Notes under the pieces: generated by a model | The model's input: the letters and a program-made list of their open reading frames with translations, nothing else | The model's database searches: none | What the model was told of the DNA's origin: nothing | Assembly: GCF_012027615.1 (NCBI RefSeq) | Contig: NZ_SNUT01000001.1 | Coordinates: forward strand, 1 to 64,000 | Direction: 5' to 3' | Origin: Thermococcus sp. 21S7 | Lineage (GTDB): Archaea; Methanobacteriota_B; Thermococci; Thermococcales; Thermococcaceae | Length of the DNA stretch: 64,000 bases | In this document: piece by piece, positions 1 to 64,000 of the stretch | How the letters are laid out: every line of letters begins with the position of its first letter | Position numbering within the stretch: position 1 is the first letter of the stretch | Position numbers and translations under genes: made by a program

Positions 1-37
1 CCAGTTACTGGTGGGGGGGTCCTGCTTAAAAAGGTTG

Positions 38-60
38 GGTCAAGAGGGAAAAAGAAAAAC
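38..60 (-). terminator. T-rich terminator after the M20 peptidase gene
   Basis: On the minus strand the bases just past the peptidase stop read as two T runs separated by a C and then a pyrimidine-rich stretch. This is the usual form of a Thermococcales intrinsic terminator, which needs no hairpin. Assigned by base composition only. Confidence 0.4.
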
Positions 61-1116
61 TCACCCGCCCTTCCCGTAAATCTCGTTCAGGGCCTTCAAA
101 AACTCGCTGGCAGTTACCACGTCTCTGACGTCGATGTGCTCGTTCTTGGTGTGCGATATGTCGAGGTTGCCCGGCCCGAAGACTATCGTCCTCGTTCCGT
201 TGTACATGAAGTTTATCGCATCGGTCCAGCTCCTCATTCCGCCGAACTCGTCTATGTCCGTGACTTCCATGGCCTTCTTCGCCAGCTGGACGATTTCCTC
301 ATCCGGCTCAAGCTCGTAGCCGTCCCATATCTCGGTGTACTCGTACTTCAGCGTGTACTCGTCGAATATGGGGTCGAGCAGGTCGAGTATGTCCTCGACT
401 TCCTGGTCGGGCAGGAGCCTCGCCTCAAGCCGGCCGCGGCAGAGGGCGGGGATGAGGTACACAGGGTTCTCGCAGACGAGCTCCTGGATGCCGATGTGGG
501 GGTCGAAGTACTTGCCTTTGGCCTTGAAGGGTTCGAGCTTCTTCATCTCCTCAAGCATCTTATATGTCTCCTCTATGGCGTTGATGCCGCTCTCGGGGCA
601 GGCACCGTGGGCTTCTTTGCCATCAACCTCGAAGTAGGCCTCGATGTTGCCGGCGTGGGCAACGTGGACTTCCAAGTCAGTCGGCTCCAGAACGACGGCC
701 ATCTTTGGTTTATACCGCTCCATGAAAAGGGCGCTTCCTCTCCCCCCATGTTCCTCGTCGCTGACGAAGACGATGCCGACGTTGAGGTCCTTTCCTTCCC
801 TGCGGAGGTTCTCAAGCATGAGAAGGATTGCCGCTGCGCCACCCTTGATGTCGCTCGCACCGGTTCCGTAGACGATGTTGCCCCTCACGAAGGGCTCCGC
901 GCGAATCGGTATCGTGTCGATGTGAACCTCGTAGAAGAGCTCCGCATCAGGGTTAACGACCAGGTCTATTATCTGTCCGTCGCTCTCGATGTGGACGTCG
1001 TAGTTCAGCTTGTGGAGGAACTCCATGATGTGGAGCATTATCCTGTCTTCCTCTCCTGAGGGGGAGGGTATCTTCAAAAGCTGAAGGAGTATCTCCTTCG
1101 CGCGCTCGGTTTTCAT
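61..1116 (-). CDS. M20-family metallopeptidase / deacylase
   Basis: This is a cytosolic zinc-dependent amidohydrolase of the M20 (ArgE/DapE/LysK) family, 351 residues. The family motifs are in order: HIDTIP near residue 66 (metal-binding His and Asp), GASDIKGG (bridging Asp), DEEHGGRGS (catalytic Glu pair), LEPTD, and a C-terminal HTKNEH with the last metal His. A dimerisation domain lies between LEPTD and the C-terminal part. The start is ATG at 1116, preceded by AGGTGA at a good distance; a GTG nine bases upstream overlaps that ribosome binding site. A TATA box lies about 35 bases upstream. Substrate is uncertain: relatives include acetylornithine and succinyl-diaminopimelate deacylases and the LysW-lysine/ornithine hydrolase LysK, and no lysW or lysX neighbour is visible to support the last. 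Confidence 0.85.
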   Translation of the reverse strand: MKTERAKEILLQLLKIPSPSGEEDRIMLHIMEFLHKLNYDVHIESDGQIIDLVVNPDAELFYEVHIDTIPIRAEPFVRGNIVYGTGASDIKGGAAAILLMLENLRREGKDLNVGIVFVSDEEHGGRGSALFMERYKPKMAVVLEPTDLEVHVAHAGNIEAYFEVDGKEAHGACPESGINAIEETYKMLEEMKKLEPFKAKGKYFDPHIGIQELVCENPVYLIPALCRGRLEARLLPDQEVEDILDLLDPIFDEYTLKYEYTEIWDGYELEPDEEIVQLAKKAMEVTDIDEFGGMRSWTDAINFMYNGTRTIVFGPGNLDISHTKNEHIDVRDVVTASEFLKALNEIYGKGG

Positions 1117-1146
1117 TTGGGTCACCTAATGGATGTTGGGGCGGGA

Positions 1147-1155
1147 GTTTATAAG
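1147..1155 (-). promoter_or_regulatory. TATA box for the M20 peptidase gene
   Basis: The minus strand reads CTTATAAAC, about 31-39 bases before the ATG at 1116, which is the expected archaeal TATA position for a transcript with a short leader. Confidence 0.5.
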
Positions 1156-1190
1156 TGCTCCCAAAGCATGACAACGCTCCGGGGATAAAA

Positions 1191-1200
1191 TCTTTTAATT
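1191..1200 (+). promoter_or_regulatory. TATA-like box for the pentapeptide-channel gene
   Basis: TCTTTTAATT lies 28-37 bases upstream of the ATG at 1228. There is no clear Shine-Dalgarno sequence between it and the start, so the message may be leaderless or nearly so. Confidence 0.4.
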
Positions 1201-1227
1201 CTAAAATCATAACTTTTACGAGTTGAG

Positions 1228-2610
1228 ATGGCTAAGTGTAAATTTAGACTTGAAGGTACAGACTGGGAGTGTCCACTGGATGCCATTCCGGGCGAGGACT
1301 ACTGCTACTGGCACCTTCCAAAAGATGGGAAGGAGCCCACGAGAGAGCAGTTGGAGGAACTAAAAGTTAACGGGATTTTTGGGGTTTATTTAAAGGAGGC
1401 AAACCTGCGAGTGGCAAATCTCCAGGAGACAAACCTATGGAATGGGAATCTCAGGGGGATATGCCTAGAAGGTGCTGATCTCAAGAATGCAGACTTGTAC
1501 AAGGCAGACCTCCACAGTGCGAACCTGCTGGGGGCAGATCTCCAGAATGCGTACCTGCTGGAGGTGGATCTCCGTAATGCAAACCTTTCTATGGCAAATC
1601 TTCAAAATACAAATCTTATGGGGGCACATATACAAAATGCAAATCTTTCCGTGGCAAATCTCCACAACACAGACTTGTATGGGGCGGACATCCAAAGAAC
1701 GAATCTATTCGGAGTCATGCTCACTTCCCAAACTTCCCTCCAATATGCAGACTTAAGATACGCAAACCTCTACCTCTCCTACGTTGACAGGACTCTGACC
1801 TTGAGAGACGCAGAAATATTTGACGAAAAATATCGAAAGGAGATAAACGAACTCGTTGCCGATTTTTCAAAGAAAAGGTCTGTGATTGATTTCGAAGAAC
1901 TTCAACAGGTTAATAAAGAACTTGCGCTCGACGCCTTCGACATCGGGGGTTGCTACGTACTCACGGGAATTCGGGTTATACCTTTTGATTCCAAGAAAGG
2001 CTTTCTGCTGAGTGAAAACAAAGATGATAAAATCCTGAAAATCGAAGGGAAACTAAGGAAGGTTTTCCAGGAAAAAGGAGATAAAATCCTCTATCTACCG
2101 GACAAAGAAACACTAAAAGACCTTTACGACGCCTCATACGAGGTCTACAACAAGCTCTACTACTTTTACATCCAGGCGGGCAAGCTTGAAGAGGCTCTAG
2201 AAATGCACTACCGGAGGAACGAAGTCCGGAGAAAGAAACGGCTCCTTGCAGGAGTTGGGAACAAAATACGGGCAGTTCTCTACGACTGGATCCTCATGAA
2301 GACCCTCACGGGCTACGGCGTTAAGGTTGAGAGACCCCTGATAGCGTCCTTAGCCACCATCGGGATTTTTACCCTGCTCTTCAAGCTCACGAACGGCATA
2401 GTGAAGGTGGTCGATGGAAAACCCATCAAACCGGGCTGGTTTGACTACCTCTACCACAGCGTGATAACCTTCACAAGCCTCGGCTACTCCAACATCCAGC
2501 CGAACCTGAACGGTCATCTGCCTCAGCTTCTGGTATCTGTGGAATCCTTCCTCGGCATTCTCATGATGTCTCTCTTCCTATACACAGTCACGTTTAGAAT
2601 ATCCAGGTAA
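1228..2610 (+). CDS. Pentapeptide-repeat protein fused to a two-TM ion channel
   Basis: 460 residues in three parts. Residues 1-30 hold C4, C15, C26 and H29, a likely small zinc knuckle seen at the front of some pentapeptide proteins. Residues about 50-185 are tandem A(D/N)Lxx pentapeptides, which in this family fold into a right-handed quadrilateral beta-helix. A mixed helical region (about 190-350) leads to two membrane helices, about 370-390 and 435-455, flanking a pore loop with selectivity-filter-like TSLGYS (residues 416-421), the layout of the Ion_trans_2 potassium-channel family. In canonical channels the filter reads TVGYG; here the last glycine is a serine. The likely role is a plasma-membrane cation channel with a cytosolic beta-helix sensor or scaffold, but ion selectivity is not shown. 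Pentapeptide codons are repetitive and the gene is somewhat AT-rich. It stands alone. Confidence 0.85.
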   Translation: MAKCKFRLEGTDWECPLDAIPGEDYCYWHLPKDGKEPTREQLEELKVNGIFGVYLKEANLRVANLQETNLWNGNLRGICLEGADLKNADLYKADLHSANLLGADLQNAYLLEVDLRNANLSMANLQNTNLMGAHIQNANLSVANLHNTDLYGADIQRTNLFGVMLTSQTSLQYADLRYANLYLSYVDRTLTLRDAEIFDEKYRKEINELVADFSKKRSVIDFEELQQVNKELALDAFDIGGCYVLTGIRVIPFDSKKGFLLSENKDDKILKIEGKLRKVFQEKGDKILYLPDKETLKDLYDASYEVYNKLYYFYIQAGKLEEALEMHYRRNEVRRKKRLLAGVGNKIRAVLYDWILMKTLTGYGVKVERPLIASLATIGIFTLLFKLTNGIVKVVDGKPIKPGWFDYLYHSVITFTSLGYSNIQPNLNGHLPQLLVSVESFLGILMMSLFLYTVTFRISR

Positions 2611-2705
2611 ATTCAGTGGAATTTCAACCTCGACCCCGTTTGACTTTTGTTCATTTGGCTAGAGCTGTTGCCCAAGTTGAGTGCAAGTGGAAAAAGAAAC
2701 CAGCC

Positions 2706-2719
2706 AATATCTTATAAAC
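2706..2719 (+). promoter_or_regulatory. TATA box before the metallo-beta-lactamase fold gene
   Basis: ATATCTTATAAACC is a good archaeal TATA element. Transcription would begin near 2735, leaving an untranslated leader of about 85 bases before the GTG start at 2823. Confidence 0.5.
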
Positions 2720-2757
2720 CTCCCCCGCGTAAGTCGATAGGGCGATGAAGAGTTTAA

Positions 2758-2789
2758 CCCCTCCCGACGGGTTATCCCGTATGAGGAGG
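2758..2789 (+). promoter_or_regulatory. Possible structured mRNA leader (hairpin)
   Basis: In the inferred leader of the next gene, ACGGG (2767-2771) can pair with CCCGT (2776-2780) across a TTAT loop. The flanking CCTC (2760-2763) can pair with GAGG (2783-2786). The element ends about 22 bases before the GGAGGTG ribosome binding site. It matches no riboswitch that I recognise, and could be a simple stability or translation-control stem. Confidence 0.3.
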
Positions 2790-2822
2790 CGGTCCCCCCT
2801 TGAGCCCCTTGGAGGTGAAAGC

Positions 2823-3542
2823 GTGAGGATAAGCTCCATCGAGGAGTTCCCAAGGGAGCTGGTGCCAGTTGAGATTCCTCCCCACACAACGATGCTGAGG
2901 GGCATAGGCTGGGACTCGAACGTCTACCTCGTGAGGGACGGGGGAGATGCCCTCGTAGTGGACACCGGCACCGGCGTTAACTGGCACGTCTACGCCGAGA
3001 TCTGGGAGAGGGAAGGCCTCCTCAAGGGCGTTGAGAGGGTCACGATATTCAACACCCACGAGCACTTCGACCACGTGGGCGGGAACATGGCCCTGGCGGA
3101 CTGGCTGAGGAGAAAAGGATTGACCGTCCTTTTCGCCGCCCACGAAACCACGGCGAAAACACTGGAGAATGGAGACGACTACGTGATTCTGGCCTATTCT
3201 TACGGGAGGAGGTTCGAACCGCAGAGGGTTGATCTCCACCTGGGGGAGGGCGATGCGCTCAAAGTCGGCTCGCTGGAGCTTGAGCTGATCCACACTCCCG
3301 GCCACACGGCTGGAAGTTCGTGTCTCTACCTGGACGATGGAGAGACGAGAATAATGTTTACGGGGGATACGGTCTTCAACGGCACGGTTGGCAGGACGGA
3401 TTTGCCGACCGGAGACGGATGGAAGCTCCAGGAAAGCCTTGAAAGGCTCAGGGATTACGACGTTGACTTCGGCCTTCCTGGACACGGCTGGGTCATAAAG
3501 GAGTGGAGAGAAAACATCGACGAAATCCTGGGGTGGCTCTGA
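2823..3542 (+). CDS. Metallo-beta-lactamase fold hydrolase
   Basis: A 239-residue single-domain MBL-fold protein. The signature HxHxDH is present as H79, H81, D83 and H84, followed by the expected HTPGHTAGS (third metal His), FTGDTVF (bridging Asp) and a late LPGHG. These residues bind two metal ions and activate water for hydrolysis. The class includes glyoxalase II-like thioesterases, lactonases and persulfide dioxygenases; nothing visible picks one. I chose the GTG at 2823 because GGAGGTG lies six bases before it; an in-frame ATG at 2745 would add 26 residues of low-complexity sequence and has no ribosome binding site. The stop overlaps the start of the next gene (TGATG), so the two are translationally coupled. 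Confidence 0.85.
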   Translation: MRISSIEEFPRELVPVEIPPHTTMLRGIGWDSNVYLVRDGGDALVVDTGTGVNWHVYAEIWEREGLLKGVERVTIFNTHEHFDHVGGNMALADWLRRKGLTVLFAAHETTAKTLENGDDYVILAYSYGRRFEPQRVDLHLGEGDALKVGSLELELIHTPGHTAGSSCLYLDDGETRIMFTGDTVFNGTVGRTDLPTGDGWKLQESLERLRDYDVDFGLPGHGWVIKEWRENIDEILGWL

Positions 3543-3787
3543 TGCGGAAGGGTTCCGTGAAGGAGGTCCTGGCGAAGCTCAAGTACGACCCCAGGGAGGA
3601 CGAGGAGGATTACTACGTCATCATAGAGCACCGCGGTGCCTACGGCGATGTCAAGAAAATCCCCGTTGGGATGATAGATCTTGGTCACGGCTACTTCTTC
3701 GTCGGGGACGCCCAGATACCGTACCACCGCATTCTGAAGGTCGTCAGAAAAGATGGGAAGGTAATATGGGAGACCAGAAAGCTCTGA
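3542..3787 (+). CDS. DUF504 / UPF0248 small protein
   Basis: An 81-residue basic/acidic protein that matches the archaeal UPF0248 (DUF504) family in length and in its sequence order: an N-terminal KGSVKEVLAKLKYDP, a central IIEHRGAYGD, then IPYHRILKV near the end. The family is widespread in Euryarchaea; its biochemical role is unknown to me, with RNA-related roles only suspected from its gene neighbourhoods. The ATG at 3542 overlaps the TGA of the hydrolase gene. It ends one base before the stop of the convergent ferritin-like gene. Confidence 0.75.
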   Translation: MRKGSVKEVLAKLKYDPREDEEDYYVIIEHRGAYGDVKKIPVGMIDLGHGYFFVGDAQIPYHRILKVVRKDGKVIWETRKL

Positions 3788-4762
3788 TCAGGAGACCTCC
3801 CTGAGCTCCGAGGTGAGGAGCGCCCACTCACGGGAGCTGAACGCGTCTTTAACTGCCGTGGCCAGGATGTAGCCGTCGTAGAGAAGCGCGCAGTCCTTGA
3901 GGTAAAGCACGACGTCCATCATGCTCTTGAAGCCGAGTTCAAGGGCGAAGTAGCTGAGGTTCTGAAGGAAAACCGCACCCTTTCCGCCGCTTTCAGATGT
4001 CTTGCCCAGAAATCTGCAGAACTTTCTCTTAAGCAGTGGAATCTCGTCGGGATGTATTGAACCATCGACCTCGGTTCTGGTTATCCACACCACGCTGATC
4101 TTGGCGCCCTCCAGCATTTCGAGGAATTTCTCGGGCTTTTCCCGTATGGCCACGGACAGCTCGACGCCGCTCTCCAGGAGGTCTATGAAAAAATACTTTG
4201 CCTTCAGCTCATCGGTGAAGATGTATCCTCCAGGTTCGAGCTTTTCGGGGGTTATCTCCTTCTCCTTAAGGGCGATAATGAGCTCGTACATTTTCCTGAG
4301 TGAATTGTAGTGATCCTCCTCCATCGCGGCCAGGTTGAGCGCGAACGCCCTCGTGTCTTCATCCTTGGCAACCCTTGCCAGGAGTTCGTAGGTTTTCTTG
4401 GCGAACAGCTCGCTTTCCATACAGTATTCAAGGGCAGAGACGTAGTCGTCGACGCTCTCAAACTCGGGGTAGAAGGGGGCCACCTCCACGGGAGGAGCCT
4501 CAACCTTCATCGGTTCCTCGCCGGGGTACATCTTCTTGAAGAGTCCGTACAGCCAGTCGTGGTGTCCCTTGCTTTCCTCGCTCATCTTGATAAACAGCGC
4601 CTTGATGCTGGCCCTCTTGGCCTTCTCAGCAAGTTTGGCGTAGTACTTCGCCTCCTCTTCCTCGTTAAAGATGGCGTAGCTCAAAAGTTCCTTCGGAGGC
4701 TTATCCTTAAGCGCCTCCACTATCTCGTCCATACCGACGGTGGAATCCTCCTCGTTTTCCAT
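3788..4762 (-). CDS. Ferritin-like (rubrerythrin-type) protein fused to DUF835
   Basis: 324 residues. Residues about 25-170 form a ferritin-like four-helix region with two Glu/ExxH pairs (MSEESKGHH and MEEDHYNSL), the ligands of a di-iron site in rubrerythrins. These proteins reduce peroxide or store and sense iron and oxygen. Residues about 180-320 match the archaeal DUF835 domain: an opening GYIFTDELKAKY, a VVWITRTE strand, and a conserved-looking LYLKDCALLYDG near the end. DUF835 is common in Thermococcales regulatory proteins and resembles a degenerate KaiC/RecA fold. No rubredoxin-type iron site is present, so this is not a classical rubrerythrin. The combination suggests an oxygen or redox sensor, which is inference. 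The start has GGAGGG about nine bases upstream. It is divergent from the TatD gene. Confidence 0.75.
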   Translation of the reverse strand: MENEEDSTVGMDEIVEALKDKPPKELLSYAIFNEEEEAKYYAKLAEKAKRASIKALFIKMSEESKGHHDWLYGLFKKMYPGEEPMKVEAPPVEVAPFYPEFESVDDYVSALEYCMESELFAKKTYELLARVAKDEDTRAFALNLAAMEEDHYNSLRKMYELIIALKEKEITPEKLEPGGYIFTDELKAKYFFIDLLESGVELSVAIREKPEKFLEMLEGAKISVVWITRTEVDGSIHPDEIPLLKRKFCRFLGKTSESGGKGAVFLQNLSYFALELGFKSMMDVVLYLKDCALLYDGYILATAVKDAFSSREWALLTSELREVS

Positions 4763-4834
4763 GGCACTTTGCCCTCCGGTGAGTAACCACTAAACAACGG
4801 AAAAGCTTTTCTATTCATCTAGGAATCGAGAAAC

Positions 4835-5593
4835 ATGCTCGATGCCCACGCCCATTTCGAGTTTTACAAAAAGGACACACATCGCATAGTAGAAGAGTGT
4901 AGGGGAGAGCTGAGGGCCGTCGTGGACTCTATAACAGAGTACAGAAAAGCCCACGTCTGGAAGAGCTGGGAGATGCTGAAGCCGTACTTTGGCTTCATTT
5001 TCCCCACCCTCGGATACCACCCGAACGAAGCGAGGCGGGGCAACTGGGAGAAGGTGAAACGGGTCGAGGAGTTCATCCTGGCACACAGGGACGAGATAGT
5101 GGCGGTGGGGGAAATAGGGCTCGACTACCACTACGCGGAAAACGAGGCTCAACGGGAGAACCAGAGGGCGATATTCAAACACTTCCTTGAGCTGGCCCTC
5201 GAACTGGGGCTTCCCGTGGTGATACACGCCCGCGAGGCCGAAAGGGAGGCCTTTGAGATGGTTCAGCGCGCGGGCGTTAGGGCGTACTTCCACTCCTTTG
5301 CGGGGAGCGTCGAGCTGGCCAGGGAGATAGCAGAAAACGGGCACCCCATAGGGATAAACACGGGGATAGTTTTCATCCCGGAGGTAATGGCGGCCGCGGA
5401 AGCGATTGAAGTCGAAAACATGCTGGTGGAAACGGACGCGCCCTACATGAGCCCTGTGAAGGGACAGAGGAACACTCCACGCAACGTCCGCGTTGCCATC
5501 GATGAGGTGGCAAAGCTTAAGGGCTTGGAGTTCGAGGAAGTCGAGAGGGCAACCGAGGGGAACGCCGTGAGGTTCTTTGGTCTGAAGCTTTAG
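4835..5593 (+). CDS. TatD-family metal-dependent hydrolase
   Basis: 252 residues, full length for TatD-like amidohydrolases. Visible metal ligands are DAHAHF at residues 3-8 (HxH), GEIGLDYHY (Glu), VIHARE (His), FHSFAG (His) and VETDAPYM (Asp). Bacterial TatD relatives are 3'-5' DNA/RNA exonucleases or D-aminoacyl-tRNA deacylases, and archaeal members are usually predicted DNases. Cytosolic. The likely promoter is the AAAAGCTTTTC stretch just upstream. The next small gene begins 11 bases after the stop, so the two form an operon. Confidence 0.8.
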   Translation: MLDAHAHFEFYKKDTHRIVEECRGELRAVVDSITEYRKAHVWKSWEMLKPYFGFIFPTLGYHPNEARRGNWEKVKRVEEFILAHRDEIVAVGEIGLDYHYAENEAQRENQRAIFKHFLELALELGLPVVIHAREAEREAFEMVQRAGVRAYFHSFAGSVELAREIAENGHPIGINTGIVFIPEVMAAAEAIEVENMLVETDAPYMSPVKGQRNTPRNVRVAIDEVAKLKGLEFEEVERATEGNAVRFFGLKL

Positions 5594-5604
5594 GGGGTGT
5601 TGAC

Positions 5605-5901
5605 GTGGACGTTCCCGAGATAGTGGAATTGAAGGAGCTGTGCAGGAGGCTCGGCGAAACGGACCTCGTTAATAGGATAGACTCATTCGTGGCACTCAAC
5701 GAGGGGCTTGAGAGCAAGAAGGGGAAGGAGTTCATAGATGTCTCCATCCTCGGCTTCGCGGAGGGCGTTCTCGTTAGCCTAGCGAGGAGATATCCAAACG
5801 ACGAAAGGGTGAGAAGCCTCCTTGAAAATGTCAGCAGAAAAAGGGCGGAGCTGGACGCCACATTTAGAAAACCGAAGCCACCGATTTTTGAAGGAACGTA
5901 A
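5605..5901 (+). CDS. Small conserved hypothetical protein
   Basis: A 98-residue, largely helical soluble protein starting with GTG at 5605, preceded by TAGGGGGTG at the end of the TatD gene. It has an acidic first half and a basic, proline-containing tail (FRKPKPP). It has no cysteines, no membrane segment and no motif that I recognise. Its position directly after the TatD-like nuclease gene suggests co-transcription and perhaps a shared role; that is inference only. Confidence 0.6.
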   Translation: MDVPEIVELKELCRRLGETDLVNRIDSFVALNEGLESKKGKEFIDVSILGFAEGVLVSLARRYPNDERVRSLLENVSRKRAELDATFRKPKPPIFEGT

Positions 5902-5981
5902 CTGGGTCAAAATACACATTACTGGCCAGTACTGGGGAGAAAACGCCTATTGTAGCTTTTTTAACATTTTAGGGATTTACC

Positions 5982-6000
5982 AAAAGCTTATTATACTTTG
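5982..6000 (+). promoter_or_regulatory. Putative promoter of the giant surface-protein gene
   Basis: The gap 5902-6128 holds no convincing gene. AAAAGCTTATTATACTTTG at 5982-6000 is the best TATA-like element and would give a leader of about 100 bases before the ATG at 6129. The leader ends in an ideal GGAGGTG ribosome binding site at 6116-6122. A T-rich stretch near 5955-5970 may terminate the preceding operon. Confidence 0.35.
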
Positions 6001-6128
6001 AAAGCGTAGTTAGAGGCATGATACCGTAATGTAAGGAGAGCCTCGACTGCGGGCTCAAATATCCCCTATTTTAAATAACTTAATCACCCCGTCGCAGCCC
6101 CGGCTCTTCTTATTTGGAGGTGCAGGAG

Positions 6129-9100
6129 ATGAAAAAGGGTACCCTCTTCCTAATCTACCTTTTAATTAGCTCTTACTTAAACGTGGGTTTCGTCGGCGTT
6201 TCTCATGTTGTCCAGGCTCAAGGGACGTACGTTTTTCAGGACGACTTCAACGATAACAGCCTCGATACGAGTAAATGGACGGAAGATGTTGTGGGGAGCG
6301 GAAACAGCTACACGGAGACAAACGGGGAGGCCCAGTTTGTCACCTTTGGACATCAGGGATTCGAAAACGGCCACGCATTTTTGCGGAGCTCGGTTTTTTC
6401 TGTGAGCAACTGGAGCAGCGTCACGTTTTCCGGGAGCTGGAAGTTCACCGATCCGGGAACGGCCGAGATGTGGTTCAGAATCTACGATGCCGACTCCGGA
6501 AAATATATCGGCGTGCGCTACATCAGCTGGCCGTCCGATAAGGTAACCTACGATAGGCCGGAAGGATCGATAACCGAGTACAGAACCATTCCCAGAGAGT
6601 ACGTGGCCTTCAGGGTGGTTCTCTATAAAGACCGCTTTGAGTACTGGGAAGGAGGAAACCTGGTAAAAACCATACCAACGGCAGGGATGGGGAACACCAC
6701 GAGCTTCCAGCTCGTCATAGGCGGCTGGGACTACTCGTCCCGTTACTCCCATATGTACTTTGACAACATAACCGCAGAATACGAGAGCGCGGCCCCACCA
6801 GGGGAGGGCATTGAAGTAACCATCATCTCGCCGGAGGAAAAGGTATACGACACCGCAACGATAGACCTGAACGTTACGGCCAACAAGCCGGTTGACGAGT
6901 GGCGATACTCCCTCAACGGCGGGAAGAACGTCACATTCGAGCCGAACACCACGATAACCGCCCAAAACGGAGAGAACCTCCTCGCGGTGTACGCCCTCGC
7001 CGGCGACGAGACAGGGATGGCCCGGGTGAACTTCTATGTGAACGCGAGTGAGAAAGACAAGACGCCGCCCGGGACCGTTAAAAACCTGGCCCACGAAGTT
7101 GGCTCGAACTACATCCACTGGACCTGGGACAACCCGGAGGACGAGGACTTCGAAACGGCGCTGATTTACGTGGACGGAAAATTCGAGGACGAGACGGACG
7201 AGGGCGAGTGGTGGCTCGACGAGCTTTCGCCAGGCGAAACTCACACGATTGGAATCCTCACGAGGGATTACTCAGGGAACGTTAACACCACGTGGGTAAA
7301 CGACACCGCAACGACGCTCACCCCCGCCGAAACGGTTTACGTAAACGAGAGCGGCTGGTGGTATGAGGACGGAAAACTCAACCCCAGTGAGACGCCGCTC
7401 CAGGACGGAATAGAGAACGCGGTCGAAGGTGGAACCGTCGTAGTCCTCGCGGGAACGTATCCTGAGAGCGCGGAGATAGACAAACCCCTCACCGTGGAAA
7501 CGAGCGAGAACGCCCGCGTCAGCGGCGACGGCTCCGAGTGGGCGAACGGAAGGAAGCCCATCTTCTACGTGGACTCCGACAACGTTACGCTGAGGGGATT
7601 CGTCATAGCCTCGTCGGTCTCGAACATCGGGGTCTTGGTGGACGGCGTCGAGAACTGTACCGTTGAAAACAACACGATTACGATAACCGAAACCGAGGAT
7701 AGCGAGCGCTACGGAATCTATCTCAGCTACGGCGGAAGCAACGTTGTGGGTAACAACGACGTGAGCGTTTCGGGCTTCCAGGGTGTCGGGATTTACGTCT
7801 ACGAGGAAGAGGGAGAAAGCTACGTCCACAACAACACCGTTGAGGTTATAGGGGACAGCGCCGACGGAATAGAGGTCTTCTACACCTCGGCACGGGTTTA
7901 CGATAACACCGTCTCGATAGACGGGGTAAGCGAGAACGCTGGTTATGCCCTCTACCTCTACCTCGCGGGGGATTCATTTGTGGACAACAACGAACTGACG
8001 ACCAACCTCTCCGAGACGAACGCCTGGGCAATAGCCGTCATCGGGGAGTTCAGGGGCTCGCTGAGCGGGAATCTGATAAACGGAATCCAGACCGAGATAG
8101 TCTGTCCCGAAAACTGTCTTGTGAGGGGCGTTTCTCCGGGGAACCGGCCGGCACCGCAGGAGGGCTACGGCGACGTTGGGGAGTACCTTGAGATAGACGC
8201 GGACAGCTGGCTCCATCTGGGGCTTTATTACGACGATTCGTCTCTTGATGGCCTCGTGGAGGACAGCCTTCAGATATGGCGCTTCAGCGAGGACTGGACG
8301 CTCGATGGAACGAGCGGGCACCACTTGGACACGAACAAGAACTTCGTCGAGGCCAACCTGACGCAGTTCAGCGTCTTCGCGCCGCTCGCTCAGGAGGAGA
8401 ACGACGTCACCCCGCCGGTTCTCACATTCGTTGAGCCAACGCCAAAGGACGGCTCCCTGATCAAGGACTCCAGAGTGGTGATAAACGTCACCTCGAACGA
8501 GAACCTTTCCATGGCGACCCTTGAGTTCGACGGGGCAAACCACACGATGCTCGGCTCGGGGAAGAACTGGCACTACCAGATGGACGTTGCGGATGGTGTT
8601 CACGCCTTCAAGGTTTACGGCCAAGACCTGGCAGGGAACAACGGAACGAGCGAGAGTAGGGGCTTTGAAGTTGACACGAAGGCCCCGGAGTATTCAAACG
8701 TCGGTCAGGATGCGGAAGGCCTCACGCCGGGCGGAGAGGTTCACGTTCACGCCTTCTGGAGCGACCCCCATCTGGGCTCGGCGAGGCTCGGGACAAACGC
8801 CACCAACGGCGCGGCCTGGGAGTGGGTAGACGAGACCTTCTTTGAGGGAAGCGAGGGCTGGAGCAACTTCACGATTTCAACGGATGGTCTTGAGCCGGGC
8901 CTCTACTGCTGGGAAATAGCCGGCGCGGACCGCCTCGGCCATGAAAACACAACGCCAATGGAGTGCTTTACCGTTTACGCGCCTCCGGAAATAGTCTCGT
9001 ACTCTCCCGAGAGCCCAGTCGAGAGCCACGTCGGCGATACCGTCGAATTCTCGGTAACCGCTGACCAGACCGTAAACGTCACCTGGTACCTCGACGGGGG

Positions 9101-12100
9101 CGTCGTGAAGACGGAGGAGAACGTTGAGACCTCCACCTACACGAACTCTGAAATAGGAGAAGGAGAACACAGCGTTAGGGCCGTCGTCGAGAACCCAAAC
9201 GGCTCGGTGAGTCAGTTCTGGGCGTGGTACGTCTACCCGAGACCGAGCCTCGCCGTGAGCTTCGTGGAGCCGACGCCCGAGAACGGGGCGATGCTCAACG
9301 TGAGGAGGGTCATCATCAACGTCAGCTCCTCGCTCGACCTCGACGATGCTGTCCTTGAGTGGAACGGCGTCAACGAGAGCATGAGCGGTTCGGGAAGAAG
9401 CTGGTGGGCGCTGAAGGAAAACCTCACGGACGGAACCTACACCTTCCGCGTTTACGGCTCGGCCGACGGGGTTAGCAACGCCACGGAAGAAAGAACGGTG
9501 GAGATAGACGCAACGGCCCCAGAGTTCATCGAGTACGGCCAGAATAGGGGCGCGGTGACCGCTGGCGGCGATGTTGAGGTCTTCGCGAGGTGGGGCGATG
9601 CCCACCTTGACGGGGCAGTTTTGGCCACGAACGCGACCTTCGTGGACGGGGCTTTCGTATGGAGCGAGGTGCCGCTCCAAATCGCCGAGGGCTGGAGCAA
9701 CGGGACGATAAGCACCGACGAAAACTTCGCCGGAAGGGTTTTCTGCTGGTACATCAGGGCGAACGACACCTTCGGGAACGAGAACGAGACGCCGGAGCTA
9801 TGCTTCAGGGTCATCGAGCCGCTGAGGATAGTTTCATTCTCGCCCGAGGCTGAGGAAATCACCCTCAGGGAAAACGAAACGACGGCATTTTCCATAGCGC
9901 TCAACCAGGTGGCAAACGTCACGTGGGCCGTCAACGGGACGATCGTTCTGGAGGAAGAGGGGAACGGCTCGACCTACACAAACTCCAGCCTCGTCATCGG
10001 CCTCTGGAACGTCAGCGTGAGGGCCAAGAACGGGAACGGCGTTGCGGAGCACTGGTGGCTGATGCGCGTGAGTCCGTCTGAAAACAAGCCCCCCGAAATC
10101 CGGTTCATTCCCCCGACACCGGAGAACGGCTCCCTCGTAGGTTCGTGTACCATGACCATCGCGGTGAACGCGAGCGAAGAGCTGGACAAAGCGGTTCTTG
10201 AGTTCGACGGAACCAACTTCACGATGGAGGGCTCGGGCAGCGTCTGGAGCCTCACCGGCAAACTCTGCTCCTCCGACGGAAAGCACTTCTTCAGGGTTTA
10301 CGGAACCGACCTCGGGAACAGCACCGGGGTGAGCGAGACCAGAGCCGTCGAGGTGGACTCAGCGCCGCCGGTCATCCGGTGGGTTCACGCCAACAACATG
10401 ACCCGCTCCGAGATAGGAATCTTCACCGCGGAGAGGCTCTCCAACGCGTCCTTTGAGATAAACGTTACCGACAAGCACCCGATGAGCTATCAGGTCTACC
10501 TCAACCCCGAGCCCGGCCATCTGGAGCTTCTGGCACGGAGAGGACGCTACAGAAGCGGCGTTCCGTTTGGGTTCCCAGTCAGAACCGACGATGTGAGAGC
10601 CGACGTTTACCGCGTGGTCGTCTACGATGCCGCCCTCAACCATGCGGAGGTTATACTCCTTGTCCGCGTCGTGGACACGAGGGCACCGGGCCCGGTTGAG
10701 AACCTTGACGTCAGCACGAACAGCTCTGGGTTCACTGCCACCTGGAGGAACCCAAGTAACGACGACTTCGAGAGGGTCGAGCTGTACCTGGATCCCAAGG
10801 AGAAGGAGAACAAAAAGGGGGAGAGGGTAATCGACTGGAACTCCTCCCGCGTCGCCAACCTGAGCGGTGAACCCGGCCAGGAAATGAGGTTCTCGATGAA
10901 CCTTGAACATGGGAGACACATCCTGTACGCGAGAACCTTCGACAGGTACGGAAACGGCGGAACTCCGGTGGAGGTTAGATTCACGGTACCCCTGCCCACG
11001 TTCGTGCTCTACTATGTCGAACCAACGCCGGGGAACGGAACGGTCCTTCCGGGCGAAGTCCAAGAGGTTACCGTGGCGGTGGCTTCGAGCGTCCAGCTGA
11101 AGGACTGTACCCTAAGCCTGAACGGAAAGAACGTCCCCATGAACGTTACCGGAACCATCTGTCGGACGAGGCTCAACATCATTCCCGGCGCCAAATACAA
11201 CTTCTCGGTTTCTGCGGTGGACGTTTACTGGCGCAGAAGGGAAACGGCGGTCAGAACGTTCTCGGTGGAGAGGATGTGTTTTGTTGAGGGCGACAGGCTC
11301 AAACTGAACCCGCCGGACGAGGCGGACTCCCTCCGCTTCCAGGTAAACTTCACGTTCGTAACTAACAGCCTCGCAAAGACATACACCTACCGCGCCTCGG
11401 TCATGGGAGTGAGCGTCGAGAATGCCTTTGAGCCCGACATCGAGGTCGTGGACTTTAAGGATGTTAAGAACGACATCGAAGGACCATTCGGAGAGAGGGT
11501 AAAAAGGTTCTACGTTGTCAAGGGCCATTTCGTCGCGGACCTCTGGGAAATCCAAGACGCGGTTCTGAAGGGAGTGGAAGAAGGAAAGCCGGTGAGTCTG
11601 GAGATAACGGCCGTGGATGACTGCGGAAAACAGATTAAAGCGACGGGAGAGCTAACTGTCTGCAAAAATTCGGAGAAACCCGACCTCGTACTAAACATGG
11701 AAGACTTCTATTACCGGGACGAGGACGTCATGATGTCAGCCGAAGTGGCCAACGGAGTTCAAATTAGAGAATTCCACTACTCCATCAACGGCGGTTCATG
11801 GGTGGAGTTCAACGGAACCGCAAACCTGACGGGCCTGCTGAGGCCGGGTGAGAACTTCGTATCGGTCAGGGCGGCAAGTGAATGCGGACTGCGGACGGGA
11901 AAGACCGTAAAAGTCTTCCTTGGACCTCCAAGCGAGGGGGACTGGATTGTAAACGACAGCGAGGAGTGCCTCGGGCACGAGTTCAGCGTCAACGGAGGGC
12001 TTGTCATACAGGAAACCGGGAACCTGACACTGCGGGGCTGCAAAGTCCACCTCAACGGCGGCGTTCAGCTGGACGGTGCGCTGGGAGTCCTCGACGGCTC

Positions 12101-15100
12101 GCTGATAGGGAACGCGAGTGAGTTCTCCGGGGAGTTCGGAAAGATGGACGTGAGGGACTCGACCGTCGAGAACATTGGTGGGGGCACATTCGCCGAGGGA
12201 ACCGCGGTCGTCAGAAACTCCGTACTTTCCGGCGAGTTCACCTTCGACTTCACGGAGCTTGACGTTGATTCCAGCAGTATCGACGGAGGCATTAAGGTGT
12301 TCGGAACCGTTGGTATCACCAACACCACGGTGACGGGCGGGAGCGGAATCACCCTCGCCGGATTTAACGAGGGCACCATCGAGAACGTCACGGTTCGGGA
12401 CTGCGCCTACGGAATCCACCTCATAAACGACAACGGAAAGGACATGACCTTCAGGAACATCCTCGTTGAGAACCCGCGCGAGGCGGGGCTTTTCATGGAG
12501 CTCTCCCCAGGTTACTGGTTTAGAGAGGGGGTTTTCACAAACCTGACTGTGATCGGGGGAGAGGTGATAATAAACGGCGGGAGCGCGACCTTCGACCGCT
12601 CAAGGATAGAGCCGGGAGACGGCTACGCCGTGCTGGCGGATGCCGCCGGAAGGAGACTGACGTTTAAGAACTCCAGCGTGGGTGGAAAGGGAATCCTAGC
12701 CAGAAAGCTCGCGATCCTCTCGCTCCAGGACAGCAACCTAACGGGGGACATCACGGGAGAGGTTGGATGGATTAAGGTTCAGGTGAGTCATGGGGCAAGG
12801 GCGTCCCTCAGAGAGGGCGCGGCAGAGAATATACACGGCAGTGTCTGGGGTGTCCTGTCCGTTGTTGACTACAAGCTCAATGGTGGAGATGCGACGGTGT
12901 TCGGGGGCGGAACGCTCCGGGTGGAGGATGAAGACGGAATCCCCGCAACAGACCCCTCGGACGGGGACGCAAGCGTTCTGAGGAACATGAGGATCGATGA
13001 GATGTCCGTGGAGAAGGAGGCCCACATCGTCGTCCTCAACGCGAGGCTTGAGAACACAACCATCGTAGCGGATTCCAAGTGGTTCCTGATACGCGGGAGC
13101 GTGGTCAACGGCAGGCTCAGCCTCAACACGGGCGACGAATCCCTGAGCGGGGGCCTTACTGAAACGCCGGCATTCGGCTCGACGACGGACTGGTACTACA
13201 CCACCGAACCGCTTCCCGAAAACTGGTACTACTCCCAGGACACGACTGGCATGACCGAAAGCGATGCCCCGTTCGTTGCCTACTCCTCGACGGTACCCAG
13301 CGGGTGGGGCTGGGGAACGATCCTCGGAGAGTTTGCCACCCTCTATCTTAAGAAAACCTTCACCGTGGAGGAGCTTCCAACTGAGGCGGTTCTCATCTAC
13401 TCCGCCGTAGGGACGGTGGAAATATACGTGAACGGGCGGAAGGTCGTCGATGATCAGAGGGTCGGCGGGATGTCGTTCAGTGGAATGAGGCTCCACGGGG
13501 TGCCGCACTCCAAGAGCGCTGACGTTGCCCCGTACCTCGTGCCAGGCAGGAACCTGATAACGGTTTGCGTAGAGCTTCCATCAACCTACCCCTACCAGTA
13601 TCTCGGGGCCTTCAGGGCTTCCCTAACCCTAAAAAGCGGCCTCTCGGCGATAACCGACAGCGTTTTGAATGGAGAGGTCAGCGGGTACGGCACGAGGGCA
13701 CTCCTCGCCAGGGACGAGGTTCACGCCAGGCTGAGCTTCGGCTACGTCTCATGGGTCACCATATCTGACTCAAGGGTTCACGGCACGGTGGATGGGGTTG
13801 GTAGGATCAGACTCCTCAACAGCGAGCTGATAGGCAACGGAAGCGGAACGGGGCTTAAGATGACCGACTACGGGGTAATATCGGTCGAAAACTCCAGGAT
13901 ACACGGCTTCGGGTACGGGATAATGGGAGCGAGTAAGGTAAACGTGACGGAAAGTGAAATCTACGACAACGACGTCGGAATCCGTCTGCGGAGCGCGAAG
14001 ATTCTCGTCAAGGACTCGTACGTCAGGGACAACGGCGTTGGCATAGAGGTCTGCAACATCACAGGCAGGATAGAGAACAACGTGATTTACGGAAACGGCG
14101 TCGGGATAGCAGTGAACGCCGGCGAGAACATCTACATGAGGGTCAACAGGCTCTCCATGACTCACGATACTGTGGTTGGGAACTCGCTTGGAATTCGCTT
14201 CGATGGAAACTACAGCTCCGGCTACGTGAGCGTCACCGAGAGTCTGATACAGAACAACGACCTCGGCCTGCTCCTCAACTCTACGCTGACGCCGGAGGTG
14301 CGCTTGGACTCGCTGGTGAACTACAGGGACGTGCTGATAGAGAGTCGCTTCTCCCCGACACTCCGGGACATAGACTGGGGAGGGACGGAACCGGTAATGG
14401 TGCTCAGCTATCCCGAGGGGTTCATGTACACGTACGACGGTGAAGTCAGGGATGACTACGACATCCTCGCAAGGAACTGGAAGCCGGTAATCCTCCTCAA
14501 CTCCACGGAAATCGGGGAGGACTGGGGCTCCAGCCTGCTCTCGGCATCACTGAGGGTGTACCCCCTCGAAAACGGCTCAGTCAAGGGCGTTGTGACCCTC
14601 GCAGGGAGGGCCGTATCGAGGGACGGCCTCTCGAAGGTCGTCTATTCTCTGGAGCGGAAAGGACGGGTGGAGACCCTCACGGAGGTGAACGTCGGCTCTG
14701 AAACCTACGACAACTACGTGCTCCTCGACACACAGGGGATGAACCTGACAGGCCAGGGGGTGCTGAGGTTTACGGCGGTCGATTCCACAGGCAAAACCCT
14801 CACTGGCGCCGTGAGCGTGTACTTCGCCAACGCGGAGATCGTGATAGAGAACGTGAGCGTCGATAACGCCACCAACATCTACAGCCTCTACCAGGTTAGC
14901 TACGAGTCCAGTGATACGAGTTCCTGGGACACGAGCCTAAACAGGGGCAGATACGCCAACGTCACCGTCGTGCTGAGGAACACCGGGCTGATAAACGGAA
15001 GTGCGAGGGTTGTGCTCGACCTGCCGGAGTACGTCGAGAGACACACTGGAAGGATCGAGGGCCTCGCCTACCTGCCGCCCAACGGCTCGCTGGCCCTGGA

Positions 15101-18100
15101 GTTCCCGGTGCCGATAGTGGAGTACGACATGGGGACCCTGACGTGGGACGTTCTGCCCGATGAACTCCCGGACGTGGGTAGATTCACGGCGTGGGTCAGG
15201 CTCTACGACGCGGACAACGTGCTGAGGGAAGAGATACCGGTTAAGGTGGGCTTCACCCTCGGGCCGGTTTTCGAAATAACCTACTACACCATGTACCCGT
15301 ACTCCAGGGCGTACTGCGAGAGCTACCCGAACTTCTGCCACAACAGCCCGCCCTACGACGGGGACGGCGACGATACGGTTGAGGCAGCAGAGAGTCACCA
15401 CTTCGACCTGGGCTATGAGAACGTCGGGGACGAAGACGCAAACGTAACCAAGATAATGTTCAAAGAAAACATTCCCGAGAGGGATAAGGGAACAAAGGCC
15501 CTCAAGAGCCACAGTACGGAGATATACCCAGACCCGCTATACCTCACCCACCGCCGTTCTTATCCCCTCTGTACCGCCCTAATTGATGTCAGCCAAGGCT
15601 CCTTCAACCTGCTCGGAAGCGCCCCGGTTGGGGTTGGGAAGATGGGAATGGACCTCTTCATAGGATGGTGGCTGGATCTGCCGCCCGAGGTGATACCACC
15701 AGTCAACTTCACCGGACAGTACCTCACCAACGCCTGGTTCTTCTACACCGGCGAGGATGGGAGGAGCTACTACACCCCAAGCCTGAACTACAAAAAACAG
15801 CCTGTGAAAGCTCTGAACAAGACGTTCGTGCCCCAGACGGTGAAAATGAATCCAATAGACCTCAACGTGATGGCAGTCAAGGATGGAAGGACCTATGTCA
15901 CCATGCACAACACCAACGGGAACGTGTACTACGACTACTTCGTCCAGGGCTCCTACGGGCCCGGCGAGGGCTTCCGGTGGTACCACTTCATGCCGCCGGA
16001 CTTCACCATGAAGGCGATAGCGGATAACAGCCTCCAGCCCAGCAAGACGATACCCCACTACAGAATCATGGTCGGTTTCAGGCCCTCGATGACGGGGAAC
16101 CTGCTCAAGTGGTTCGCGTCCACGCTGAACGCCGTTCTCGGAGTGCTCGGCATTGACGTTCCGGCGGAGACCCTCACGCTCGCCCTCGCGCACACACTGA
16201 TCAAGGTGGTGAACCTGGCCGAGACCATAGACTTCCAGACGGATTCCGAGAGCTTCGAGTCGATAAACGCCAGCGCCCGCAGGAGCGAGGTAGACGCTGC
16301 CCTTATAGCCAGCAACGAGACGGTGATAGCGCCGGTGGGCATAGACACCTTCGCCAGGCTGGAGGAGAACTACGGCATGGACAGGGAGTACTACGTCAAC
16401 CTGGAGAACCTGGACGAACTGCCCGTGTCACAGCAGGCTCAGGTGGCCGGGAAGTTCGCAAAGGCGATAGCGCTGGACGAGGACCTTCAGATACTCCTCC
16501 TGGAGACGATAATAGAGGTAAGCGACATGGACCTCTACTACAACCTTGCCAAAATAGCGAAGGGCGTGTACAGCGAAAACCCAGAAGAGATAACCGGCGC
16601 CGGCGGAGCAATAGGCATGGCCGCGCTGAAGAAGGCTTTGAAGGAGGCCGCCAAGGAAGCAGTGCTTGAGGAAGTGAAGAAGACGAGCTACTACAAGAGC
16701 CTGACCCCGGAGGAGCAGAAAGCATACAAGGACAAGGTCGGCAAGGGCATCGGGGCGGTGATAGCGTACTCCTTTGACATGTCCCAGTTCGTGACCTACG
16801 TAGTCCTCGCGCCCATCCCGGGAATCAAAACGATATACGTTCTAGACCCGCCGGGCAACTTCACCGTGCACCCTGAAGAATCCAACGTGACGGTGCTGGG
16901 AGGAGGGGCCGTTGGAGTCGGCAGGGGAAGCGTCTCGCTCTCCCTGGGAGATGTGGACGTTTACCGGGCCGCCTACGTCGCCTCGACCGAGAGCCTGCCG
17001 ATAGGTGCACTCTTCAACGGAACCCTGCTCTGGATGAGGACCAGTGTGGAAGGCAGGAGAAACGGCGAGATGGTCGGGAACGTGACGATAACCATGAGGC
17101 CAACTGCCGAGAGTGCAGGCCACCTCCTGGCGGCGTTCCGGGATGATAGCATGGTGGAGACACTCCTCGGGGGCTACTTCGCCGAGAAACCACTCTGGAA
17201 CGTTTCCATGGACGGGGGCACGGTCATCATCACCGCCTCCGGAATCCTGAACGCCCAGCCGTACGAGGAGGAAACAAGCATCGAGGTCTTCACGAACGCG
17301 AACGTAACCCTCGCCAACGTAACCCGCGTCGGCCGCTACGGAAACGTCATCGAGATAATGCCCTCCTTCGTCCCCCTAAACTTAACCGAATTCAACGTAA
17401 CCGGAAACGCTTCGGTGGGGGTTTCGGAGGACGTCATAACCGTCGTCAGGGGCAGGGTTGGAACCCCGGAAATCGATGCGGCGCCGCTGAAGCTCAATCG
17501 GGGAGAGCGGATAACCCTAACCGTCCCCGCGGAATGCGCCGTTGAATGGAGGTTCGACGGAGAAACCGGACGGGGCATCTTCGTCCCAACAGAGGGGGCC
17601 GAACCCGGGAACCACACGCTCGAAGTCACCTGCCTCATAGGAAACCTCAGCGCGTCGAGGAACTTCACCGTTGAGATAGCCCGGCCACAGGCGGTCGTGA
17701 GAAAGACCTCCGGGGCCCTCGTGGAGGGGTCGGGATTCGTCGTGCTTGAGTTCGGAACCGACCTCCAGATGATTTCCCTCGTCGCTCCGGAGGAGCTGAA
17801 GGGTGTCGTGGCGGTGTCGCAGAATCCAGGCGGGATGGTGGATGGCTACCTCGTGTACTCGACCTTCAACGTCACCCATCCCGGGAACTGGAGCGTGGAG
17901 AACGTCACCCTGTACTTCAGGGTGCCGAGGAAGTGGTTCGGGGAGAACAACGTCAGCCCCAAGGAACTGGTTCTCCTCCGCCGCGAGGGCGGCTGGGCAG
18001 AGTACCGGCCGGTTCTGGAGTACGGGGACGGTGAATACCTCCACTACCACGCCAGTGTCCCAGCCCTCTCGGTCTTCGCCGTTGCGGGGAAGGTCAAGGC

Positions 18101-18263
18101 GGGAGAGCAGGGGACCGAAGAAACGGAAACGATGTCTGAAAAGCCCCCGGAGACCCAAAGCACAACCCCCTCCGGAGGCGAAAGCGGAAGCAGCGCCGTT
18201 TATTACCTTGCCGGCGCCCTGCTGCTTCTGCTGGTGGCTATCTACCTCTACAGAAGGCGCTGA
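6129..18263 (+). CDS. Giant secreted, membrane-anchored multidomain surface protein
   Basis: About 4,044 residues. A signal peptide (about 30 residues, ending in VQAQ) is followed by a LamG-like beta-sandwich (about 6225-6780), Ig-like and Fn3 segments (6810-7310), a first right-handed parallel beta-helix (7330-8110), and four Ig-like modules beginning with the motif EPTPxNG (near 8430, 9265, 10110 and 11015; the third is PPTPENG). A second long beta-helix follows (11940-14330), split by a jelly-roll carbohydrate-binding-like domain (about 13170-13630). Then come a CARDB-like segment (14850-15270), an unexpected helical island (16130-16800), a PGF-pre-PGF-like domain (17680-18090), a Thr/Ser-rich linker and a C-terminal membrane helix with an RRR stop (18195-18260). 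N-glycosylation sequons are abundant. It probably projects from the S-layer for adhesion, polysaccharide binding or self/non-self contact. ATG 6129 is chosen for its ribosome binding site; an upstream in-frame TTG lacks one. Confidence 0.9.
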   Translation: MKKGTLFLIYLLISSYLNVGFVGVSHVVQAQGTYVFQDDFNDNSLDTSKWTEDVVGSGNSYTETNGEAQFVTFGHQGFENGHAFLRSSVFSVSNWSSVTFSGSWKFTDPGTAEMWFRIYDADSGKYIGVRYISWPSDKVTYDRPEGSITEYRTIPREYVAFRVVLYKDRFEYWEGGNLVKTIPTAGMGNTTSFQLVIGGWDYSSRYSHMYFDNITAEYESAAPPGEGIEVTIISPEEKVYDTATIDLNVTANKPVDEWRYSLNGGKNVTFEPNTTITAQNGENLLAVYALAGDETGMARVNFYVNASEKDKTPPGTVKNLAHEVGSNYIHWTWDNPEDEDFETALIYVDGKFEDETDEGEWWLDELSPGETHTIGILTRDYSGNVNTTWVNDTATTLTPAETVYVNESGWWYEDGKLNPSETPLQDGIENAVEGGTVVVLAGTYPESAEIDKPLTVETSENARVSGDGSEWANGRKPIFYVDSDNVTLRGFVIASSVSNIGVLVDGVENCTVENNTITITETEDSERYGIYLSYGGSNVVGNNDVSVSGFQGVGIYVYEEEGESYVHNNTVEVIGDSADGIEVFYTSARVYDNTVSIDGVSENAGYALYLYLAGDSFVDNNELTTNLSETNAWAIAVIGEFRGSLSGNLINGIQTEIVCPENCLVRGVSPGNRPAPQEGYGDVGEYLEIDADSWLHLGLYYDDSSLDGLVEDSLQIWRFSEDWTLDGTSGHHLDTNKNFVEANLTQFSVFAPLAQEENDVTPPVLTFVEPTPKDGSLIKDSRVVINVTSNENLSMATLEFDGANHTMLGSGKNWHYQMDVADGVHAFKVYGQDLAGNNGTSESRGFEVDTKAPEYSNVGQDAEGLTPGGEVHVHAFWSDPHLGSARLGTNATNGAAWEWVDETFFEGSEGWSNFTISTDGLEPGLYCWEIAGADRLGHENTTPMECFTVYAPPEIVSYSPESPVESHVGDTVEFSVTADQTVNVTWYLDGGVVKTEENVETSTYTNSEIGEGEHSVRAVVENPNGSVSQFWAWYVYPRPSLAVSFVEPTPENGAMLNVRRVIINVSSSLDLDDAVLEWNGVNESMSGSGRSWWALKENLTDGTYTFRVYGSADGVSNATEERTVEIDATAPEFIEYGQNRGAVTAGGDVEVFARWGDAHLDGAVLATNATFVDGAFVWSEVPLQIAEGWSNGTISTDENFAGRVFCWYIRANDTFGNENETPELCFRVIEPLRIVSFSPEAEEITLRENETTAFSIALNQVANVTWAVNGTIVLEEEGNGSTYTNSSLVIGLWNVSVRAKNGNGVAEHWWLMRVSPSENKPPEIRFIPPTPENGSLVGSCTMTIAVNASEELDKAVLEFDGTNFTMEGSGSVWSLTGKLCSSDGKHFFRVYGTDLGNSTGVSETRAVEVDSAPPVIRWVHANNMTRSEIGIFTAERLSNASFEINVTDKHPMSYQVYLNPEPGHLELLARRGRYRSGVPFGFPVRTDDVRADVYRVVVYDAALNHAEVILLVRVVDTRAPGPVENLDVSTNSSGFTATWRNPSNDDFERVELYLDPKEKENKKGERVIDWNSSRVANLSGEPGQEMRFSMNLEHGRHILYARTFDRYGNGGTPVEVRFTVPLPTFVLYYVEPTPGNGTVLPGEVQEVTVAVASSVQLKDCTLSLNGKNVPMNVTGTICRTRLNIIPGAKYNFSVSAVDVYWRRRETAVRTFSVERMCFVEGDRLKLNPPDEADSLRFQVNFTFVTNSLAKTYTYRASVMGVSVENAFEPDIEVVDFKDVKNDIEGPFGERVKRFYVVKGHFVADLWEIQDAVLKGVEEGKPVSLEITAVDDCGKQIKATGELTVCKNSEKPDLVLNMEDFYYRDEDVMMSAEVANGVQIREFHYSINGGSWVEFNGTANLTGLLRPGENFVSVRAASECGLRTGKTVKVFLGPPSEGDWIVNDSEECLGHEFSVNGGLVIQETGNLTLRGCKVHLNGGVQLDGALGVLDGSLIGNASEFSGEFGKMDVRDSTVENIGGGTFAEGTAVVRNSVLSGEFTFDFTELDVDSSSIDGGIKVFGTVGITNTTVTGGSGITLAGFNEGTIENVTVRDCAYGIHLINDNGKDMTFRNILVENPREAGLFMELSPGYWFREGVFTNLTVIGGEVIINGGSATFDRSRIEPGDGYAVLADAAGRRLTFKNSSVGGKGILARKLAILSLQDSNLTGDITGEVGWIKVQVSHGARASLREGAAENIHGSVWGVLSVVDYKLNGGDATVFGGGTLRVEDEDGIPATDPSDGDASVLRNMRIDEMSVEKEAHIVVLNARLENTTIVADSKWFLIRGSVVNGRLSLNTGDESLSGGLTETPAFGSTTDWYYTTEPLPENWYYSQDTTGMTESDAPFVAYSSTVPSGWGWGTILGEFATLYLKKTFTVEELPTEAVLIYSAVGTVEIYVNGRKVVDDQRVGGMSFSGMRLHGVPHSKSADVAPYLVPGRNLITVCVELPSTYPYQYLGAFRASLTLKSGLSAITDSVLNGEVSGYGTRALLARDEVHARLSFGYVSWVTISDSRVHGTVDGVGRIRLLNSELIGNGSGTGLKMTDYGVISVENSRIHGFGYGIMGASKVNVTESEIYDNDVGIRLRSAKILVKDSYVRDNGVGIEVCNITGRIENNVIYGNGVGIAVNAGENIYMRVNRLSMTHDTVVGNSLGIRFDGNYSSGYVSVTESLIQNNDLGLLLNSTLTPEVRLDSLVNYRDVLIESRFSPTLRDIDWGGTEPVMVLSYPEGFMYTYDGEVRDDYDILARNWKPVILLNSTEIGEDWGSSLLSASLRVYPLENGSVKGVVTLAGRAVSRDGLSKVVYSLERKGRVETLTEVNVGSETYDNYVLLDTQGMNLTGQGVLRFTAVDSTGKTLTGAVSVYFANAEIVIENVSVDNATNIYSLYQVSYESSDTSSWDTSLNRGRYANVTVVLRNTGLINGSARVVLDLPEYVERHTGRIEGLAYLPPNGSLALEFPVPIVEYDMGTLTWDVLPDELPDVGRFTAWVRLYDADNVLREEIPVKVGFTLGPVFEITYYTMYPYSRAYCESYPNFCHNSPPYDGDGDDTVEAAESHHFDLGYENVGDEDANVTKIMFKENIPERDKGTKALKSHSTEIYPDPLYLTHRRSYPLCTALIDVSQGSFNLLGSAPVGVGKMGMDLFIGWWLDLPPEVIPPVNFTGQYLTNAWFFYTGEDGRSYYTPSLNYKKQPVKALNKTFVPQTVKMNPIDLNVMAVKDGRTYVTMHNTNGNVYYDYFVQGSYGPGEGFRWYHFMPPDFTMKAIADNSLQPSKTIPHYRIMVGFRPSMTGNLLKWFASTLNAVLGVLGIDVPAETLTLALAHTLIKVVNLAETIDFQTDSESFESINASARRSEVDAALIASNETVIAPVGIDTFARLEENYGMDREYYVNLENLDELPVSQQAQVAGKFAKAIALDEDLQILLLETIIEVSDMDLYYNLAKIAKGVYSENPEEITGAGGAIGMAALKKALKEAAKEAVLEEVKKTSYYKSLTPEEQKAYKDKVGKGIGAVIAYSFDMSQFVTYVVLAPIPGIKTIYVLDPPGNFTVHPEESNVTVLGGGAVGVGRGSVSLSLGDVDVYRAAYVASTESLPIGALFNGTLLWMRTSVEGRRNGEMVGNVTITMRPTAESAGHLLAAFRDDSMVETLLGGYFAEKPLWNVSMDGGTVIITASGILNAQPYEEETSIEVFTNANVTLANVTRVGRYGNVIEIMPSFVPLNLTEFNVTGNASVGVSEDVITVVRGRVGTPEIDAAPLKLNRGERITLTVPAECAVEWRFDGETGRGIFVPTEGAEPGNHTLEVTCLIGNLSASRNFTVEIARPQAVVRKTSGALVEGSGFVVLEFGTDLQMISLVAPEELKGVVAVSQNPGGMVDGYLVYSTFNVTHPGNWSVENVTLYFRVPRKWFGENNVSPKELVLLRREGGWAEYRPVLEYGDGEYLHYHASVPALSVFAVAGKVKAGEQGTEETETMSEKPPETQSTTPSGGESGSSAVYYLAGALLLLLVAIYLYRRR

Positions 18264-18280
18264 GGCGCCTATTTTTCTTT
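18256..18280 (+). terminator. Hairpin plus T-run terminator, shared by convergent genes
   Basis: GGCGC (18256-18260) pairs with GCGCC (18265-18269) around a TGAG loop that contains the stop codon of the giant gene. TTTTTCTTT follows at 18272-18280. The stem also covers the last base of the convergent dihydropteroate-synthase-like gene. Confidence 0.6.
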
Positions 18281-19822
18281 CTGGTTTTGGGAGTAGAAAT
18301 CCGGGAAGAGTTCAACCTCCTGGACGTAGCTCCTCCTCAGCTTCAACGCAGTATATGCCCTCTCAAGCTCCCTGCCGAGGTAGAAGGCGTGCCTCGGCGA
18401 AATCTCGAAGCGCTCAAGAATTGTGTCGATTATCGCGTTCGGATCGTCACCCACTATCGTGAGAACGGCCTCCGTTCCGCGGTGGGCGTTGACCCATATT
18501 TTGCCGTCCTCCACCCAGATTCGGAAGTAGACCGGTTCGAGCTCGACCGGCTTCTCTTCGGCCGCGATTATTTCTTCCGCAGGTTTAAACCGCCAGTCCG
18601 CGGCCCTCTTCTCCTTCAGGAGAAGCAGGTCGAAGCCTAAATCCTTCGGGGCCTCGAAGAGGTTCATATCTATTGCTTGCCTCAGCTCCCTGAGGGAGCC
18701 CCTCGCTTTCGCGCTCGTCTCGGTTGTTAGGAGAAGGTTTATCGAGAGTTCCTTAGCAATCCCGGCGAGCAGTGCGTTCATCCCGACGCTGTCCGCGTCG
18801 TAAAGTTCAACCACGTTGCCGACTCCTGCCAGAAGAACGTCGTCCGGGTTCCTCTCGCGGTAGAGGTGGAAGGCCGTAAGGGAGCGCGCTAAGTGGGGAA
18901 CCTGCTCCAGAATCAGGTCGGGAATTACCGTTCCGTAGCCCAAATCGAGGGCCCTCTCCCTGAGGTTTTCAAGGAACTCGACCCTCTCCGACGGTCTGAC
19001 CGGGAAGAAGCCTCTCTTCTGGTTGGTCGGGATTAAAACGACGGGCTTTTCCGTCACGAGCCCCTCAAGGTTGCCCTCATCAACGCTCAGGAAGAGGTCC
19101 GCGTAACTCAAAGCTTTCTCAATTTCCTCCGTGTTGAGGGAGTCGAAGCTTATCGGGACGTTGAAGCCTTCCTCCCTAAGCCTCTCGCGGATTTCGGGAA
19201 TCAGCTCGATGAAATCGAGGTTCGTCTCGCCGGCGACCATGCCGATGTCGATTATATCGGCCCCCTCGCGGAGATAGTAGAGGGCCTTCTCGACGGTCTT
19301 TTCAACCCCGAGCCTCGGGGCATCCACCACCTCTCCCAGAATCCTCGCCGGGAAGTCCCTTCCCGCGGGAAGGTTGCCGATGAGGACGTTCCAGGGCTTT
19401 TTAAGGGCCTTTTCGATGTAGCGCCGGTTTTTGGTCTTATTCCTGATGTCCTCGACCCGATTTAGTCCGTTGATGGAGAAGAGGTCGTCGGCCGGCCGCT
19501 CCTTGCTCAGCTTGAAGCCCTCCTTTATTGCCCTCAAAACGACAGGCAGATCCATCGCATTCCTCGGGCCTTTGAAGGCCGGAATTCCGATTTCATCCTC
19601 GATGAGCTGAGCGGAACCCCTAACGAGGCCGGGAATCAAAATCAGGTCGTAGTCCCCACCCTTCACGCCCGCCTTTTTCAGGTAGCGGACTATCATCTCG
19701 GGAGTCAGGAAAGCGGCAACGCTGACCGGCGTAACGAAGACGCCGCAGCCTTCGCCGTACTTCTTCACTATGGGTTCAGCGAGTTTCCCTGTGACGAGGA
19801 GGATTCTCCCTGGCGGCTTCAT
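18269..19822 (-). CDS. Dihydropteroate synthase-like protein (archaeal family)
   Basis: 517 residues, close to the archaeal dihydropteroate-synthase-related family typified by Methanocaldococcus MJ0107. An N-terminal domain of about 150 residues (VTGKLAEPIVKKYG, IPGLVRGSAQ) precedes a TIM-barrel pterin-binding-like core with GADIIDIGMVAGE, ISFDSLNTEEIEKAL and VLIPTNQKRGFFP, the equivalents of the DHPS phosphate- and pterin-binding loops. A small beta-rich C-terminus follows (VLTIVGDDPNAIIDTIL). In methanogens the family is linked with tetrahydromethanopterin synthesis. In Thermococcales, which use modified pterins, the substrate is not established. There is no ribosome binding site before the ATG and a TATA-like sequence lies about 20-30 bases away, so the transcript is probably leaderless. 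Confidence 0.8.
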   Translation of the reverse strand: MKPPGRILLVTGKLAEPIVKKYGEGCGVFVTPVSVAAFLTPEMIVRYLKKAGVKGGDYDLILIPGLVRGSAQLIEDEIGIPAFKGPRNAMDLPVVLRAIKEGFKLSKERPADDLFSINGLNRVEDIRNKTKNRRYIEKALKKPWNVLIGNLPAGRDFPARILGEVVDAPRLGVEKTVEKALYYLREGADIIDIGMVAGETNLDFIELIPEIRERLREEGFNVPISFDSLNTEEIEKALSYADLFLSVDEGNLEGLVTEKPVVLIPTNQKRGFFPVRPSERVEFLENLRERALDLGYGTVIPDLILEQVPHLARSLTAFHLYRERNPDDVLLAGVGNVVELYDADSVGMNALLAGIAKELSINLLLTTETSAKARGSLRELRQAIDMNLFEAPKDLGFDLLLLKEKRAADWRFKPAEEIIAAEEKPVELEPVYFRIWVEDGKIWVNAHRGTEAVLTIVGDDPNAIIDTILERFEISPRHAFYLGRELERAYTALKLRRSYVQEVELFPDFYSQNQKEK

Positions 19823-19840
19823 GGGTTGGAATTGGCCCCG

Positions 19841-19853
19841 AAAGTATTTAGGC
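19841..19853. promoter_or_regulatory. Overlapping divergent promoters
   Basis: AAAGTATTTAGGC serves as a TATA-like box for the DUF72 gene on the plus strand, about 25-35 bases before its start. Its complement CCTAAATACTTT serves the leaderless minus-strand gene starting at 19822. The 52-base gap leaves room for only one preinitiation complex at a time. Confidence 0.4.
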
Positions 19854-19874
19854 TTTTGGAAGAAAAGAGAAACG

Positions 19875-20606
19875 GTGACGGAAGTGATTCACGTCGGAAC
19901 CTGCGGCTTCTGCGAGAGCCACGCGAGGTACTACCAAGACTTCGACGCGATAGAGGTGCAGCAGACCTTCTACCGGATACTCCAGGAGAAGACGCTCGAA
20001 CGCTGGCGGAAGGAAGCTCCCGGGGGCTTCACCTTCGCCATCAAGGCCTTTCAGGGCGTGACGCACCCGCCAAACAGCCCGACGTGGCGCAGGAGCAACG
20101 TGAAGCCCGGGAAGGAGGTAGGCCTTCTCAGGCCAACGAGCGAGGTGCTCCACTTCTGGCGTTTGACGCTGAGGGAGGCTGAGATTCTGGGAGCCAGGTT
20201 CATCCTAATCCAGCTGCCGAAGAGCTTCAGGGAGAGGGAGGAGAGCTTCGCCAACGCCGAGCGCTTCTTTGAGATGGCGGAGCGGGGAGACTTTGAGATA
20301 GCGGTCGAGCTGAGGGGCTGGAGCGAGGAAGGGATAAAACGCTTCGTGAGGGAGTTCAAGGTCATAGACGCCACCGACCCCCTCGTGAGAATCCCGCTCC
20401 ACAGCGGGGAGACGAACTACTACCGCCTGCACGGGCACTACGAGAACGGGCGGATAATCTACAGGCACACCTACAGCGACGAGGAGCTGAAAAAGATAAC
20501 GGAGAGGGTCCTCGGCTGGAACCGCGGGGAGAGCTTCGTCTTCTTCAACAACTCTGACATGTGCAGGGACGCGAGGAGGCTCAGGGCGATGATGAAAGAG
20601 GTGTGA
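19875..20606 (+). CDS. DUF72 (YecE-like) TIM-barrel protein
   Basis: A 243-residue DUF72 protein. Family hallmarks are the N-terminal VGTCGF, the early YYQDFDAIEVQQTFY, FAIKAFQGVTH, LIQLPKSFRE, the late YYRLHG, and a closing FFNNSDM. DUF72 members form TIM barrels of unknown activity; a nuclease or sugar-isomerase-like role has been suspected from fold similarity. I favour GTG at 19875; GTG at 19884 is nearly as good and sits just before the conserved part. An upstream ATG at 19770 lies inside the divergent gene and would add 35 unconserved-looking residues. It is followed by the toxin-antitoxin pair but has its own promoter. Confidence 0.8.
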   Translation: MTEVIHVGTCGFCESHARYYQDFDAIEVQQTFYRILQEKTLERWRKEAPGGFTFAIKAFQGVTHPPNSPTWRRSNVKPGKEVGLLRPTSEVLHFWRLTLREAEILGARFILIQLPKSFREREESFANAERFFEMAERGDFEIAVELRGWSEEGIKRFVREFKVIDATDPLVRIPLHSGETNYYRLHGHYENGRIIYRHTYSDEELKKITERVLGWNRGESFVFFNNSDMCRDARRLRAMMKEV

Positions 20607-20617
20607 AGCTTCGATAA

Positions 20618-20630
20618 GGCTTTATACAAC
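20618..20630 (+). promoter_or_regulatory. TATA box of the first VapBC pair
   Basis: GGCTTTATACAAC lies 28-40 bases upstream of the antitoxin ATG at 20658, and AGGTGGG just before that ATG is its ribosome binding site. Confidence 0.5.
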
Positions 20631-20657
20631 CTCATTGAATTCCCTTTAGGTGGGAGC

Positions 20658-20834
20658 ATGGGAGAGATAATGATAAAGGTTCCGGCGGGAGTTGACCTCG
20701 AAAGACTGAAAAAACTCCTCGAAGCTGATGCAGAGTTCCTTGCAAAGGCTATGAAAAAGAAGGTTCACCCAGGAATACTCGGAAAGGCGAGCGTTGAAGA
20801 ACTCGAAGAATACGCCGAGGAGGTCGGCCGGTGA
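20658..20834 (+). CDS. VapB-like antitoxin, pair 1
   Basis: A 58-residue, highly charged protein (start MGEIMIKVP, end YAEEVGR). It lies directly upstream of a PIN-domain toxin and overlaps its GTG start by four bases (GTGA), the usual arrangement of VapBC modules. The first residues can form a beta strand like short archaeal DNA-binding antitoxins, and the rest is an amphipathic helix suited to neutralising the toxin. Its C-terminal part (SVEELEEYAEEV) resembles that of the second antitoxin at 37500 (SKELDEYADEV), so the two probably share ancestry. Called from position and architecture. Confidence 0.7.
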   Translation: MGEIMIKVPAGVDLERLKKLLEADAEFLAKAMKKKVHPGILGKASVEELEEYAEEVGR

Positions 20835-21283
20835 TATACATCGACTCAAACGTAATCTACAACTATCTTTTTGAGACACCCCTGACCAAAACTGCTTCTT
20901 CAATCTTAGATGAAAACCGCGGGGAACTTGTAACCTCCTTCTCCACCATCGAAGAGAGTGTGTATGTAGTGCTGAGAAAACTGCTCTCGGAAAAAGCCGG
21001 AATACGAAATAGATACGACGCAAAAAGATATTTGAAGACTCCAGAAGGCAAAGTTCTTATTGACGAGGCGTTTACTTCCGTTCTGACACTGATTTTCCAG
21101 TATGCTGTTGAGTTGATTGAAGACGCCACAAGTCCTGGAATCGTTCAAAGCTATGCGGTCAGGTATGGTTTAATGCCAAGAGACGCCCAGATTGTTGCTA
21201 CATGCGTCATGAACGGAATAAAAAAGATAGCAACTTTTGATGAGGATTTTGACGACGTTGCGGAAGTCTTCATCATCAGGTAG
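20831..21283 (+). CDS. VapC-like PIN-domain toxin, pair 1
   Basis: A 150-residue PIN-domain protein. The acidic active-site residues are visible: IYIDSNVIYNY (D4) near the start, STIEESVYV (Glu about 38), and the C-terminal GLMPRDAQIVAT and ATFDEDFDDV aspartates. PIN toxins are Mg2+-dependent ribonucleases that cut tRNA or mRNA when the antitoxin is lost. The start is GTG overlapping the antitoxin stop. It is clearly related to the toxin at 37697: the YxDxNxIYNYxFET opening is shared. Confidence 0.85.
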   Translation: MIYIDSNVIYNYLFETPLTKTASSILDENRGELVTSFSTIEESVYVVLRKLLSEKAGIRNRYDAKRYLKTPEGKVLIDEAFTSVLTLIFQYAVELIEDATSPGIVQSYAVRYGLMPRDAQIVATCVMNGIKKIATFDEDFDDVAEVFIIR

Positions 21284-21345
21284 GCTCAGCCACGGTCCAG
21301 CTCATCACGGGTCAGACGAGGGTGTCGTCCCCATCGCCGGTCGGC

Positions 21346-22347
21346 TCACTCAAACCCCGGCTTCCGGACGTCCAGCACCTCCCGGTTGACCAGCGTGGGC
21401 GGAACCTCACCGTTTTTGAAGGCTATCAGGTTCCCGGCCACGAGTTCGGCCATGCCCTCCCTCGCGCCGTGGGTGGCGCTGCCTATGTGAGGTGCCAGAA
21501 CCACGTTGTCGAGGCTGAAGAGCTCCTCGTGGTAGTACGGCTCCTCCTCGTAGACGTCCAAGCCTGCACCGGCGATCCAGCCTTCCTTGAGTGCCCTGAC
21601 GAGCGCCTCCGTATCGACGACCTTGCCCCTCGCTATGTTTACGAGTATCGCCGTTTTCTTCATTAGCTTAAGCTCCCGTTCGCCTATCATGCGGTGGGTC
21701 TCCTTCGTCAGCGGGACTGCCAGAACCACGAAGTCGCTCTCGCGCAGGAGCTCGTCCAACGGCTTGAACTCGGCGCCAAGCTCTTTCTCGACTTCAGGCT
21801 TCCTCGTGCGCGAGTTGTAGAGTATCCTCATCCCGAAGCCCCTTGCGCGCCTCGCTATAGCCTGGCCGATTCTCCCGAAGCCGACCACGCCGATGGTCTT
21901 TCCGTAAACGTCGTGGCCCAGCAGCATCCTCGGGTGCCAGGCTATACCGCGCTTTTTCCATTCGCCTGAGCGGATAAACCTGTCCGCCTCTATGAGCCTC
22001 CTTGCGGCGGCGAGCAGAAGCGTCCAGGCGAAGTCGGCGGTGGCGTTGGTGAGGACGTCGGGGGTGTTGGTGACGTAGATTCCCCTCCTCGTTGCCTCCT
22101 CAACGTCTATGTTGTCGTAACCGACCGCGTAGTTCGCCACTATCCTCAGTCGGGGAGCGCTGTCAAAGACTTCGGCGTCTATCTTCTCGCTCAGCATGGT
22201 AACGAGGGCATCGACGTCCCGAACCTTTTCTAGCAGGACTTCCCTCGGAATCTCGTGCTCGTCCTCCCAGACCTCGACCTCAAAGTGCTCCCTCAGCATC
22301 TCGATGCCGTTTTCGGGAATCGCACGGGTGATGAAAACCTTCGGCAT
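21346..22347 (-). CDS. gyaR: Glyoxylate / hydroxypyruvate reductase (D-2-hydroxyacid dehydrogenase)
   Basis: 333 residues, the same length as the characterised glyoxylate reductase of Thermococcus litoralis, which it closely resembles throughout. Motifs: NAD(P)-binding VVGFGRIGQ, the substrate loop [11 protein letters not shown], catalytic Arg in [10 protein letters not shown], catalytic Glu in LDVYEEEP and catalytic His in APHIGSATH. It reduces glyoxylate or hydroxypyruvate with NAD(P)H in the cytosol. I start at ATG 22347, which begins the conserved MPKVFITR and is preceded by GGTGAG; a longer reading from 22422 adds 25 residues across the divergent promoter. Followed downstream by the convergent VapC gene. 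Confidence 0.88.
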
Positions 22348-22381
22348 CACAATCTCACCCCCTGTCCGAGAGTATGCGAGG

Positions 22382-22393
22382 GATATAAAAACC
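22382..22393 (+). promoter_or_regulatory. TATA box of the RNA methyltransferase gene
   Basis: GATATAAAAACC lies 20-31 bases before the ATG at 22413, which implies a very short leader. Confidence 0.5.
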
Positions 22394-22412
22394 CTGACGG
22401 TGACTCGCAAGC

Positions 22413-23678
22413 ATGCCCCCAAAGGGAGAGATAAAAGCCCTCAGCGGCGACGGTCTCGGCATGCTGAAAGCAGGCGATGGAATCATTCACGTGCCCTTCA
22501 CCTATCCCGGCGACGTGGTGAGTGTGGGGAGAACCAGGAGACGCTTTGGCAGAAGGATGGCCGCAGACTTTGAGCTCATCGAGCCCTCGCGGCTCAGGGG
22601 GAGCGCGAGATGCCTCCATTTCGGCAAATGCGGCGGCTGTCTCTGGCAGGGGTTGAAGTACAAGGAGCAGTTGAGGCTTAAATCCAAACTCTTCGAGCGG
22701 ATAACCGGGATAAGCGCACCGGTTAAAGGGTCGCCCCAAATCTGGAACTTCAGGAACGTGAGCAACTTCATCGTGACCACCGGGGGAATAGGACTCAAGG
22801 AATACGGGAATCCCCTCGGCGTTGTGAACCTTTCCGAGTGCCGCACCTTTTCTAAGAGGACTCCCGAATATCTGCACGCCCTTCGGGCTTTTTTGAGCGA
22901 GACTGGCCTTGAGCCATGGGATTTGAAGAGAAAAGCCGGAGAGATTCACTACCTCCAGGTTAGGGAGGGCAAGTTCACGGGAGAGGTCATGGTGAACCTC
23001 ATAGCCCATACGAAACCATTGGAAGAAGTTGCCGAGGCATTCAGGGACTACTTCTCCTTTGCGGATTCCCTTTACTGGAGCCTCAAGACGGAGGGGAGGG
23101 ACGACCCGAGGGGAGAGCCCGAGCTTCTCGGTGGAGAACCCTTCATACGCGAGAGGATTGAGGACGTGACTTACCTCATTCACCCCAACAGCTTCTTCCA
23201 GACCAACAGCTACGCCCTGGGGCTTCTCCTCAGGGCCGTTGAAGGCTTCACCAATGGTGAGAAAGTCCTCGACCTCTACTCCGGCGTCGGAACCTTCGGC
23301 GTCTGGCTGGCGAAGAGGGGCTTTGCCGTTGAAGGGGTCGAGCTGAACCCCTTCGCTGTGGAGGTGGCGAGGAAAAATGTCGAACTAAATGTGGTGAACG
23401 CCCGGTTCCGCGTTGGCCGGGCAGAGGAGACGCCAATCGGTGACTACGACACCGCCATAGTCGACCCACCGAGAAAAGGATTGAGGGAAGCGGCCGAGTT
23501 ACTGGTGAAAAGCGGCGTTGAGAGAGTCGTTTACGTCTCCTGCAATCCAAAGGCGTTCAGATTAGACTACGAGAACCACCTGAAGAAGGCTTACAGGATT
23601 GAGGACGCCATTCTAATCGACATGTTCCCGCACACGCCACATGTTGAGGCGGTTGTGGAGCTGAGGCGTAAGATTTAA
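22413..23678 (+). CDS. TrmA/RumA-family RNA (uracil-5-)-methyltransferase
   Basis: 421 residues. An N-terminal TRAM-like domain (about 1-60) precedes an iron-sulfur cluster site [10 protein letters not shown] (C-x5-C-x2-C) with a fourth Cys in LSECRTF. The SAM-binding class I domain has [21 protein letters not shown] and the catalytic VSCNP cysteine. Such enzymes make 5-methyluridine in RNA. Pyrococcus abyssi has two paralogues, one for tRNA position 54 and one for 23S rRNA; I cannot tell which this is. The ATG at 22413 follows a GGTGAC and a strong TATA box. Confidence 0.88.
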
Positions 23679-23710
23679 AAGTCAAATTCTTACGCTTAAT
23701 AGGGATTCTC

Positions 23711-24523
23711 ATGATACTCGGGAGGAGGTCAAAGTTAAAACGTATCAAGGGCATAACCCATGGAAGCCACATAGACACGATTTATCCAGATCCTCTTTGG
23801 GTTGTGAGCTGGCTCATGAGAAAACTGAACGAGGAGAACCCAGAGTACAGAACCGTAAACGCCGAGCTGAAGCGGGGAAGGCTCTTCTCCCGCAACAAAA
23901 CCGTCGATGTGAGGATATACAACCTTCCCTTTGGTGATGACGTTCTCATGAGAACTGTCGTGATAGAAGATCCAGAGCCCCACCTCATCACGGCGTTTCC
24001 AGTGCTGAAGACAGAGACAAGCGTCCAGTTCCAGATAGAGAGAGTCTTCGAGTGGATCAATGGACTGGAAGGCAACGTCGCAGGTGATGTTCTCGGGGAG
24101 GTAAAGCCGAGTGTGAGCTTCTTTGCGGTTGATTACGTCGAGAGAAAAGCCGACTATCTACAGCGGGAAACCGCCAAAGTAAAGTTGGCGTTTCTTGCCT
24201 ACGGAGCTAACGTTGGGCCTCTTGGAGACGACTTTGAGGTCGAGCTGCCCGATGCTGGATCTATGAAGATGAACCTCGAGGAGGCCGAGCTGCTCCTTCC
24301 CGCGACCTTTGGTGGCGCATTCATGGACGACTACACGATAACGGGAAAAGTGCTTAGAGTCAGACCAAGCAGGACATTCTACGGCGACGGCTACCTAATC
24401 CTGCTGAAGAACCTCCCGCTGGGAGAGATAGACCTCTTCGCTCTCAAGGAACACCTAAAAGGGGAAGTAAAAAAGGGAGAAACGCTCACTGCTATTGGGT
24501 GGCTTCAGGGTGGGCTCGTTTAG
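23711..24523 (+). CDS. Hypothetical protein, unrecognised family
   Basis: 270 residues, soluble, no signal peptide, membrane helix or cysteines. The N-terminal 35 residues (RRSKLKRIKG, HGSHIDTIYPD) are basic and then mixed. The rest alternates beta strands and short helices, with two later motifs: AYGANVGPLGDDFEVELPD and FYGDGYLILLKNLPL. The ending KGETLTAIGWLQGGL looks like a beta-barrel edge. I do not recognise it. It converges on the nuclease-helicase gene and overlaps its end by four bases. A TATA-like CTTAATAGG lies about 20 bases upstream. It could be a resident gene or a third part of the neighbouring system. Confidence 0.6.
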   Translation: MILGRRSKLKRIKGITHGSHIDTIYPDPLWVVSWLMRKLNEENPEYRTVNAELKRGRLFSRNKTVDVRIYNLPFGDDVLMRTVVIEDPEPHLITAFPVLKTETSVQFQIERVFEWINGLEGNVAGDVLGEVKPSVSFFAVDYVERKADYLQRETAKVKLAFLAYGANVGPLGDDFEVELPDAGSMKMNLEEAELLLPATFGGAFMDDYTITGKVLRVRPSRTFYGDGYLILLKNLPLGEIDLFALKEHLKGEVKKGETLTAIGWLQGGLV

Positions 24524-27500
24524 ATTGCCTTCCAGACGTTTGGAAGATAGAGTGTGTTCTCACCCTTCCGCTCCTTTTCCAAGGCCATCACTATCTTCTC
24601 TCTGAACGGAATGTCTCCTCTTTCTGTTCTCTTTCCAAAGCCTGGATGGAAAGCAAGTATCCCGGGAACTTCGAATTTTCCCTTTTCTCTTTCCTCGATG
24701 ACCTTCACAGGAATCTCAACATAGCGCCAGTCTCCAAGGAAGAGCTTCTTCAAAGGAGATTCGAGGCCATGAGGTAGTTTTTCCACGCTTCTTGGGTAGA
24801 TGAACGGCACGAGCAGAACCGAAGAGTAACCAGCTTTAATCCACTCCGGCTTCAGCTTTCTCTCCAGTACTCTGGCCAAGACGTACTCGTTTTTGTAGTT
24901 TAGCGGGTTGAAGTCCCTACCGACTATTCCCAGGAGGATTTGAGCGCCTTCTTTGTATCTCTTATCGGACATCAACTCTAAGAGCCTTTCTCTCTGGTCG
25001 CTGAAGTCCTTAAGCGGAAGAACCTCGAAGCCGAACTTCTTAGTAATATGCTCTCCTGCAATCTTGTAAACTCTGTACGGAATAGGCAGGTTCCAGTCCC
25101 GTTCGAGGGAAAGCTGAAGGTGAAAGGTCGGCCTGATGATAAAGCCCGCGGCGCTTAGTATGCGCTTGAGCTGAGGATAGTAGTCTCGAAGGAACGTCTC
25201 CACTGGCACTTCCCTTTTCTCACCTGTCCTCAGTGGCTGTTCTTTGGCACTGTAAAAGCTCCCGCTCTCGCTGGAGAACATAGGGAGTCTAACATGGAAG
25301 GAGCGGTTGGTGAGGATTTTCCTGATGAAATTCCTCACCATGTAGTAGTGCATGGACTCGTCTTCCTCCTTTTCCGCGAGGCCAACAAAAACTATGTGCT
25401 TCGGCTTTCCTTTATAGCCCCTAAGGCGCTTTATCACCTGCCTGTAAAGCTCCACGTTGTAGGCATTGTCGATGTACCTGTGGCCCGGATACGGCGGTAT
25501 GAATACGAGGATCTCGTGATTCTCAAGGTTAGCCCCAAAGGCCAGGCTGGAAGTTCCAACGATATTGCCCTTTAACTTTGATGAATCCCTCTCTATGCCC
25601 GAATGGACTTCCTCAGCTTTAAATCCCTGTGAAAGCAGGAACTCCGTTAGGTCATCAACGTAGAGCTTATTGTCGGCGTAGAAAACGACCTTACCCTGTT
25701 CAAGGAGCTTCTTGAAATCAACATCCTTTTTGACCATCCTAGAGATTCTCTCTATGAGAGAATGCCAGTCAGGCAGTTTGCCCTCAACGCCAAAGCCAAG
25801 GGCATAAAACTTCAACTCAAAGTCAAGGTGAAGGCGGTAATAGGCCGCCGAAATGTTGTTTATATCAAACCTCTCAACAATTGGGTCGCTGGAAGACTCC
25901 GAGATGAGAACTTCAAGGGGAGTGTAGAGGGGCCCTTTTGCAGACAGGTGTTTTTTGAAGGCGTCAAGAAATAACCTTGGTTCTGTTATGGAAGCATCGG
26001 TGATTATCACCTTCCTCCCGTTGGGATTTCGCGAGTAGAACCTCAAGAAGCCCAGAATACTTTCAACCGCTGGCGAGCCTGAATTGGTGAACTCGTCGAA
26101 GACAATGACATCGATGTCTCTGAGGATGAGCTTCCATACGTTGCTCCTGAGCCACTGGAAGGTCGCCGTCGTAGTCAGGATTACGGAATACTCCTTCGAT
26201 CGGATGTATTCTGTCAACTTTCCCGTCGCGCGCCACTCCCTCCCTTCCGGAGCGTTTAGACCTTCCTGGTAAGTTTCCACTTTTTCGATGCTCCTCTTGC
26301 CCTCAGATGTAACGATGATTAGCCGGATTCCGGAGTAGTTCTCCCTGAGCTTAGCTTCGGCTTCGTAGAGTATGTGTTTCCTTGGGGCTATTATAAGCGC
26401 TCTTTTTCCAGCCTTGGCGAGCTCGGCAATGTGTTTTAGGAGAACATGGTTCTTGCCAACTCCTTGATCGGATGCATCAATGAGGAGATCGACCTCTTCG
26501 ATGAGCCTCTCCACGTCAGCCTCGTGGCGTTTCCTCCGCCCTTTAATGTCCGTGTATTTCGGCTCCCCGGTCTTCACGCTTCCGTACTTCCAAGAGGGAT
26601 AGCACCCAGAGGACCAGAGAGGAATTTCAGCATTGCCGTTGTCAATAACGAGGTAGAACTTCTTCGAGTTTTCGTCCTTCCTTACGTACGCACTCCCATC
26701 GGTCAGGTACTTGAGAATGTCACTAGCATGTTCCTTGAATTGCTCCGGAATCATCTTCCTAACGAGGTCTTTTAAGCTATATTTCATTTCGTCAAGCTCT
26801 TCTCTGGAGTTGAACCTTAGAATAGAAACTCCGAGCGGGAAAACAACGAGAACATCTATTGGGAACATATTAAAAATTGTCGCGTAGTGGAAGGCCTTGA
26901 AGTACTTAGAAAGGGCTTTGTAGAGGGACTTGAAGTTGTCTGGGCTCAGAGAAATTGCTCTAAGGGCCAGTTCCTTAACGTTGTAGTAATCAAAGTTGAC
27001 GCTCCACACGACGCTTGAGAGGTCTGCACCCAGAAAACCCACCGATACCTTGAAGTCTCCAATGGCGAGGGGCTCAATGCCACTGAAGGCTATGAAGTCC
27101 GGATAGAGGTATTTCTCGTAAGAAGTCGGTATTCTGAGCGGAGGCTGCAACAAGAACTCGGGGTATCGTCTTCTGAGGAGCTCTCCTGTTTTTCTTCCAA
27201 GTTCAAGCAGGGCAAGGATGTTCATCTTGTCGGTTTTTGTCAAATCCAACTCTTCAACATTGATCTTTCTCGACCTCTTACCGGACTGAAATGTCTTGTA
27301 ATATTCGAGGAACTCGGCCAGCGGTTCTTTGGAGGAGAGTATTCTATCGTAAAAGTCCACGTATTTCATTGCCAGCTCCCTTGCCTCAACGAGAAGCCCC
27401 TCATCCCGGGGTTCCTCCATAAAATCTTCGAGGAAAGCTTCCTCAGGCAGAACATATGCCTTCTCTGCAATGGCTCTATTAACGCCCAGCTCAAAAGCCT

Positions 27501-27534
27501 CACCGTAGAGGATTGGGATATCTTTTCTACTCAC
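24520..27534 (-). CDS. Superfamily 2 helicase-like protein with an N-terminal nuclease-like motif
   Basis: About 1,004 residues. Near the N-terminus, P145-D146 followed by D160-F161-K162 fits a PD-(D/E)xK nuclease core. A helicase core follows: a P-loop-like ASDQGVGKN (354-362, with Asn where Ser/Thr is normal), TTTATFQWLR, the Walker B DEFT (D480, E481), VIITDAS, and a second RecA-like domain with VVFYADNK, VGTSSLAFGAN and the arginine-finger motif VIKRLRG. The C-terminal 250 residues match nothing I know. The start is taken as GTG 27534 because GGAGGTG lies six bases upstream; GTG 27543 is the alternative. It overlaps the end of the 823-residue gene, so the two are translationally coupled. 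The layout recalls Cas3-like and other defence helicases, but no CRISPR array or cas gene is nearby. Confidence 0.75.
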   Translation of the reverse strand: MSRKDIPILYGEAFELGVNRAIAEKAYVLPEEAFLEDFMEEPRDEGLLVEARELAMKYVDFYDRILSSKEPLAEFLEYYKTFQSGKRSRKINVEELDLTKTDKMNILALLELGRKTGELLRRRYPEFLLQPPLRIPTSYEKYLYPDFIAFSGIEPLAIGDFKVSVGFLGADLSSVVWSVNFDYYNVKELALRAISLSPDNFKSLYKALSKYFKAFHYATIFNMFPIDVLVVFPLGVSILRFNSREELDEMKYSLKDLVRKMIPEQFKEHASDILKYLTDGSAYVRKDENSKKFYLVIDNGNAEIPLWSSGCYPSWKYGSVKTGEPKYTDIKGRRKRHEADVERLIEEVDLLIDASDQGVGKNHVLLKHIAELAKAGKRALIIAPRKHILYEAEAKLRENYSGIRLIIVTSEGKRSIEKVETYQEGLNAPEGREWRATGKLTEYIRSKEYSVILTTTATFQWLRSNVWKLILRDIDVIVFDEFTNSGSPAVESILGFLRFYSRNPNGRKVIITDASITEPRLFLDAFKKHLSAKGPLYTPLEVLISESSSDPIVERFDINNISAAYYRLHLDFELKFYALGFGVEGKLPDWHSLIERISRMVKKDVDFKKLLEQGKVVFYADNKLYVDDLTEFLLSQGFKAEEVHSGIERDSSKLKGNIVGTSSLAFGANLENHEILVFIPPYPGHRYIDNAYNVELYRQVIKRLRGYKGKPKHIVFVGLAEKEEDESMHYYMVRNFIRKILTNRSFHVRLPMFSSESGSFYSAKEQPLRTGEKREVPVETFLRDYYPQLKRILSAAGFIIRPTFHLQLSLERDWNLPIPYRVYKIAGEHITKKFGFEVLPLKDFSDQRERLLELMSDKRYKEGAQILLGIVGRDFNPLNYKNEYVLARVLERKLKPEWIKAGYSSVLLVPFIYPRSVEKLPHGLESPLKKLFLGDWRYVEIPVKVIEEREKGKFEVPGILAFHPGFGKRTERGDIPFREKIVMALEKERKGENTLYLPNVWKAI

Positions 27535-29998
27535 CCTCAACACCTCCGAGGAGAAGGGAAGGACGCATGAGCCGTCTGGAAGTGTCGGGATAAGGGGAAT
27601 AGAACAGCCGTTTTATCCCCAAAAAACTCGCCATTCCTTTTTCGTCTCCCATGCCAAGAAGGAAGAGCAGCTCTTCGTCTCTTGGCAGTGGCTTCGACGA
27701 GAATATCATTACTGGATGCCGGTAAAGCATCGAACGCTCACTTGGCTCTGAATCATTGGATTTCCGTCTCTTTCCCTTCTTTCCAACGGTGAGAAAGACC
27801 CTGCAGTTGTGGCCATCGTAGCTTAAAACTGCAACATCCCATTTGTTGCCAAGAACATCCCAGACTCCATCAATACTAAGCATAAGACCATCCCAATCCA
27901 CGAAAACGCCCCCAACCTGCCCCATTAGGCCAAAGTACTCCGAGTTCGCGAGGTTTTGGATGTGAATAAGGTGTATATCCCCGGACGAGCCAATCCCCCT
28001 AAGAAGGTCGTTGAATATCTCGTTTGCGCTGTTCATTTCCCCCCCAGGGTTATCCCTTCTGAAAACGAAGTCCTCAAGGAGGAAGCGAACCCTACCGCCC
28101 TTGTCAGGACCGTACTTGGAAGTCCTCAGGAGGCGAAGGTACTTTGCATTCTCTCCTCTGTCGAGAAGTGCACTTGCAGAAACGCTGTGGGCCTTAGCGC
28201 TAACCTTCACTTCCCTATCGTTGATTTCCAGGATGTAGCCAGCTGTGGAAGTGTTTCTGAAGGACATAGCGGAATAATATTCCTTGGAACTAGCGAGAGA
28301 GCCCATGTTTGGCTTCTTTTCCTTGGAGTCAGTCTTTTTGGACAGCTGATATTTAATCCTTTCAGCGCCGTAGTACCTCACGACTCTTTTACAGAGATTC
28401 CTTGAGATACATTTTTTTGAGACATGCTTGAAAACGACTCCTCCGAAGCCAGTGTCAAAGGTGTAGAGGTGAACAGGTTCTAGCCCATGAACATCAATTT
28501 TTAGGGCCTCTTCTGTTGGGACTTTTGCATATGGATAATGATCCTTGTTGAAGTTTTGGACGTTCACTTTGGTTCTGGCCCTAGTTCTGTAAATCTTATC
28601 AAAGGTTTCAATGCCATCAAGGAGATGGTAGTAATAGTCGTGGAAGACCGTGTTGCGAACGTTTGACCTTGTACCAAGGTAGTTGAGGAAAACTAAATGG
28701 CCAGTGAAGTTCTCAAAGCCCTCAACGGTGATCCTTCCCTCGAGAAGGGCGTATATTACGGCGGAGTCGAAGGTTGCCTTGACAACGTTCGGCCAGTCAA
28801 GTCCTGTCTTTCTCGTTCGTCCAATCCTATAGCCGGACTTCTGGAGTAGCACTAAAACCTCCCTAGGGAGGTAATAGGAGTTAGCCATCAGAAGAGTCAA
28901 AAAGCCCTCAAGACTCTCAGGTGCTTCCACCATCTTTCCTGCGACAGTTACGAGGTATGTCGTTTTTGGAACTCTGTCAATCTTAGTTGGAGTAATCCTC
29001 GCCACTTTCTCCAAGCTTCCGCTCGCCTTTTGAATGTAGAGAGGAAGCACTTTAAGGCCAGAGCCAAGCCGTCCCCGGGGGATTATCTCGCCTAGCATCT
29101 CATTGACCCTTGAAATTACATCCTGTTGCAAGCTGAACAGCTCATCGAGGTCTTCCAGTGTGAGCCAGCCTATCTCATAGTGCTCAAGGAACTCCCGGAC
29201 GTTTCTGTCGTCGGCATTCTCAAGAAGAACTCGAAGAACGCTTTTCTCCTTATCCCAGCCCTCACCGTAGAGCGGAACGGAGTAGAATCGCTCGAAGATA
29301 TCTCCAGCGGGAAACGTGGCCATGTGGGTTCTTCTCAAGATTCCAGGAAAAGAGGGAAAGCCCTTGCCTTCGTAGGTGAACTTATCCAGCCCATCAACGA
29401 TGTCCAAAAGAAGGTGATACTTTTCCGCGCCTTTTTTCTCCTTTGCTCTTCTTACCTCTCCAGAAAGGGATAGGTGCTCAAAATAGGCATCCCAGAGCCT
29501 TGAATAAATTTCATTGTCGAAAGCCTTCGAGAGAACTTCCTCATAATAAGCCATAATCGCATCGCGAGAGTCCACGCTCTTTATGAGAAGCCCTGCAGGA
29601 GTTCCTTCCCTTTTGTGGGTCAGCCTTCCCCACGTCACGACGAACTCGACGTAGGGAGGCTCTATGTCAGAGGTCTTGCGAACACCCCTAAATAGGGGCT
29701 TAATTTGTAGAGAATATTTGACTCTGTCTCTTCCAGCCAGAATCCCAAGAAGCTTCTCAGCGAGTCTGTACCTTTCGATGAGGAGTTTCTCCCTGTAGTT
29801 CTCATCTCTCGTCCCCTTCGTCGGAATTCCGTTTGCGCTAAGAATTTTCCGGAATTTCCACTCATATGTTGGTGCGAAGTAAACACCTGAACTCAAGTAT
29901 TCCTTAAAAGCGTTCACGAGACTCTCTTCAAAATTGGAACTTTCAGACGTAAACACAACCCTATCCACCAACGGTGAATCACCAACGAACTTAGGCAA
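27527..29998 (-). CDS. Large protein of unknown family, partner of the helicase
   Basis: 823 residues from a TTG at 29998. It is soluble, rich in aromatic residues, and has no repeat, coiled coil or membrane segment. I recognise no catalytic motif; visible landmarks are EFVVTWGRLTHKREG (about 120), FHDYYYHLLDG (about 455), a basic KKCISRNLCKR (about 530) and VGGVFVDWDGLMLSIDGVWDVLG (about 710). The message start is unclear: the TATA-like CTTTTTATTCTTTA lies directly upstream, so a leaderless start or an internal GTG about 12-16 codons later is possible. It ends inside the ribosome binding site of the helicase gene. Size and coupling suggest a nucleic-acid-binding or effector subunit of one complex; that is inference. 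Confidence 0.65.
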   Translation of the reverse strand: MPKFVGDSPLVDRVVFTSESSNFEESLVNAFKEYLSSGVYFAPTYEWKFRKILSANGIPTKGTRDENYREKLLIERYRLAEKLLGILAGRDRVKYSLQIKPLFRGVRKTSDIEPPYVEFVVTWGRLTHKREGTPAGLLIKSVDSRDAIMAYYEEVLSKAFDNEIYSRLWDAYFEHLSLSGEVRRAKEKKGAEKYHLLLDIVDGLDKFTYEGKGFPSFPGILRRTHMATFPAGDIFERFYSVPLYGEGWDKEKSVLRVLLENADDRNVREFLEHYEIGWLTLEDLDELFSLQQDVISRVNEMLGEIIPRGRLGSGLKVLPLYIQKASGSLEKVARITPTKIDRVPKTTYLVTVAGKMVEAPESLEGFLTLLMANSYYLPREVLVLLQKSGYRIGRTRKTGLDWPNVVKATFDSAVIYALLEGRITVEGFENFTGHLVFLNYLGTRSNVRNTVFHDYYYHLLDGIETFDKIYRTRARTKVNVQNFNKDHYPYAKVPTEEALKIDVHGLEPVHLYTFDTGFGGVVFKHVSKKCISRNLCKRVVRYYGAERIKYQLSKKTDSKEKKPNMGSLASSKEYYSAMSFRNTSTAGYILEINDREVKVSAKAHSVSASALLDRGENAKYLRLLRTSKYGPDKGGRVRFLLEDFVFRRDNPGGEMNSANEIFNDLLRGIGSSGDIHLIHIQNLANSEYFGLMGQVGGVFVDWDGLMLSIDGVWDVLGNKWDVAVLSYDGHNCRVFLTVGKKGKRRKSNDSEPSERSMLYRHPVMIFSSKPLPRDEELLFLLGMGDEKGMASFLGIKRLFYSPYPDTSRRLMRPSLLLGGVEGE

Positions 29999-30028
29999 AT
30001 AAAGAATAAAAAGCTTTTGAAGAGAACC

Positions 30029-33000
30029 TTAAACCGCCTTCCAGAACGGATCCTGCTGAGCCTTCACCTTCGCCGTCATCTTGAGGGCCCTTATATCGGT
30101 CTCATCCAGCTCGTTCTTGAGCTGCTTGGCGAGGATTATGACGTCGTTCTTGCTCAGGTCAACGTAGAGCGTCTCCCCCGGGTGGATGTGTCTGCCGACC
30201 ATCGCACCCTCGATGGCTATCGCCACCGCGTCGCCCTTCTTGGCCTCCTGGACGAAGTCGTTCTTGTTCTTGATGGACTTGATGACGCCGACCTTCTGGC
30301 CGTTCTGCTTGATGAGCGCCACTCCAGGTCTTATGCGGCCCTCCACGACTTCGATGCCGACTATGGCCGGATGGCTCCTCCTGAAGACATAGCGCTCGTC
30401 CGGGTAGAGCCTTATGACGCCCGGGAAGGTGACCTTGCTGAGCAGCTCACGCTTCTTCTTCTCCTCTTCAGCTTTGACCCACTCCTCGTAGTCCTCGATG
30501 AGCTTGTAGATGATGTTGCCGGTGAATATCGGCACCCCCTTGGCCTTGGCGACCTCCGCAGCGTCATCGTTCACCTTGACGTTGAACCCGAGGACGACGC
30601 CGTATTTGGGCTCCTCGTCCTTGACGCTCAGAGCCTCCATCACGTCGGTCTTGCTGATGTTTCCAACGTCGGCCTTTCTTATCGGTATGTTCTTTTCCTG
30701 GAGTTCCTTGCTTAGTGCTTCGAGGCTTCCGAGGGTGTCGGCCTTGACTATGACGCCCACCTTGCCGGTGCTTATGACGACGCTCTGTATCTGGCCGAGT
30801 ATCTCCTCCCTGGCCTTCTCGACCTCCTCCTCGGAGCGGGCCGCTATGACCGGCGAACCAGCCAGGGCGTCCTCAAGACCGGGGGCGGCTATCTTTATAC
30901 CCGCCGCGGCGGCGACCTCGTCAACCTGGTCGAAGCGGAACCTTGGATCGCGTATCTCGTCGAGGGGCTTGGGCTTGAGCAGCGCACGGATTTTCGTCAC
31001 TATCGCCTTGTCCTTTCCTCCAACCACTATCGTGTCGTCCTTCCTCAGCGTGCCGTCGTAGATTATGACGTCTATGGTGGTTCCGAGGCCGAGCTCTTCG
31101 CGCACTTCGAGGATCGTGCCGCGCGCCGGGCCCTCGACCTCGATCTTAAGCTTCTCCTCAAGGTACTTCTGGCTGAGGCCGGCTATGAGGACGAGAAGTT
31201 CCGGAACGCCTATTCCGTACCTGGCCGAAATCGGGACTATGGCAAGCTCGCGGGTGAAGTCCTGAACGCGGTCGAAGCGGTTGGCGTTAAAACCAAGCTC
31301 GTAGAACTTGCCTATAAGCTCCCAGAGCTTTGTCTCAAGCTCCTGCTGAGCCCTCTGGTCCTGCTTCTTGATGTTAACAAGGAAGGGCTCATCTTCCTCC
31401 ACCTTCCACCCCTTAATCCTGTCGATCTTGTTGGCAGCAACTATGAACGGCGTCCTGTACCTCCGAAGTATCTCGATGCTCTCTATCGTCTGCGGCTGGA
31501 AGCCCTCGTTGATGTCGACTATCAGAACGGCCAGGTCAGCCAAGCTTCCGCCCCTCGCGCGCAGGCTCGTGAATGCCTCGTGGCCGGGTGTGTCGATGAA
31601 GAGCAGTCCAGGAAGCTTTATCTCACCCTTCCAGAGTTTGATGAGTGGCCCCGCGAGCCCCCTGACGGTCTCGATGGGAACCTCGGTCGCACCGATGTGC
31701 TGGGTTATTCCGCCCGCTTCCTTGCCGGCGACGTTGGTCCGCCTTATCCTGTCGAGGAGCGTCGTGTTGTGGACGAGTATTCCGTTGGCGACGAAGTTGT
31801 GGGTCTCGGTGGTTAGGTCGTAGACATAGCCGTCGTAGTCGAACTCCTCTATCTCCTCAACGGGGATGAAAACGAAGTTCTCGGCGAGGTTGCGAACATA
31901 GGCGACATCGCTTGAATCGAACTCCCTGTTGCGCCAGACCTCAAGGAGCTCCCTTCCAAGTTCTGTGAGCTTTCCGTCCTTTATCAGGCCGTCCTTTTCG
32001 AGGGCTTTGAGGTAGTTGTGGTCCCTGGACTTGCCCTCAAGCACCGCGAGCTTCCTTGCGAGCGTTGGGGAGCCCTTCTCGATTGCATCGAGAATCCTCA
32101 TCAGGGTCTCGTAGCTCGGCGCCTCGTTGGACTCGTACTTTGAGTAGAACGGAACGAAGGAGTTGAGCTCCGTCCTCGTGAACCCAAAGAGGAGCCTGAG
32201 GCGCTTGAGCTCCTCGAATATCGGGTAGGTTTCGCTCTTCTTGCTCCTCACTATCACCCTTTCAAGGCGCTCGGCTTTCTCCTTCACAGTAAACCCGATG
32301 AACCGCCTGAACGCCTCAAGGTTCCTCCTGCCTGAAATCACAAGGGTGGTGTATTCCGAACGGTAGAGCTTTGAAACTATGCCGAACCTGAGAAGGACGA
32401 GTGAAAGCCCCTCAAGGAACTCCTGTGAGGCGCTCGTCACTTCGATTCTGACGTCCTTGAGGCTTACGTGTCCGTCGGTGTCGAAGTATCCCCTGAGGAA
32501 CTCTGCAACGTATTCCCTCGGTGCGACGAAGAGAACGTTCGGAACCCTTATGCTCCTCGCCTTCTGCCTCTCTGGATAGTCAAAGAGGGTGCGGATGAGC
32601 CTTATCAGGGCGTTCTTTCCCTTCCTGATTTCAATCTCCCACGAGGTTTTTCTCCTCACCCTGACGAGCTCGACACCAAGGGCCTCCACTGCCTTGAGCC
32701 TCTCAAACACCTCAACGTCGTTGTTGGCTATCTTCTCCTGGCTCCCATCGCCAAACATAACGCCGGCGAAGTAGAAGAGAGCCTTCCATTCATCGTCCGT
32801 TTTCGGGAGCCTGATGTAGTGGACCGGCTTGCCCGAGCGGTGAATTCTCGGTGTGAAAGCTATTCTCTCAACTCTCTCCCAGAGGCCCTCAATGTCTTCA
32901 GCGCGGAAAACGTTGGAGCGGACTTTGTACTCCTTTTCTCCTTTGAATCTGTCCCTAATCTCATTGAGGACGTCTTCCTCAAGCTTCACTATAAGTTCTG

Positions 33001-33457
33001 GAGTCGAGAGCTTGGTTCTCACAAAGCGCTCAAAGACCCCCTTATTCTCGTTGGCGTGAAGGAACCTTGGAACTGCGACGTAGTCACCGGGTCTGAGCTC
33101 GTCGGCCCTCTTCCATCCCCTCGTCGTGAGGAAGGGATGCTCTGGAGTAACCGAAACACTGTGCCAGTTCTTCAGTCTGACCCTCACCATCTTGCTCCTG
33201 TGCCTGAGGCGCCACACGTGGGTTCCCGTACGGAGGGAAACCCTCGCGTCTCCCCCTGCGGCCGTTATCGGGAGTGAAAGCTCCCTGATTTCCTTTTCAT
33301 CGTCGTGCTCAACAACCCTCTTTCCCATCCTGAAGAGCTCTTCGAGCGTTATCCTTCCAAGGTCCGGGACGACGACGGTCTCGCTCGGGAGCAGGCACTT
33401 GCCGTGGTCAACGTGACCGAGAACCGCTATAATCGGTTGCCTAATCCTCTTGGTCAT
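30029..33457 (-). CDS. infB: Translation initiation factor aIF5B (IF-2) containing an intein
   Basis: 1,142 residues as translated. The host protein (about 598 residues after splicing) is the GTPase that joins ribosomal subunits. The G1 motif GHVDHGK is cut by the intein right after the lysine, and TTLLDRIR resumes after it. Downstream are DTPGHEAF (G3) and NKIDR (G4), then domains II, III and IV typical of archaeal IF2. ATG 33457 matches the usual MTKRIRQPI start; ATG 33463 and GTG 33466 lie in the AGGTGATG ribosome binding site. The gene shares a divergent promoter region with the membrane-protein gene. The product is functional only if the intein splices. Confidence 0.95.
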   Translation of the reverse strand: MTKRIRQPIIAVLGHVDHGKCLLPSETVVVPDLGRITLEELFRMGKRVVEHDDEKEIRELSLPITAAGGDARVSLRTGTHVWRLRHRSKMVRVRLKNWHSVSVTPEHPFLTTRGWKRADELRPGDYVAVPRFLHANENKGVFERFVRTKLSTPELIVKLEEDVLNEIRDRFKGEKEYKVRSNVFRAEDIEGLWERVERIAFTPRIHRSGKPVHYIRLPKTDDEWKALFYFAGVMFGDGSQEKIANNDVEVFERLKAVEALGVELVRVRRKTSWEIEIRKGKNALIRLIRTLFDYPERQKARSIRVPNVLFVAPREYVAEFLRGYFDTDGHVSLKDVRIEVTSASQEFLEGLSLVLLRFGIVSKLYRSEYTTLVISGRRNLEAFRRFIGFTVKEKAERLERVIVRSKKSETYPIFEELKRLRLLFGFTRTELNSFVPFYSKYESNEAPSYETLMRILDAIEKGSPTLARKLAVLEGKSRDHNYLKALEKDGLIKDGKLTELGRELLEVWRNREFDSSDVAYVRNLAENFVFIPVEEIEEFDYDGYVYDLTTETHNFVANGILVHNTTLLDRIRRTNVAGKEAGGITQHIGATEVPIETVRGLAGPLIKLWKGEIKLPGLLFIDTPGHEAFTSLRARGGSLADLAVLIVDINEGFQPQTIESIEILRRYRTPFIVAANKIDRIKGWKVEEDEPFLVNIKKQDQRAQQELETKLWELIGKFYELGFNANRFDRVQDFTRELAIVPISARYGIGVPELLVLIAGLSQKYLEEKLKIEVEGPARGTILEVREELGLGTTIDVIIYDGTLRKDDTIVVGGKDKAIVTKIRALLKPKPLDEIRDPRFRFDQVDEVAAAAGIKIAAPGLEDALAGSPVIAARSEEEVEKAREEILGQIQSVVISTGKVGVIVKADTLGSLEALSKELQEKNIPIRKADVGNISKTDVMEALSVKDEEPKYGVVLGFNVKVNDDAAEVAKAKGVPIFTGNIIYKLIEDYEEWVKAEEEKKKRELLSKVTFPGVIRLYPDERYVFRRSHPAIVGIEVVEGRIRPGVALIKQNGQKVGVIKSIKNKNDFVQEAKKGDAVAIAIEGAMVGRHIHPGETLYVDLSKNDVIILAKQLKNELDETDIRALKMTAKVKAQQDPFWKAV
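31766..33397 (-). mobile_element. Intein with LAGLIDADG homing endonuclease in the aIF5B P-loop
   Basis: 544 residues in frame, beginning with Cys (CLLPSETVV, N-terminal splicing block) and ending in HN before a host Thr (ILVHN-T), the residues needed for protein splicing. An internal GTHVWRLRH stretch fits block B. Two dodecapeptides, FAGVMFGDGS and LRGYFDTDGH, carry the two aspartates of a LAGLIDADG homing endonuclease, so both splicing and endonuclease domains look intact. Known archaeal IF2 inteins occupy the same site. Boundaries were set from the Cys codon at 33397-33395 and the Asn codon at 31768-31766. Confidence 0.93.
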
Positions 33458-33548
33458 CCCCATCACCTAAGCCTAACTCCGGGCAGGCCTTTTAAAGGGT
33501 TCGGGGCAAGAATTAAAAAGCCCCGTGGTAACCTCCAACGGTGGTGGC

Positions 33549-34421
33549 ATGATAGCGCTCGCACTTGGGGCGATTGTTGGATTCACGATGGCCGCCGCGG
33601 CAGGAAGGCTGAAGGGAAGGCTCAATGAGCTGACGATCGCGATACTCGTTCCCCTTCTCACGTACATAGTAGCGGACGGCTTTCACGGCGGCTGGACCGG
33701 CAACGTTTTCATCTCCACCCCCCTCGGCGACTTCACGCCGGATGAGATGATAGGCCTCGATACGTTTCTGGCACTCCTCCTCTCGCTTCTCTACGTCCAC
33801 ATCCGGGGGAGGCGGGCGTTGAGCATAGACGAGTTCCCGAGCTTCGCATCCTTTGCAACGGCCATGATTGGGCTCGCCATAGGACTCTCCGCGGGTTCCT
33901 GGCACGTCCTCCTGGTTCCGGGCCTCGCGGTTTATGCCCTCCTCGTCTGGCTGTCGCTGAGGAACCCGTTCACATTCCTCAACGCAGTGCCCTGCGGGGG
34001 TGAGGCGGCCGGGGTCGCCCGGGAACTGGGCTTTGAGTGCCTAACCGACCGCGAGAGTCTGGGGATCCTCAAGGTTGAGAAACACATCCTCATCGGAGGA
34101 AAGGCGATGGAGATGTTTCCGAGATGGAAGGAGGTCGCCGGATGCATCGCCCGTGTCCCCGCTTCGGGCGGGGGCTTCAGGGTTGGCGTGTACCTCCTGT
34201 ACCTGCTTCCGGTTCCAGTCGGCCTGGTGCTTGGCGAGGGACTGCTGGCGGCCGCGGTTCTGGTATCCCTGGCCTTCGTTATTCACGTTCTCTCAACTGT
34301 GCTGATGGTCAGCTCCACCAAAAAGAGGCTCCCTGAGGGATGCAGGGAGGTTACAGAGGAATACCGGCAGTTCTTCAGGAAGAACAAAAAGCGGAGCAGG
34401 TTTGATGCCGTGGTGGACTGA
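33549..34421 (+). CDS. Multi-pass membrane protein of unknown function
   Basis: 290 residues with about six or seven predicted membrane helices: three or four in the first 140 residues and a pair near 220-270. Between the two groups is a cytosolic segment of about 80 residues (VPCGGEAAGVARELGF through MEMFPRWKEVAG). The C-terminus is basic (RKNKKRSRF). I do not recognise the family. ATG 33549 has GGTGGT nearby; a GTG at 33525 lies close to the TATA-like AATTAAAAAG at 33510-33520, making the ATG more likely. The gene is inserted between infB and ndk on the opposite strand. Confidence 0.65.
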   Translation: MIALALGAIVGFTMAAAAGRLKGRLNELTIAILVPLLTYIVADGFHGGWTGNVFISTPLGDFTPDEMIGLDTFLALLLSLLYVHIRGRRALSIDEFPSFASFATAMIGLAIGLSAGSWHVLLVPGLAVYALLVWLSLRNPFTFLNAVPCGGEAAGVARELGFECLTDRESLGILKVEKHILIGGKAMEMFPRWKEVAGCIARVPASGGGFRVGVYLLYLLPVPVGLVLGEGLLAAAVLVSLAFVIHVLSTVLMVSSTKKRLPEGCREVTEEYRQFFRKNKKRSRFDAVVD

Positions 34422-34433
34422 GTCCACCCTGAA

Positions 34434-34958
34434 TCATCTCTCAAGGCAGTTCATGCTGTCGAGGTACTCCCTCTTCCCCTTTGCATGGGTGTGGTAGAAC
34501 CAGTCGGCGGCCTTGCAGTACTCAAAGATCTCCTCAGGCTTGAAGTAAAGGCTTATCTCCCTCTCGGCGCTCTCCGGGCTGTCCGAGGCATGGATTATGT
34601 TGTATATCGAGTCTCCGATGTCGAGGCCGTAGTCGCCCCTTATGCTTCCGGGCTCCGCATCCTTCGGGTCTGTGGCGCCGCACATCTTCCTGACGACGCT
34701 TATCGCGTAGCGCCCCTCGACGACCATCACGACGCTCGGGGCCTTGGTGATATAGTCGATGAGCGGCTCAAAGAAGGGCTTTCCTCTGTGCTCCTCGTAG
34801 TGCTTCTCCGCCAGCTCACGGTCGACCCATATCATCTTCATTCCAACGATTTTAAGTCCCCTCTTTTCAAACCTGGAGATTATTTCGCCCATCAGTCCGC
34901 GGACGACTGCGTCGGGCTTGAGTATAACGAGCGTCCTCTCTATCTTCCTCTCGGCCAT
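34434..34958 (-). CDS. ndk: Nucleoside diphosphate kinase
   Basis: A 174-residue NDK with the full family order: [18 protein letters not shown] (nucleotide-binding Lys), [10 protein letters not shown], the [17 protein letters not shown] loop, SIRGDYGLD, and the active site NIIHASDS, whose His carries the phosphate. It balances NTP pools in the cytosol. ATG 34958 ([12 protein letters not shown]) is preceded by GGTG; the four extra residues of an upstream start are not needed. A TATA-like CCTATTAAG in the 50-base gap from the preceding V4R gene suggests an independent promoter. Confidence 0.95.
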
Positions 34959-35008
34959 TGGCAACACCAAAACTGCTTGGATTACTACTTAATAGGTTTT
35001 GCGGCCCG

Positions 35009-36193
35009 CTATTCCCTACGCTTGAAAACGAACTCACAGTAATCCGAGCCCATAGCCTGGCATTTTACCTCCTCCCCCTCCCACTGCTCCCCGGTGAACT
35101 CAGACAAGAGCTGGGCAATTTCACCGGCATAGTGGACGTGGAATGGATATGCGTGCCCAGTGCTCCTCGGAAAGAGGTTCTTGCCCCTCATGATCACTAT
35201 GCCCTCGCCGATTTCGACCAGCTCCAGCCTTCCCCCGCCACTGGACTCCGTCATAGTTGAGGAGGTCTCCAACGCCTCCCTGAGTGAGGTATGATAGTTC
35301 CGTATCGCTTTGCCTATTCCAAAGAACTCCTTCTTGCCCCAGAGGTAGAGGAAGCGCTTTCCTTCCTCGGGGCCGAGGTATTCATAGACGAACTCTATCA
35401 GCGACGCCTCGCTCTTTTCGTCTATTATTTGGACCCTAGAATTTCCAAGCCATAGATTTCCCTCTTCGTCCAGCCAGAGATCCTTCCTCATCGATTCGAG
35501 GGTTTCGTGCCTTCCCCATATGGGCTCAAGTCCCCTCTCGGTTTTAACGTATGGTATCCTCGGAACCGCTATCTTCATCGGCTGGAGGGAGCGGCGCACG
35601 GTTATGTACCCCTCCCTCACGTCGAGAACGTAGTCAAAGGGCATCAGGCCGGCGGTCAGGTCACTCCCTTCAAACACATCCTCCGAAAAGGCACCGAATG
35701 TCTGGAATCCCCTGCTCTTTATCGAGTTCACAAGTCTAACTATGGCCCTAAGGTACGTCTTGGGATTGGACTGAAGGGTGTAGAGAACGTTGAGGTCGTC
35801 TATAACAAGAAAGTCAAAATCGCCACTGACCATAGTATCTCGTATCACGGCGGATGTTATTCCAAGGTCAAGGGGATTGGAGAGCACATTAACGCCCTGA
35901 ATCCTCTCGACTCCATAGAGGTTAGAAAAGCCATCGAGTATCCTCAGCATTCCGGTTTCTACGAAGGGAGAATAGTCAATGTTGTAGTGAAGGAGTTCCT
36001 TCCTCAACACGTCAACGGACTGCCGAAACTCCACCAGCAGAACCCGGTAGCCAGCGTTAAGAACATTGGAAACAAGTTGGTGCATTAGGATAATATTGTC
36101 CCTGCAGATTGAGCCAATAAAGGCTACACTTGATCCTTCCTCAATGCCCCCTCCAAACATTTCATCCAGCCGTTCCATTCCCAACGGAATCAT
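35009..36193 (-). CDS. Degenerate RecA/KaiC-like domain plus V4R sensor domain
   Basis: 394 residues. Residues 1-225 have the order of a KaiC/RecA-like ATPase (GMERLDEMFGGGIEEGSSVAFIG, VLLVEF, FDFLVIDDLNVL), but the P-loop is lost: GSICRDNII replaces GxxGxGKT, so ATP hydrolysis is unlikely. Residues about 310-394 are a V4R (4-vinyl reductase) domain, ending in the typical CQAMGSDYCEFVF, where two cysteines could bind zinc or a small hydrophobic ligand. The middle region is a linker. The protein is probably a ligand-responsive regulator. ATG 36193 is chosen: GAGGGAAT precedes it and a good TATA box lies about 35 bases upstream. It sits between the L24e and ndk genes, which are adjacent in related genomes. 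Confidence 0.72.
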   Translation of the reverse strand: MIPLGMERLDEMFGGGIEEGSSVAFIGSICRDNIILMHQLVSNVLNAGYRVLLVEFRQSVDVLRKELLHYNIDYSPFVETGMLRILDGFSNLYGVERIQGVNVLSNPLDLGITSAVIRDTMVSGDFDFLVIDDLNVLYTLQSNPKTYLRAIVRLVNSIKSRGFQTFGAFSEDVFEGSDLTAGLMPFDYVLDVREGYITVRRSLQPMKIAVPRIPYVKTERGLEPIWGRHETLESMRKDLWLDEEGNLWLGNSRVQIIDEKSEASLIEFVYEYLGPEEGKRFLYLWGKKEFFGIGKAIRNYHTSLREALETSSTMTESSGGGRLELVEIGEGIVIMRGKNLFPRSTGHAYPFHVHYAGEIAQLLSEFTGEQWEGEEVKCQAMGSDYCEFVFKRRE

Positions 36194-36223
36194 GAGATTC
36201 CCTCGGGTTACAAGTGTATCGAA

Positions 36224-36236
36224 GGATTTATAACAA
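36224..36236 (-). promoter_or_regulatory. TATA box of the V4R gene; rest of the 36194-36510 gap
   Basis: The minus strand reads GTTATAAATCC here, a strong TATA box for the gene starting at 36193. The remainder of the 317-base gap holds no convincing gene. A pyrimidine-rich stretch on the minus strand (36485-36510) is probably the terminator of the L24e gene. Confidence 0.45.
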
Positions 36237-36510
36237 TTACGACTATTTCCCCAGACCATTGAAACGGGCTGCCTACGGGGGCAAGCTTTAACCCTTCATA
36301 TTTCCAGGTACCAAACAAAAACTAATTGGAGCGAAAAGCACCCACAGGACCGACCTCCTCTCCGGCCGGAAGGGCAAGGTTCTTGAAAGGACGCCTTACG
36401 GCGCTTTCAAAAGAAAATGTAGCGGCTCAACCATTCAACAAACGATCAAAGGAAACCAGAGTGTGCAGACACCAAAAGGGCACACAAACATTCGGAAGAA
36501 AAGAAAGAAA

Positions 36511-36717
36511 TCACTTCTTCCTCTTGGCCCTCTGAAGCCTGGCCTCCTGGAAGGCCTTGGTCCACTTGAGCTTCCTCGGGTTCCTGCCCATGAAGTAGTA
36601 CTTCTCGCACTTGCTGGAGCAGAAGAACAGGACTCTGCCGTCGTTCCTGACGTACATCTTGCCCGTTCCCGGCTCGAACTCCTTTCCGCAGTAGGAGCAG
36701 ACGTTCCACCTGGCCAT
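36511..36717 (-). CDS. rpl24e: Ribosomal protein L24e
   Basis: A 68-residue large-subunit protein. The zinc finger CSYCGKEF ... [11 protein letters not shown] is complete, and the tail is strongly basic (RLQRAKRKK). Its ATG lies five bases after the S28e stop, so they form one operon. Confidence 0.95.
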
Positions 36718-36722
36718 CGCGA

Positions 36723-36935
36723 TTACCTCCTGGTCCTAATCTCCCTAGCCTCACGCTCGGTCTCCCTGAGGATGACTATGTCGCCGACGCGAACCGGGCC
36801 CTTGATGTTCCTCCTGATGACCCTGCCCTTGTCGCGGCCTTCCAAAACCCTAACCTTGACCTGAGTAACGCCACCGGTGACGCCGGTTCTGGCAACGATC
36901 TCAATAACCTCAGCCGGGTATCCTTCGTCGCTCAT
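36723..36935 (-). CDS. rps28e: Ribosomal protein S28e
   Basis: A 70-residue small-subunit protein with the S28e OB-fold sequence [17 protein letters not shown] and the conserved basic end REIRTRR. GGGGTGTGAG precedes its ATG. A TATA-like GGTTTAAG in the 78-base gap after L7Ae may give it a second promoter. Confidence 0.95.
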
Positions 36936-37013
36936 TTCTCACACCCCTTAACCTAAAAATCCCTCGCACGGATGAACTTAAACCTTTCCTACGGTGAAGG
37001 AAGGAAAAGGAGC

Positions 37014-37385
37014 TCACTTCATGAGCTCCCTGACCTTCATAGCGATGTCCTCAACGAGCTCGCGGCCCTTGCCGGGCTCGACGATGGCGACGCTGGCAGA
37101 GGGAACCTCAATACCAGCGGCGGCACCGAGCTCCTTCTTGCTCGGAACGTAAATGTACGGAATCTCCTTCTCCTCGCACAGCGGCGGGAGGTGGGCAACT
37201 ATCTCCTCCGGGTCAACGTCCTCAGCGATGACAACGAGCTTGGCCTGGCCTCTCTCAACGGCCTTGGTGGTCTCGTTGGTACCCTTCCTAATCCTTCCGG
37301 TGTCGCGAGCGAGCTCGACGGCCTCAAGGGCCTTCTCGGCAAGCTCAGCCGGAACCTCAAACTTGACGTAGCTTGGCTTCGCCAT
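37014..37385 (-). CDS. rpl7ae: Ribosomal protein L7Ae (K-turn binding protein)
   Basis: A 123-residue L7Ae. The RNA-binding signature [12 protein letters not shown] and AEDVDPEEI is intact. In archaea this protein binds kink-turns in 23S rRNA, box C/D and H/ACA guide RNPs and RNase P. The start is preceded by GAGGGATG and the gene lies first in the L7Ae-S28e-L24e order. Divergent from the second toxin-antitoxin pair. Confidence 0.96.
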
Positions 37386-37499
37386 CTTTCATCCCTCCGA
37401 AACCTCATCGTTCATCGAGTTTTGCGTGCTCAATTCCGGAGGAGGCTTTAAAAGGATTTCGATAGGAAACGATTTAAGCCCTAAACCGAAACGAATACC

Positions 37500-37697
37500 A
37501 TGTCTGAGGCTATGAAGATGTACGAGTTCCTTAAGGCCCTTCCCCCGGAACTCCGGGAAAGGTTTGAGGTAGACCTCATGAAGGCAGAACTGGAGAAGGA
37601 GGTAAATCACCTCATTAAGACTTTAAAGCCCGGATTTGGCGGGAAATCCACCTCAAAGGAGCTTGATGAATACGCCGATGAGGTGTATGAGTCTTGA
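37500..37697 (+). CDS. VapB-like antitoxin, pair 2
   Basis: A 65-residue, mostly helical and highly charged protein (MSEAMKMYEFLK to DEYADEVYES). It ends in a TGATG overlap with the PIN toxin gene. The C-terminal helix resembles the antitoxin at 20658, but the N-terminal half differs (LPPELRERFE), so the DNA-binding part has diverged or been exchanged. A weak TATA-like ATTTAAGCC lies about 25 bases upstream. Called from position and shared C-terminus. Confidence 0.68.
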   Translation: MSEAMKMYEFLKALPPELRERFEVDLMKAELEKEVNHLIKTLKPGFGGKSTSKELDEYADEVYES

Positions 37698-38164
37698 TGT
37701 ATCTGGACACCAACATAATCTACAATTATATCTTTGAAACGGAACTAACAACGTACGCCACCGAGGTCCTTTCCGCTCCGGAGCCAAAAATAATCTCCGA
37801 CACTGCCATAAGTGAGGCCATTTTCGTGACCCTCAGAAAACTTGCCAAAGACGAGTACGGGATAAACTCAACAAAAAGCCTGAGAGAAGCTTTAAAATCC
37901 AACAAGGTCCCTCCGGAGATTCTTTCAAAGGCATACAGCTACGTAAAGGCAACATTGGCATTCCACAACGTTGTGACAATACCGGAAAACGTCAGTTGGG
38001 AGGACACCATCATACTCGCCCAAAAGTACCATCTACTGCCGAACGATGCCCGCATCCTCGCAACGCTACTGACCAACGGCGCGGACAAACTGGCAACTCT
38101 GGATAAGGATTTTCAGAACGTGTCCGGTGTTGTAGAATTGTGCCCAAAAAGTTTCTGGAAGTAA
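37697..38164 (+). CDS. VapC-like PIN-domain toxin, pair 2
   Basis: A 155-residue PIN-domain ribonuclease. It has YLDTNIIYNYIFET at the N-terminus (first Asp), ISEAIFVTLRK (Glu), LLPNDARILAT and ATLDKDFQNV (the later Asp residues). ATG 37697 overlaps the antitoxin stop; the TTG just before it is less likely. A paralogue of the toxin at 20831, with the same length class and opening motif but many differences in the middle. Confidence 0.85.
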   Translation: MYLDTNIIYNYIFETELTTYATEVLSAPEPKIISDTAISEAIFVTLRKLAKDEYGINSTKSLREALKSNKVPPEILSKAYSYVKATLAFHNVVTIPENVSWEDTIILAQKYHLLPNDARILATLLTNGADKLATLDKDFQNVSGVVELCPKSFWK

Positions 38165-38241
38165 GGATCAGCAGCGGCCAAGCTCCTCATTCCCCGGGGG
38201 GGTCGGAAAGGGAAAAGAAAGGCTCATCACGACCGGGTCTT

Positions 38242-38856
38242 TCACGATGATTCCCTGCCGTAGCCCCGGTATATCTCAAGGCTCCTCCTCGCCCTCGCGC
38301 GGGGGATGCTGTGACCCATGAGGGCGACTATCTTATCGGCCTTTGCCTTTCCGTGGTGGAGCATCTTGGTCTCGGTCTTTATCTTCTCGACCCGGAAGGC
38401 GTAGCCGCCGACCTCCAGAACCTCGCCGACGACGAACTCCTCGTTTCTCGGCACCTTCACTTTGAAGGCCTGGGTTACGCCCTTCGGCAGATATATGGAT
38501 ACCTTGATGACCTTCGGATAGGTTAGGCTCTCACCCCAGAGGGTTCTTATCTCGCCTATCTCTGCCTTCTCCACGCGCCTGTCGCCCTCAAGCTCTATGC
38601 CAGTTATCCTGACCTCATCGTCTTCGGTCTCGACTATGTCACCCACCCGTATTTCCTCGCCCTCCGGCAGTTCGACGGAGGTTCTGAAACTCCTCTCGTG
38701 CTTGCTCACAATGAGCGGAACCTTGATGAGCTTTGGAAGGGTTATCATCCACACGTTGCCGCACTCGTTGCAGCGGAGGGTGAGCTCCCTTCCCCTCTCC
38801 TTGATGACCTCAACGTCATCGCTACCACACTCTGGACAGATGAAGTACTCCTCCAT
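38242..38856 (-). CDS. HVO_0476-family zinc-ribbon protein
   Basis: 204 residues. An N-terminal zinc ribbon (ICPECGSDD ... LRCNECGNVW) is followed by two beta-rich halves (IRVGDIVETEDDEVRITG and FVVGEVLEVGGYAFRVEKI) and a basic C-terminal segment with MGHSIPRARARR. This matches the archaeal HVO_0476 zinc-finger family, of unknown function but with the look of an RNA- or DNA-binding protein. ATG 38856 is chosen since GGTGAG precedes it at the usual spacing; the upstream GTG overlaps that site. Confidence 0.75.
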   Translation of the reverse strand: MEEYFICPECGSDDVEVIKERGRELTLRCNECGNVWMITLPKLIKVPLIVSKHERSFRTSVELPEGEEIRVGDIVETEDDEVRITGIELEGDRRVEKAEIGEIRTLWGESLTYPKVIKVSIYLPKGVTQAFKVKVPRNEEFVVGEVLEVGGYAFRVEKIKTETKMLHHGKAKADKIVALMGHSIPRARARRSLEIYRGYGRESS

Positions 38857-38901
38857 GTCTCTCACCAGTGGGAAGAAGAGGGGAGGCGTTTATAAAGATA
38901 C

Positions 38902-39852
38902 TCACTCCTTCAGAAAAACCCGGTAGGTTCTCCCTTCCTTGGTGCGGGTTATCAGCCCCTTCTCCTCCATCTCGCGGAGGATTATGCTGACCTTGGCCTT
39001 CGAAACACCGAGTTTTTGGGCGAGTTCACTCTGAAGAACCGGACCCTCCCTCAGCAGGGCGAGTATCCTCTCCTCGTCGCTCCTCAGGTGCGTGAGCTCC
39101 TCCTCGCGCTTCCTCTCCCGGTAGAGTATGTAGCCGTAAACAGAACCGCCGCCGATGAGGAGACCGGCTAGGAAGATGCCGACGTAAAGCCACGGGGAGG
39201 GAGGTTTTGGAACGGTTATCTCGCCGGAGAAGCCAACGATGAAGTAAAATTCGTCCCCTGGCCGGACGTTGCTGCGCTTCCATTCCAGGAGAAGCCGGTC
39301 GGTTGAACTCTCGACCCTGTCCGGGGAGGGGATTATCGGCGAGAGTATCGCGTAGCCTCTCGGGACGAGCAGCTGCATGTGGAAGACGCCGACGGGCTGG
39401 CTGAATTTGATGTAGTACGTGAACTGCTCGTTTCCACCGTTCTCGCTTATCATGCCCCTCGTCGTGAAAGTTAGCCCTATCCGGGCACTCTGCCCCTCCC
39501 TGAGGGTGGGAAAGGTCATGTAAACGGCGTTGGTCCCGCCAAGAACTTCCCTCACGGTTACGTTTATCTTCTCCACCCTATTCCCAAGGTCGAGCACGGC
39601 GCTCGCGTTTTCAACTGGATAAGCGGTGTAGATGACGTACTGACTGAGGTTCGTGTACGGCGTCAGGTCTATCTCAACGGTCTCGCGGATGCTGTTCTGG
39701 TCTATCACCTCAAAATAGACCCCGTAGGCGTTTATCTCGTAGTCGTACTCCCCCGCACTTACCAGCGGGAGGAAAATGAGGGACAGAATCAGGAATAACC
39801 CAATTAGAGCTGGCTTCCTTCCTCGGGGTTTTTGATTTTCAGCAGCGGGCAT
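38902..39852 (-). CDS. Membrane-anchored protein with extracellular domain and cytosolic winged helix
   Basis: About 316 residues. A signal-anchor (about 15-35, ending in LVSAGE) is followed by an extracellular beta-rich domain of about 180 residues with several N-x-S/T sequons. One membrane helix (about 225-247, YVGIFLAGLLIGGGSVYGYI) leads to a cytosolic MarR/ArsR-like winged helix (about 258-316, with LREGPVLQSELAQKLGVSKAKVS as helix-turn-helix). It is probably a one-component transmembrane regulator that senses an external or membrane signal. Its start lies inside the preceding PAPS-reductase gene; ATG 39852 is a choice, with 39864 the alternative. Confidence 0.72.
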   Translation of the reverse strand: MPAAENQKPRGRKPALIGLFLILSLIFLPLVSAGEYDYEINAYGVYFEVIDQNSIRETVEIDLTPYTNLSQYVIYTAYPVENASAVLDLGNRVEKINVTVREVLGGTNAVYMTFPTLREGQSARIGLTFTTRGMISENGGNEQFTYYIKFSQPVGVFHMQLLVPRGYAILSPIIPSPDRVESSTDRLLLEWKRSNVRPGDEFYFIVGFSGEITVPKPPSPWLYVGIFLAGLLIGGGSVYGYILYRERKREEELTHLRSDEERILALLREGPVLQSELAQKLGVSKAKVSIILREMEEKGLITRTKEGRTYRVFLKE

Positions 39853-41696
39853 ACTTCCATACACTCCCTGCAGTGGGTGCAGAGCTCACCGTTCACGACG
39901 ATTTTCTTGCTCCTCTCGTCTATGCTGAGCGCCCCCTCGGGGCACTTGCCGACGCAGACACCGCATCCAACGCACTCGTAGGCCCTCTTGACGAGATAGT
40001 ATGCCTCCATGGCCTCGCTGAACTCGTCCGTGTAGGCACCGTCCGGTCTAAATGTAATATCGCCCGCCCTTATGTAGTTTTCGCCTTCCTCAACCTCCCC
40101 GAGTATTGGAGCGACTTCCCTAATCCTCCTCAGGTTCACAACGGTGTTGAAGCGGGTCACGAAGCCGGTCTCGGTTTCCTCTAGCGTATACCTCACCGGC
40201 TCCCAGGAACGCTCCTCCGGAACTTCGACGCCGAGCTCCCTCGCTATCGCCTTCTCTCCTTTACTCAGCTTCTTCCAGCGCCAGAAGCCGTAGGTTATCC
40301 ACTCGTCGGGCATGTTGAAGCGTTTTTGCCAGCGCTTGAGCTCGTTCTCCCACCTGGCCCACAGCTCGGGCCGCTCCTCCGTCAGGGTGTGAATCTCCGC
40401 CAGGGATGCGCTCGGGCAGAGGAAACAGCCTATCCTGTCGAGCCTCTCCTCGTAAAGCGGGTTGTACTTGAGGTTCCTGCTGAAGATGTAGAGCCAGACC
40501 TCAAGGGCGCGCCAGTGGAATATTGGCGATGCCCCCCTCTCGTTCGGCACCCAGGGGTTCTTCCAGACCCTCGGCTGTTTAAACCTCTTTATGCTCTCGT
40601 ACTTCCTCTGGCCGACGAACATGAGAACTCCTTCGGGGTAGTTCTCCTTTATCGCCATCGTTATGGGGCCGAGCTTCGCAACCTTGCAGCACCAGCGGTA
40701 GTCGCGGCCCGGCGGGGAGAAGACGTGGAGGGCGCGCCAGAATGCGTCGCCGGCGTCGGCGACGATGAACCTAATGCCCTTCGGCTCGAACTCCTTCCTC
40801 AGCTCCTCGACGTATTCGAGGGTTTCCGGGAACTCTATGCCGGTGTTGTTGAAGAAGACGGTGAAGCCCTCGTCGCCGAACTCTTCCAGAGCCAGTCCGA
40901 GGACGGCCAGGCTGTCCTTTCCACCCGAGAACGCGACCGCCATCGGAAGGTCCGAGTAGCGGGTGGCGATTTTCCTCATGAAGCGCCTCGCTTCCACCAC
41001 CTTCCTCTCAAGCTCGATGGAGTTGGCCCTCAGCACGTCCTCCAGTGCTGCCTTCCTTCCCTCGCGGTAGTTGATGGACTTCTGCCGCCTGACCTTGACT
41101 CCAGTCCCGCGCTCCCTGCTGGCAAGTCCCTCGTAGTCTTTCTTTGCTATGCCCGTCGCGATGACCTCTCCACGTTCGGAAACAAGGATTACGTCGTCGT
41201 TTCTTCTTATGCTCGGCTCGGCCTCGATTATGCCAACCGGCAGGAGGTTGGAGCCGTTGAGGATGGGCTCTATGGCGCCTTCATCGACGATTATCCACTT
41301 CTTCAGGGACTTACCGAAGCGCCTCCACAGGGCAATTGCTCCCTCGACCTTCAGGCCGGGCTTCCACTTCAGCCCCAGCGGGTCGAAGCGCATCCAGCCG
41401 AAGACGTAGCCGTCGAGGATTATCTCATAGACGTCGTCCTCTCCAGGGGTTTTGTTGAGGAGCACCACTTTTCCTTCGAACAGCTCGCCGGTGTCAACGC
41501 CGTAGTGCTCCTTGAACACCGAGCGTATGAACTCGATGTCCTTCTCGAAGGCAAACCTCAAATCGCCCGGGGGAGTGATGTTGAGGCGGAAAACGTCCTC
41601 CTTTCCGTGAACAGCACAGCTATCGCCGATAAGCGGAACGTTGCACTTCTCGCACCAGTTTATGTAAGCCTTGCCAAGGAAGACCGGCCTTCCCAT
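39804..41696 (-). CDS. PAPS reductase-family PP-loop protein with PUA and ferredoxin domains
   Basis: 630 residues. An N-terminal zinc-ribbon-like CEKCNVPLIGDSC ... H precedes a region ending in a PUA-like fold (about 150-200, VISERG-type strand then EVIATGIAKKDY). The PP-loop ATP pyrophosphatase domain has AFSGGKDSLAVLG, with WCCKVAKLGP and CFLCPSASLAE beyond it. The C-terminus carries two [4Fe-4S] ferredoxin motifs (CVGCGVCVGKCPEG and CTHCRECMEVCP). This multidomain form is typical of archaea. It could activate sulfate or modify RNA through adenylation, and PUA suggests an RNA substrate. A TATA box (CTTTATAAAC on the minus strand, 41729-41739) and GGTGAGA lie upstream. It overlaps the next gene by about 49 bases. 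Confidence 0.8.
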   Translation of the reverse strand: MGRPVFLGKAYINWCEKCNVPLIGDSCAVHGKEDVFRLNITPPGDLRFAFEKDIEFIRSVFKEHYGVDTGELFEGKVVLLNKTPGEDDVYEIILDGYVFGWMRFDPLGLKWKPGLKVEGAIALWRRFGKSLKKWIIVDEGAIEPILNGSNLLPVGIIEAEPSIRRNDDVILVSERGEVIATGIAKKDYEGLASRERGTGVKVRRQKSINYREGRKAALEDVLRANSIELERKVVEARRFMRKIATRYSDLPMAVAFSGGKDSLAVLGLALEEFGDEGFTVFFNNTGIEFPETLEYVEELRKEFEPKGIRFIVADAGDAFWRALHVFSPPGRDYRWCCKVAKLGPITMAIKENYPEGVLMFVGQRKYESIKRFKQPRVWKNPWVPNERGASPIFHWRALEVWLYIFSRNLKYNPLYEERLDRIGCFLCPSASLAEIHTLTEERPELWARWENELKRWQKRFNMPDEWITYGFWRWKKLSKGEKAIARELGVEVPEERSWEPVRYTLEETETGFVTRFNTVVNLRRIREVAPILGEVEEGENYIRAGDITFRPDGAYTDEFSEAMEAYYLVKRAYECVGCGVCVGKCPEGALSIDERSKKIVVNGELCTHCRECMEVCPLLKIKNPEEGSQL

Positions 41697-41728
41697 TTTC
41701 TCTCACCTGAGGCGAGAAGGGAGCGGGG

Positions 41729-41739
41729 GTTTATAAAGG
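41729..41739 (-). promoter_or_regulatory. TATA box of the PAPS-reductase-family gene
   Basis: The minus strand reads CCTTTATAAAC about 33-43 bases before the ATG at 41696. The rest of the 41740-41917 gap has no convincing gene. Confidence 0.5.
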
Positions 41740-41917
41740 CGATTGGTCTGAAGTCTTGCGGAATGATGATCGCCAAGTAAGATGGCAGAGGTACATAACC
41801 AGCTGGCTGGACATCCGGAACCGATAGAAGTGCCGATACAACAGTGCATGAACAGTTTACACTGTCTTAACTCATCGGCCCGCCATTTCCCAGCAGTTTA
41901 AAGAAAAATCAAAGAAA

Positions 41918-43072
41918 TCATATCTTAAGCATTTTATTATACGCCGCCTCTAAAAGCGAGATCAGAGCCCCCTTCACATCTTCACTGGGGGAGTTCACTC
42001 CCTCCCTCACCCTGTTTCGGATAATACGCAGGAGTTCCTCAAGTTCTTCTGGAACACTGCCGTTCTTAGATGCAGCTTCCCGTATAGAAGCCAGACTGGA
42101 ATACGCCATTTTCAGGTTTCCCTCCGTGATGTTTTTCCGGGCCTTTTGGAAGAGTTCAACGAGGTTTACAGCTAGATGCCTGTCCACCTCAGAGGTACTA
42201 ACGGAGACAACGTTGTTATCCCCAACAGTTATCATTACTGGGGCTGTTGGGTTGGTCACAGTAATACTTGGCCGGGACATAGAAAGTGTCTGGGTAACTT
42301 CAGAGACCATCCTCCTAAGGGCATCCTGGATGGGCTTAATTTTGAGCTCCATTTCCAATTCCCCGATGTCTATGTTATGCATTTCAAGATACGTCCTAAT
42401 ATCGATGATGGAATCTAAGTTTTCCTTCAGGTACTTAAGAGAGCCCCTCGGATTGTACTGTGCAGGTATTAAAACCGAGAGCAGGTTTAGAGAGCCATCG
42501 ACCATTATTGCTTTTGGGGAACTGACTTGGTATTCCCCGAGAAATACCTCTCCCTCAGCATCAACACCCCTGCGCCCTCCGTACAATGCATAGTCCATTA
42601 TATGAATGTTTTGCCCAAGAAATGCCCCAGAATACCCAAATATGTCAAAGACCTCCACTCCGTCCTTCACTTCTATCGAGCCGCTCACTGAGGCGGCGTA
42701 TCCGCCGATTTTTGATTGCATTCCAATTGCCACATGACCCTTGGCAATCACATTCCCCAGGATTCTGACCCCCTCTCCGATTTCAACTTCCTTACCAACA
42801 ACGTTGCCAAAGATTGTGGATTCATCCCCGATTACAATCCTCCCGTTGCTCTGAACATTTCCAACCACCACTACATTTTTGCCTAGGAGTACCCTGTCCC
42901 TGCCAAACAGAGAAGAAGTTATTATCCTCTCTTCATTGGTAGCATCTCCCACCTCCACGCTCACGGCAAGAACAAAGTCCAAAATCACCGCAGGCCTCTC
43001 AATTCTGATGTTCTCATTTAGCTGTCCCACCTTTGGAAAAATAGCTTCTCTTATAACCCCTCTCAGCAACAT
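41918..43072 (-). CDS. Bactofilin-like / polymer-forming beta-helix protein
   Basis: 384 residues. Residues about 65-180 are a chain of short beta strands in hexapeptide-like turns with repeated small and branched residues (VVVVGNVQSNGRIVIGDEST, IFGNVVGKEVEIGEGVRILGNVIAKGHVAIG), the pattern of polymer-forming bactofilins and left-handed beta-helices. The C-terminal 170 residues are helical, with a conserved-looking VMITVGDNNVVSV patch in the middle. Bactofilins make non-polar filaments at membranes. The start is ATG 43072, one base after the stop of the upstream coiled-coil gene and preceded by GGGTGG, so the two are coupled. AT content is higher than in most neighbours. Confidence 0.65.
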   Translation of the reverse strand: MLLRGVIREAIFPKVGQLNENIRIERPAVILDFVLAVSVEVGDATNEERIITSSLFGRDRVLLGKNVVVVGNVQSNGRIVIGDESTIFGNVVGKEVEIGEGVRILGNVIAKGHVAIGMQSKIGGYAASVSGSIEVKDGVEVFDIFGYSGAFLGQNIHIMDYALYGGRRGVDAEGEVFLGEYQVSSPKAIMVDGSLNLLSVLIPAQYNPRGSLKYLKENLDSIIDIRTYLEMHNIDIGELEMELKIKPIQDALRRMVSEVTQTLSMSRPSITVTNPTAPVMITVGDNNVVSVSTSEVDRHLAVNLVELFQKARKNITEGNLKMAYSSLASIREAASKNGSVPEELEELLRIIRNRVREGVNSPSEDVKGALISLLEAAYNKMLKI

Positions 43073-43073
43073 T

Positions 43074-45179
43074 TCAACCACCCAGCATCTTCTTTATTCT
43101 TACAGCCTCTTTTTCAGTTAGGAGTCCCATCTCCACAAGCTTGCCCAGATTTTTCAGCCCTTCAGCTATGATCCTGTTGGGGTTATCCTTCTCAGCCTCC
43201 CTAAGGATGTCAGGTCTGAGCGATTTTATGAGGCCCTCCAGTGCCGTTTTTATGGAAGGGTGCGGGATCAACAATTCCCCTCTCCGGGATTCGTTGACAA
43301 CCGCGGCAGGGATGAGTCGTTCTTCACCTCGTTCGGAGACTATAACCCACACAGGGATGTATACCATCGTGGGCCTCTCCACCGAGAATCCTAACCTCAG
43401 GGCTCTAGCGGCCATAATAAACTGCCTGTGCCCCTTCCGCAGGGCATCAAGCGCTCCAAGAAGATTAGAGTGTGTCTTTTGGAGTGCCTCAAGGCGGTAC
43501 TCAATCGGCGCTTTTTGATAATTAGCCTCGGACTCGATAATGGAATCATAAAATGCATCAACGATTTCCAGATGTTCATCTCTGACATGGATAAATCTGT
43601 CCAAGTCTTCACGAACCATCCGTATTAATTCTGCGTAGTGCTCCTGAATTTCCCTGATTCTCTTTTCACCCCTAAGCTTCAACTCTTTGAGTTTCATTTC
43701 CATTTCCTTCTTGAGTTCTTCTATCTCCATTTCAAGTTCTTCCACCTTCTCGACGGTGACTTCGTGCTCCGCTTTTATTCTCCTACTGCGCTCATAGAGC
43801 CTTGTGGCCCTGTTACGCAGCTTATCTGCCTCCTTTCTAGCCTTATTTGCCCGGCTCAAGTAGCTCCTCCTTTCCGAAGCTGTCTCTGCCAATTCAGCGC
43901 GGGACTCGTATTCGTAAGCCTCAGATTCATATTGCTCAGCTTGCTCGATTAGGCTTTGAATCTGATCATTAATTGCCGCCAACTCTCTCTGCTGTGTTTT
44001 TACCTTATTGTTTAACCTCCTGAGACGTTCCCTCTTTCGCCCTATCCTTTCTTTGTATTTCTCCCTCGTAGCCTCCATGCGCTGTCTAGTTTCTTCTTTG
44101 GCGTATCTAACTTCCCGTTTCATATTAATGACATACTCCGAAACTCTACTCCGTATTTTTTCCTCGGCATGGTCTATATGCCTCTGGAAGATCGCTATCA
44201 AAGACGTCGTTGGATATTTGGAATGCAGCCTTACATGATACTTATGCTGAACATATGCGTATCCATAATTTTCAAGCTCCTCCTTGGTGGGCTTTGCATA
44301 AATGTTAACACCTCCAAAAAGGCTCCTCTTCAGAAGCTTTCGTATCTCTGAAAAATACCTCGTTACTCTATCCAACATCGCCGTCAAACCGTTCACAAAC
44401 ACATTAACTCTAACATTCACATTTTTCTCAATATCCTCAAGAACTTCGAGCTCTATCTCGGCCCGTTCACCAAGTTCTTCCAACCTTTTAACCGTGAAGA
44501 TGCTCTTCTCAATCTCCTTTTCACTAAAAGCCAGGCTCCGCGTAGGCTGTTTGTCAATAGACGATACCTCAAGAACAGTAGCGAGAACCGGCTCTACCCA
44601 ATCCCTGTCAAAAGCCACCACATTAAATCCAATTTCAGATTTCGGGGTTAATAAATCCGCAATATTACTAACTTCTTCCCGGAGTGTGATCTCCGCCTTC
44701 AAGGAGTCATGAGTAGCCGGGAGTTCTTCGGAGATTTTCAATGAGGTCGTAACATCGGCTTCATAAAACGTCATGTGTTTCACAACAACTCCCGGAACGT
44801 TCCGCTCCGAAAAATATGCCGGGACTAGAGCCAGACTCCCGCCGTTGTATGGTACCAAAAGAGTCGGAATATGAACCTTCGACAGGAGTTTTATTGGATG
44901 CGGTTTTATCATCAATTGGGCCAGTACTGCGGTTCCTACCCCCAACCCCAACAAGCCCGCACCCAACAGAGGATTGGCCGTCTGCCAGAATGCGACAGCA
45001 CCCATTCCCGCAATAGATGCCCCGACCAGCGTTACGAGTTTCCTCTTCTTCAAAGACCCCTCAAAGGACATCCTGTACGCTTCAACTGTTAAAAGGGCCT
45101 TTTCTTCATCTTCTCCTACCGGCGTATCCCCTATAAGAACACCTGATCTTGGAACTAAATGGTATACTTCCCAGTCCAT
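43074..45179 (-). CDS. Coiled-coil membrane protein with a SHOCT-like C-terminus
   Basis: About 701 residues. Two membrane helices lie near residues 50-90 (LVTLVGASIAGMGAVAFW and LGAGLLGLGVGTAVLAQL). A mixed alpha/beta region (about 100-310) is followed by a coiled coil of about 200 residues (about 350-550) rich in Glu, Lys and Arg heptads. A globular region comes next (about 570-660, VYIPVWVIVSERGEERLIPAAVV), and the last 27 residues (LKNLGKLVEMGLLTEKEAVRIKK) match the short SHOCT domain, an oligomerisation or docking helix pair. It probably sits on the inner membrane face as a scaffold. ATG 45179 follows GGGGGATC; longer starts lie in the promoter. More AT-rich than most of the window. Operon with the bactofilin-like gene. 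Confidence 0.68.
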   Translation of the reverse strand: MDWEVYHLVPRSGVLIGDTPVGEDEEKALLTVEAYRMSFEGSLKKRKLVTLVGASIAGMGAVAFWQTANPLLGAGLLGLGVGTAVLAQLMIKPHPIKLLSKVHIPTLLVPYNGGSLALVPAYFSERNVPGVVVKHMTFYEADVTTSLKISEELPATHDSLKAEITLREEVSNIADLLTPKSEIGFNVVAFDRDWVEPVLATVLEVSSIDKQPTRSLAFSEKEIEKSIFTVKRLEELGERAEIELEVLEDIEKNVNVRVNVFVNGLTAMLDRVTRYFSEIRKLLKRSLFGGVNIYAKPTKEELENYGYAYVQHKYHVRLHSKYPTTSLIAIFQRHIDHAEEKIRSRVSEYVINMKREVRYAKEETRQRMEATREKYKERIGRKRERLRRLNNKVKTQQRELAAINDQIQSLIEQAEQYESEAYEYESRAELAETASERRSYLSRANKARKEADKLRNRATRLYERSRRIKAEHEVTVEKVEELEMEIEELKKEMEMKLKELKLRGEKRIREIQEHYAELIRMVREDLDRFIHVRDEHLEIVDAFYDSIIESEANYQKAPIEYRLEALQKTHSNLLGALDALRKGHRQFIMAARALRLGFSVERPTMVYIPVWVIVSERGEERLIPAAVVNESRRGELLIPHPSIKTALEGLIKSLRPDILREAEKDNPNRIIAEGLKNLGKLVEMGLLTEKEAVRIKKMLGG

Positions 45180-45226
45180 AGCAGATCCCCCAGCACAAAA
45201 TCCAAAATCACAAAAACTATGAACCA

Positions 45227-45244
45227 GATAAATTTTAAATTTTG
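45227..45244 (-). promoter_or_regulatory. Promoter of the coiled-coil/bactofilin-like operon
   Basis: The minus strand reads AAAATTTAAAATTTATCT, a strong AT-rich TATA region 48-65 bases upstream of ATG 45179, implying a leader of a few tens of bases. Confidence 0.45.
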
Positions 45245-45277
45245 TCATCAACACAACGAACATATCACTCGACAAAG

Positions 45278-45517
45278 TTACTTCATCCCCCTAATGTTTG
45301 CTTTTCTCACATCTGTCCCGACAGAGGGGCTTCTCAAGGTCCGCCCCGAGAGGTCGGCTCCCTCAATTCTTTCCCCCAACTGCTCGCGGAGGTACAAAAA
45401 GCAGGCCATTATTTCTTTGGGAGCGCGATAATGACGAAACTTTTCAACTGCCGAAAGCCATTTATCCCCTAACGCCCCAACGTCCAGAAAATGCAGTGCC
45501 TTGCAGGATTTCAGCAC
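45278..45517 (-). other. Orphan open frame in the divergent intergenic gap
   Basis: A 79-codon open frame that fills much of the 476-base divergent gap (45180-45655). It has no recognisable domain, no clear ribosome binding site, and internal low-complexity (REQLGERIEGADLSGRTL). Its one notable feature is an ADLSGRTL run resembling pentapeptide or coding remnants. It may be a decayed gene end or chance. The remaining part of the gap holds the two divergent promoters. Confidence 0.2.
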
Positions 45518-45610
45518 CTTCGCCGGACACGGTAAAACCTCATTATGGACGATCCAGCTAAATCAAGCCAAAGATATTTTCAGAGACATGGAGTATTCTC
45601 CAAGTTGGAG

Positions 45611-45625
45611 AAAACTTTAAATAAG
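45611..45625 (+). promoter_or_regulatory. Promoter of the ESCRT-like gene cluster
   Basis: AAAACTTTAAATAAG contains a good archaeal TATA box 31-45 bases before ATG 45656. It is the first strong promoter before the run of plus-strand genes through 50076. Confidence 0.5.
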
Positions 45626-45655
45626 ATGAATGACTAATTCAAGGCAGTGGTGCAT

Positions 45656-46171
45656 ATGGGTTACATAGTCTTCGTCACGTACGATAACGATGCCGAGAGA
45701 AAGCGCATAGACTATCTTCTTGACAAATGGTCCTCACGAGCAACTGTAAAAAAGCCCCGAGGGGCGGTGTTCTACATTGAAACCGACGAACCGCAGGAGT
45801 TTCTGGAGGAGCTGTTCTCGCGGCTCGAAGGCAACGCCGGAGAAAAGGTTGAAGTGTACAGCGCGAGGAGAGTTGAGAACAGAATCAAAGCAAAGCGGAG
45901 GACCCTTGAATACACAATCAGCGAAGAGAGAAAGGTCGTTGAGAGGTTCATCGACTACCTGCTATCCAAAATGAACGCCGGCTATTCCCACTCGGAAAAC
46001 GAAGCGAAGGTTTACAGCGTGTACACCCGAAAGGGGAGGGCCACCATAAGGGCCACCATCGACGGAGACGGGAGAACGAAGGTTGCCCTGGAGATTGAAG
46101 GCTACGGCGATGCCGTTGATTTTCTCGCCGAAAGAATAGACGAGGAGCTTAAGCTCTTCGCGGGTGATTGA
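45656..46171 (+). CDS. Hypothetical two-domain protein at the head of the cluster
   Basis: 171 residues. The first 75 residues have the beta-alpha-beta pattern of a ferredoxin-like or ACT-like fold (GYIVFVTYDNDAERKRIDYLLDKW, AVFYIETDEPQEFLEELF). The second half has an alpha-beta layout (VVERFIDYLLSKM, RGRATIRATIDGDGR, VALEIEGYGDAVDFLAERI). No membrane segment or metal site is seen, and I do not recognise the family. The ATG at 45656 has GGTGCAT upstream. Its stop lies one base before the next gene's ATG (46173), so the pair is coupled. Its constant pairing with the coiled-coil protein could be tested in other genomes. Confidence 0.65.
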   Translation: MGYIVFVTYDNDAERKRIDYLLDKWSSRATVKKPRGAVFYIETDEPQEFLEELFSRLEGNAGEKVEVYSARRVENRIKAKRRTLEYTISEERKVVERFIDYLLSKMNAGYSHSENEAKVYSVYTRKGRATIRATIDGDGRTKVALEIEGYGDAVDFLAERIDEELKLFAGD

Positions 46172-46172
46172 G

Positions 46173-48020
46173 ATGGGGATATTTGAGGAAGGACGAACAG
46201 ACTGTGTTAAAGAGCTTTTGAAGCCCGCCGAACGCGTCTTAAAGGAAGGCCTCGACATCGGTGTGGAAAGCTTTTCCAGAAGGGAAAGACTCTGGCTCCA
46301 GATTGAGGAAAACTACGACCGCTACCTCGACGGCGAGTGCGGGGAATTCCTGCGGGACCTTGACATGCACTTCAGGGGCAAGTTCGAGGGGGCCCTGGCA
46401 ATACTCGCCTGGAGCTTCAGGCAGAACGGTGAGACCTACCTGCCCGCAAGCAGGAGATACAGAGACCGGGAGCTGGAGGCCCTCGAAAGGGTTCTCCGCT
46501 ACAACGTCTTCGAGATATACTCAAAGGAGGACGTGATGAAGAGGATAATGCACCGGGACAGCAACATGCTCGGTCTTCTCAGGGAGTACTATCACGGCGT
46601 GGACAGGTGGATTGACGATGCCCTCAACGACCCCTCGATAAAGCTCCCGCTCAGACAGTTCCTCAAGACAAAGTGGGATTCCTACAGGGGCAAGGTGAAC
46701 GCGGCCATAGCCGAGGCGACGGTGCGCTTTGACTGGTTCAGGGACTTCCTCACGATGGCGGGGGAGGAGACGCAGGCCGTTGAGAGGACGTACCAGAGGA
46801 GACTGGAAGCCAAGGAGAGGGAAATGGACGAGCTGAGGAAACGGATGGAAGAAATGCGCGGTAACTTCGAGAGGGAAAAGGAGGAACTCAGGAGAAGGAT
46901 TGAGGCCGCAAAGGAAGCCGAGATCGAAAAGCTCATCCGGGAAAAAGAGGAGATGCGGAGACAGTTCGAGGAGGAGAGGCAGAGGCTCATCGACGAGATA
47001 AGCAGAATGAAGGACGAAGAGGCAAGGAGAATGCTTGAGGAAGAACTCGACAGGATGCATAGGGAGATGATGGCCGGTATCGAAGCCATGGAGGCCGAGA
47101 TACGGAGAAAAGAACTCGAACTCAGAGAGAGGGAAATGGAACTCAGAAAGAGGGAGCTTGAACTCAAAGAGAAAGAGGAGGGGGTCTCAAGGAAGATAAA
47201 GGAAGTGATGAGCCTCGCGGGTAAGGTTGAAAAGGGCTCACGCTTCGTCAGGCTCGACGAGGCCAGGATGCTTGAGATGAACTTCGTCGGAAGGATGAAG
47301 AGCAAGTTCAGGGGTGAGGTGCGGATTCTGGGGAAAACCTTCAGGGTGGAGTCCGTTGAGGAGAAGGCAACCTTCGACAAGGGTCGTTACGCAGGAAAGC
47401 TGAGCGAAAGGGACCTCAAGAACGTTCCGGACAACAGACGGGTCGATGTAAAGCTCAGGGAGAAGAAGCTCCTCGGAAAGAAGGAGGAGATAACGGTCAA
47501 AGCGCTGTTCTACGGGCGGCCCGAGCGCTACGCCGAGGTTGGCTTCGACACCGATCCGCTTGAGCTGGCCGACATCAACGCGCTCCTGGTTGACGCCCGC
47601 GACGAGATCACGAACGGCCGCATCGTTCTCCTCGTCGCCTCCCCAACGGGCTTTGAAAGGAGGATAGCCAGCTACGTCAATTCGAACGACTTCCACAGAA
47701 ACTTCATATCCGAGAACGTCTCCCTGGTTTTGCTCGACATTGAGAGCGGCGAGCTGATATACAACCCCCACGACGAGTACGCCAAAGCCTTCGAGCCCAT
47801 GCTCCGTCTTGAGAGGGACGAAGAGCTTCTGGCCAAGGTCAAGAACTTCCTTGAGGAGAGGATAACAACGAGGGGCTACGTGAGGCTTGAGGAGGCACTT
47901 GAGCACTTCACGGAGGAGACGGTAAAGCGGGCATTCCACGAACTCTCAAGGGAGAAGGGCTACATAACCAAATTCATCGATGGTGTGGGGTACGTCCTCG
48001 TTAAGGAAAGGTTCCTCTGA
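46173..48020 (+). CDS. Large coiled-coil protein with C-terminal winged-helix-like domain
   Basis: 615 residues. The first 200 are helical (RERLWLQIEENYDRYLDGECG, HFRGKFEGALAILAW). A long coiled coil runs from about 205 to 355 (EREMDELRKRMEEMRGNFERE and following heptads of E, R and K). Beyond it lies a compact alpha/beta domain (about 360-545) with VDVKLREKKLLGKKEEITVKA, GRIVLLVASPTGFERRI and SLVLLDIESGELIYNP, the order of a Rossmann-like or degenerate nuclease-like fold. The last 65 residues (LLAKVKNFLEERITTRGYVRLEEALEHFTEE ... GYITKFIDGVGYVLV) look like a winged helix. CdvA and ESCRT-II also join coiled-coil or winged-helix parts to ESCRT-III, so a recruiting role is conceivable but unproven. 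ATG 46173 is coupled to the previous gene. Confidence 0.68.
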   Translation: MGIFEEGRTDCVKELLKPAERVLKEGLDIGVESFSRRERLWLQIEENYDRYLDGECGEFLRDLDMHFRGKFEGALAILAWSFRQNGETYLPASRRYRDRELEALERVLRYNVFEIYSKEDVMKRIMHRDSNMLGLLREYYHGVDRWIDDALNDPSIKLPLRQFLKTKWDSYRGKVNAAIAEATVRFDWFRDFLTMAGEETQAVERTYQRRLEAKEREMDELRKRMEEMRGNFEREKEELRRRIEAAKEAEIEKLIREKEEMRRQFEEERQRLIDEISRMKDEEARRMLEEELDRMHREMMAGIEAMEAEIRRKELELREREMELRKRELELKEKEEGVSRKIKEVMSLAGKVEKGSRFVRLDEARMLEMNFVGRMKSKFRGEVRILGKTFRVESVEEKATFDKGRYAGKLSERDLKNVPDNRRVDVKLREKKLLGKKEEITVKALFYGRPERYAEVGFDTDPLELADINALLVDARDEITNGRIVLLVASPTGFERRIASYVNSNDFHRNFISENVSLVLLDIESGELIYNPHDEYAKAFEPMLRLERDEELLAKVKNFLEERITTRGYVRLEEALEHFTEETVKRAFHELSREKGYITKFIDGVGYVLVKERFL

Positions 48021-48030
48021 GGTGAGTGGG

Positions 48031-48471
48031 GTGGAAATTGATGAGGAACTAATCGAGAGAAGAATCACAGAGATAAAGAGCTCGCTACTGGAGCTCGCTC
48101 AGATAATTAAAACGGGGAAAGAAGAGTTCCTATCCAACAGCCTGCTGAGAAATGCTGCTAAATACCTGCTGATAACTGCCATAGAGGGGGCCTTTTCGGT
48201 GTGCAACCACATATCGGTCAGAAAGGGCAGGGTGCCAAAGAGCTACGTGGATTGCTTTCTGACACTTGCCGAGCTTGGAGTCGTGGAGAAAGAACTCGCC
48301 GAAAGGCTCGCCAAGATGGCCAAGTTCAGAAATATACTCGTCCATCGTTACTGGAGGATAGATGATGAGTTAGTCTTTGAGATAATGAGGGAAGACGCGA
48401 AAGATCTTGAGGAGTTCGTAAGAGCGGTGAGGGAATATGTTGAACGTCAACGAAGTCAAAGAGAAACTTAA
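48031..48471 (+). CDS. hepT: HEPN-domain toxin-like protein (DUF86/HepT)
   Basis: 146 residues from GTG 48031 (GAGGTG precedes it). The catalytic motif of HEPN RNases, Rx4-6H, is present as FRNILVHRYW near residue 110 in a helical bundle. HepT proteins are RNases held in check by the MNT partner, which in some systems adds AMP to a tyrosine next to the motif; here the Tyr in HRYW is in that position. It overlaps the MNT gene by 35 bases. The pair sits between the coiled-coil gene and the ESCRT-III-like genes and reads in the same direction. Confidence 0.85.
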   Translation: MEIDEELIERRITEIKSSLLELAQIIKTGKEEFLSNSLLRNAAKYLLITAIEGAFSVCNHISVRKGRVPKSYVDCFLTLAELGVVEKELAERLAKMAKFRNILVHRYWRIDDELVFEIMREDAKDLEEFVRAVREYVERQRSQRET

Positions 48472-48826
48472 GAGGGCACTTGAAAAGCACCCGGAGGTAG
48501 TCTTTGCCTACCTCCACGGCAGTGTCCTTGAAACAGAGCATCCGAGGGATGTTGATGTCGCTCTTTACGTGGTGGGGGTTGAGGATCCACTCAAATACGA
48601 GCTTTCAATAGCGGTCGAGCTCGAAAGATGTCTTGGAAAAGAAACCGACGTCAGAATCCTGAACGATGCTCCCCCTTCATTCAGATATAGAGTAGTCAGC
48701 AAGGGAGAGGTAATCCTGAGCAGAGATGAAGAGAAGAGGCTAAGCTTCGTGGAGAGGACCGTCGAGGAATACCTCGACTTTGAACCTCTGGAAAGAACCG
48801 CAAGGAGGGAGCTCCTTGCGATGTGA
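48437..48826 (+). CDS. mntA: MNT-type nucleotidyltransferase antitoxin (MntA)
   Basis: 129 residues. The nucleotidyltransferase signature is complete: LHGSVLETEHPRDVDVAL, i.e. GS followed by the DxD pair, with a third acidic residue in ETDVRIL. In characterised HepT-MntA modules this enzyme adenylylates the HEPN toxin at a Tyr to block its RNase activity. ATG 48437 follows GAGGGAAT. It is the second gene of the toxin-antitoxin pair, and a gap of 42 bases separates it from the next start. Confidence 0.85.
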   Translation: MLNVNEVKEKLKRALEKHPEVVFAYLHGSVLETEHPRDVDVALYVVGVEDPLKYELSIAVELERCLGKETDVRILNDAPPSFRYRVVSKGEVILSRDEEKRLSFVERTVEEYLDFEPLERTARRELLAM

Positions 48827-48868
48827 ACCTTTCGTTTTTCATCTTTAACTCTCATGGAGGTGCGGATG

Positions 48869-49465
48869 ATGGGAATTAGGGATATGTTTGGAAGGAAGAA
48901 CACGATTGAAAAGCTCTCGCTCAGAGAGCTCCAGGGGGAGGAGATAAGGCTGAAGAACAGGCTTGAGCGCCTTAAAAGGGACCTAAACAGGATTGAAAAG
49001 AAGAAAAAACAGCTCTTCCAGGAGGGAATCGGGGCTGACAAACTCAAGAAGAAGATGCTCGCCCAGGAGATTAAGAGCCTCGACATGGAGCAGAAGCTCA
49101 AGCTCAAGGACTTCACAACCGCCCAGCGGCAGTACACCCTCGTCAAGAACCTCATCATCGTCAAGAAGTATGAGAAGGAGCTTAGGAAGGTCGGTCTCTG
49201 GCAGAAGCTCAGCAACGTCGAACCGGAGCAGCTTGAGCAGGCGCTCATAAAGATAAACCTCGACGGCAAGGAGTTCGACGAGATGGTGGAGGGACTCAAC
49301 AGGGTGTTCGAGATGGAGATAGCGGAGTTCGAGGAGAGCGAGGACGAGACCGAGAGGGAACTCATGAAGGCCTGGAGTCAGGTCGAGGCAGGAGAAGCCG
49401 ACGTCGAGGAGGTGGCCGAGAGGGTCGTCTCGCTCGACAAGGAGCTTGAGGAGGAGGAGCCATGA
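48869..49465 (+). CDS. ESCRT-III/Snf7-like protein 1
   Basis: 198 residues with the layout of CHMP/Snf7 proteins. It starts with a short amphipathic or basic segment (MGIRDMFGRKN), like the MSxLFGK-type start of CHMP proteins. Two long basic helices follow (ELQGEEIRLKNRLERLKRDLN, KLKLKDFTTAQRQYTLVKNL) and then a strongly acidic second half (FEESEDETERELMKAWSQ, ending in DKELEEEEP). The basic-then-acidic charge distribution is typical of ESCRT-III subunits that polymerise on membranes and are recycled by Vps4. SD is GGAGGTG at 48856-48862, favouring ATG 48869. It overlaps its paralogue's start (ATGAGC). The family call rests on architecture, not on an alignment score. Confidence 0.68.
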   Translation: MGIRDMFGRKNTIEKLSLRELQGEEIRLKNRLERLKRDLNRIEKKKKQLFQEGIGADKLKKKMLAQEIKSLDMEQKLKLKDFTTAQRQYTLVKNLIIVKKYEKELRKVGLWQKLSNVEPEQLEQALIKINLDGKEFDEMVEGLNRVFEMEIAEFEESEDETERELMKAWSQVEAGEADVEEVAERVVSLDKELEEEEP

Positions 49466-50076
49466 GCTTTTTGTCCCGGTTTTTTGGCAAGAAGAACCCC
49501 CTAGACATCCCCCTGAACAAGCTCAATGAGAGCAGGATAAAGCTGGAGTATCAGATTCAAAAGATTGAAAACGAGATAGTTGGCATCGACAGGGAAATCG
49601 CCCTCCTGTTTGAGAGGGCGAAGCACGCGAGGAGCAAGAGCGAGGAACTGACGATAGCGACGAAGATAAAGACGCTAAACCAGCGCAAGAAGAACCTTCA
49701 GAAAACCCACGCCCAGCTGAACAAACAGCTTATGCTCATAAGCAACCTCGCGATAATCAAGGAGAACGAGGCCCTTCTGAAGGACACCCCAACCTGGAAC
49801 CTGCTCAGGAACATGTCCCCGGAGGAGCTTGAAAAGCACCTTGTTGAGATGCAACTCGATGCGCAGAACTTCAACGAGAGCCTGAACAAGATGCTGGGCA
49901 TGACGGATCAGACCATCGGGGCCGGCGTCGAGTTCGAGGAGGACGAGGAGCTGGCCGAGATAATGAGAACCATCCACGCGGTAAAGGAGGGCGAGCTTGA
50001 GCCGGAGCTGGCGGCGGAGAAGGTGACGGGCGAGGAGAAGACAAAGAAGAAGGAAAAGTGGCTGGAGGAGTTTTGA
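49462..50076 (+). CDS. ESCRT-III/Snf7-like protein 2
   Basis: 204 residues, paralogue of the previous gene, to which it is coupled by an ATGA overlap. N-terminus MSFLSRFFGKKNP is close to the CHMP4-type MSVFGKLFG start. A basic helical hairpin (KLEYQIQKIENEIVGIDRE, TKIKTLNQRKKNLQKTHAQL) is followed by an acidic stretch GAGVEFEEDEELAEIMRTI, which recalls CHMP4 GFGEEFDEDELMAELEEL, and a C-terminal KKKEKWLEEF helix that could act as an MIT-interacting motif. Such proteins form membrane-remodelling filaments. A T-rich stretch after the stop may terminate the operon. An HMM search would decide between Snf7 and a PspA-like coiled coil. Confidence 0.72.
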   Translation: MSFLSRFFGKKNPLDIPLNKLNESRIKLEYQIQKIENEIVGIDREIALLFERAKHARSKSEELTIATKIKTLNQRKKNLQKTHAQLNKQLMLISNLAIIKENEALLKDTPTWNLLRNMSPEELEKHLVEMQLDAQNFNESLNKMLGMTDQTIGAGVEFEEDEELAEIMRTIHAVKEGELEPELAAEKVTGEEKTKKKEKWLEEF

Positions 50077-50146
50077 TTTTTACGTTTTTGATTAAATCAG
50101 AGTCCTTTAATCGAGTCAGTGGGAAGCGGATGGATGGTGAGAAGAT

Positions 50147-50407
50147 ATGAAAAAAGATGCCCACAAAGGAGCCCCCCTGATTGCCGCGTTCCTCATAATG
50201 ATGGTTATTGCACTCCCCGCTCATGTTCTGGCAACGAATTGGACGGTCTATAAAAATAGTCCCAAACACACGGGGGTTGCAAGTGACGCCCTCGAACCGC
50301 CATTGGTGCTTCTGTGGAAACTCGCGATGGAGGAAGGAGTCACTCTCGGAGAGGAGGCCGTGATAAAGGCAAACATAATAGTACACCAGATAACGATGGG
50401 GAGGTAA
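50147..50407 (+). pseudogene. Truncated secreted PQQ-like beta-propeller fragment
   Basis: 86 codons: a signal peptide (LIAAFLIMMVIALPAHVLAT) and then NWTVYKNSPKHTGVA, the opening blade of a PQQ-type beta-propeller. The reading frame breaks away from that family after LLWKLAMEEG and ends two bases before the next ATG. A real propeller needs several hundred residues, so this is probably the remaining front end of a deleted sensor gene, or of a fused receptor-kinase gene. It is reported as a fragment and may still be translated into a short secreted peptide. Confidence 0.5.
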
Positions 50408-50409
50408 AG

Positions 50410-52050
50410 ATGCCAAAGAGAAAACGCAGTCTGGAGGAGGATTTCATCCGCCGCCTTTTCGTTTCCTTTTTCCTGATATACATACTGAAGGATTTGGGCG
50501 TTGTCCTTGCCATTTTCATATTCCTGCCTGTGATCATCGGGTGGGTAAAGCGTCTTGAGGCGCAGGCGGCGTCGAGACCGACCGCTCAACCCAGGCCCAG
50601 CGTACGGGATGCGCTCAGAAGGGGCCTACTCGTTGAAATTCCCCCGGAACTCCACCCCAACACTGAGAGCAGGATTAGGGTCGGCTTCAGGAACGTCTCC
50701 GGGAGGACAATGAGGGTTGAAATAGGTCTTGAGAACCTCGCCAGATACGGCGAAGTATCTCCCTCCAGGATAAGGTTCACCGTTCGGAACGGGGACATTG
50801 AGTACGAATCCATCCGCTTCATTCCCAGGAAAAGCGGGAGGATACGAACCGATGTGAAGGTCAAATCGGGGATATTCCTGGTAAGGGTCCCCATTGAGCT
50901 CAACGTTAGAGAGCCCCCCGGGGATGGGATTGAGGTTGCGGTCTCAGATGAACCAAAAGACGAAAGGAGGAAGGAGTACTCCATCCCCAATGTTAAGGCC
51001 CTCTTTTCCCGCTACAGGGACGTGGAGCCGGTGGGGGAGGGAGGCTTTGCCCGGGTTTACAGGGCACGGAGAATGGACGGAAAAGTCGTTGCCCTCAAAG
51101 TGCCGTACCACCTAACCGAACAGGCCGGCAGGGCATTCCTGCGTGAGGTAACAGTGTGGAGCGGGCTGAGGCACAGGAACATCGTTGAACTCTACGACGC
51201 CAACATAGTCCCCGTCCCCTACATAGAAATGGAGTACTGTGAGGGCTCGCTGGCAAAGCTGGATAAACCTCTCCACTGGGGAAGGGTGGCTGAGCTCGCC
51301 TTTGAAATCTGCGAGGGCCTGAAGTACGCCCATTCCAGGGGGATAATTCACCGCGACTTGAAGCCGAGCAACATCCTTCTGAAGGCGGGGATTCCAAAGA
51401 TAAGCGACTGGGGATTAAGCAAGGTTGTAACCGAAAGCCGTTCAACTACAACAAGTTTCACACCCCTCTATGCCGCGCCGGAACAGATAAGCCGCTCTAG
51501 GTTTGGCCCCACCGATGAAAGAACCGATGTGTGGCAGCTCGGTGTTCTGATGTACGAACTCGTTACGGGGAAGGTTCCCTTCGATGGAGAGGACTTCGTC
51601 GAGATTGCGGGGAAAATCACGATGGAAGACCCAGACCCGCCGAGCAGGCTCAATCCCGATGCCAAACCGTTAGACCCAATAATCACCAAATGTCTCGCCA
51701 AGAGAAAGGAAGAGCGCTACTGGAGTGTTAAGGAGCTCCAGAAAGACCTAGGAGAACTCCTCGGTGGGAAGTACAGGAGGGAACTCAGAAAAAGCGTTGA
51801 TCTCTCCCGCTCGACCTACTACGCGGGTCAGCTGCTCCTTCTCCACATGAAGCTCGGTAATACCGGAGAGGCCCTAAAGTACGCCCTCGATCTGAAGAGG
51901 TACGCGAGCGGGGAGGCGGGGAAAGGGCTTGAGAAGCTCATCGAGGAGCTTGAGATTAGGTTAAACGAGGGACTGCCCATACCGGGTGAACTCGTGGAAA
52001 GGGCCGAGATACTGGTCCACGAGATCGCTCTCGGCCCTGGAAAGACGTAG
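50410..52050 (+). CDS. Membrane-anchored Ser/Thr protein kinase 1
   Basis: 546 residues. A membrane helix region (about 18-45) is followed by an Ig-like beta domain (about 70-170) and a eukaryote-like kinase domain (about 200-450). The glycine-rich loop is GEGGFARVYRA (209-219), the ATP lysine K230 in VALK, the catalytic loop HRDLKPSN (D316), and the metal-binding motif SDWG (D333) instead of DFG. APE and the following GVLMYELVTGKVPF are normal. A helical tail (about 460-546) resembles those of the other two kinases here. The start has GGAGGT just upstream. The extracellular sensing part, if any, is small; the beta-propeller fragment upstream may once have supplied it. T-rich sequence after the stop (52062-52075) is a likely terminator. 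Confidence 0.85.
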   Translation: MPKRKRSLEEDFIRRLFVSFFLIYILKDLGVVLAIFIFLPVIIGWVKRLEAQAASRPTAQPRPSVRDALRRGLLVEIPPELHPNTESRIRVGFRNVSGRTMRVEIGLENLARYGEVSPSRIRFTVRNGDIEYESIRFIPRKSGRIRTDVKVKSGIFLVRVPIELNVREPPGDGIEVAVSDEPKDERRKEYSIPNVKALFSRYRDVEPVGEGGFARVYRARRMDGKVVALKVPYHLTEQAGRAFLREVTVWSGLRHRNIVELYDANIVPVPYIEMEYCEGSLAKLDKPLHWGRVAELAFEICEGLKYAHSRGIIHRDLKPSNILLKAGIPKISDWGLSKVVTESRSTTTSFTPLYAAPEQISRSRFGPTDERTDVWQLGVLMYELVTGKVPFDGEDFVEIAGKITMEDPDPPSRLNPDAKPLDPIITKCLAKRKEERYWSVKELQKDLGELLGGKYRRELRKSVDLSRSTYYAGQLLLLHMKLGNTGEALKYALDLKRYASGEAGKGLEKLIEELEIRLNEGLPIPGELVERAEILVHEIALGPGKT

Positions 52051-52120
52051 TCTTAGGAACGTTTTATTTTTTCAAAGTTCAATGGTAACATCAATTTGAA
52101 CGGGAGTGGAGGTGTCTGAA

Positions 52121-53317
52121 ATGCCCGTCGATCTGTCCGGCCCTCTGATGTCCGCCTTCAGGAAGGCCAAAAGAGAGTTTGAGGATGCCGTGAAGAAAGG
52201 AGATAAGGAGACCGCCAAAAAGAAGGCCCTAGAATGCTCAAGAATACTCAAACAGCTGGCCAAGTACGACGAATTTAACCGAGAAAGCTATCTCCAGAAG
52301 GCCAAGAAGTGGGAAACAATAGCCAGGGACGTGGAGGCCGGCCGTTACGGGACAAAACGAAAGCACAGACCGATGAAGGAAGGGGGCAAAAGAACAAACG
52401 ACGAAGGGAGCGATGAGGAAAACGACCAGTTCAAACGCTACGTTGAGAACCTGATAACGAAGTCAAAGGTCAAGTGGAAAGACATCGGCGGTCTCGATGA
52501 GGTCAAAATGCTCATGATGGAAACGGTCGTCATCTCCGCCCTGCAGAGACCCGAATCGATCCAGCCCTGGAAGGGAATCCTCCTCTTCGGCCCTCCGGGA
52601 ACCGGCAAGACACTGCTCGCGAGCGCCGCGGCCGGAAGCCTGAACGCGACCTTCTTCTCGGTCAAGGCCAGCAACGTTCTCAGCAAGTACTTCGGGGAGT
52701 CCACGAAGATAATCTCGGCCCTCTACGAGGTGGCCCGGGAGAGGGCGCCGAGTATAGTGTTCATGGACGAGATAGACGCCCTGACCACCAAGCGCTCCGG
52801 CGACCAGAGCGAGGCATCGAGGCGGATGCTTGCGACCCTGCTGACGGAGCTGGACGGATTCCAAGACAAGGGGAGCGACGTTCTGGTTCTAACACTGGCG
52901 GCGACCAACACGCCCTGGGACCTGGACGAGGCCGTTCTCTCGCGCTTCCCGCGCAGGATTTACGTTCCCCTGCCGGATGAAAAGGCCACGAAGGAGATAA
53001 TCAGAATCAACACCCGCGGGCTGGACATAAGCAAACTCGACCTCGACGCGATAGCGGAGGAGAGCGTTAGAAGACTTTACTCCGGAAGGGACCTTAAGAA
53101 CCTCTGTCAGGAGGCTATATGGCACATGATACGCGAGGAGAACAGAAACCTCCACAAACTCGCCGAACTCCCCTTCGAGGAGCTGAGGAAGCGCTCCCTG
53201 CGGACGAGACCGCTTGAGATGAGGGACTTTGAGGAGGCGTTTAAGAGGATTAAGTCTCCGCTGACGAGGAGGGATATCGAGCGGTACGAGAAGTGGGCGG
53301 AGGAGTTTGGGGGATGA
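52121..53317 (+). CDS. Vps4/CdvC-like AAA ATPase with MIT-like N-terminus
   Basis: 398 residues. Residues about 1-75 form a helical, charged segment (MSAFRKAKREFEDAVKKGDKE, KKALECSRILKQLAKYDEF) with the spacing of an MIT domain, which binds ESCRT-III tails. A linker leads to an AAA domain with GPPGTGKT (157-164), Walker B MDEIDAL (D216, E217), and a pore loop FFSVKASNVLSKYFGES close to the Vps4 FFSVSSSDLVSKWMGES. Sensor and arginine-finger motifs follow (LAATNTPWDLDEAVLSRFPRRI). The last 20 residues (TRRDIERYEKWAEEFGG) match the C-terminal helix that distinguishes Vps4. In other archaea such ATPases disassemble ESCRT-III polymers. ATG 52121 follows GGAGGTG. The receptor-kinase gene begins two bases after its stop. 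Confidence 0.82.
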   Translation: MPVDLSGPLMSAFRKAKREFEDAVKKGDKETAKKKALECSRILKQLAKYDEFNRESYLQKAKKWETIARDVEAGRYGTKRKHRPMKEGGKRTNDEGSDEENDQFKRYVENLITKSKVKWKDIGGLDEVKMLMMETVVISALQRPESIQPWKGILLFGPPGTGKTLLASAAAGSLNATFFSVKASNVLSKYFGESTKIISALYEVARERAPSIVFMDEIDALTTKRSGDQSEASRRMLATLLTELDGFQDKGSDVLVLTLAATNTPWDLDEAVLSRFPRRIYVPLPDEKATKEIIRINTRGLDISKLDLDAIAEESVRRLYSGRDLKNLCQEAIWHMIREENRNLHKLAELPFEELRKRSLRTRPLEMRDFEEAFKRIKSPLTRRDIERYEKWAEEFGG

Positions 53318-53319
53318 GA

Positions 53320-56300
53320 ATGACGAGAAAGAGTTCAATCCTACTGGTCTATCTCCTTCTCGTGATGCTCTTTGCGAGTCCCTCCTCAGCCAGGAGGGTT
53401 TATACAGATACACTTCCAAAAGACGGCTACGCAGACACCATAGAGGTACACGGTGTCCTGAACCCCGAGAGCGCTATCCTCCAGATCGCCAAGGGCGAGT
53501 ACGACCTGGGAATGTTCGCTTTCAATGCCAACAAATATCTGGGCTTGGGCAATGATGTTCTGGCCAAGCTTAACCTGTACAAGAGGGCCAGCTCGTCCGT
53601 CGAGCTGAGCATCAACCCATACAAAGATCCGAATAAGGATGCTCCGATTGTTACCGCCGGTGACAAGGTTTATTTCAACCCGTTCGCCATCAAACAAGTC
53701 AGATTCGCACTAAATTATCTCATTAACCGGGAGTACATCGTCCAGAACATCTACCAAGGAAGCGGTGCCGCCGCCCTCAGTGGCATCACTCCGAGCGACC
53801 CGGCTGCCAAGTACTTCACTCCGGTTTACGATGCTCTCCACCTTACAGGCTCGGGTAATGAAGAGCTTGCCCTTAAGCTGATAGCTAACGCTATGGATGA
53901 GGCCGCCAAGCAGGTTGCCAAGTACGGCCACACTCTGGAAAAAAAGGGTGGAACCTGGTACTTTGACGGTCAGCCGGTTACCATCAAGTTCATCATTCGT
54001 ATCGAAGACGAGAGGAAGGACATAGGCCTTTACATCTCTGACCTCCTTGAGAAGAAGGTTGGATTCAAGGTTGACAGGATGCTCCTCGATAGGCGGAAGG
54101 CGAGCGAGATTGTTTTCGGGAAGCCGATCAGCACCTACGAGTGGAACCTCTACACCGGAGGTTGGATTACCGGAAGCATTAAAAGCAAATATCTGGACTG
54201 GCAGATCTACTACTGGTACTCACCGCTTGGCTACTACCCGAACTTCAACGACCCGAGGCACCAGCCCGACGTCACCGTTGAGGACGCCCTCAGATACATT
54301 GGGGAGGGAAGTGTTACCGCTGGTCTGCAGAAGCTTGAGACCAAGTACTACACCAGCGAGGAGAGCCTTGGCCCAATACTCAAGTGGACCACCAAGGAGA
54401 TTGGTTACATCATCCTTAACGGCCAGTACACGGATTCCACGACCGGCAGTACCATAGTTCTCAGCAATGCCGACCAATACTGGGATCTCCAGAAGGTAGG
54501 CATCCTTGTTGGAATTATGGATAGTGTTAGGATTTTCCTCGTTGAAACTTGGGAGTTTTATCCGGGTAACAAGGCCAGGGTCAGCAAGATCCTCAGCGAC
54601 GACAGCATTGGCATCGCCAGCCGGTGGAGCATCATGACCGCCGAGACTCCGGACAAGCACCTTAAAATCGTCCAGAACACACCCACCGGCGCCATGTTTA
54701 TGAGCGCCTTTAACCCGATTAGCGGCATCACGGATATTAACAGCGCCCTTATCTGGGATCTGATTCATGACCCCGGTGGAACCACCAGTTTCGATGGTGT
54801 CTACGTTCCGTACAGGTGCAAGTGGGAGCTTGAGCGCGGTCACTTCACTGTCCCGGACGATGCGGTCATCTACAACCAGACCCAAGGCTGGATTGCTGAG
54901 AACGCTGGCAAGGATGCCGCCGTCAAGGTCAAGGTCACCTGTGACTTTGGCCAGTGGCACAACGGCGTTAAAGGCAACATTGACGACCTCAAGTACTACA
55001 TTGCATTCCTCTACACCTGGGCCTACAAAGACACTCCAAACGATCAGTACTACGATGCCTCCTTAAGTAACTTTGCTACCACTTACAAGACATACTTAGG
55101 TTTTCAGTTTACTGACAACGGTTACGTAGTTTACGGCACCTACGTCCCATCTTTTGCCGATGATCTCACCGCCAGCAACTACATCCTCTATCCGCAGCTT
55201 CCGTGGGAGCTTTACTGGGCTATGGGTGAGCTCGTGGCCAACGCGAAGCAGTACGGCATCGACAAGACCTACTCCTTCAGCAGCGGCTCCGAAAACGACT
55301 ACTGGCTAGATCTTCTGAATAAACAGCACGTTGGCGATCTGTCTAAGGTTCTCGACTATGCGGCCACGTATGGAAGGTTCAAAACGAGCTTTCCCGGGCT
55401 GCCGCTCAATAGCCTAAAGAACAGAGCCGAGGCAGACCTGTCGTTTATGGATACATACGGGCATCTTGCAATAAGCAACGGGCCATATAGACTAGTCGAG
55501 TATTCTCCCGAAAATAGATATCTAAAGCTGGTAAAAGTTACAAAGGAAGAGGAAGCGGATGGTGCAACTTCGGGTGCCGTTACCACGACTACCACAAGCC
55601 CACACACCTCCACCGAAACCAAGGCCACCACTACGTCCCCATCTCCATCCACGACCTCTCCCTCCCCCACTCTATCAAACAGCGAGACATCATCTTCCGA
55701 AACGACAAAACTCCTGCAGGGGGAATCCCTCCCAGCATCCACGGGACAAACCGGATGGGCAAACCCAACCTATCTGATCGCCGCCCTCGTTGGCCTGATA
55801 GCAGTCGGCGGCGTCGCCGCCAAAGCCCGGGGAGGAAAATCCAAACCCTCATCTTCCATGGAAGCAGCCGCAAAGCCAGCGCCGACCCCGGCGAGGAAAC
55901 CCGAATCCAAACAGTACGCCCCGCCAAAAAACGTCCCCTACTTCCCGCCGGAGCTCCTCGACAAATATGAGCCCCTCGAATTTCTCGGCGAGGGCGGCTT
56001 CGCCAAGGTCTTCAAAGTAAGGAGGAAATCCGACGGAAAAATCATAGCCCTCAAAGTCTCCCGCCTCGACGAGAAGGCCAAGAGGTTCTTCCTCAAGGAG
56101 GTCAAGGCCTGGCGCCTCCTCGATCATCCGAACATCGTGAAGCTCTACAACGCCTTCGACGAGCCTCTACCTCACCTTGAGATAGAGTTCGTGGACGGAA
56201 TTCAACTCGACGGAGAGGTAATCAGGGATCTCGGGAAGTATCCGAAACCAACCGGCGAAGAAACCGCATTGGCGCTCGTCAGAGGCATCGCCGAGGGTCT

Positions 56301-57099
56301 AAAGCACGCCCACTCAAAGCAGGTCTACCACCGCGACCTTAAGCCCCAGAACGTCCTCATAACGGGTGATTTAACGCCCAAGATAACCGACTGGGGGCTG
56401 GCCAAGGTCGGCGCGGTTTCCACAACGGCAACGACCACCAAGGGACTAACCCTCCTCTACGCGGCCCCGGAGCAGCTCGACGACGAGACCTACGGCCACA
56501 CTGACCAGCGGACTGACATCTACCAGCTCGGTCTTATATTCTACGAACTCCTAACGGGCAGGCTTCCCTATCAGGGAACCTCCCCCGCCGTCGTAATGGC
56601 CAAGGTCATCAACCCGGCAGTGAAGCCCAAACCGCCGAGCCACTTCAACAAGGCCTTGGCAAAATACGACGGCATCTTTGAGAAGCTTCTCGCTAAGGAG
56701 AAAGAGCAGCGCTACCCGAGCGTGGAAGAGTTCCTTAGGGATTTGGAGCTGATGAAGAAGCTCGACGAGGAAAGGAAGACCTTGGAAGAGGAAATCGAGA
56801 AGACAAAAACGACTATGAGCCTTACAACGGACAGCAGAGAGCTCAAGAAGCTCATGCGCCAGCTCGTGAAGCAGCTGAGCAGGAACGCCCTCCTTCACGC
56901 CCAGTTGAACGACAAAGCTGGCCTGATCAACGCGCTCGAAGACATCAAAGCCTTCTCCAGAGAGCACAGGAATGAGCTTGAGAACGCCATAAGCCAGTTC
57001 GAGGTGATGATGCGCGAAAGCGTCCCTATAAGCAAGGCCACCCTGGACGAGCTTAGGGTTCTGCTCCATAAAGTGCAGAGGGAGGTTGAGGAAAGATGA
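53320..57099 (+). CDS. Receptor Ser/Thr kinase 2 with a periplasmic oligopeptide-binding-type ectodomain
   Basis: 1,259 residues. Signal peptide (about 1-25); an extracellular domain of about 720 residues resembling family 5 solute-binding proteins (NPFAIKQVRFALNYLINREYI is the family hallmark); a Ser/Thr/Pro-rich stalk (about 748-815); a membrane helix (about 817-836); a short linker; and a kinase domain (about 870-1150). Kinase motifs: GEGGFA (890-895), K912, HRDLKPQN (D1006), TDWG (D1024). A helical tail ends the protein. It looks like an ABC-transporter binding protein fused to a cytosolic kinase, which would let an extracellular sugar or peptide control phosphorylation. ATG 53320 is used; ATG 53314, overlapping the preceding stop, is also possible. 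It shares four bases with the PP2C gene. Confidence 0.87.
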   Translation: MTRKSSILLVYLLLVMLFASPSSARRVYTDTLPKDGYADTIEVHGVLNPESAILQIAKGEYDLGMFAFNANKYLGLGNDVLAKLNLYKRASSSVELSINPYKDPNKDAPIVTAGDKVYFNPFAIKQVRFALNYLINREYIVQNIYQGSGAAALSGITPSDPAAKYFTPVYDALHLTGSGNEELALKLIANAMDEAAKQVAKYGHTLEKKGGTWYFDGQPVTIKFIIRIEDERKDIGLYISDLLEKKVGFKVDRMLLDRRKASEIVFGKPISTYEWNLYTGGWITGSIKSKYLDWQIYYWYSPLGYYPNFNDPRHQPDVTVEDALRYIGEGSVTAGLQKLETKYYTSEESLGPILKWTTKEIGYIILNGQYTDSTTGSTIVLSNADQYWDLQKVGILVGIMDSVRIFLVETWEFYPGNKARVSKILSDDSIGIASRWSIMTAETPDKHLKIVQNTPTGAMFMSAFNPISGITDINSALIWDLIHDPGGTTSFDGVYVPYRCKWELERGHFTVPDDAVIYNQTQGWIAENAGKDAAVKVKVTCDFGQWHNGVKGNIDDLKYYIAFLYTWAYKDTPNDQYYDASLSNFATTYKTYLGFQFTDNGYVVYGTYVPSFADDLTASNYILYPQLPWELYWAMGELVANAKQYGIDKTYSFSSGSENDYWLDLLNKQHVGDLSKVLDYAATYGRFKTSFPGLPLNSLKNRAEADLSFMDTYGHLAISNGPYRLVEYSPENRYLKLVKVTKEEEADGATSGAVTTTTTSPHTSTETKATTTSPSPSTTSPSPTLSNSETSSSETTKLLQGESLPASTGQTGWANPTYLIAALVGLIAVGGVAAKARGGKSKPSSSMEAAAKPAPTPARKPESKQYAPPKNVPYFPPELLDKYEPLEFLGEGGFAKVFKVRRKSDGKIIALKVSRLDEKAKRFFLKEVKAWRLLDHPNIVKLYNAFDEPLPHLEIEFVDGIQLDGEVIRDLGKYPKPTGEETALALVRGIAEGLKHAHSKQVYHRDLKPQNVLITGDLTPKITDWGLAKVGAVSTTATTTKGLTLLYAAPEQLDDETYGHTDQRTDIYQLGLIFYELLTGRLPYQGTSPAVVMAKVINPAVKPKPPSHFNKALAKYDGIFEKLLAKEKEQRYPSVEEFLRDLELMKKLDEERKTLEEEIEKTKTTMSLTTDSRELKKLMRQLVKQLSRNALLHAQLNDKAGLINALEDIKAFSREHRNELENAISQFEVMMRESVPISKATLDELRVLLHKVQREVEER

Positions 57100-57842
57100 A
57101 CACGGATGGAGAGATGACCAGCCTTTTTCTTCCATTTGTATCCGGTATAAGCCACGTCGGGGGAAGGTTCAACAACGAGGACAGCTTTTTAATTCTGAGG
57201 CTGCCTGACGCGTGCATCTTGGCGGTAGCGGATGGACTGGGCGGGCACAGCGCCGGAGAGGTGGCCTCAAAAATCGCGGTGGATGCCCTGAAGGAAACGT
57301 TCTCGGGAGAATACGAGGCAGGAATTCCAGTGTATCTCGTCAGAATACTCCTCAAAAAAGCCTACGAACTTGCCCACTCCAGGATACTGGAAGACGCCGT
57401 CGGCGAGAAAGAGGGGATGGGAACCACCCTGGTTACGGCGTTCATTCGGGGAAGAGAAACCGTAATAGCCAATACCGGAGACAGCCGAGCTTACCTGATA
57501 CGGAACGGCTCGATAGCGGCCAGGACAAAGGACAATTCCCTCGTCCAGGAGCTCGTTGATAAAGGTGAGATAACCCCGGAGGAAGCGAGGAGGCACCCCA
57601 TGCGGAACATCGTGACGAGGGCCCTCGGGATAAAGTTCGGGGTTGACTTCTACGGGTGGGAGCTTAAGCCGGGGGACGTTCTTCTGCTCAGCAGCGATGG
57701 ATTACACGACTACGTTGACGAGGAGAGAATAGTCGAGATTGCTTCCTCCGGAAGAACACCTGAGGAAATTGCCAAAAAACTAATCGAGGTGGCCCTGCCC
57801 ATCACAAGGGATAACGTGACGGTGGTGGTGTTGAAGGGCTAA
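57096..57842 (+). CDS. PP2C-family Ser/Thr protein phosphatase
   Basis: 248 residues. Metal-binding and catalytic motifs of the PPM/PP2C family are visible: FNNEDSF, AVADGLGGHSAGE (two metal aspartates region), MGTTLVTAF, IANTGDSRAYL, LLSSDGLHDYV and RDNVTVVVL. It removes phosphate from Ser/Thr in a metal-dependent way and presumably opposes the kinases beside it. It starts inside the last codon of the preceding kinase gene (ATGA), so it is translated with it. No membrane segment, so it is cytosolic. Confidence 0.92.
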   Translation: MNTDGEMTSLFLPFVSGISHVGGRFNNEDSFLILRLPDACILAVADGLGGHSAGEVASKIAVDALKETFSGEYEAGIPVYLVRILLKKAYELAHSRILEDAVGEKEGMGTTLVTAFIRGRETVIANTGDSRAYLIRNGSIAARTKDNSLVQELVDKGEITPEEARRHPMRNIVTRALGIKFGVDFYGWELKPGDVLLLSSDGLHDYVDEERIVEIASSGRTPEEIAKKLIEVALPITRDNVTVVVLKG

Positions 57843-57860
57843 GCTCTCAAGTCCATCTTT

Positions 57861-57897
57861 TATACCCGCCAGGTATAATACCTCCGGGTATAAATAC
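57861..57897 (+). promoter_or_regulatory. Repeated TATACC/GGTATA operator overlapping a TATA box
   Basis: TATACC (57861-57866) is followed by GGTATA (57872-57877), ATACC (57878-57882) and GGTATA (57887-57892), so two or three overlapping inverted repeats are packed into 32 bases. GGTATAATACC (57872-57882) is a perfect 11-base palindrome. The last GGTATA runs into a TATAAATAC box (57889-57897). A bound repressor would block transcription; an activator is also possible. The downstream gene starts at 57968. Confidence 0.55.
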
Positions 57898-57967
57898 AAG
57901 ATAGAGGTTGATGCCCAATGCCCGAAAACCCCTTATCCCCAAAGACCGTAGTAAGGTGGGTGGTGAC

Positions 57968-58360
57968 ATGAAGGGGGCGTTACTGGTTGTGATTGCGCTC
58001 GTGCTGTTATCACTCATGCCCATACCTGTAGTTAAGGCCGAAGGGAGCTACTACTGGGTCAAGACTTACGGCGGCTCTGGGACTGATGTAATTAATGATG
58101 TTAAACTCCTCGATGATGGGAGCGTCATTGCAGTTGGGTATACCAACAGTTACGGTTATGACGCTGGCGATTATGATGTCTTCGTAATGAAGCTCTCCCC
58201 AAATGGGAAAGTTGAGTGGGCCAAAACTTATGGCGGGAGCGGTGATGATAGGGCTTCCGCGGTTGCTATCGCACCGAACGGCGACATCATCGTGACTGGG
58301 ACTGGTTTGCTGAGGCTGGGCCCGGATGGAGAACTCAAATGGGCAGTGGAGTTGGGATGA
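57968..58360 (+). pseudogene. Truncated secreted beta-propeller (SBBP-like) fragment
   Basis: 130 codons. A signal peptide (ALLVVIALVLLSLMPIPVVKA) is followed by two copies of the propeller repeat WxKTYGGSGxD with DGSVIAVGYT and NGDIIVTGT strands, as in SBBP/beta-propeller surface proteins. It stops after about two blades, where a full propeller needs six or seven, so the gene is cut short. Its end (WAVELG stop) lies 11 bases before the start of the next kinase. GGTGGTGAC precedes its ATG. Either the remains of an earlier sensor module, or a small secreted protein still made. Confidence 0.55.
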
Positions 58361-58371
58361 GAGGTGGGATT

Positions 58372-61300
58372 ATGGGCAATAAAAGGCTGAAAATTGTAAA
58401 AGTATTTTTACTGGCGTTCTTTTTATTCTTTGTAACATTACCAAAAGCTGAATGCAGTGCTGGAAAAATTGCCATAGTCTACGATGTGGGTGGAAGGGGT
58501 GATCTGAGCTTCAACGACATGGCCTACCTCGGTGCCTCCAAGGCCGCAAAGGACTTTAACCTCGAACTCGTCGAGCTCCAGAGCAACAGCGAGGACGACT
58601 ACTACAAGAACCTTGAGACCCTCGCCAAGGCCAAGAAATACAAGCTGATCATTGCGGTCGGCTTCATGATGACCAATGCCGTCAAGGCGGTTGCCCAGAA
58701 GTATCCAGACCAGAAGTTTGCCATCATCGACGGCTATGATCCGGACATGCCCAGCAACGTCATGATGATTGTCTTCAAGGAGAACGAGGGCTCAGCGCTG
58801 GCCGGTGCTCTCGCGGGCCTTATCGCTGCCAACGACGGCAAGGACAAGGTCGGAATCGTCCTCGGTATGGAGATACCTGTTCTCTACAAGTTCGAGGCCG
58901 GCTACCGCTTTGGAATAAAGTGGGCCGAGGAGTACTATAAAAAGAAGACCGGAAAGGACGTTGGCATAGAGGTCCTCTACACCTACACGGGGTCATTCGG
59001 CGACCCTGCCAAGGGTAAGCAGGCCGCACAGGCCCAGCTCCAGCAGGGCGCCTGGGTTATCTACCAGGTTGCTGGCGGTACCAGTCTCGGTGTCTTCGAG
59101 GCCGTCGGTGACTATCTGAAGGCCAACAACAAGAAGATGGGTCCGCCGTTCGCTATAGGCGTTGACTCCGCCCAGGACTGGATTAAGCCCGGTGTTATAA
59201 TCGCGAGCACGATGAAGCGCGTTGACGTCGGTGTTTACAAAGCCGTTGAGGCCGCGGTTAAAGGAACATTCAAAGGAGGAATCATAGAACTTGGATTAGC
59301 TGATGGCGGTGTTGGATTAAGCACTCCAAATGATGTTTGGCAGATTTTTAACACTCTCCCACCCAATATTAGACAAACAGTACTCGGTGAGCTAGGGTTT
59401 GCTGATGAGAATGAACTCTTTAAGAGGTTTGAAGAGACTAGAAAGCAGGTTCCAGACTGGATCTGGGCTGCAGTGGAGGAATTAGAAAATGAGATTAGAA
59501 ACGGCATTGTACAGGTGCCGTATGTAGTAACTAGAGATGAAATTGAAAAAATTAGAAATGGAGATATTGTAATAGACTCCTCCAAAATTCAGATAAGAGA
59601 ATACCCTACCAAAAACTGGAAAATTATTGACGTAACGACACAATCTTCCCAAACATTTACCCATACTCTCTCATCGACAACTTCAACTACAACAATTCAG
59701 ACATCAAGCTCAGCAACCCTAACAGACACCGCATCTACTTATGCACCAACAGCATCGACATCATCGAAAACTGTTTACATTCTTAGTGCGTTCTTGGTTC
59801 TTACAGTTATTGGGGGTATTATCGTCAAATCAAAGGGTTCCAAATTAAAAACAGCCCCAGAAGAAAATAAAACTACCTCATCAAACTCCGTTAAACAAGA
59901 AATTTCCTCTTCCCTGCTACAACCGACTCCCAGATACGAGGCTCTCGGGAGTTATCTTTCAGGGCTGAACAAAAGCACCGTGACGTTAAAGCTTGAGGAG
60001 ATAGAGAAAATAATTGGGGGCAAACTCCCTGATTCCACAAGAAAACACAGAGCCTGGTGGGGAAATGATAAAAGCCATTCTCACGCGGTAAAGGGCTGGC
60101 TGAAGGCCGGCTGGAAGGTCAAGCGCGTGGATTTTGAGAAGGGAATCGTTGAGTTCGAGAGGTTAATCCCAGAAAAGAAGCCAAAGCCAGCACCAGAGAC
60201 AAGGGAAGTCAAAAAGCCTGCTTTAAAGACTGAAGAACGGACGATGCCAGAAGTGAAGAAGCCCGCCCTTCCCGAACCCCCTGTTCCGGGCTTTCCATCG
60301 GAACTCCTCTCCCGCTACGAGCCCCTCGAATTCCTCGGTGAAGGCGGATTCGCCAGGGTATTCAAAGCCAAACGCAGAAAAGACGGCAAAAGGGTCGCCC
60401 TCAAGATACCGAGGATAGACGAGAGAACAAGCAAGACTTTCATCAAGGAGGTCTCCGCATGGCTACACCTCGACCATCCAAACATCGTGAAACTTTACGA
60501 TGTCGACATTCTTCCAATCCCCTACCTCGAAATGGAGTACGTCGAGGGTGTGGAGGTTGATGGTGAAACCGTTAGAGACCTCGACGGCTATCCAAAGCCC
60601 GTCGATGAGGAGACTGCGTTGAAGCTCGTCAGAGGCATTGCCGAGGGACTTAAGCATGCGCACTCAAAGGGCATCTATCACCGGGACTTGAAGCCGCTCA
60701 ACATCCTCCTTAAGGCGGACTTAACCCCGAAAATCACTGACTGGGGACTGGCGAAGCTCGGAACCATGAGTTCGAGCAGGAGTGTTCTCGGTTACACCCC
60801 GCTTTACGCGGCGCCGGAGCACTTAATGCCGAGCAAGTACGGGCACACAGACCAGAGAACGGACATCTGGCAGCTGGGCGTTACCTTCTACGAGTTATTA
60901 ACTGGGAAACTGCCGTTCGAGGGTTACACTTACGAGGAAGTCTTCGGAAAGATAACCGACGAGAACTATCGCCATAAGCCGCCCTCGGAAATCGACCCCC
61001 GGCTGGCAAAGTACGACGGAATCTTCGAGAGGCTCCTGGCAAAGAGGAAGGAGGAGCGCTACGGGAGCGTTGACGAATTTCTCGAAGACCTGGAAAAACT
61101 CGATGAGGCCGCAAAAAGGAAGGTGGAACTTGAAAAAGATGTTGAAGAGCTAAAGAAGTCCCTCGCAAGGAGCGTCGAGGCGCTAAAGAGAAGCAGAAGC
61201 TCCGAAGAAATCCTGAAGAATCGCAGGCTGGTGGTCGAAACCCTCGGCAAGCTGGCTTTGGCTTACGCCGAACTAAACAGGAAGGCAGAGCTTCTGAACA

Positions 61301-61467
61301 CGCTCAACTACCTGAAATTCTACACTGCGGAAAACTTGGGCGATTTGACGAACGCAATCAACACGGTAGAGATGCTCATTAAGGAGAACCTTCCGGTCGG
61401 CCAAGACTTCATCGAGAGGCTGAAGGTTCTCGTGCACAACATTGAGAGGGAAAACTGGAAAGCATAG
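58372..61467 (+). CDS. Receptor Ser/Thr kinase 3 with a BMP-type ligand-binding ectodomain
   Basis: 1,031 residues. Signal peptide (about 1-30); an extracellular domain of about 330 residues in the BMP/Med family of basic membrane lipoproteins (IVYDVGGRGDLSFNDMAYLG, VGFMMTNAVKAVAQKYP, YQVAGGTSLGVFEAV), which bind nucleosides or purines in bacteria; an AT-rich linker; a Thr/Ser stalk (about 425-465); a membrane helix (about 468-486); a DUF7662-like domain (about 521-600, KHRAWWGNDKSHSHAVKGWL); and a kinase (about 640-905). Motifs: GEGGFA (656-661), K678, HRDLKPLN (D772), TDWG (D790). A helical C-terminus follows. The start ATG 58372 has GAGGTGGG upstream. Base composition changes sharply near 59270-59950, so this gene looks mosaic. 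Confidence 0.87.
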   Translation: MGNKRLKIVKVFLLAFFLFFVTLPKAECSAGKIAIVYDVGGRGDLSFNDMAYLGASKAAKDFNLELVELQSNSEDDYYKNLETLAKAKKYKLIIAVGFMMTNAVKAVAQKYPDQKFAIIDGYDPDMPSNVMMIVFKENEGSALAGALAGLIAANDGKDKVGIVLGMEIPVLYKFEAGYRFGIKWAEEYYKKKTGKDVGIEVLYTYTGSFGDPAKGKQAAQAQLQQGAWVIYQVAGGTSLGVFEAVGDYLKANNKKMGPPFAIGVDSAQDWIKPGVIIASTMKRVDVGVYKAVEAAVKGTFKGGIIELGLADGGVGLSTPNDVWQIFNTLPPNIRQTVLGELGFADENELFKRFEETRKQVPDWIWAAVEELENEIRNGIVQVPYVVTRDEIEKIRNGDIVIDSSKIQIREYPTKNWKIIDVTTQSSQTFTHTLSSTTSTTTIQTSSSATLTDTASTYAPTASTSSKTVYILSAFLVLTVIGGIIVKSKGSKLKTAPEENKTTSSNSVKQEISSSLLQPTPRYEALGSYLSGLNKSTVTLKLEEIEKIIGGKLPDSTRKHRAWWGNDKSHSHAVKGWLKAGWKVKRVDFEKGIVEFERLIPEKKPKPAPETREVKKPALKTEERTMPEVKKPALPEPPVPGFPSELLSRYEPLEFLGEGGFARVFKAKRRKDGKRVALKIPRIDERTSKTFIKEVSAWLHLDHPNIVKLYDVDILPIPYLEMEYVEGVEVDGETVRDLDGYPKPVDEETALKLVRGIAEGLKHAHSKGIYHRDLKPLNILLKADLTPKITDWGLAKLGTMSSSRSVLGYTPLYAAPEHLMPSKYGHTDQRTDIWQLGVTFYELLTGKLPFEGYTYEEVFGKITDENYRHKPPSEIDPRLAKYDGIFERLLAKRKEERYGSVDEFLEDLEKLDEAAKRKVELEKDVEELKKSLARSVEALKRSRSSEEILKNRRLVVETLGKLALAYAELNRKAELLNTLNYLKFYTAENLGDLTNAINTVEMLIKENLPVGQDFIERLKVLVHNIERENWKA

Positions 61468-61546
61468 TGTCCTTCATTCTTTCAACAGAAACCCTTATAA
61501 GAACTTACATTTCTTTAAGTTTGATAACTAACCGGAGGCGATAGTA

Positions 61547-62506
61547 ATGCCGTTTGCCGGGATTGCACTAGTTGTACTAGGAGTGTTCCTTTTGATAATG
61601 CTCCTGCTGAGCGTGAAGGTTATCCGTCCGTACCAGAAGGGTCTCGTCGAGAGGCTCGGAAAGTTCAACAGAATCCTGGAGCCGGGAATACACTTCATAA
61701 TACCCTTCATGGAGCGCGTCAAGGTCGTGGACATGCGCGAGCACGTCGTCGATGTGCCGCCGCAGGAGGTCATCTGTAAGGACAACGTCGTCGTCACCGT
61801 CGATGCCATCGTTTACTACCAGATACTCGACCCCGTCAAGGTCGTTTACAACGTAAGCAACTTCCTGATGGCCATCATCAAGCTCGCACAGACCAACCTC
61901 CGTGCCATCATCGGCGAGATGGAGCTCGACGAGACGCTCTCCGGAAGGGACATAATCAACGCCAAGCTGCGCGAGGAGCTTGACAAGATAACCGACCGCT
62001 GGGGTGTCAAGATAACCCGCGTTGAGATACAGCGCATAGACCCGCCGCGGGACATACAGGAGGCAATGGCCAAGCAGATGACGGCAGAGCGTGAGAAGAG
62101 GGCCATGATACTCCTCGCGGAGGGTGAGAGGGAGAGCAAGATAAAGAAAGCCGAGGGTGAAAAGCAGGCGGCCATACTCCGGGCCGAGGGTGAGAAGCAG
62201 AGGCAGATACTCGTCGCCGAGGGTCAGGCCGAGGCAATACGAAAGGTCCTCGAGGCACTCTCGATGGCCGACGAGAAGTACCTCGCCCTCCAGTACATCG
62301 AGAAGCTCCCCGAACTCGGAAGGCAGGGCAACCTGATCGTGCCCTACGACACCGAGTCCCTAATCGGACTGCTGAGGATACTCCAGAAGGTGAAGGACAT
62401 CCCGATGCCCGAGACGCCGGAACCTTCCGGCGGCGATGGCGGGGAGGAAGTGACCCCCTCCGAGCCTGGTGAAGGCAACTCGGATTTGAACCCGGAAAAG
62501 GCTTAA
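61547..62506 (+). CDS. Stomatin/SPFH-domain membrane protein
   Basis: 319 residues. An N-terminal hydrophobic segment (about 3-25) anchors it. The SPFH domain includes RPYQKGLVERLGKF, GIHFIIPFMERV, VVDVPPQEVICKDNVV and NLRAIIGEMELDETLS. A coiled-coil C-terminal half (about 170-240, with repeated AEGE/AEGEKQ) lets such proteins assemble into membrane-associated cages. It is the archaeal stomatin type, as in Pyrococcus, whose partner is the NfeD protease or its short form. TATA-like CTTATAAG lies about 55 bases upstream. The Gly/Glu/Pro-rich tail (about 295-319) is less conserved. Confidence 0.92.
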   Translation: MPFAGIALVVLGVFLLIMLLLSVKVIRPYQKGLVERLGKFNRILEPGIHFIIPFMERVKVVDMREHVVDVPPQEVICKDNVVVTVDAIVYYQILDPVKVVYNVSNFLMAIIKLAQTNLRAIIGEMELDETLSGRDIINAKLREELDKITDRWGVKITRVEIQRIDPPRDIQEAMAKQMTAEREKRAMILLAEGERESKIKKAEGEKQAAILRAEGEKQRQILVAEGQAEAIRKVLEALSMADEKYLALQYIEKLPELGRQGNLIVPYDTESLIGLLRILQKVKDIPMPETPEPSGGDGGEEVTPSEPGEGNSDLNPEKA

Positions 62507-62538
62507 AGACCTTTTCTTAATTTTTGATGGTGGTGGGC

Positions 62539-62958
62539 ATGGAAGCGCTCCCGATTTCCCTTCTTATCCTCGGCCTCCTCGTGATAGCCCTGGACATGAT
62601 GGTTACCGCGTTCATAACCCCGATCGGAATAGCGATGGTCGTCATGGGGCTCCTGATGGGGTTCGGGGTGAGCTTCACCGAGAGCTTCGTCGCGGCCCTC
62701 ATAGCGGCGGTAGTCTCGTACATTGTCGTTAGCCGCTACGTAAAAAAGGACGTCCAGGACGCCGGAAAGGGCAAGTACACCTTCGAGCTGAAGGGCAAGC
62801 GCGGGAAAGTGGTTGAAATAGGAAAAGACCACTACATCGTCGAGCTTGAGGGGGACAGGTGGATAGCGCTGGCCGAGGGGGACGAGAAGCCCGGAATCGG
62901 CGACACCGTTGAGGTCGTCAATGTTGACGGCGTCAAACTCATGGTCAGGAAGGTCTGA
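62539..62958 (+). CDS. Short NfeD-like protein
   Basis: 139 residues. Three or four membrane helices in the first 75 residues ([54 protein letters not shown]) precede a C-terminal OB-fold domain of about 60 residues ([37 protein letters not shown]), the NfeD short form that lacks the protease. It pairs with stomatin, a conserved partner in archaea and bacteria. ATG 62539 follows GGTGG. The end overlaps the convergent amidohydrolase gene by 14 bases. Confidence 0.85.
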
Positions 62959-64000
62959 ACTCCGCCCACAGCTCCTCCATCGTTTTTCCAAGTTTCGTGA
63001 ACAGGCCGTTTCTGTAAACGACCTCCCCGTTTACCGTGACCAGCTCGACATCACTTCCCCTGGTGGAGTAGACTACGTGCGAGTACGGATTTTCACCCGG
63101 CAGGAACTGGGCCTTTCTGGCGTTTATAAGGACCAGATCCGCGAGGTAGCCGGGCTTTATGAGGCCCGCCCTCAGCCCGAGTGCCCTTGCACCCCCGACA
63201 GTGGCCCAGCGGAAAACCTCCCTCGCAGAGGCGACGTCGGTTCTTCTCCTCCAGACCTTGTTCAGAACCGCCGCGAAGCGCATCTCCGTGAAGGTGTCCA
63301 TCAGACCCACCGGATTTGGGGAGTCGTTTCCGAGGGCGATGTTCGTTCCCCTCTCAAAGAGTTCTATTATCGGGGCTATCCTTCCCTCAAGCTTTGCCAT
63401 GCTCAGGGAGCAATGGACGAGCGTCGCACCGCTTTTCGCGTAGAGGGAAACCTCTGAATCGCTCAGATAGATGCCGTGGACGCCGATAAGGTTGTCCCCA
63501 AGTACACCGGCCCTTTCAAGGTATTCGACGGGAGAGAGGCCGTAGCGGCGTTTGACCTCCCGCACCTCCCCCATGCTCTGGGAGAGGTGAACGTGAATCA
63601 GGGCGTTCCTACCGCGGGCAAACTCGCCGATTTCCCTCATCAGCTCAAGGGACACCGTGTTGGTGGCGTGGGGCGCGAGGGTTGGGGTCATGAGCCCATC
63701 TTTTCCCACCCAGTCCTTAAAGAACCTGAAACCCTCCTCGGGCGCGGCTATGGGGAAGTCAATCGTGTCCATGACGGTCTGGCCGATGAAGGCCCTTATT
63801 CCAACTTCCCGGGCGGCCTTTGCTATCTCGTCGGCGAAGAAGTAGTGGTCGTTTATCGTCGTTGAACCGTTGGCCAGCGCTTCAGCCATTCCGAGGAGCG
63901 CCCAGCGGCGAACGTCCTCTGGTTTCCACTCCAGCTCCGCGGGCCATATAACGTCGCTGAGCCACCTCTCTATGGGCACGTCCTCACCAAGGCCCCGAAA
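62945..64000 (-). CDS. Amidohydrolase (MtaD/SsnA-like), N-terminus beyond the window
   Basis: The frame stays open through base 64000, so the N-terminal part is missing. The visible 351 codons include [27 protein letters not shown] (metal-binding His), [25 protein letters not shown], and [11 protein letters not shown] (catalytic Asp), all as in cytosine/adenosine-type deaminases. The C-terminal composite beta domain is [11 protein letters not shown] onward. Archaeal relatives are S-adenosylhomocysteine, methylthioadenosine or 5'-deoxyadenosine deaminases, and the exact substrate is open. [14 protein letters not shown] is the usual substrate-lid segment. Confidence 0.87.

What the first reader, a model, noticed from the sequence alone, without database searches (positions are those of the whole stretch)
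6129..18263. Giant surface protein with an inserted jelly-roll and a helical island
Within a nearly all-beta extracellular protein there is a carbohydrate-binding-like domain splitting the second beta-helix (about 13170-13630) and a helical segment of about 220 residues (16130-16800) with a KKALKEAAKEAVLEEVKK run. The helical part is unusual outside a cell and may be a folding unit, an adhesin tip, a toxin-like module or a cleaved product.
Basis: seen in the sequence. Interest (0 to 1): 0.6.

Follow-up and report, generated by a model that had tools for sequence, protein, structure and literature searches.

The report
Giant mosaic surface protein of Thermococcus
A heat-loving archaeon carries one huge gene for a membrane-anchored surface stalk built of sugar-binding-type and beta-helix domains plus a buried helical domain, and close relatives carry very different versions of its membrane-side two-thirds, which looks like swapping between species.

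Summary
ORF 6129-18263 (4044 aa) is a secreted, C-terminally anchored, almost all-beta protein. A jelly-roll with the fold of the GH2 sugar-binding domain interrupts the second beta-helix (about 13125-13610). A helical island lies at residues 3321-3558 (16089-16802).

The suggested readings of the island (tip, toxin, cleaved product) are not supported. It lies on the membrane side, between conserved beta domains. It is present in all 16 copies aligned and occurs nowhere else in 115 genomes of the phylum. It has no sequence or usable fold match, and no immunity-type gene stands beside it.

Context adds more. The gene is present or absent at one fixed site (TatD-98aa ORF-DHPS). Its Ig array varies by about 90-aa units. 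Two close species share 92-100% of the stalk but only 18-57% of everything after about residue 1320, island included, so deep allele classes have been exchanged. A Micrarchaeota genome (1 of 301) holds a remote homologue that is colinear through the island.

Best reading: a modular glycan-binding adhesin or recognition stalk, with the island as a membrane-proximal structural or assembly unit. Function is inferred, not shown.

The parts
6129..18263 (+). Giant surface protein ORF, 4044 aa
   Evidence: GGAGGTG upstream of the ATG is visible in the DNA printed
6129..6218 (+). Signal-peptide-like N-terminus (residues 1-30)
   Evidence: hydrophobic peak at residue 6; read by eye
6225..6782 (+). LamG/ConA-like head domain (residues 33-218); name by eye, no Pfam or NCBIfam hit
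   Evidence: shared with stand-alone neighbouring genes in relatives; no profile hit
7398..8006 (+). First beta-helix, NosD-like (residues 424-626)
   Evidence: NosD Pfam and NCBIfam matches
8391..10088 (+). Ig-like array (about residues 755-1320); copy number varies between relatives by about 90 aa or 276 aa
   Evidence: Big_13, BiPBP_C; insertions of 90n and about 276 aa; repeated hits of query 727-826
10026..10118 (+). Approximate switch point: downstream of here relatives fall into deep allele classes
12144..13124 (+). Second beta-helix, first half (residues 2006-2332)
   Evidence: AlphaFold2 model; VIA-align Z 25.3 to 7akv, rmsd 2.4, 290 aligned, over the two halves together
13125..13610 (+). 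Inserted block with jelly-roll core (2389-2489), fold of the GH2 sugar-binding domain
13611..14282 (+). Second beta-helix, second half (residues 2495-2718)
   Evidence: Beta_helix Pfam 2542-2685; model
15357..15392 (+). DGDGD acidic loop (residues 3077-3088), probable calcium site, invariant in 16 of 16 copies and kept in the Micrarchaeota homologue
   Evidence: calcium role inferred
16089..16802 (+). Helical island (residues 3321-3558)
16629..16682 (+). KKALKEAAKEAVLEEVKK run inside the island; not conserved in the divergent class
17853..18089 (+). PGF-pre-PGF domain (residues 3909-3987)
   Evidence: TIGR04213, 38.9 bits against cutoff 28
18192..18248 (+). C-terminal transmembrane anchor followed by YRRR (residues 4022-4040)
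   Evidence: Kyte-Doolittle peak 2.19

Best explanation
A giant membrane-anchored surface stalk that works as a modular glycan-binding adhesin or recognition protein. Shown by sequence or model: secretion signal, C-terminal anchor, two beta-helices, an Ig array of variable length, a GH2-type jelly-roll nested in the second helix, a conserved helical island, exchange of the C-terminal two-thirds as deep allele classes, and gain or loss of the whole gene at one site. Inferred: the C-terminus holds the protein in the membrane, the Ig array sets how far the N-terminal lectin-like head reaches beyond the S-layer, the jelly-roll and beta-helix bind sugar chains of neighbours or substrate, and the helical island is a membrane-proximal folding or assembly unit (for example packing of stalks side by side) rather than an effector.
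For: Architecture and anchors. Jelly-roll and beta-helix folds. Island kept in all 16 copies and confined to this family: 17 of 115 phylum genomes match the island-only profile at E below 1e-98; one further hit has E 0.17. Island covered colinearly in a Micrarchaeota homologue, profile positions 24-423 on one contig and 443-645 on another. Few N-glycosylation sequons in the island (0.82 per 100 aa against 2.55 elsewhere), as expected of a packed surface. Allele exchange. Empty sites. Variable Ig copy number.
Against: No ligand, expression or localisation data. GH2_N is below Pfam's cutoff, and the GH2 domain is a structural part of enzymes, not a proven lectin. The LamG-like head has no profile hit, and three relatives (L035, L039, L042) lack most of it, so it cannot be essential. 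The island model is low confidence and says nothing about assembly. Some beta-helices are enzymes, so an enzymatic role is not excluded.
Confidence: 0.45

Rival explanations
1. Polysaccharide capture or degradation: the beta-helices and GH2-type domain hold or cut a polysaccharide used as food, the rest being scaffold.
For: Fold matches include AlgG (4ozy, Z 24.1), GH110, GH87, polygalacturonases and depolymerases; GH2 sugar-binding fold.
Against: Beta-helix fold matches are very common; no catalytic domain reaches a cutoff; the strongest VIA matches include non-enzymes (Vag8 and pertactin).
Confidence: 0.2
2. Self/non-self or kin recognition (allorecognition): the swapped C-terminal alleles define recognition types, as proposed for VARTIG in the same order.
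For: Close species with near-identical stalks carry different deep alleles; patchy presence at one site; a published precedent for inter-species recombination of a surface Ig protein in Thermococcales (PMC8416519, abstract and named sections read).
Against: The variable part is the membrane-side two-thirds, not the tip; the number of classes seen is small (two main ones plus intermediates L039 and L040); no partner gene co-varies (looked at seven loci only).
Confidence: 0.2
3. Virus or vesicle receptor under escape selection: alleles are exchanged because viruses bind this protein.
For: Presence/absence polymorphism and allele replacement.
Against: Nothing here links it to a virus; PADLOC has no hit.
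Confidence: 0.1
4. The helical island is a toxin-like or cleaved effector module.
For: It differs in composition from the rest of the protein.
Against: Internal, followed by a conserved beta region and anchor; aligned in 16 of 16 copies; no toxin or immunity match.
Confidence: 0.03

Closest known systems
VARTIG large protein (arCOG07710), Makarova et al. 2021, PMC8416519
   Same: Thermococcales surface Ig protein, patchy, C-terminal region diversified by recombination between species
   Different: About 950 aa in the described example, five Ig domains, C-terminal D[ND]NxxxG[GD] motif, operon of small variable genes; here 4000-4700 aa, two beta-helices, GH2-type jelly-roll, helical island, no such motif, no operon, the exchanged block is about 2700 aa, fixed site between TatD/98-aa ORF and DHPS
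Giant membrane-anchored proteins of nanohaloarchaea ('SPEARE'), PMC10266531 (passages read)
   Same: Giant anchored archaeal surface proteins with long Ig-like arrays; LamG-domain proteins in the same organisms
   Different: 8,880-9,409 aa with a VirB4/TraG-like ATPase; no ATPase hit here
Pertactin / Vag8 / AlgG-type right-handed beta-helices
   Same: Fold of residues 2006-2718 (Z 22.8-25.3, rmsd 2.4-2.6, 264-290 aligned)
   Different: Not autotransporters or epimerases; here the helix is split by a GH2-type domain
GH2 sugar-binding domain (PF02837)
   Same: Jelly-roll fold
   Different: Below Pfam cutoff, no GH2 catalytic barrel, nested in a beta-helix

Membership tests
GH2 sugar-binding domain PF02837 | Pfam gathering score 28 bits | tested here: not met
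   13.3 bits and 16.0 bits
GH2 sugar-binding domain PF02837 | Jelly-roll fold of the GH2 N-terminal domain | tested here: met
   46 of 50 listed Foldseek rows are GH2-type enzymes, prob 1.00
GH2 enzymes | Catalytic TIM barrel | tested here: not met
   No such Pfam or NCBIfam match in the protein
NosD / right-handed beta-helix | Pfam Beta_helix and NosD above cutoff | tested here: met
   85.2 and 59 bits
PGF-pre-PGF domain proteins (TIGR04213) | Curated cutoff 28 bits | tested here: met
   38.9 bits
VARTIG arCOG07710 | C-terminal D[ND]NxxxG[GD] motif | tested here: not met
   C-terminus read ends LLLLLVAIYLYRRR; motif definition from PMC8416519
VARTIG arCOG07710 | First gene of an operon of small variable membrane-protein genes | tested here: not met
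   Downstream neighbour is a convergent DHPS-like gene 5 nt away; housekeeping genes or one LamG paralogue in relatives
Polymorphic toxin system | Exchangeable C-terminal toxin domain with a neighbouring immunity gene | tested here: not met
   C-terminus is an anchor; no toxin match; no co-varying small gene in the seven loci checked
Thioester-domain (alpha2-macroglobulin/complement) proteins | Cysteine-glutamine thioester motif in the helical domain | tested here: not met
   No cysteine between residues 3148 and 3803; the C3 rows have rmsd above 29 and are not usable
SPEARE-type giant proteins | VirB4/TraG-like ATPase domain | tested here: not met
   No ATPase match
CGP-CTERM (companion LamG genes in relatives) | TIGR04288 cutoff 21 bits | tested here: not met
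   18.9 and 17.4 bits; CGPG motif visible
Known helical fold for the island | Structural match of residues 3321-3558 | tested here: inconclusive
   Model confidence too low; VIA rows cover only the preceding beta domain

The most novel reading that the evidence does not exclude
A giant allorecognition-type surface receptor: species with the same outer stalk carry deeply different 2,700-residue membrane-side alleles, exchanged between species at one chromosomal site, with a family-specific helical domain near the membrane as the part that assembles or signals; and a DPANN archaeon (Micrarchaeota) has acquired its own version, perhaps to dock on a Thermococcus-like host.
Probability: 0.1. Interest if true: 0.85.

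Novelty: new variant of a known kind. Interest (0 to 1): 0.5.

Why it matters
Surface proteins of Thermococcales are mostly uncharacterised. This family gives a clean natural experiment: a single 12-14 kb gene present or absent at one site, with stalk length, head and membrane-side alleles varying separately, in organisms of which some are genetically tractable. The remote homologue in one Micrarchaeota genome offers a concrete candidate for contact between a DPANN archaeon and other archaea.

Tried and rejected
Searches that gave nothing: PDB sequences with the whole protein, with the island and its flanks and with the island profile; PHROGs and PADLOC; a genome-contig scan with the window's island alone (32 stretches matched a pattern, none confirmed). 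The three PDB rows for the jelly-roll profile (designed helical repeats, no stretch passing) are judged artefacts. Fold comparison of the island model gave complement C3-like rows at rmsd above 29 and VIA Z at most 7.4 on the beta part only, so nothing is claimed about its fold; absence of a match is not evidence of a new fold.

Considered and dropped: thioester domain (no cysteine); polymorphic toxin (no toxin, no immunity gene); VARTIG membership (motif, size and locus differ). A sequence match for the jelly-roll in the Micrarchaeota protein was not significant (domain E 0.29); only its position fits.

Against my reading: the LamG-like head is missing in L035, L039 and L042; two of 15 relatives (L035, L040) have the gene split in two frames; the Micrarchaeota protein lacks the first beta-helix region by alignment and a PGF-pre-PGF match; its contig's leucyl-tRNA synthetase was compared only within Micrarchaeota, not with Thermococcus. 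The trees are quick searches without bootstrap; L035, L040 and L043 were left out of the N-terminal tree and L044 and L047 out of the DHPS tree; L042, L043 and L048 had no DHPS hit in the stretches held and so are not in the DHPS tree either. Papers: titles and abstracts from search listings; PMC8416519 abstract, introduction and part of the methods, most of the results (two of three parts) and discussion; PMC10266531, PMC9793634 and PMC12175726 passages only. In the searches I saw no paper describing this family.

Full report
What is there. The window's ORF 6129-18263 encodes 4044 residues with a hydrophobic signal-like start and a C-terminal hydrophobic segment followed by YRRR. Profiles place a NosD-type beta-helix at residues 424-626, Ig-like domains from about 800, a second beta-helix with matches at 2542-2685, and a PGF-pre-PGF domain at 3909-3987. 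The genome is held as 48 contigs. Its genus is shared with G067, whose contig has the same number and length (168,591 bases) as the record of locus L050, titled 'Thermococcus sp.'.

Jelly-roll. The model of residues 1985-2840, made from four sequences, has mean pLDDT 70.5. Beta-helix strands run to about residue 2332 and resume at about 2495; between them lies a block with a beta-sandwich core at about 2389-2489. Foldseek lists 50 rows: 46 are beta-glucuronidases, beta-galactosidases and similar GH2-type enzymes and 4 are beta-helix proteins. Foldseek does not give the aligned range; that the GH2 rows fall on the insert is inferred from the Pfam GH2_N stretch at model residues 421-497 (below cutoff) and the alignment lengths. 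The beta-helix gives VIA Z 25.3 to Vag8, 24.1 to AlgG and 22.8 to pertactin. The block 2330-2510 is present in all 16 copies with 35 invariant columns, among them several aromatic residues.

Helical island. The model of residues 3010-3720 is poor overall (pLDDT 44, pTM 0.35) but draws helices at 3321-3558, with 57-81 confidence at about 3350-3459. A propensity scan that uses no alignment finds its best 240-aa window overlapping the island in 15 of 16 homologues, in five of them only partly. Sequons are three times rarer there than elsewhere in the window's protein. An island-only profile finds 17 of 115 genomes at E below 1e-98, one match each, and one further hit at E 0.17 that I take as chance. 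So the island belongs to this protein family and is not seen in other proteins of the phylum. No fold can be assigned.

Distribution. The region with the island matches 17 of 94 family genomes; the region with the jelly-roll also 17 of 94, 16 of them the same. Of 15 relatives taken, 12 have one uninterrupted frame of 4057-4712 codons, two (L035, L040) are split in two frames, and one (L043) runs off its contig. The N-terminal 1270 residues match 29 of 94 genomes, but that count includes single Ig or head domains in other proteins and fragments in incomplete genomes.

Locus. In relatives whose flanks are held, the TatD-family gene and a 98-aa ORF lie upstream, or the DHPS-like gene downstream, or both; in L043 neither was found in the stretch held. 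In some members of the divergent class another housekeeping gene follows directly (DapA-like in L042, L043, L044 and L048; TrpB-like in L047; names by eye). Of 30 DHPS loci examined, 20 come from genomes without the giant gene in the searches above; in 16 of those 20 the TatD/98-aa pair lies within the 1.5 kb held beside DHPS, and in 11 of the 20 within 300 bases. So the gene is a single-gene presence/absence polymorphism at one site.

Companion gene. In L036, L038, L045 and L046 directly downstream, and in L047 and L048 directly upstream, a gene of about 290-340 codons encodes a signal peptide, one domain homologous to the giant's head, a Ser/Thr-rich linker and a CGPG C-terminus. The CGP-CTERM scores of the two tested are just under the curated cutoff. 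Genome G037 has such a gene beside DHPS but no giant. The window has no room for one: the convergent gene ends 5 nt past the giant's stop.

Mosaic structure. L037 and L046 are sisters in the DHPS tree (SH-aLRT 97) and in the stalk tree (100), but fall on opposite sides of the deepest split of the C-terminal tree. In 60-residue windows they are 92-100% identical in all 18 windows from L037 residue 248 to 1327, 65% in the next, and 18-57% in all 42 windows after it; the head windows 67-187 are only 45-57%. At DNA level a 3973-bp block aligns at 92.0%, nothing over 150 bp aligns across the following C-terminal region except a 414-bp stretch near the gene's end, and DHPS aligns at 93.0% over 1516 bp. 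L039 and L045 show the same pattern at lower identity. I read this as exchange of the membrane-side two-thirds, island included, between lineages. The Ig array varies by 90n residues (90 to 450) at residue 1324 and about 276 at residue 1245.

Micrarchaeota homologue. A contig titled Candidatus Micrarchaeota (L052, G+C 0.40 against 0.54 in the window) carries a 2434-aa frame, cut by the contig end, that aligns from the head onward (38-42% identity in the first 200 residues, mostly 16-31% in the C-terminal two-thirds). The island-region profile matches it over positions 24-423 and a second contig of the same genome over 443-645, where the protein goes on to a hydrophobic C-terminus. It is the only hit among 301 genomes of that phylum. 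The neighbouring leucyl-tRNA synthetase (named by eye) has its best match elsewhere in the phylum at 50% (60 of 60 sampled genomes match), which fits the binning but does not prove it.

Mechanism. Since the anchor is C-terminal, the island sits on the membrane side and the head at the far end; this excludes 'adhesin tip' unless the protein folds back. The most economical reading is an adhesin or recognition stalk whose sugar-binding-type domains contact glycans and whose helical island is structural. The exchange of alleles, and the published example of a different recombining Ig surface protein in the same order (PMC8416519), make a recognition role a serious rival.

Verdict. Observation confirmed; interpretation partly supported; a new variant of the known kind 'giant archaeal surface protein'.

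Noticed in passing
L036, L038, L045, L046 (downstream of the giant gene) and L047, L048 (upstream): Small stand-alone gene with the giant's head domain and a CGPG C-terminus next to the giant gene; the window lacks it.
   Followed up: partly
L052 4487-11788 and L079 1225-2412: A Micrarchaeota genome encodes a remote homologue of the giant protein, split over two contigs.
   Followed up: partly
L035 2733-15985 and L040 1722-16024: The giant gene is split in two overlapping frames in two relatives; frameshift or sequencing error not distinguished.
   Followed up: no
L080-L109: Eleven of 20 DHPS loci without the giant gene have the TatD/98-aa ORF pair within 300 bases, an empty site.
   Followed up: yes
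G016:C15, G028:C1, G024:C1: Frames of 1112-1588 aa with tandem Ig-like repeats 40-50% identical to the giant's array, possibly another surface protein family.
   Followed up: no

Follow-up and report, generated by a model that had tools for sequence, protein, structure and literature searches.

Two genes on the forward strand of the window, the 64,000-nucleotide stretch of DNA from the heat-loving archaeon Thermococcus sp. 21S7 analyzed here, encode proteins, designated K1 and K2, that almost certainly have the architecture of receptor Ser/Thr kinases, with ectodomains related to the solute-binding proteins (SBPs) of ABC transporters. The sequence-only reading of this DNA had seen in them receptor Ser/Thr kinases made of transporter parts, a description now backed by their domains, topology and catalytic residues, by the selection acting on them and by independent relatives. 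The best explanation of the whole, to which a probability of about 0.6 can be given, is that K1 and K2 sense nutrients outside the cell and signal to the ESCRT-type gene island in which they lie. What is new in comparison with the sequence-only reading is that they belong to a sensor-swapping kinase family and to an ESCRT-type locus, and that the ectodomain of K1 is permuted.

Architecture of K1 and K2

K1, an OppA-ectodomain receptor Ser/Thr kinase of 1259 amino acids, is encoded by an uninterrupted open reading frame at the position given earlier, 53320..57099; like all features described below, it lies on the forward strand. Its parts follow in the order signal peptide (aa 1–24, 53320..53391, recognized by hydropathy, with the homology to solo SBPs starting at aa 25), circularly permuted OppA/SBP_5 ectodomain (53392..55536), a stretch of Ser/Thr-rich sequence forming the stalk (about aa 741–815, 55540..55764), one transmembrane helix (aa 818–836, 55771..55827, hydropathy), PknB-type kinase domain (55966..56730) and C-terminal helical tail (56731..57096). 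A domain search, which the sequence-only reading had proposed, found a binding-protein and a kinase domain in both proteins: the Pfam matches of K1 are SBP_bac_5 (5e-15) and Pkinase (2.4e-44), and those of K2 are Bmp (5.5e-54; 183.6 bits, cut-off 24.1), DUF7662 (3e-15) and Pkinase (3e-47). The K1 ectodomain also matches 7fi3, a solved archaeal OppA-like protein, with E 9.6e-132 in two pieces covering aa 34–740. It had been taken for an oligopeptide- or sugar-binding protein of family 5; the family stands, and the nearest homologue of known structure is a protein of peptide transport, but no pointer to sugar was found. The stop codon of K1 overlaps the gene of a PP2C-type Ser/Thr phosphatase (57096..57842) by 4 nt (ATGA), an overlap that had been correctly noticed.

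K2 (58357..61467, 1036 aa from the ATG at 58357), likewise an uninterrupted open reading frame, is built on the same plan, as had been proposed: a BMP/PnrA nucleoside-binding domain in canonical order (58474..59337), a Ser/Thr-rich stalk (59623..59760), a transmembrane helix (aa 472–490, 59770..59826, hydropathy) and a kinase domain (60316..61065), followed by a C-terminal helical tail (61066..61464). DUF7662 (59935..60150), located between the membrane helix and the kinase, is present in the G055 orthologue too. The K2 ectodomain matches the solved structures 4pev (3.8e-65) and TmpC/PnrA 2fqw, and alignments reveal DVGGxxDxSFN-type motifs in its BMP domain; with 7fi3 for K1, neither ectodomain is unlike any binding protein, a possibility that the earlier reading had itself raised. 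Contrary to what had been stated, K2 does not adjoin the PP2C gene: between them lies a stub of 130 codons (57968..58360), which overlaps the start of K2 by 4 nt, stopping on the K2 start codon. The stub, identified by homology to receptor-kinase ectodomains, specifies a signal peptide plus the first beta-propeller repeats, shares about 54–60% identity with the starts of other receptor kinases in the family, and looks like a remnant of a propeller sensor displaced by the BMP domain.

Both kinase domains possess the Hanks-type features, i.e., the glycine loop, the VAIK lysine, the HRD aspartate, the metal-binding aspartate and APE, and in the alignment K913, D1006 and D1024 of K1 and K684, D777 and D795 of K2 are intact. 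The catalytic D1006 of K1 had been named correctly; for K2 the right residue had been picked out but numbered D772, because the start assumed for the protein lay five codons after the ATG at 58357, from which it is D777. Both kinases look active, and phosphorylation by them is predicted. The DFG motif reads DWG in K1 and K2. AlphaFold models had been suggested as a check, and they were of unequal value: the K1 kinase with its tail gave a pLDDT of 83, while the K1 ectodomain, modelled from five sequence rows, gave 38.9 and was discarded. The best solved match of the kinase model is PknB (Z 27.9, rmsd 2.3, 245 aligned residues). The helical tail is common, by alignment, to K1, K2 and the third kinase of the island, K3. 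In both K1 and K2 a hydrophobic segment stands at the N-terminus and a single membrane helix in the interior, and because basic residues come after this helix, the SBP is predicted to lie outside and the kinase inside the cell.

Origin and Permutation of the Binding Proteins

Solo relatives of both ectodomains are encoded elsewhere in the same genome at the head of ABC operons, the OppA gene being followed by two permease genes and the BMP gene accompanied by genes for an ATPase and two permeases; no such permease or ATPase transporter genes stand beside K1 and K2 among the island genes (45647–62958). K1 aa 25–678 are 77% identical to the own-genome solo OppA. The tree places K1 as sister (support 99/100) to 12 Thermococcus solo proteins, which form a clade that includes the own-genome copy, and the origin of K1 as a recent copy of that gene was ruled out on this ground; the other OppA-kinases form a separate clade distant from K1. 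The OppA branch of K1, with a length of 0.24, exceeds those of most transporter copies, so that its ligand may have changed.

The homology to SBP family 5 extends over both lobes, but the canonical segment order of the family is absent from K1. Its ectodomain is circularly permuted relative to 7fi3, an archaeal ABC dipeptide/oligopeptide-binding protein which it matches over nearly its whole length, K1 aa 34–442 corresponding to 7fi3 319–723 and K1 aa 444–740 to 7fi3 4–304. A 48-residue segment that is N-terminal in the own-genome paralogue has moved to the C-terminal end in K1 (K1 694–739 = paralogue 33–80). The permutation was established via 7fi3 and the solo relatives and not via Pfam, which gave no match when the C-terminal half of the ectodomain was searched by itself. 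The cyclic order of OppA occurs in four rotations, represented by 7fi3, by L096, by the common solo type, and by K1 together with a divergent solo class. Tandem OppA copies occur in single open frames in G031 (2085 aa) and G061 (1301 aa), and duplication followed by trimming is therefore suggested as the route of permutation.

The BMP proteins have been permuted independently of OppA: the halves are exchanged in the solo BMP lipoprotein of this genome and in 12 further proteins examined, which together form one clade, whereas K2 retains the canonical order. The BMP part of K2 is 71–78% identical to solo BMP proteins in most Thermococcaceae genomes. Its first half groups with the canonical solo clade and a stretch of its second half (about aa 187–236 of the query) is nearer the permuted solo group, so that the domain may be a mosaic. 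Among the matches listed in a search of 115 genomes of the phylum there is no second complete BMP-kinase besides K2. In a genome of another genus (G085) the start of a BMP gene occupies the same slot after PP2C, and the end of the contig cuts off the kinase part; its BMP falls among the canonical BMPs of related genera (support 86/90). A single fusion shared by the two genes is thus unsupported, and BMP capture was possibly independent. That OppA and BMP proteins occur naturally in circularly permuted form is relevant to protein evolution and biosensor design.

A Family of Kinases with Exchanged Sensors

Close relatives of the K1 kinase are present in 30 of the 94 family genomes. The named genomes carrying them are those of Thermococcus and of Thermococcaceae MAGs. 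Altogether, 101 Thermococcaceae kinase ORFs were read (81 not cut by a sequence end; lengths of 202–1808 residues). The orthologues of K1 are 57–100%, mostly 80–100%, identical to it per 40 residues in the kinase and tail and show little identity in the stalk and ectodomain, the homology collapsing in and around the stalk; the same pattern of a conserved kinase and tail as opposed to unlike ectodomains is found in the K2 orthologues. Near-identical kinases are combined with unrelated ectodomains, i.e., propellers, PEGA repeats, lectins, OppA, BMP or none, and some orthologous kinases lack the ectodomain or the membrane helix. Pfam identified in the ectodomains of the family propellers with up to nine PEGA repeats, three legume-type lectin stretches, laminin-G and TPR. 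An OppA ectodomain combined with PEGA is present in G025, with close copies in G018 and G062, and another OppA homologue is attached to a kinase in G067. On the kinase tree the class of ectodomain changes at least 27 times, a count made with coarse labels and with bootstrap not settled. To judge from these alignments, the ectodomains are swapped as modules, with the point of exchange in the stalk or close to it, and the kinase slots are re-used with other sensors by related species. The family offers a naturally occurring series of different sensors exchanged on a kinase that has hardly changed, with a likely remnant of a replaced sensor, and the swaps and the stub show how transporter parts can build receptor kinases.

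The ESCRT-Type Island

The island resembles a main-clade archaeal ESCRT-type locus, and its conserved gene order matches the loci reported in 2024 (PMC10936438). Such loci are described in the main text of that paper as comprising Vps4, ESCRT-III, arCOG09748, arCOG08177, membrane STKs carrying a small helical PCI-like C-terminal domain, and STP. In the window, a 174-aa protein without a Pfam match (45647..46171) is a candidate arCOG08177 by position and size, and a coiled-coil protein with a C-terminal winged-helix-like part (46164..48020) is arCOG09748-like in layout, with a weak HTH_DeoR match (E 0.044). The coiled-coil proteins cc1 (48854..49465) and cc2 (49462..50076) are weak candidates for ESCRT-III; their profile matched CdvB 9s9j weakly, with an E of only 0.22. 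A Pfam search of the genome for Snf7 gave no match and is uninformative because control genomes stayed below the cut-off as well. Next come K3 (50314..52050), in which Pfam and hydropathy identify a kinase and an N-terminal membrane segment and which has no SBP, and a Vps4/katanin-like AAA ATPase (52106..53317) with a Vps4_C domain (34.3 bits, cut-off 21.3) and a match to katanin p60 over aa 104–399; phmmer with the N-terminus of this ATPase retrieved no MIT chain. Membrane STK and STP genes are thus present, and downstream of K2 there are genes for an SPFH/stomatin protein (61547..62506) and an NfeD-like protein (62524..62958). Across genomes the order is, with variations, winged-helix/coiled-coil gene, cc1, cc2, kinase(s), Vps4-like ATPase, K1-slot kinase, PP2C, K2-slot kinase, SPFH and NfeD.

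Relation to Known Systems

The kinases of the island and those of the main-clade loci are alike in the helical C-terminal domain and in the accompanying Vps4, coiled-coil/wH and PP2C genes, with PEGA/propeller ectodomains in relatives; SBP ectodomains, sensor swapping and a replaced-sensor stub find no mention in the main text of PMC10936438. The sequence-only reading had seen a direct link from solute to phosphorylation, in an archaeal layout that it did not know as a described system. A receptor with such a link is in itself not new, because SBP-kinase fusions have been known in bacteria since 2005, in Streptomyces coelicolor (gi 21223285) and Nostoc (gi 17227840) (PMC1262709). These likewise combine an SBP-type sensor and a Ser/Thr kinase in one protein, but the SBPs are of the Glu/Gln and ANF_receptor types, the comparison being one of descriptions only. 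For archaea, a literature search of incomplete coverage found no description of archaeal SBP-type receptor kinases, of their sensor swapping with a stub, or of permuted archaeal OppA or BMP. With the PASTA kinases PknB/Stk1, K1 and K2 have in common the kinase fold (34% identity to PknB) and the single-pass receptor plan; they differ in having no PASTA repeats by Pfam and in scoring 196–204 bits against an NCBIfam cut-off of 450. The segment order of the K2 ectodomain is that of PnrA/TmpC 2fqw and the archaeal BMP 4pev, both of which are solo proteins, whereas in K2 the domain is tethered to a kinase.

Possible Function and Alternatives

To our knowledge, little has been learned about what stimulates archaeal Ser/Thr kinases or what feeds into archaeal ESCRT-type systems. 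The ancestry of each sensor gives a likely ligand class, the ligands probably being peptides for K1 and nucleosides for K2, and since ancestry offers this hint, both questions, that of the kinase stimulus and that of the ESCRT input, can be put to the test with small soluble proteins. That the kinases are gated by ligand is fairly probable; that they act on the ESCRT-type module is an even bet. Closure of the binding protein on a peptide or nucleoside would alter the spacing, geometry or dimerization of the stalk, trans-phosphorylation would rise or fall, and the kinase would phosphorylate itself and its island partners, the candidate substrates being the ESCRT-III-like coiled coils, the winged-helix protein and Vps4. 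PP2C would reset the kinase, and as an outcome membrane remodelling would track nutrient supply. A bolder and rather doubtful extension is that a variable repertoire of receptor kinases, whose sensors were taken from transporters, lectins and propellers, gates an ESCRT-type membrane-remodelling machine and that outside ligands direct vesicle formation or uptake in Thermococcales; if true, archaea would have their own counterpart of membrane trafficking under receptor control.

K1 and K2 could instead be cargo receptors, their SBPs capturing an extracellular peptide or nucleoside, or vesicle cargo, and phosphorylation by the kinase marking the receptor as a sorting tag for ESCRT-driven uptake or budding. 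This is unlikely: we know of no endocytosis in Thermococcales, and propeller, lectin and PEGA ectodomains, or kinases with none or without a helix, fit signalling at least equally well. In its favor, besides the ESCRT-type genes of the island, the main text of PMC10936438 proposes cargo sorting for the ProX SBP of a related locus and regards phosphorylation as likely to be key to main-clade systems.

Likewise improbable is that the targets of K1 and K2 signalling lie in general metabolism or in transcription, the ESCRT-type genes being only co-located. An aspartate-specific SBP of mycobacteria acts on protein kinase G and in this way controls glutamate metabolism (PMC6069109), without ESCRT, the ligand state of the SBP being reported to control the Ser/Thr kinase; sensor and kinase are there separate proteins, as opposed to one chain in K1 and K2. 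Yet the order kinase–Vps4–kinase–PP2C–kinase–SPFH–NfeD recurs in many genomes, with genes overlapping.

It is very unlikely that the fusions are dead ends, with the SBPs as decoys or adhesins on constitutive or non-working kinases. The SBP is dispensable for the kinase, because several orthologues have no ectodomain, and the K2 ectodomain has diverged at its end. Against this, both ectodomains are, on the substitution rates, under strong purifying selection (dN 0.16 and dS 0.82 for K1 versus the own-genome transporter protein; dN 0.085 and dS 1.0 for K2 versus the solo BMP), K1 keeps 192 (95%) of the 202 columns that do not vary in 30 solo OppA relatives, and the catalytic residues are all intact.

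An assembly or sequencing artefact fusing neighboring genes, a worry already voiced in the sequence-only reading, is scarcely credible: the genome is a draft (48 contigs, 2.37 Mb) and the rotated K1-type fusion was seen in one genome only, but each joint falls within a long open frame on a contig of 598 kb, four other genomes have OppA-kinases, and BMP occupies the same slot in G085. Nor is the OppA part of K1 the mis-joined own-genome copy, as the two, at 77% identity, are rotated differently.

Rearranged binding proteins

By natural circular permutation, the OppA-type binding protein occurs in four rotations among related Thermococcus proteins, counting that of the solved archaeal peptide-binding protein 7fi3. 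Permuted copies lie at L088:3436-5868, G000:C3:20521-22821 and L096:2230-5082, and at 53392-55536 of the window, within the receptor kinase K1. Two tandem OppA copies occupy a single open frame in each of two genomes, G031:C1:780420-785315 (2085 aa) and G061:C36:6962-10807 (1301 aa); these tandem frames are possible intermediates of the permutation. In solo BMP/PnrA lipoproteins, not fused to a kinase, the halves are exchanged, half 2 preceding half 1, at L103:3901-5187 and at 12 other loci (L110, L112-L121 and L131). The exchanged-half lipoproteins form one clade; the BMP/PnrA proteins of other Thermococcaceae have the canonical order.

Variant kinases and neighboring genes

The ectodomain of the receptor kinase L062:2217-7310 matches laminin-G and also contains three stretches of the legume-lectin type (Lectin_L-type, 1.8e-121). 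In two others, L038:11379-15308 and L053:1781-5599, a Macro domain (ADP-ribose-related) immediately precedes the kinase on its N-terminal side. The K1-orthologous kinase L069:7763-9067, of 435 aa, lacks an ectodomain, has no detected membrane helix, and is apparently soluble.

Within the ESCRT-type island, a toxin-antitoxin-like pair of a HepT-like (HEPN) protein and a nucleotidyltransferase (MNT) is inserted at window 47980-48826 between the winged-helix gene and the coiled-coil genes; the pair is also present in L049, and L079 has MNT only. Upstream of the island, on the minus strand (window 41918-45275), a bactofilin/hexapeptide-like protein (a weak match) adjoins a long coiled-coil protein.
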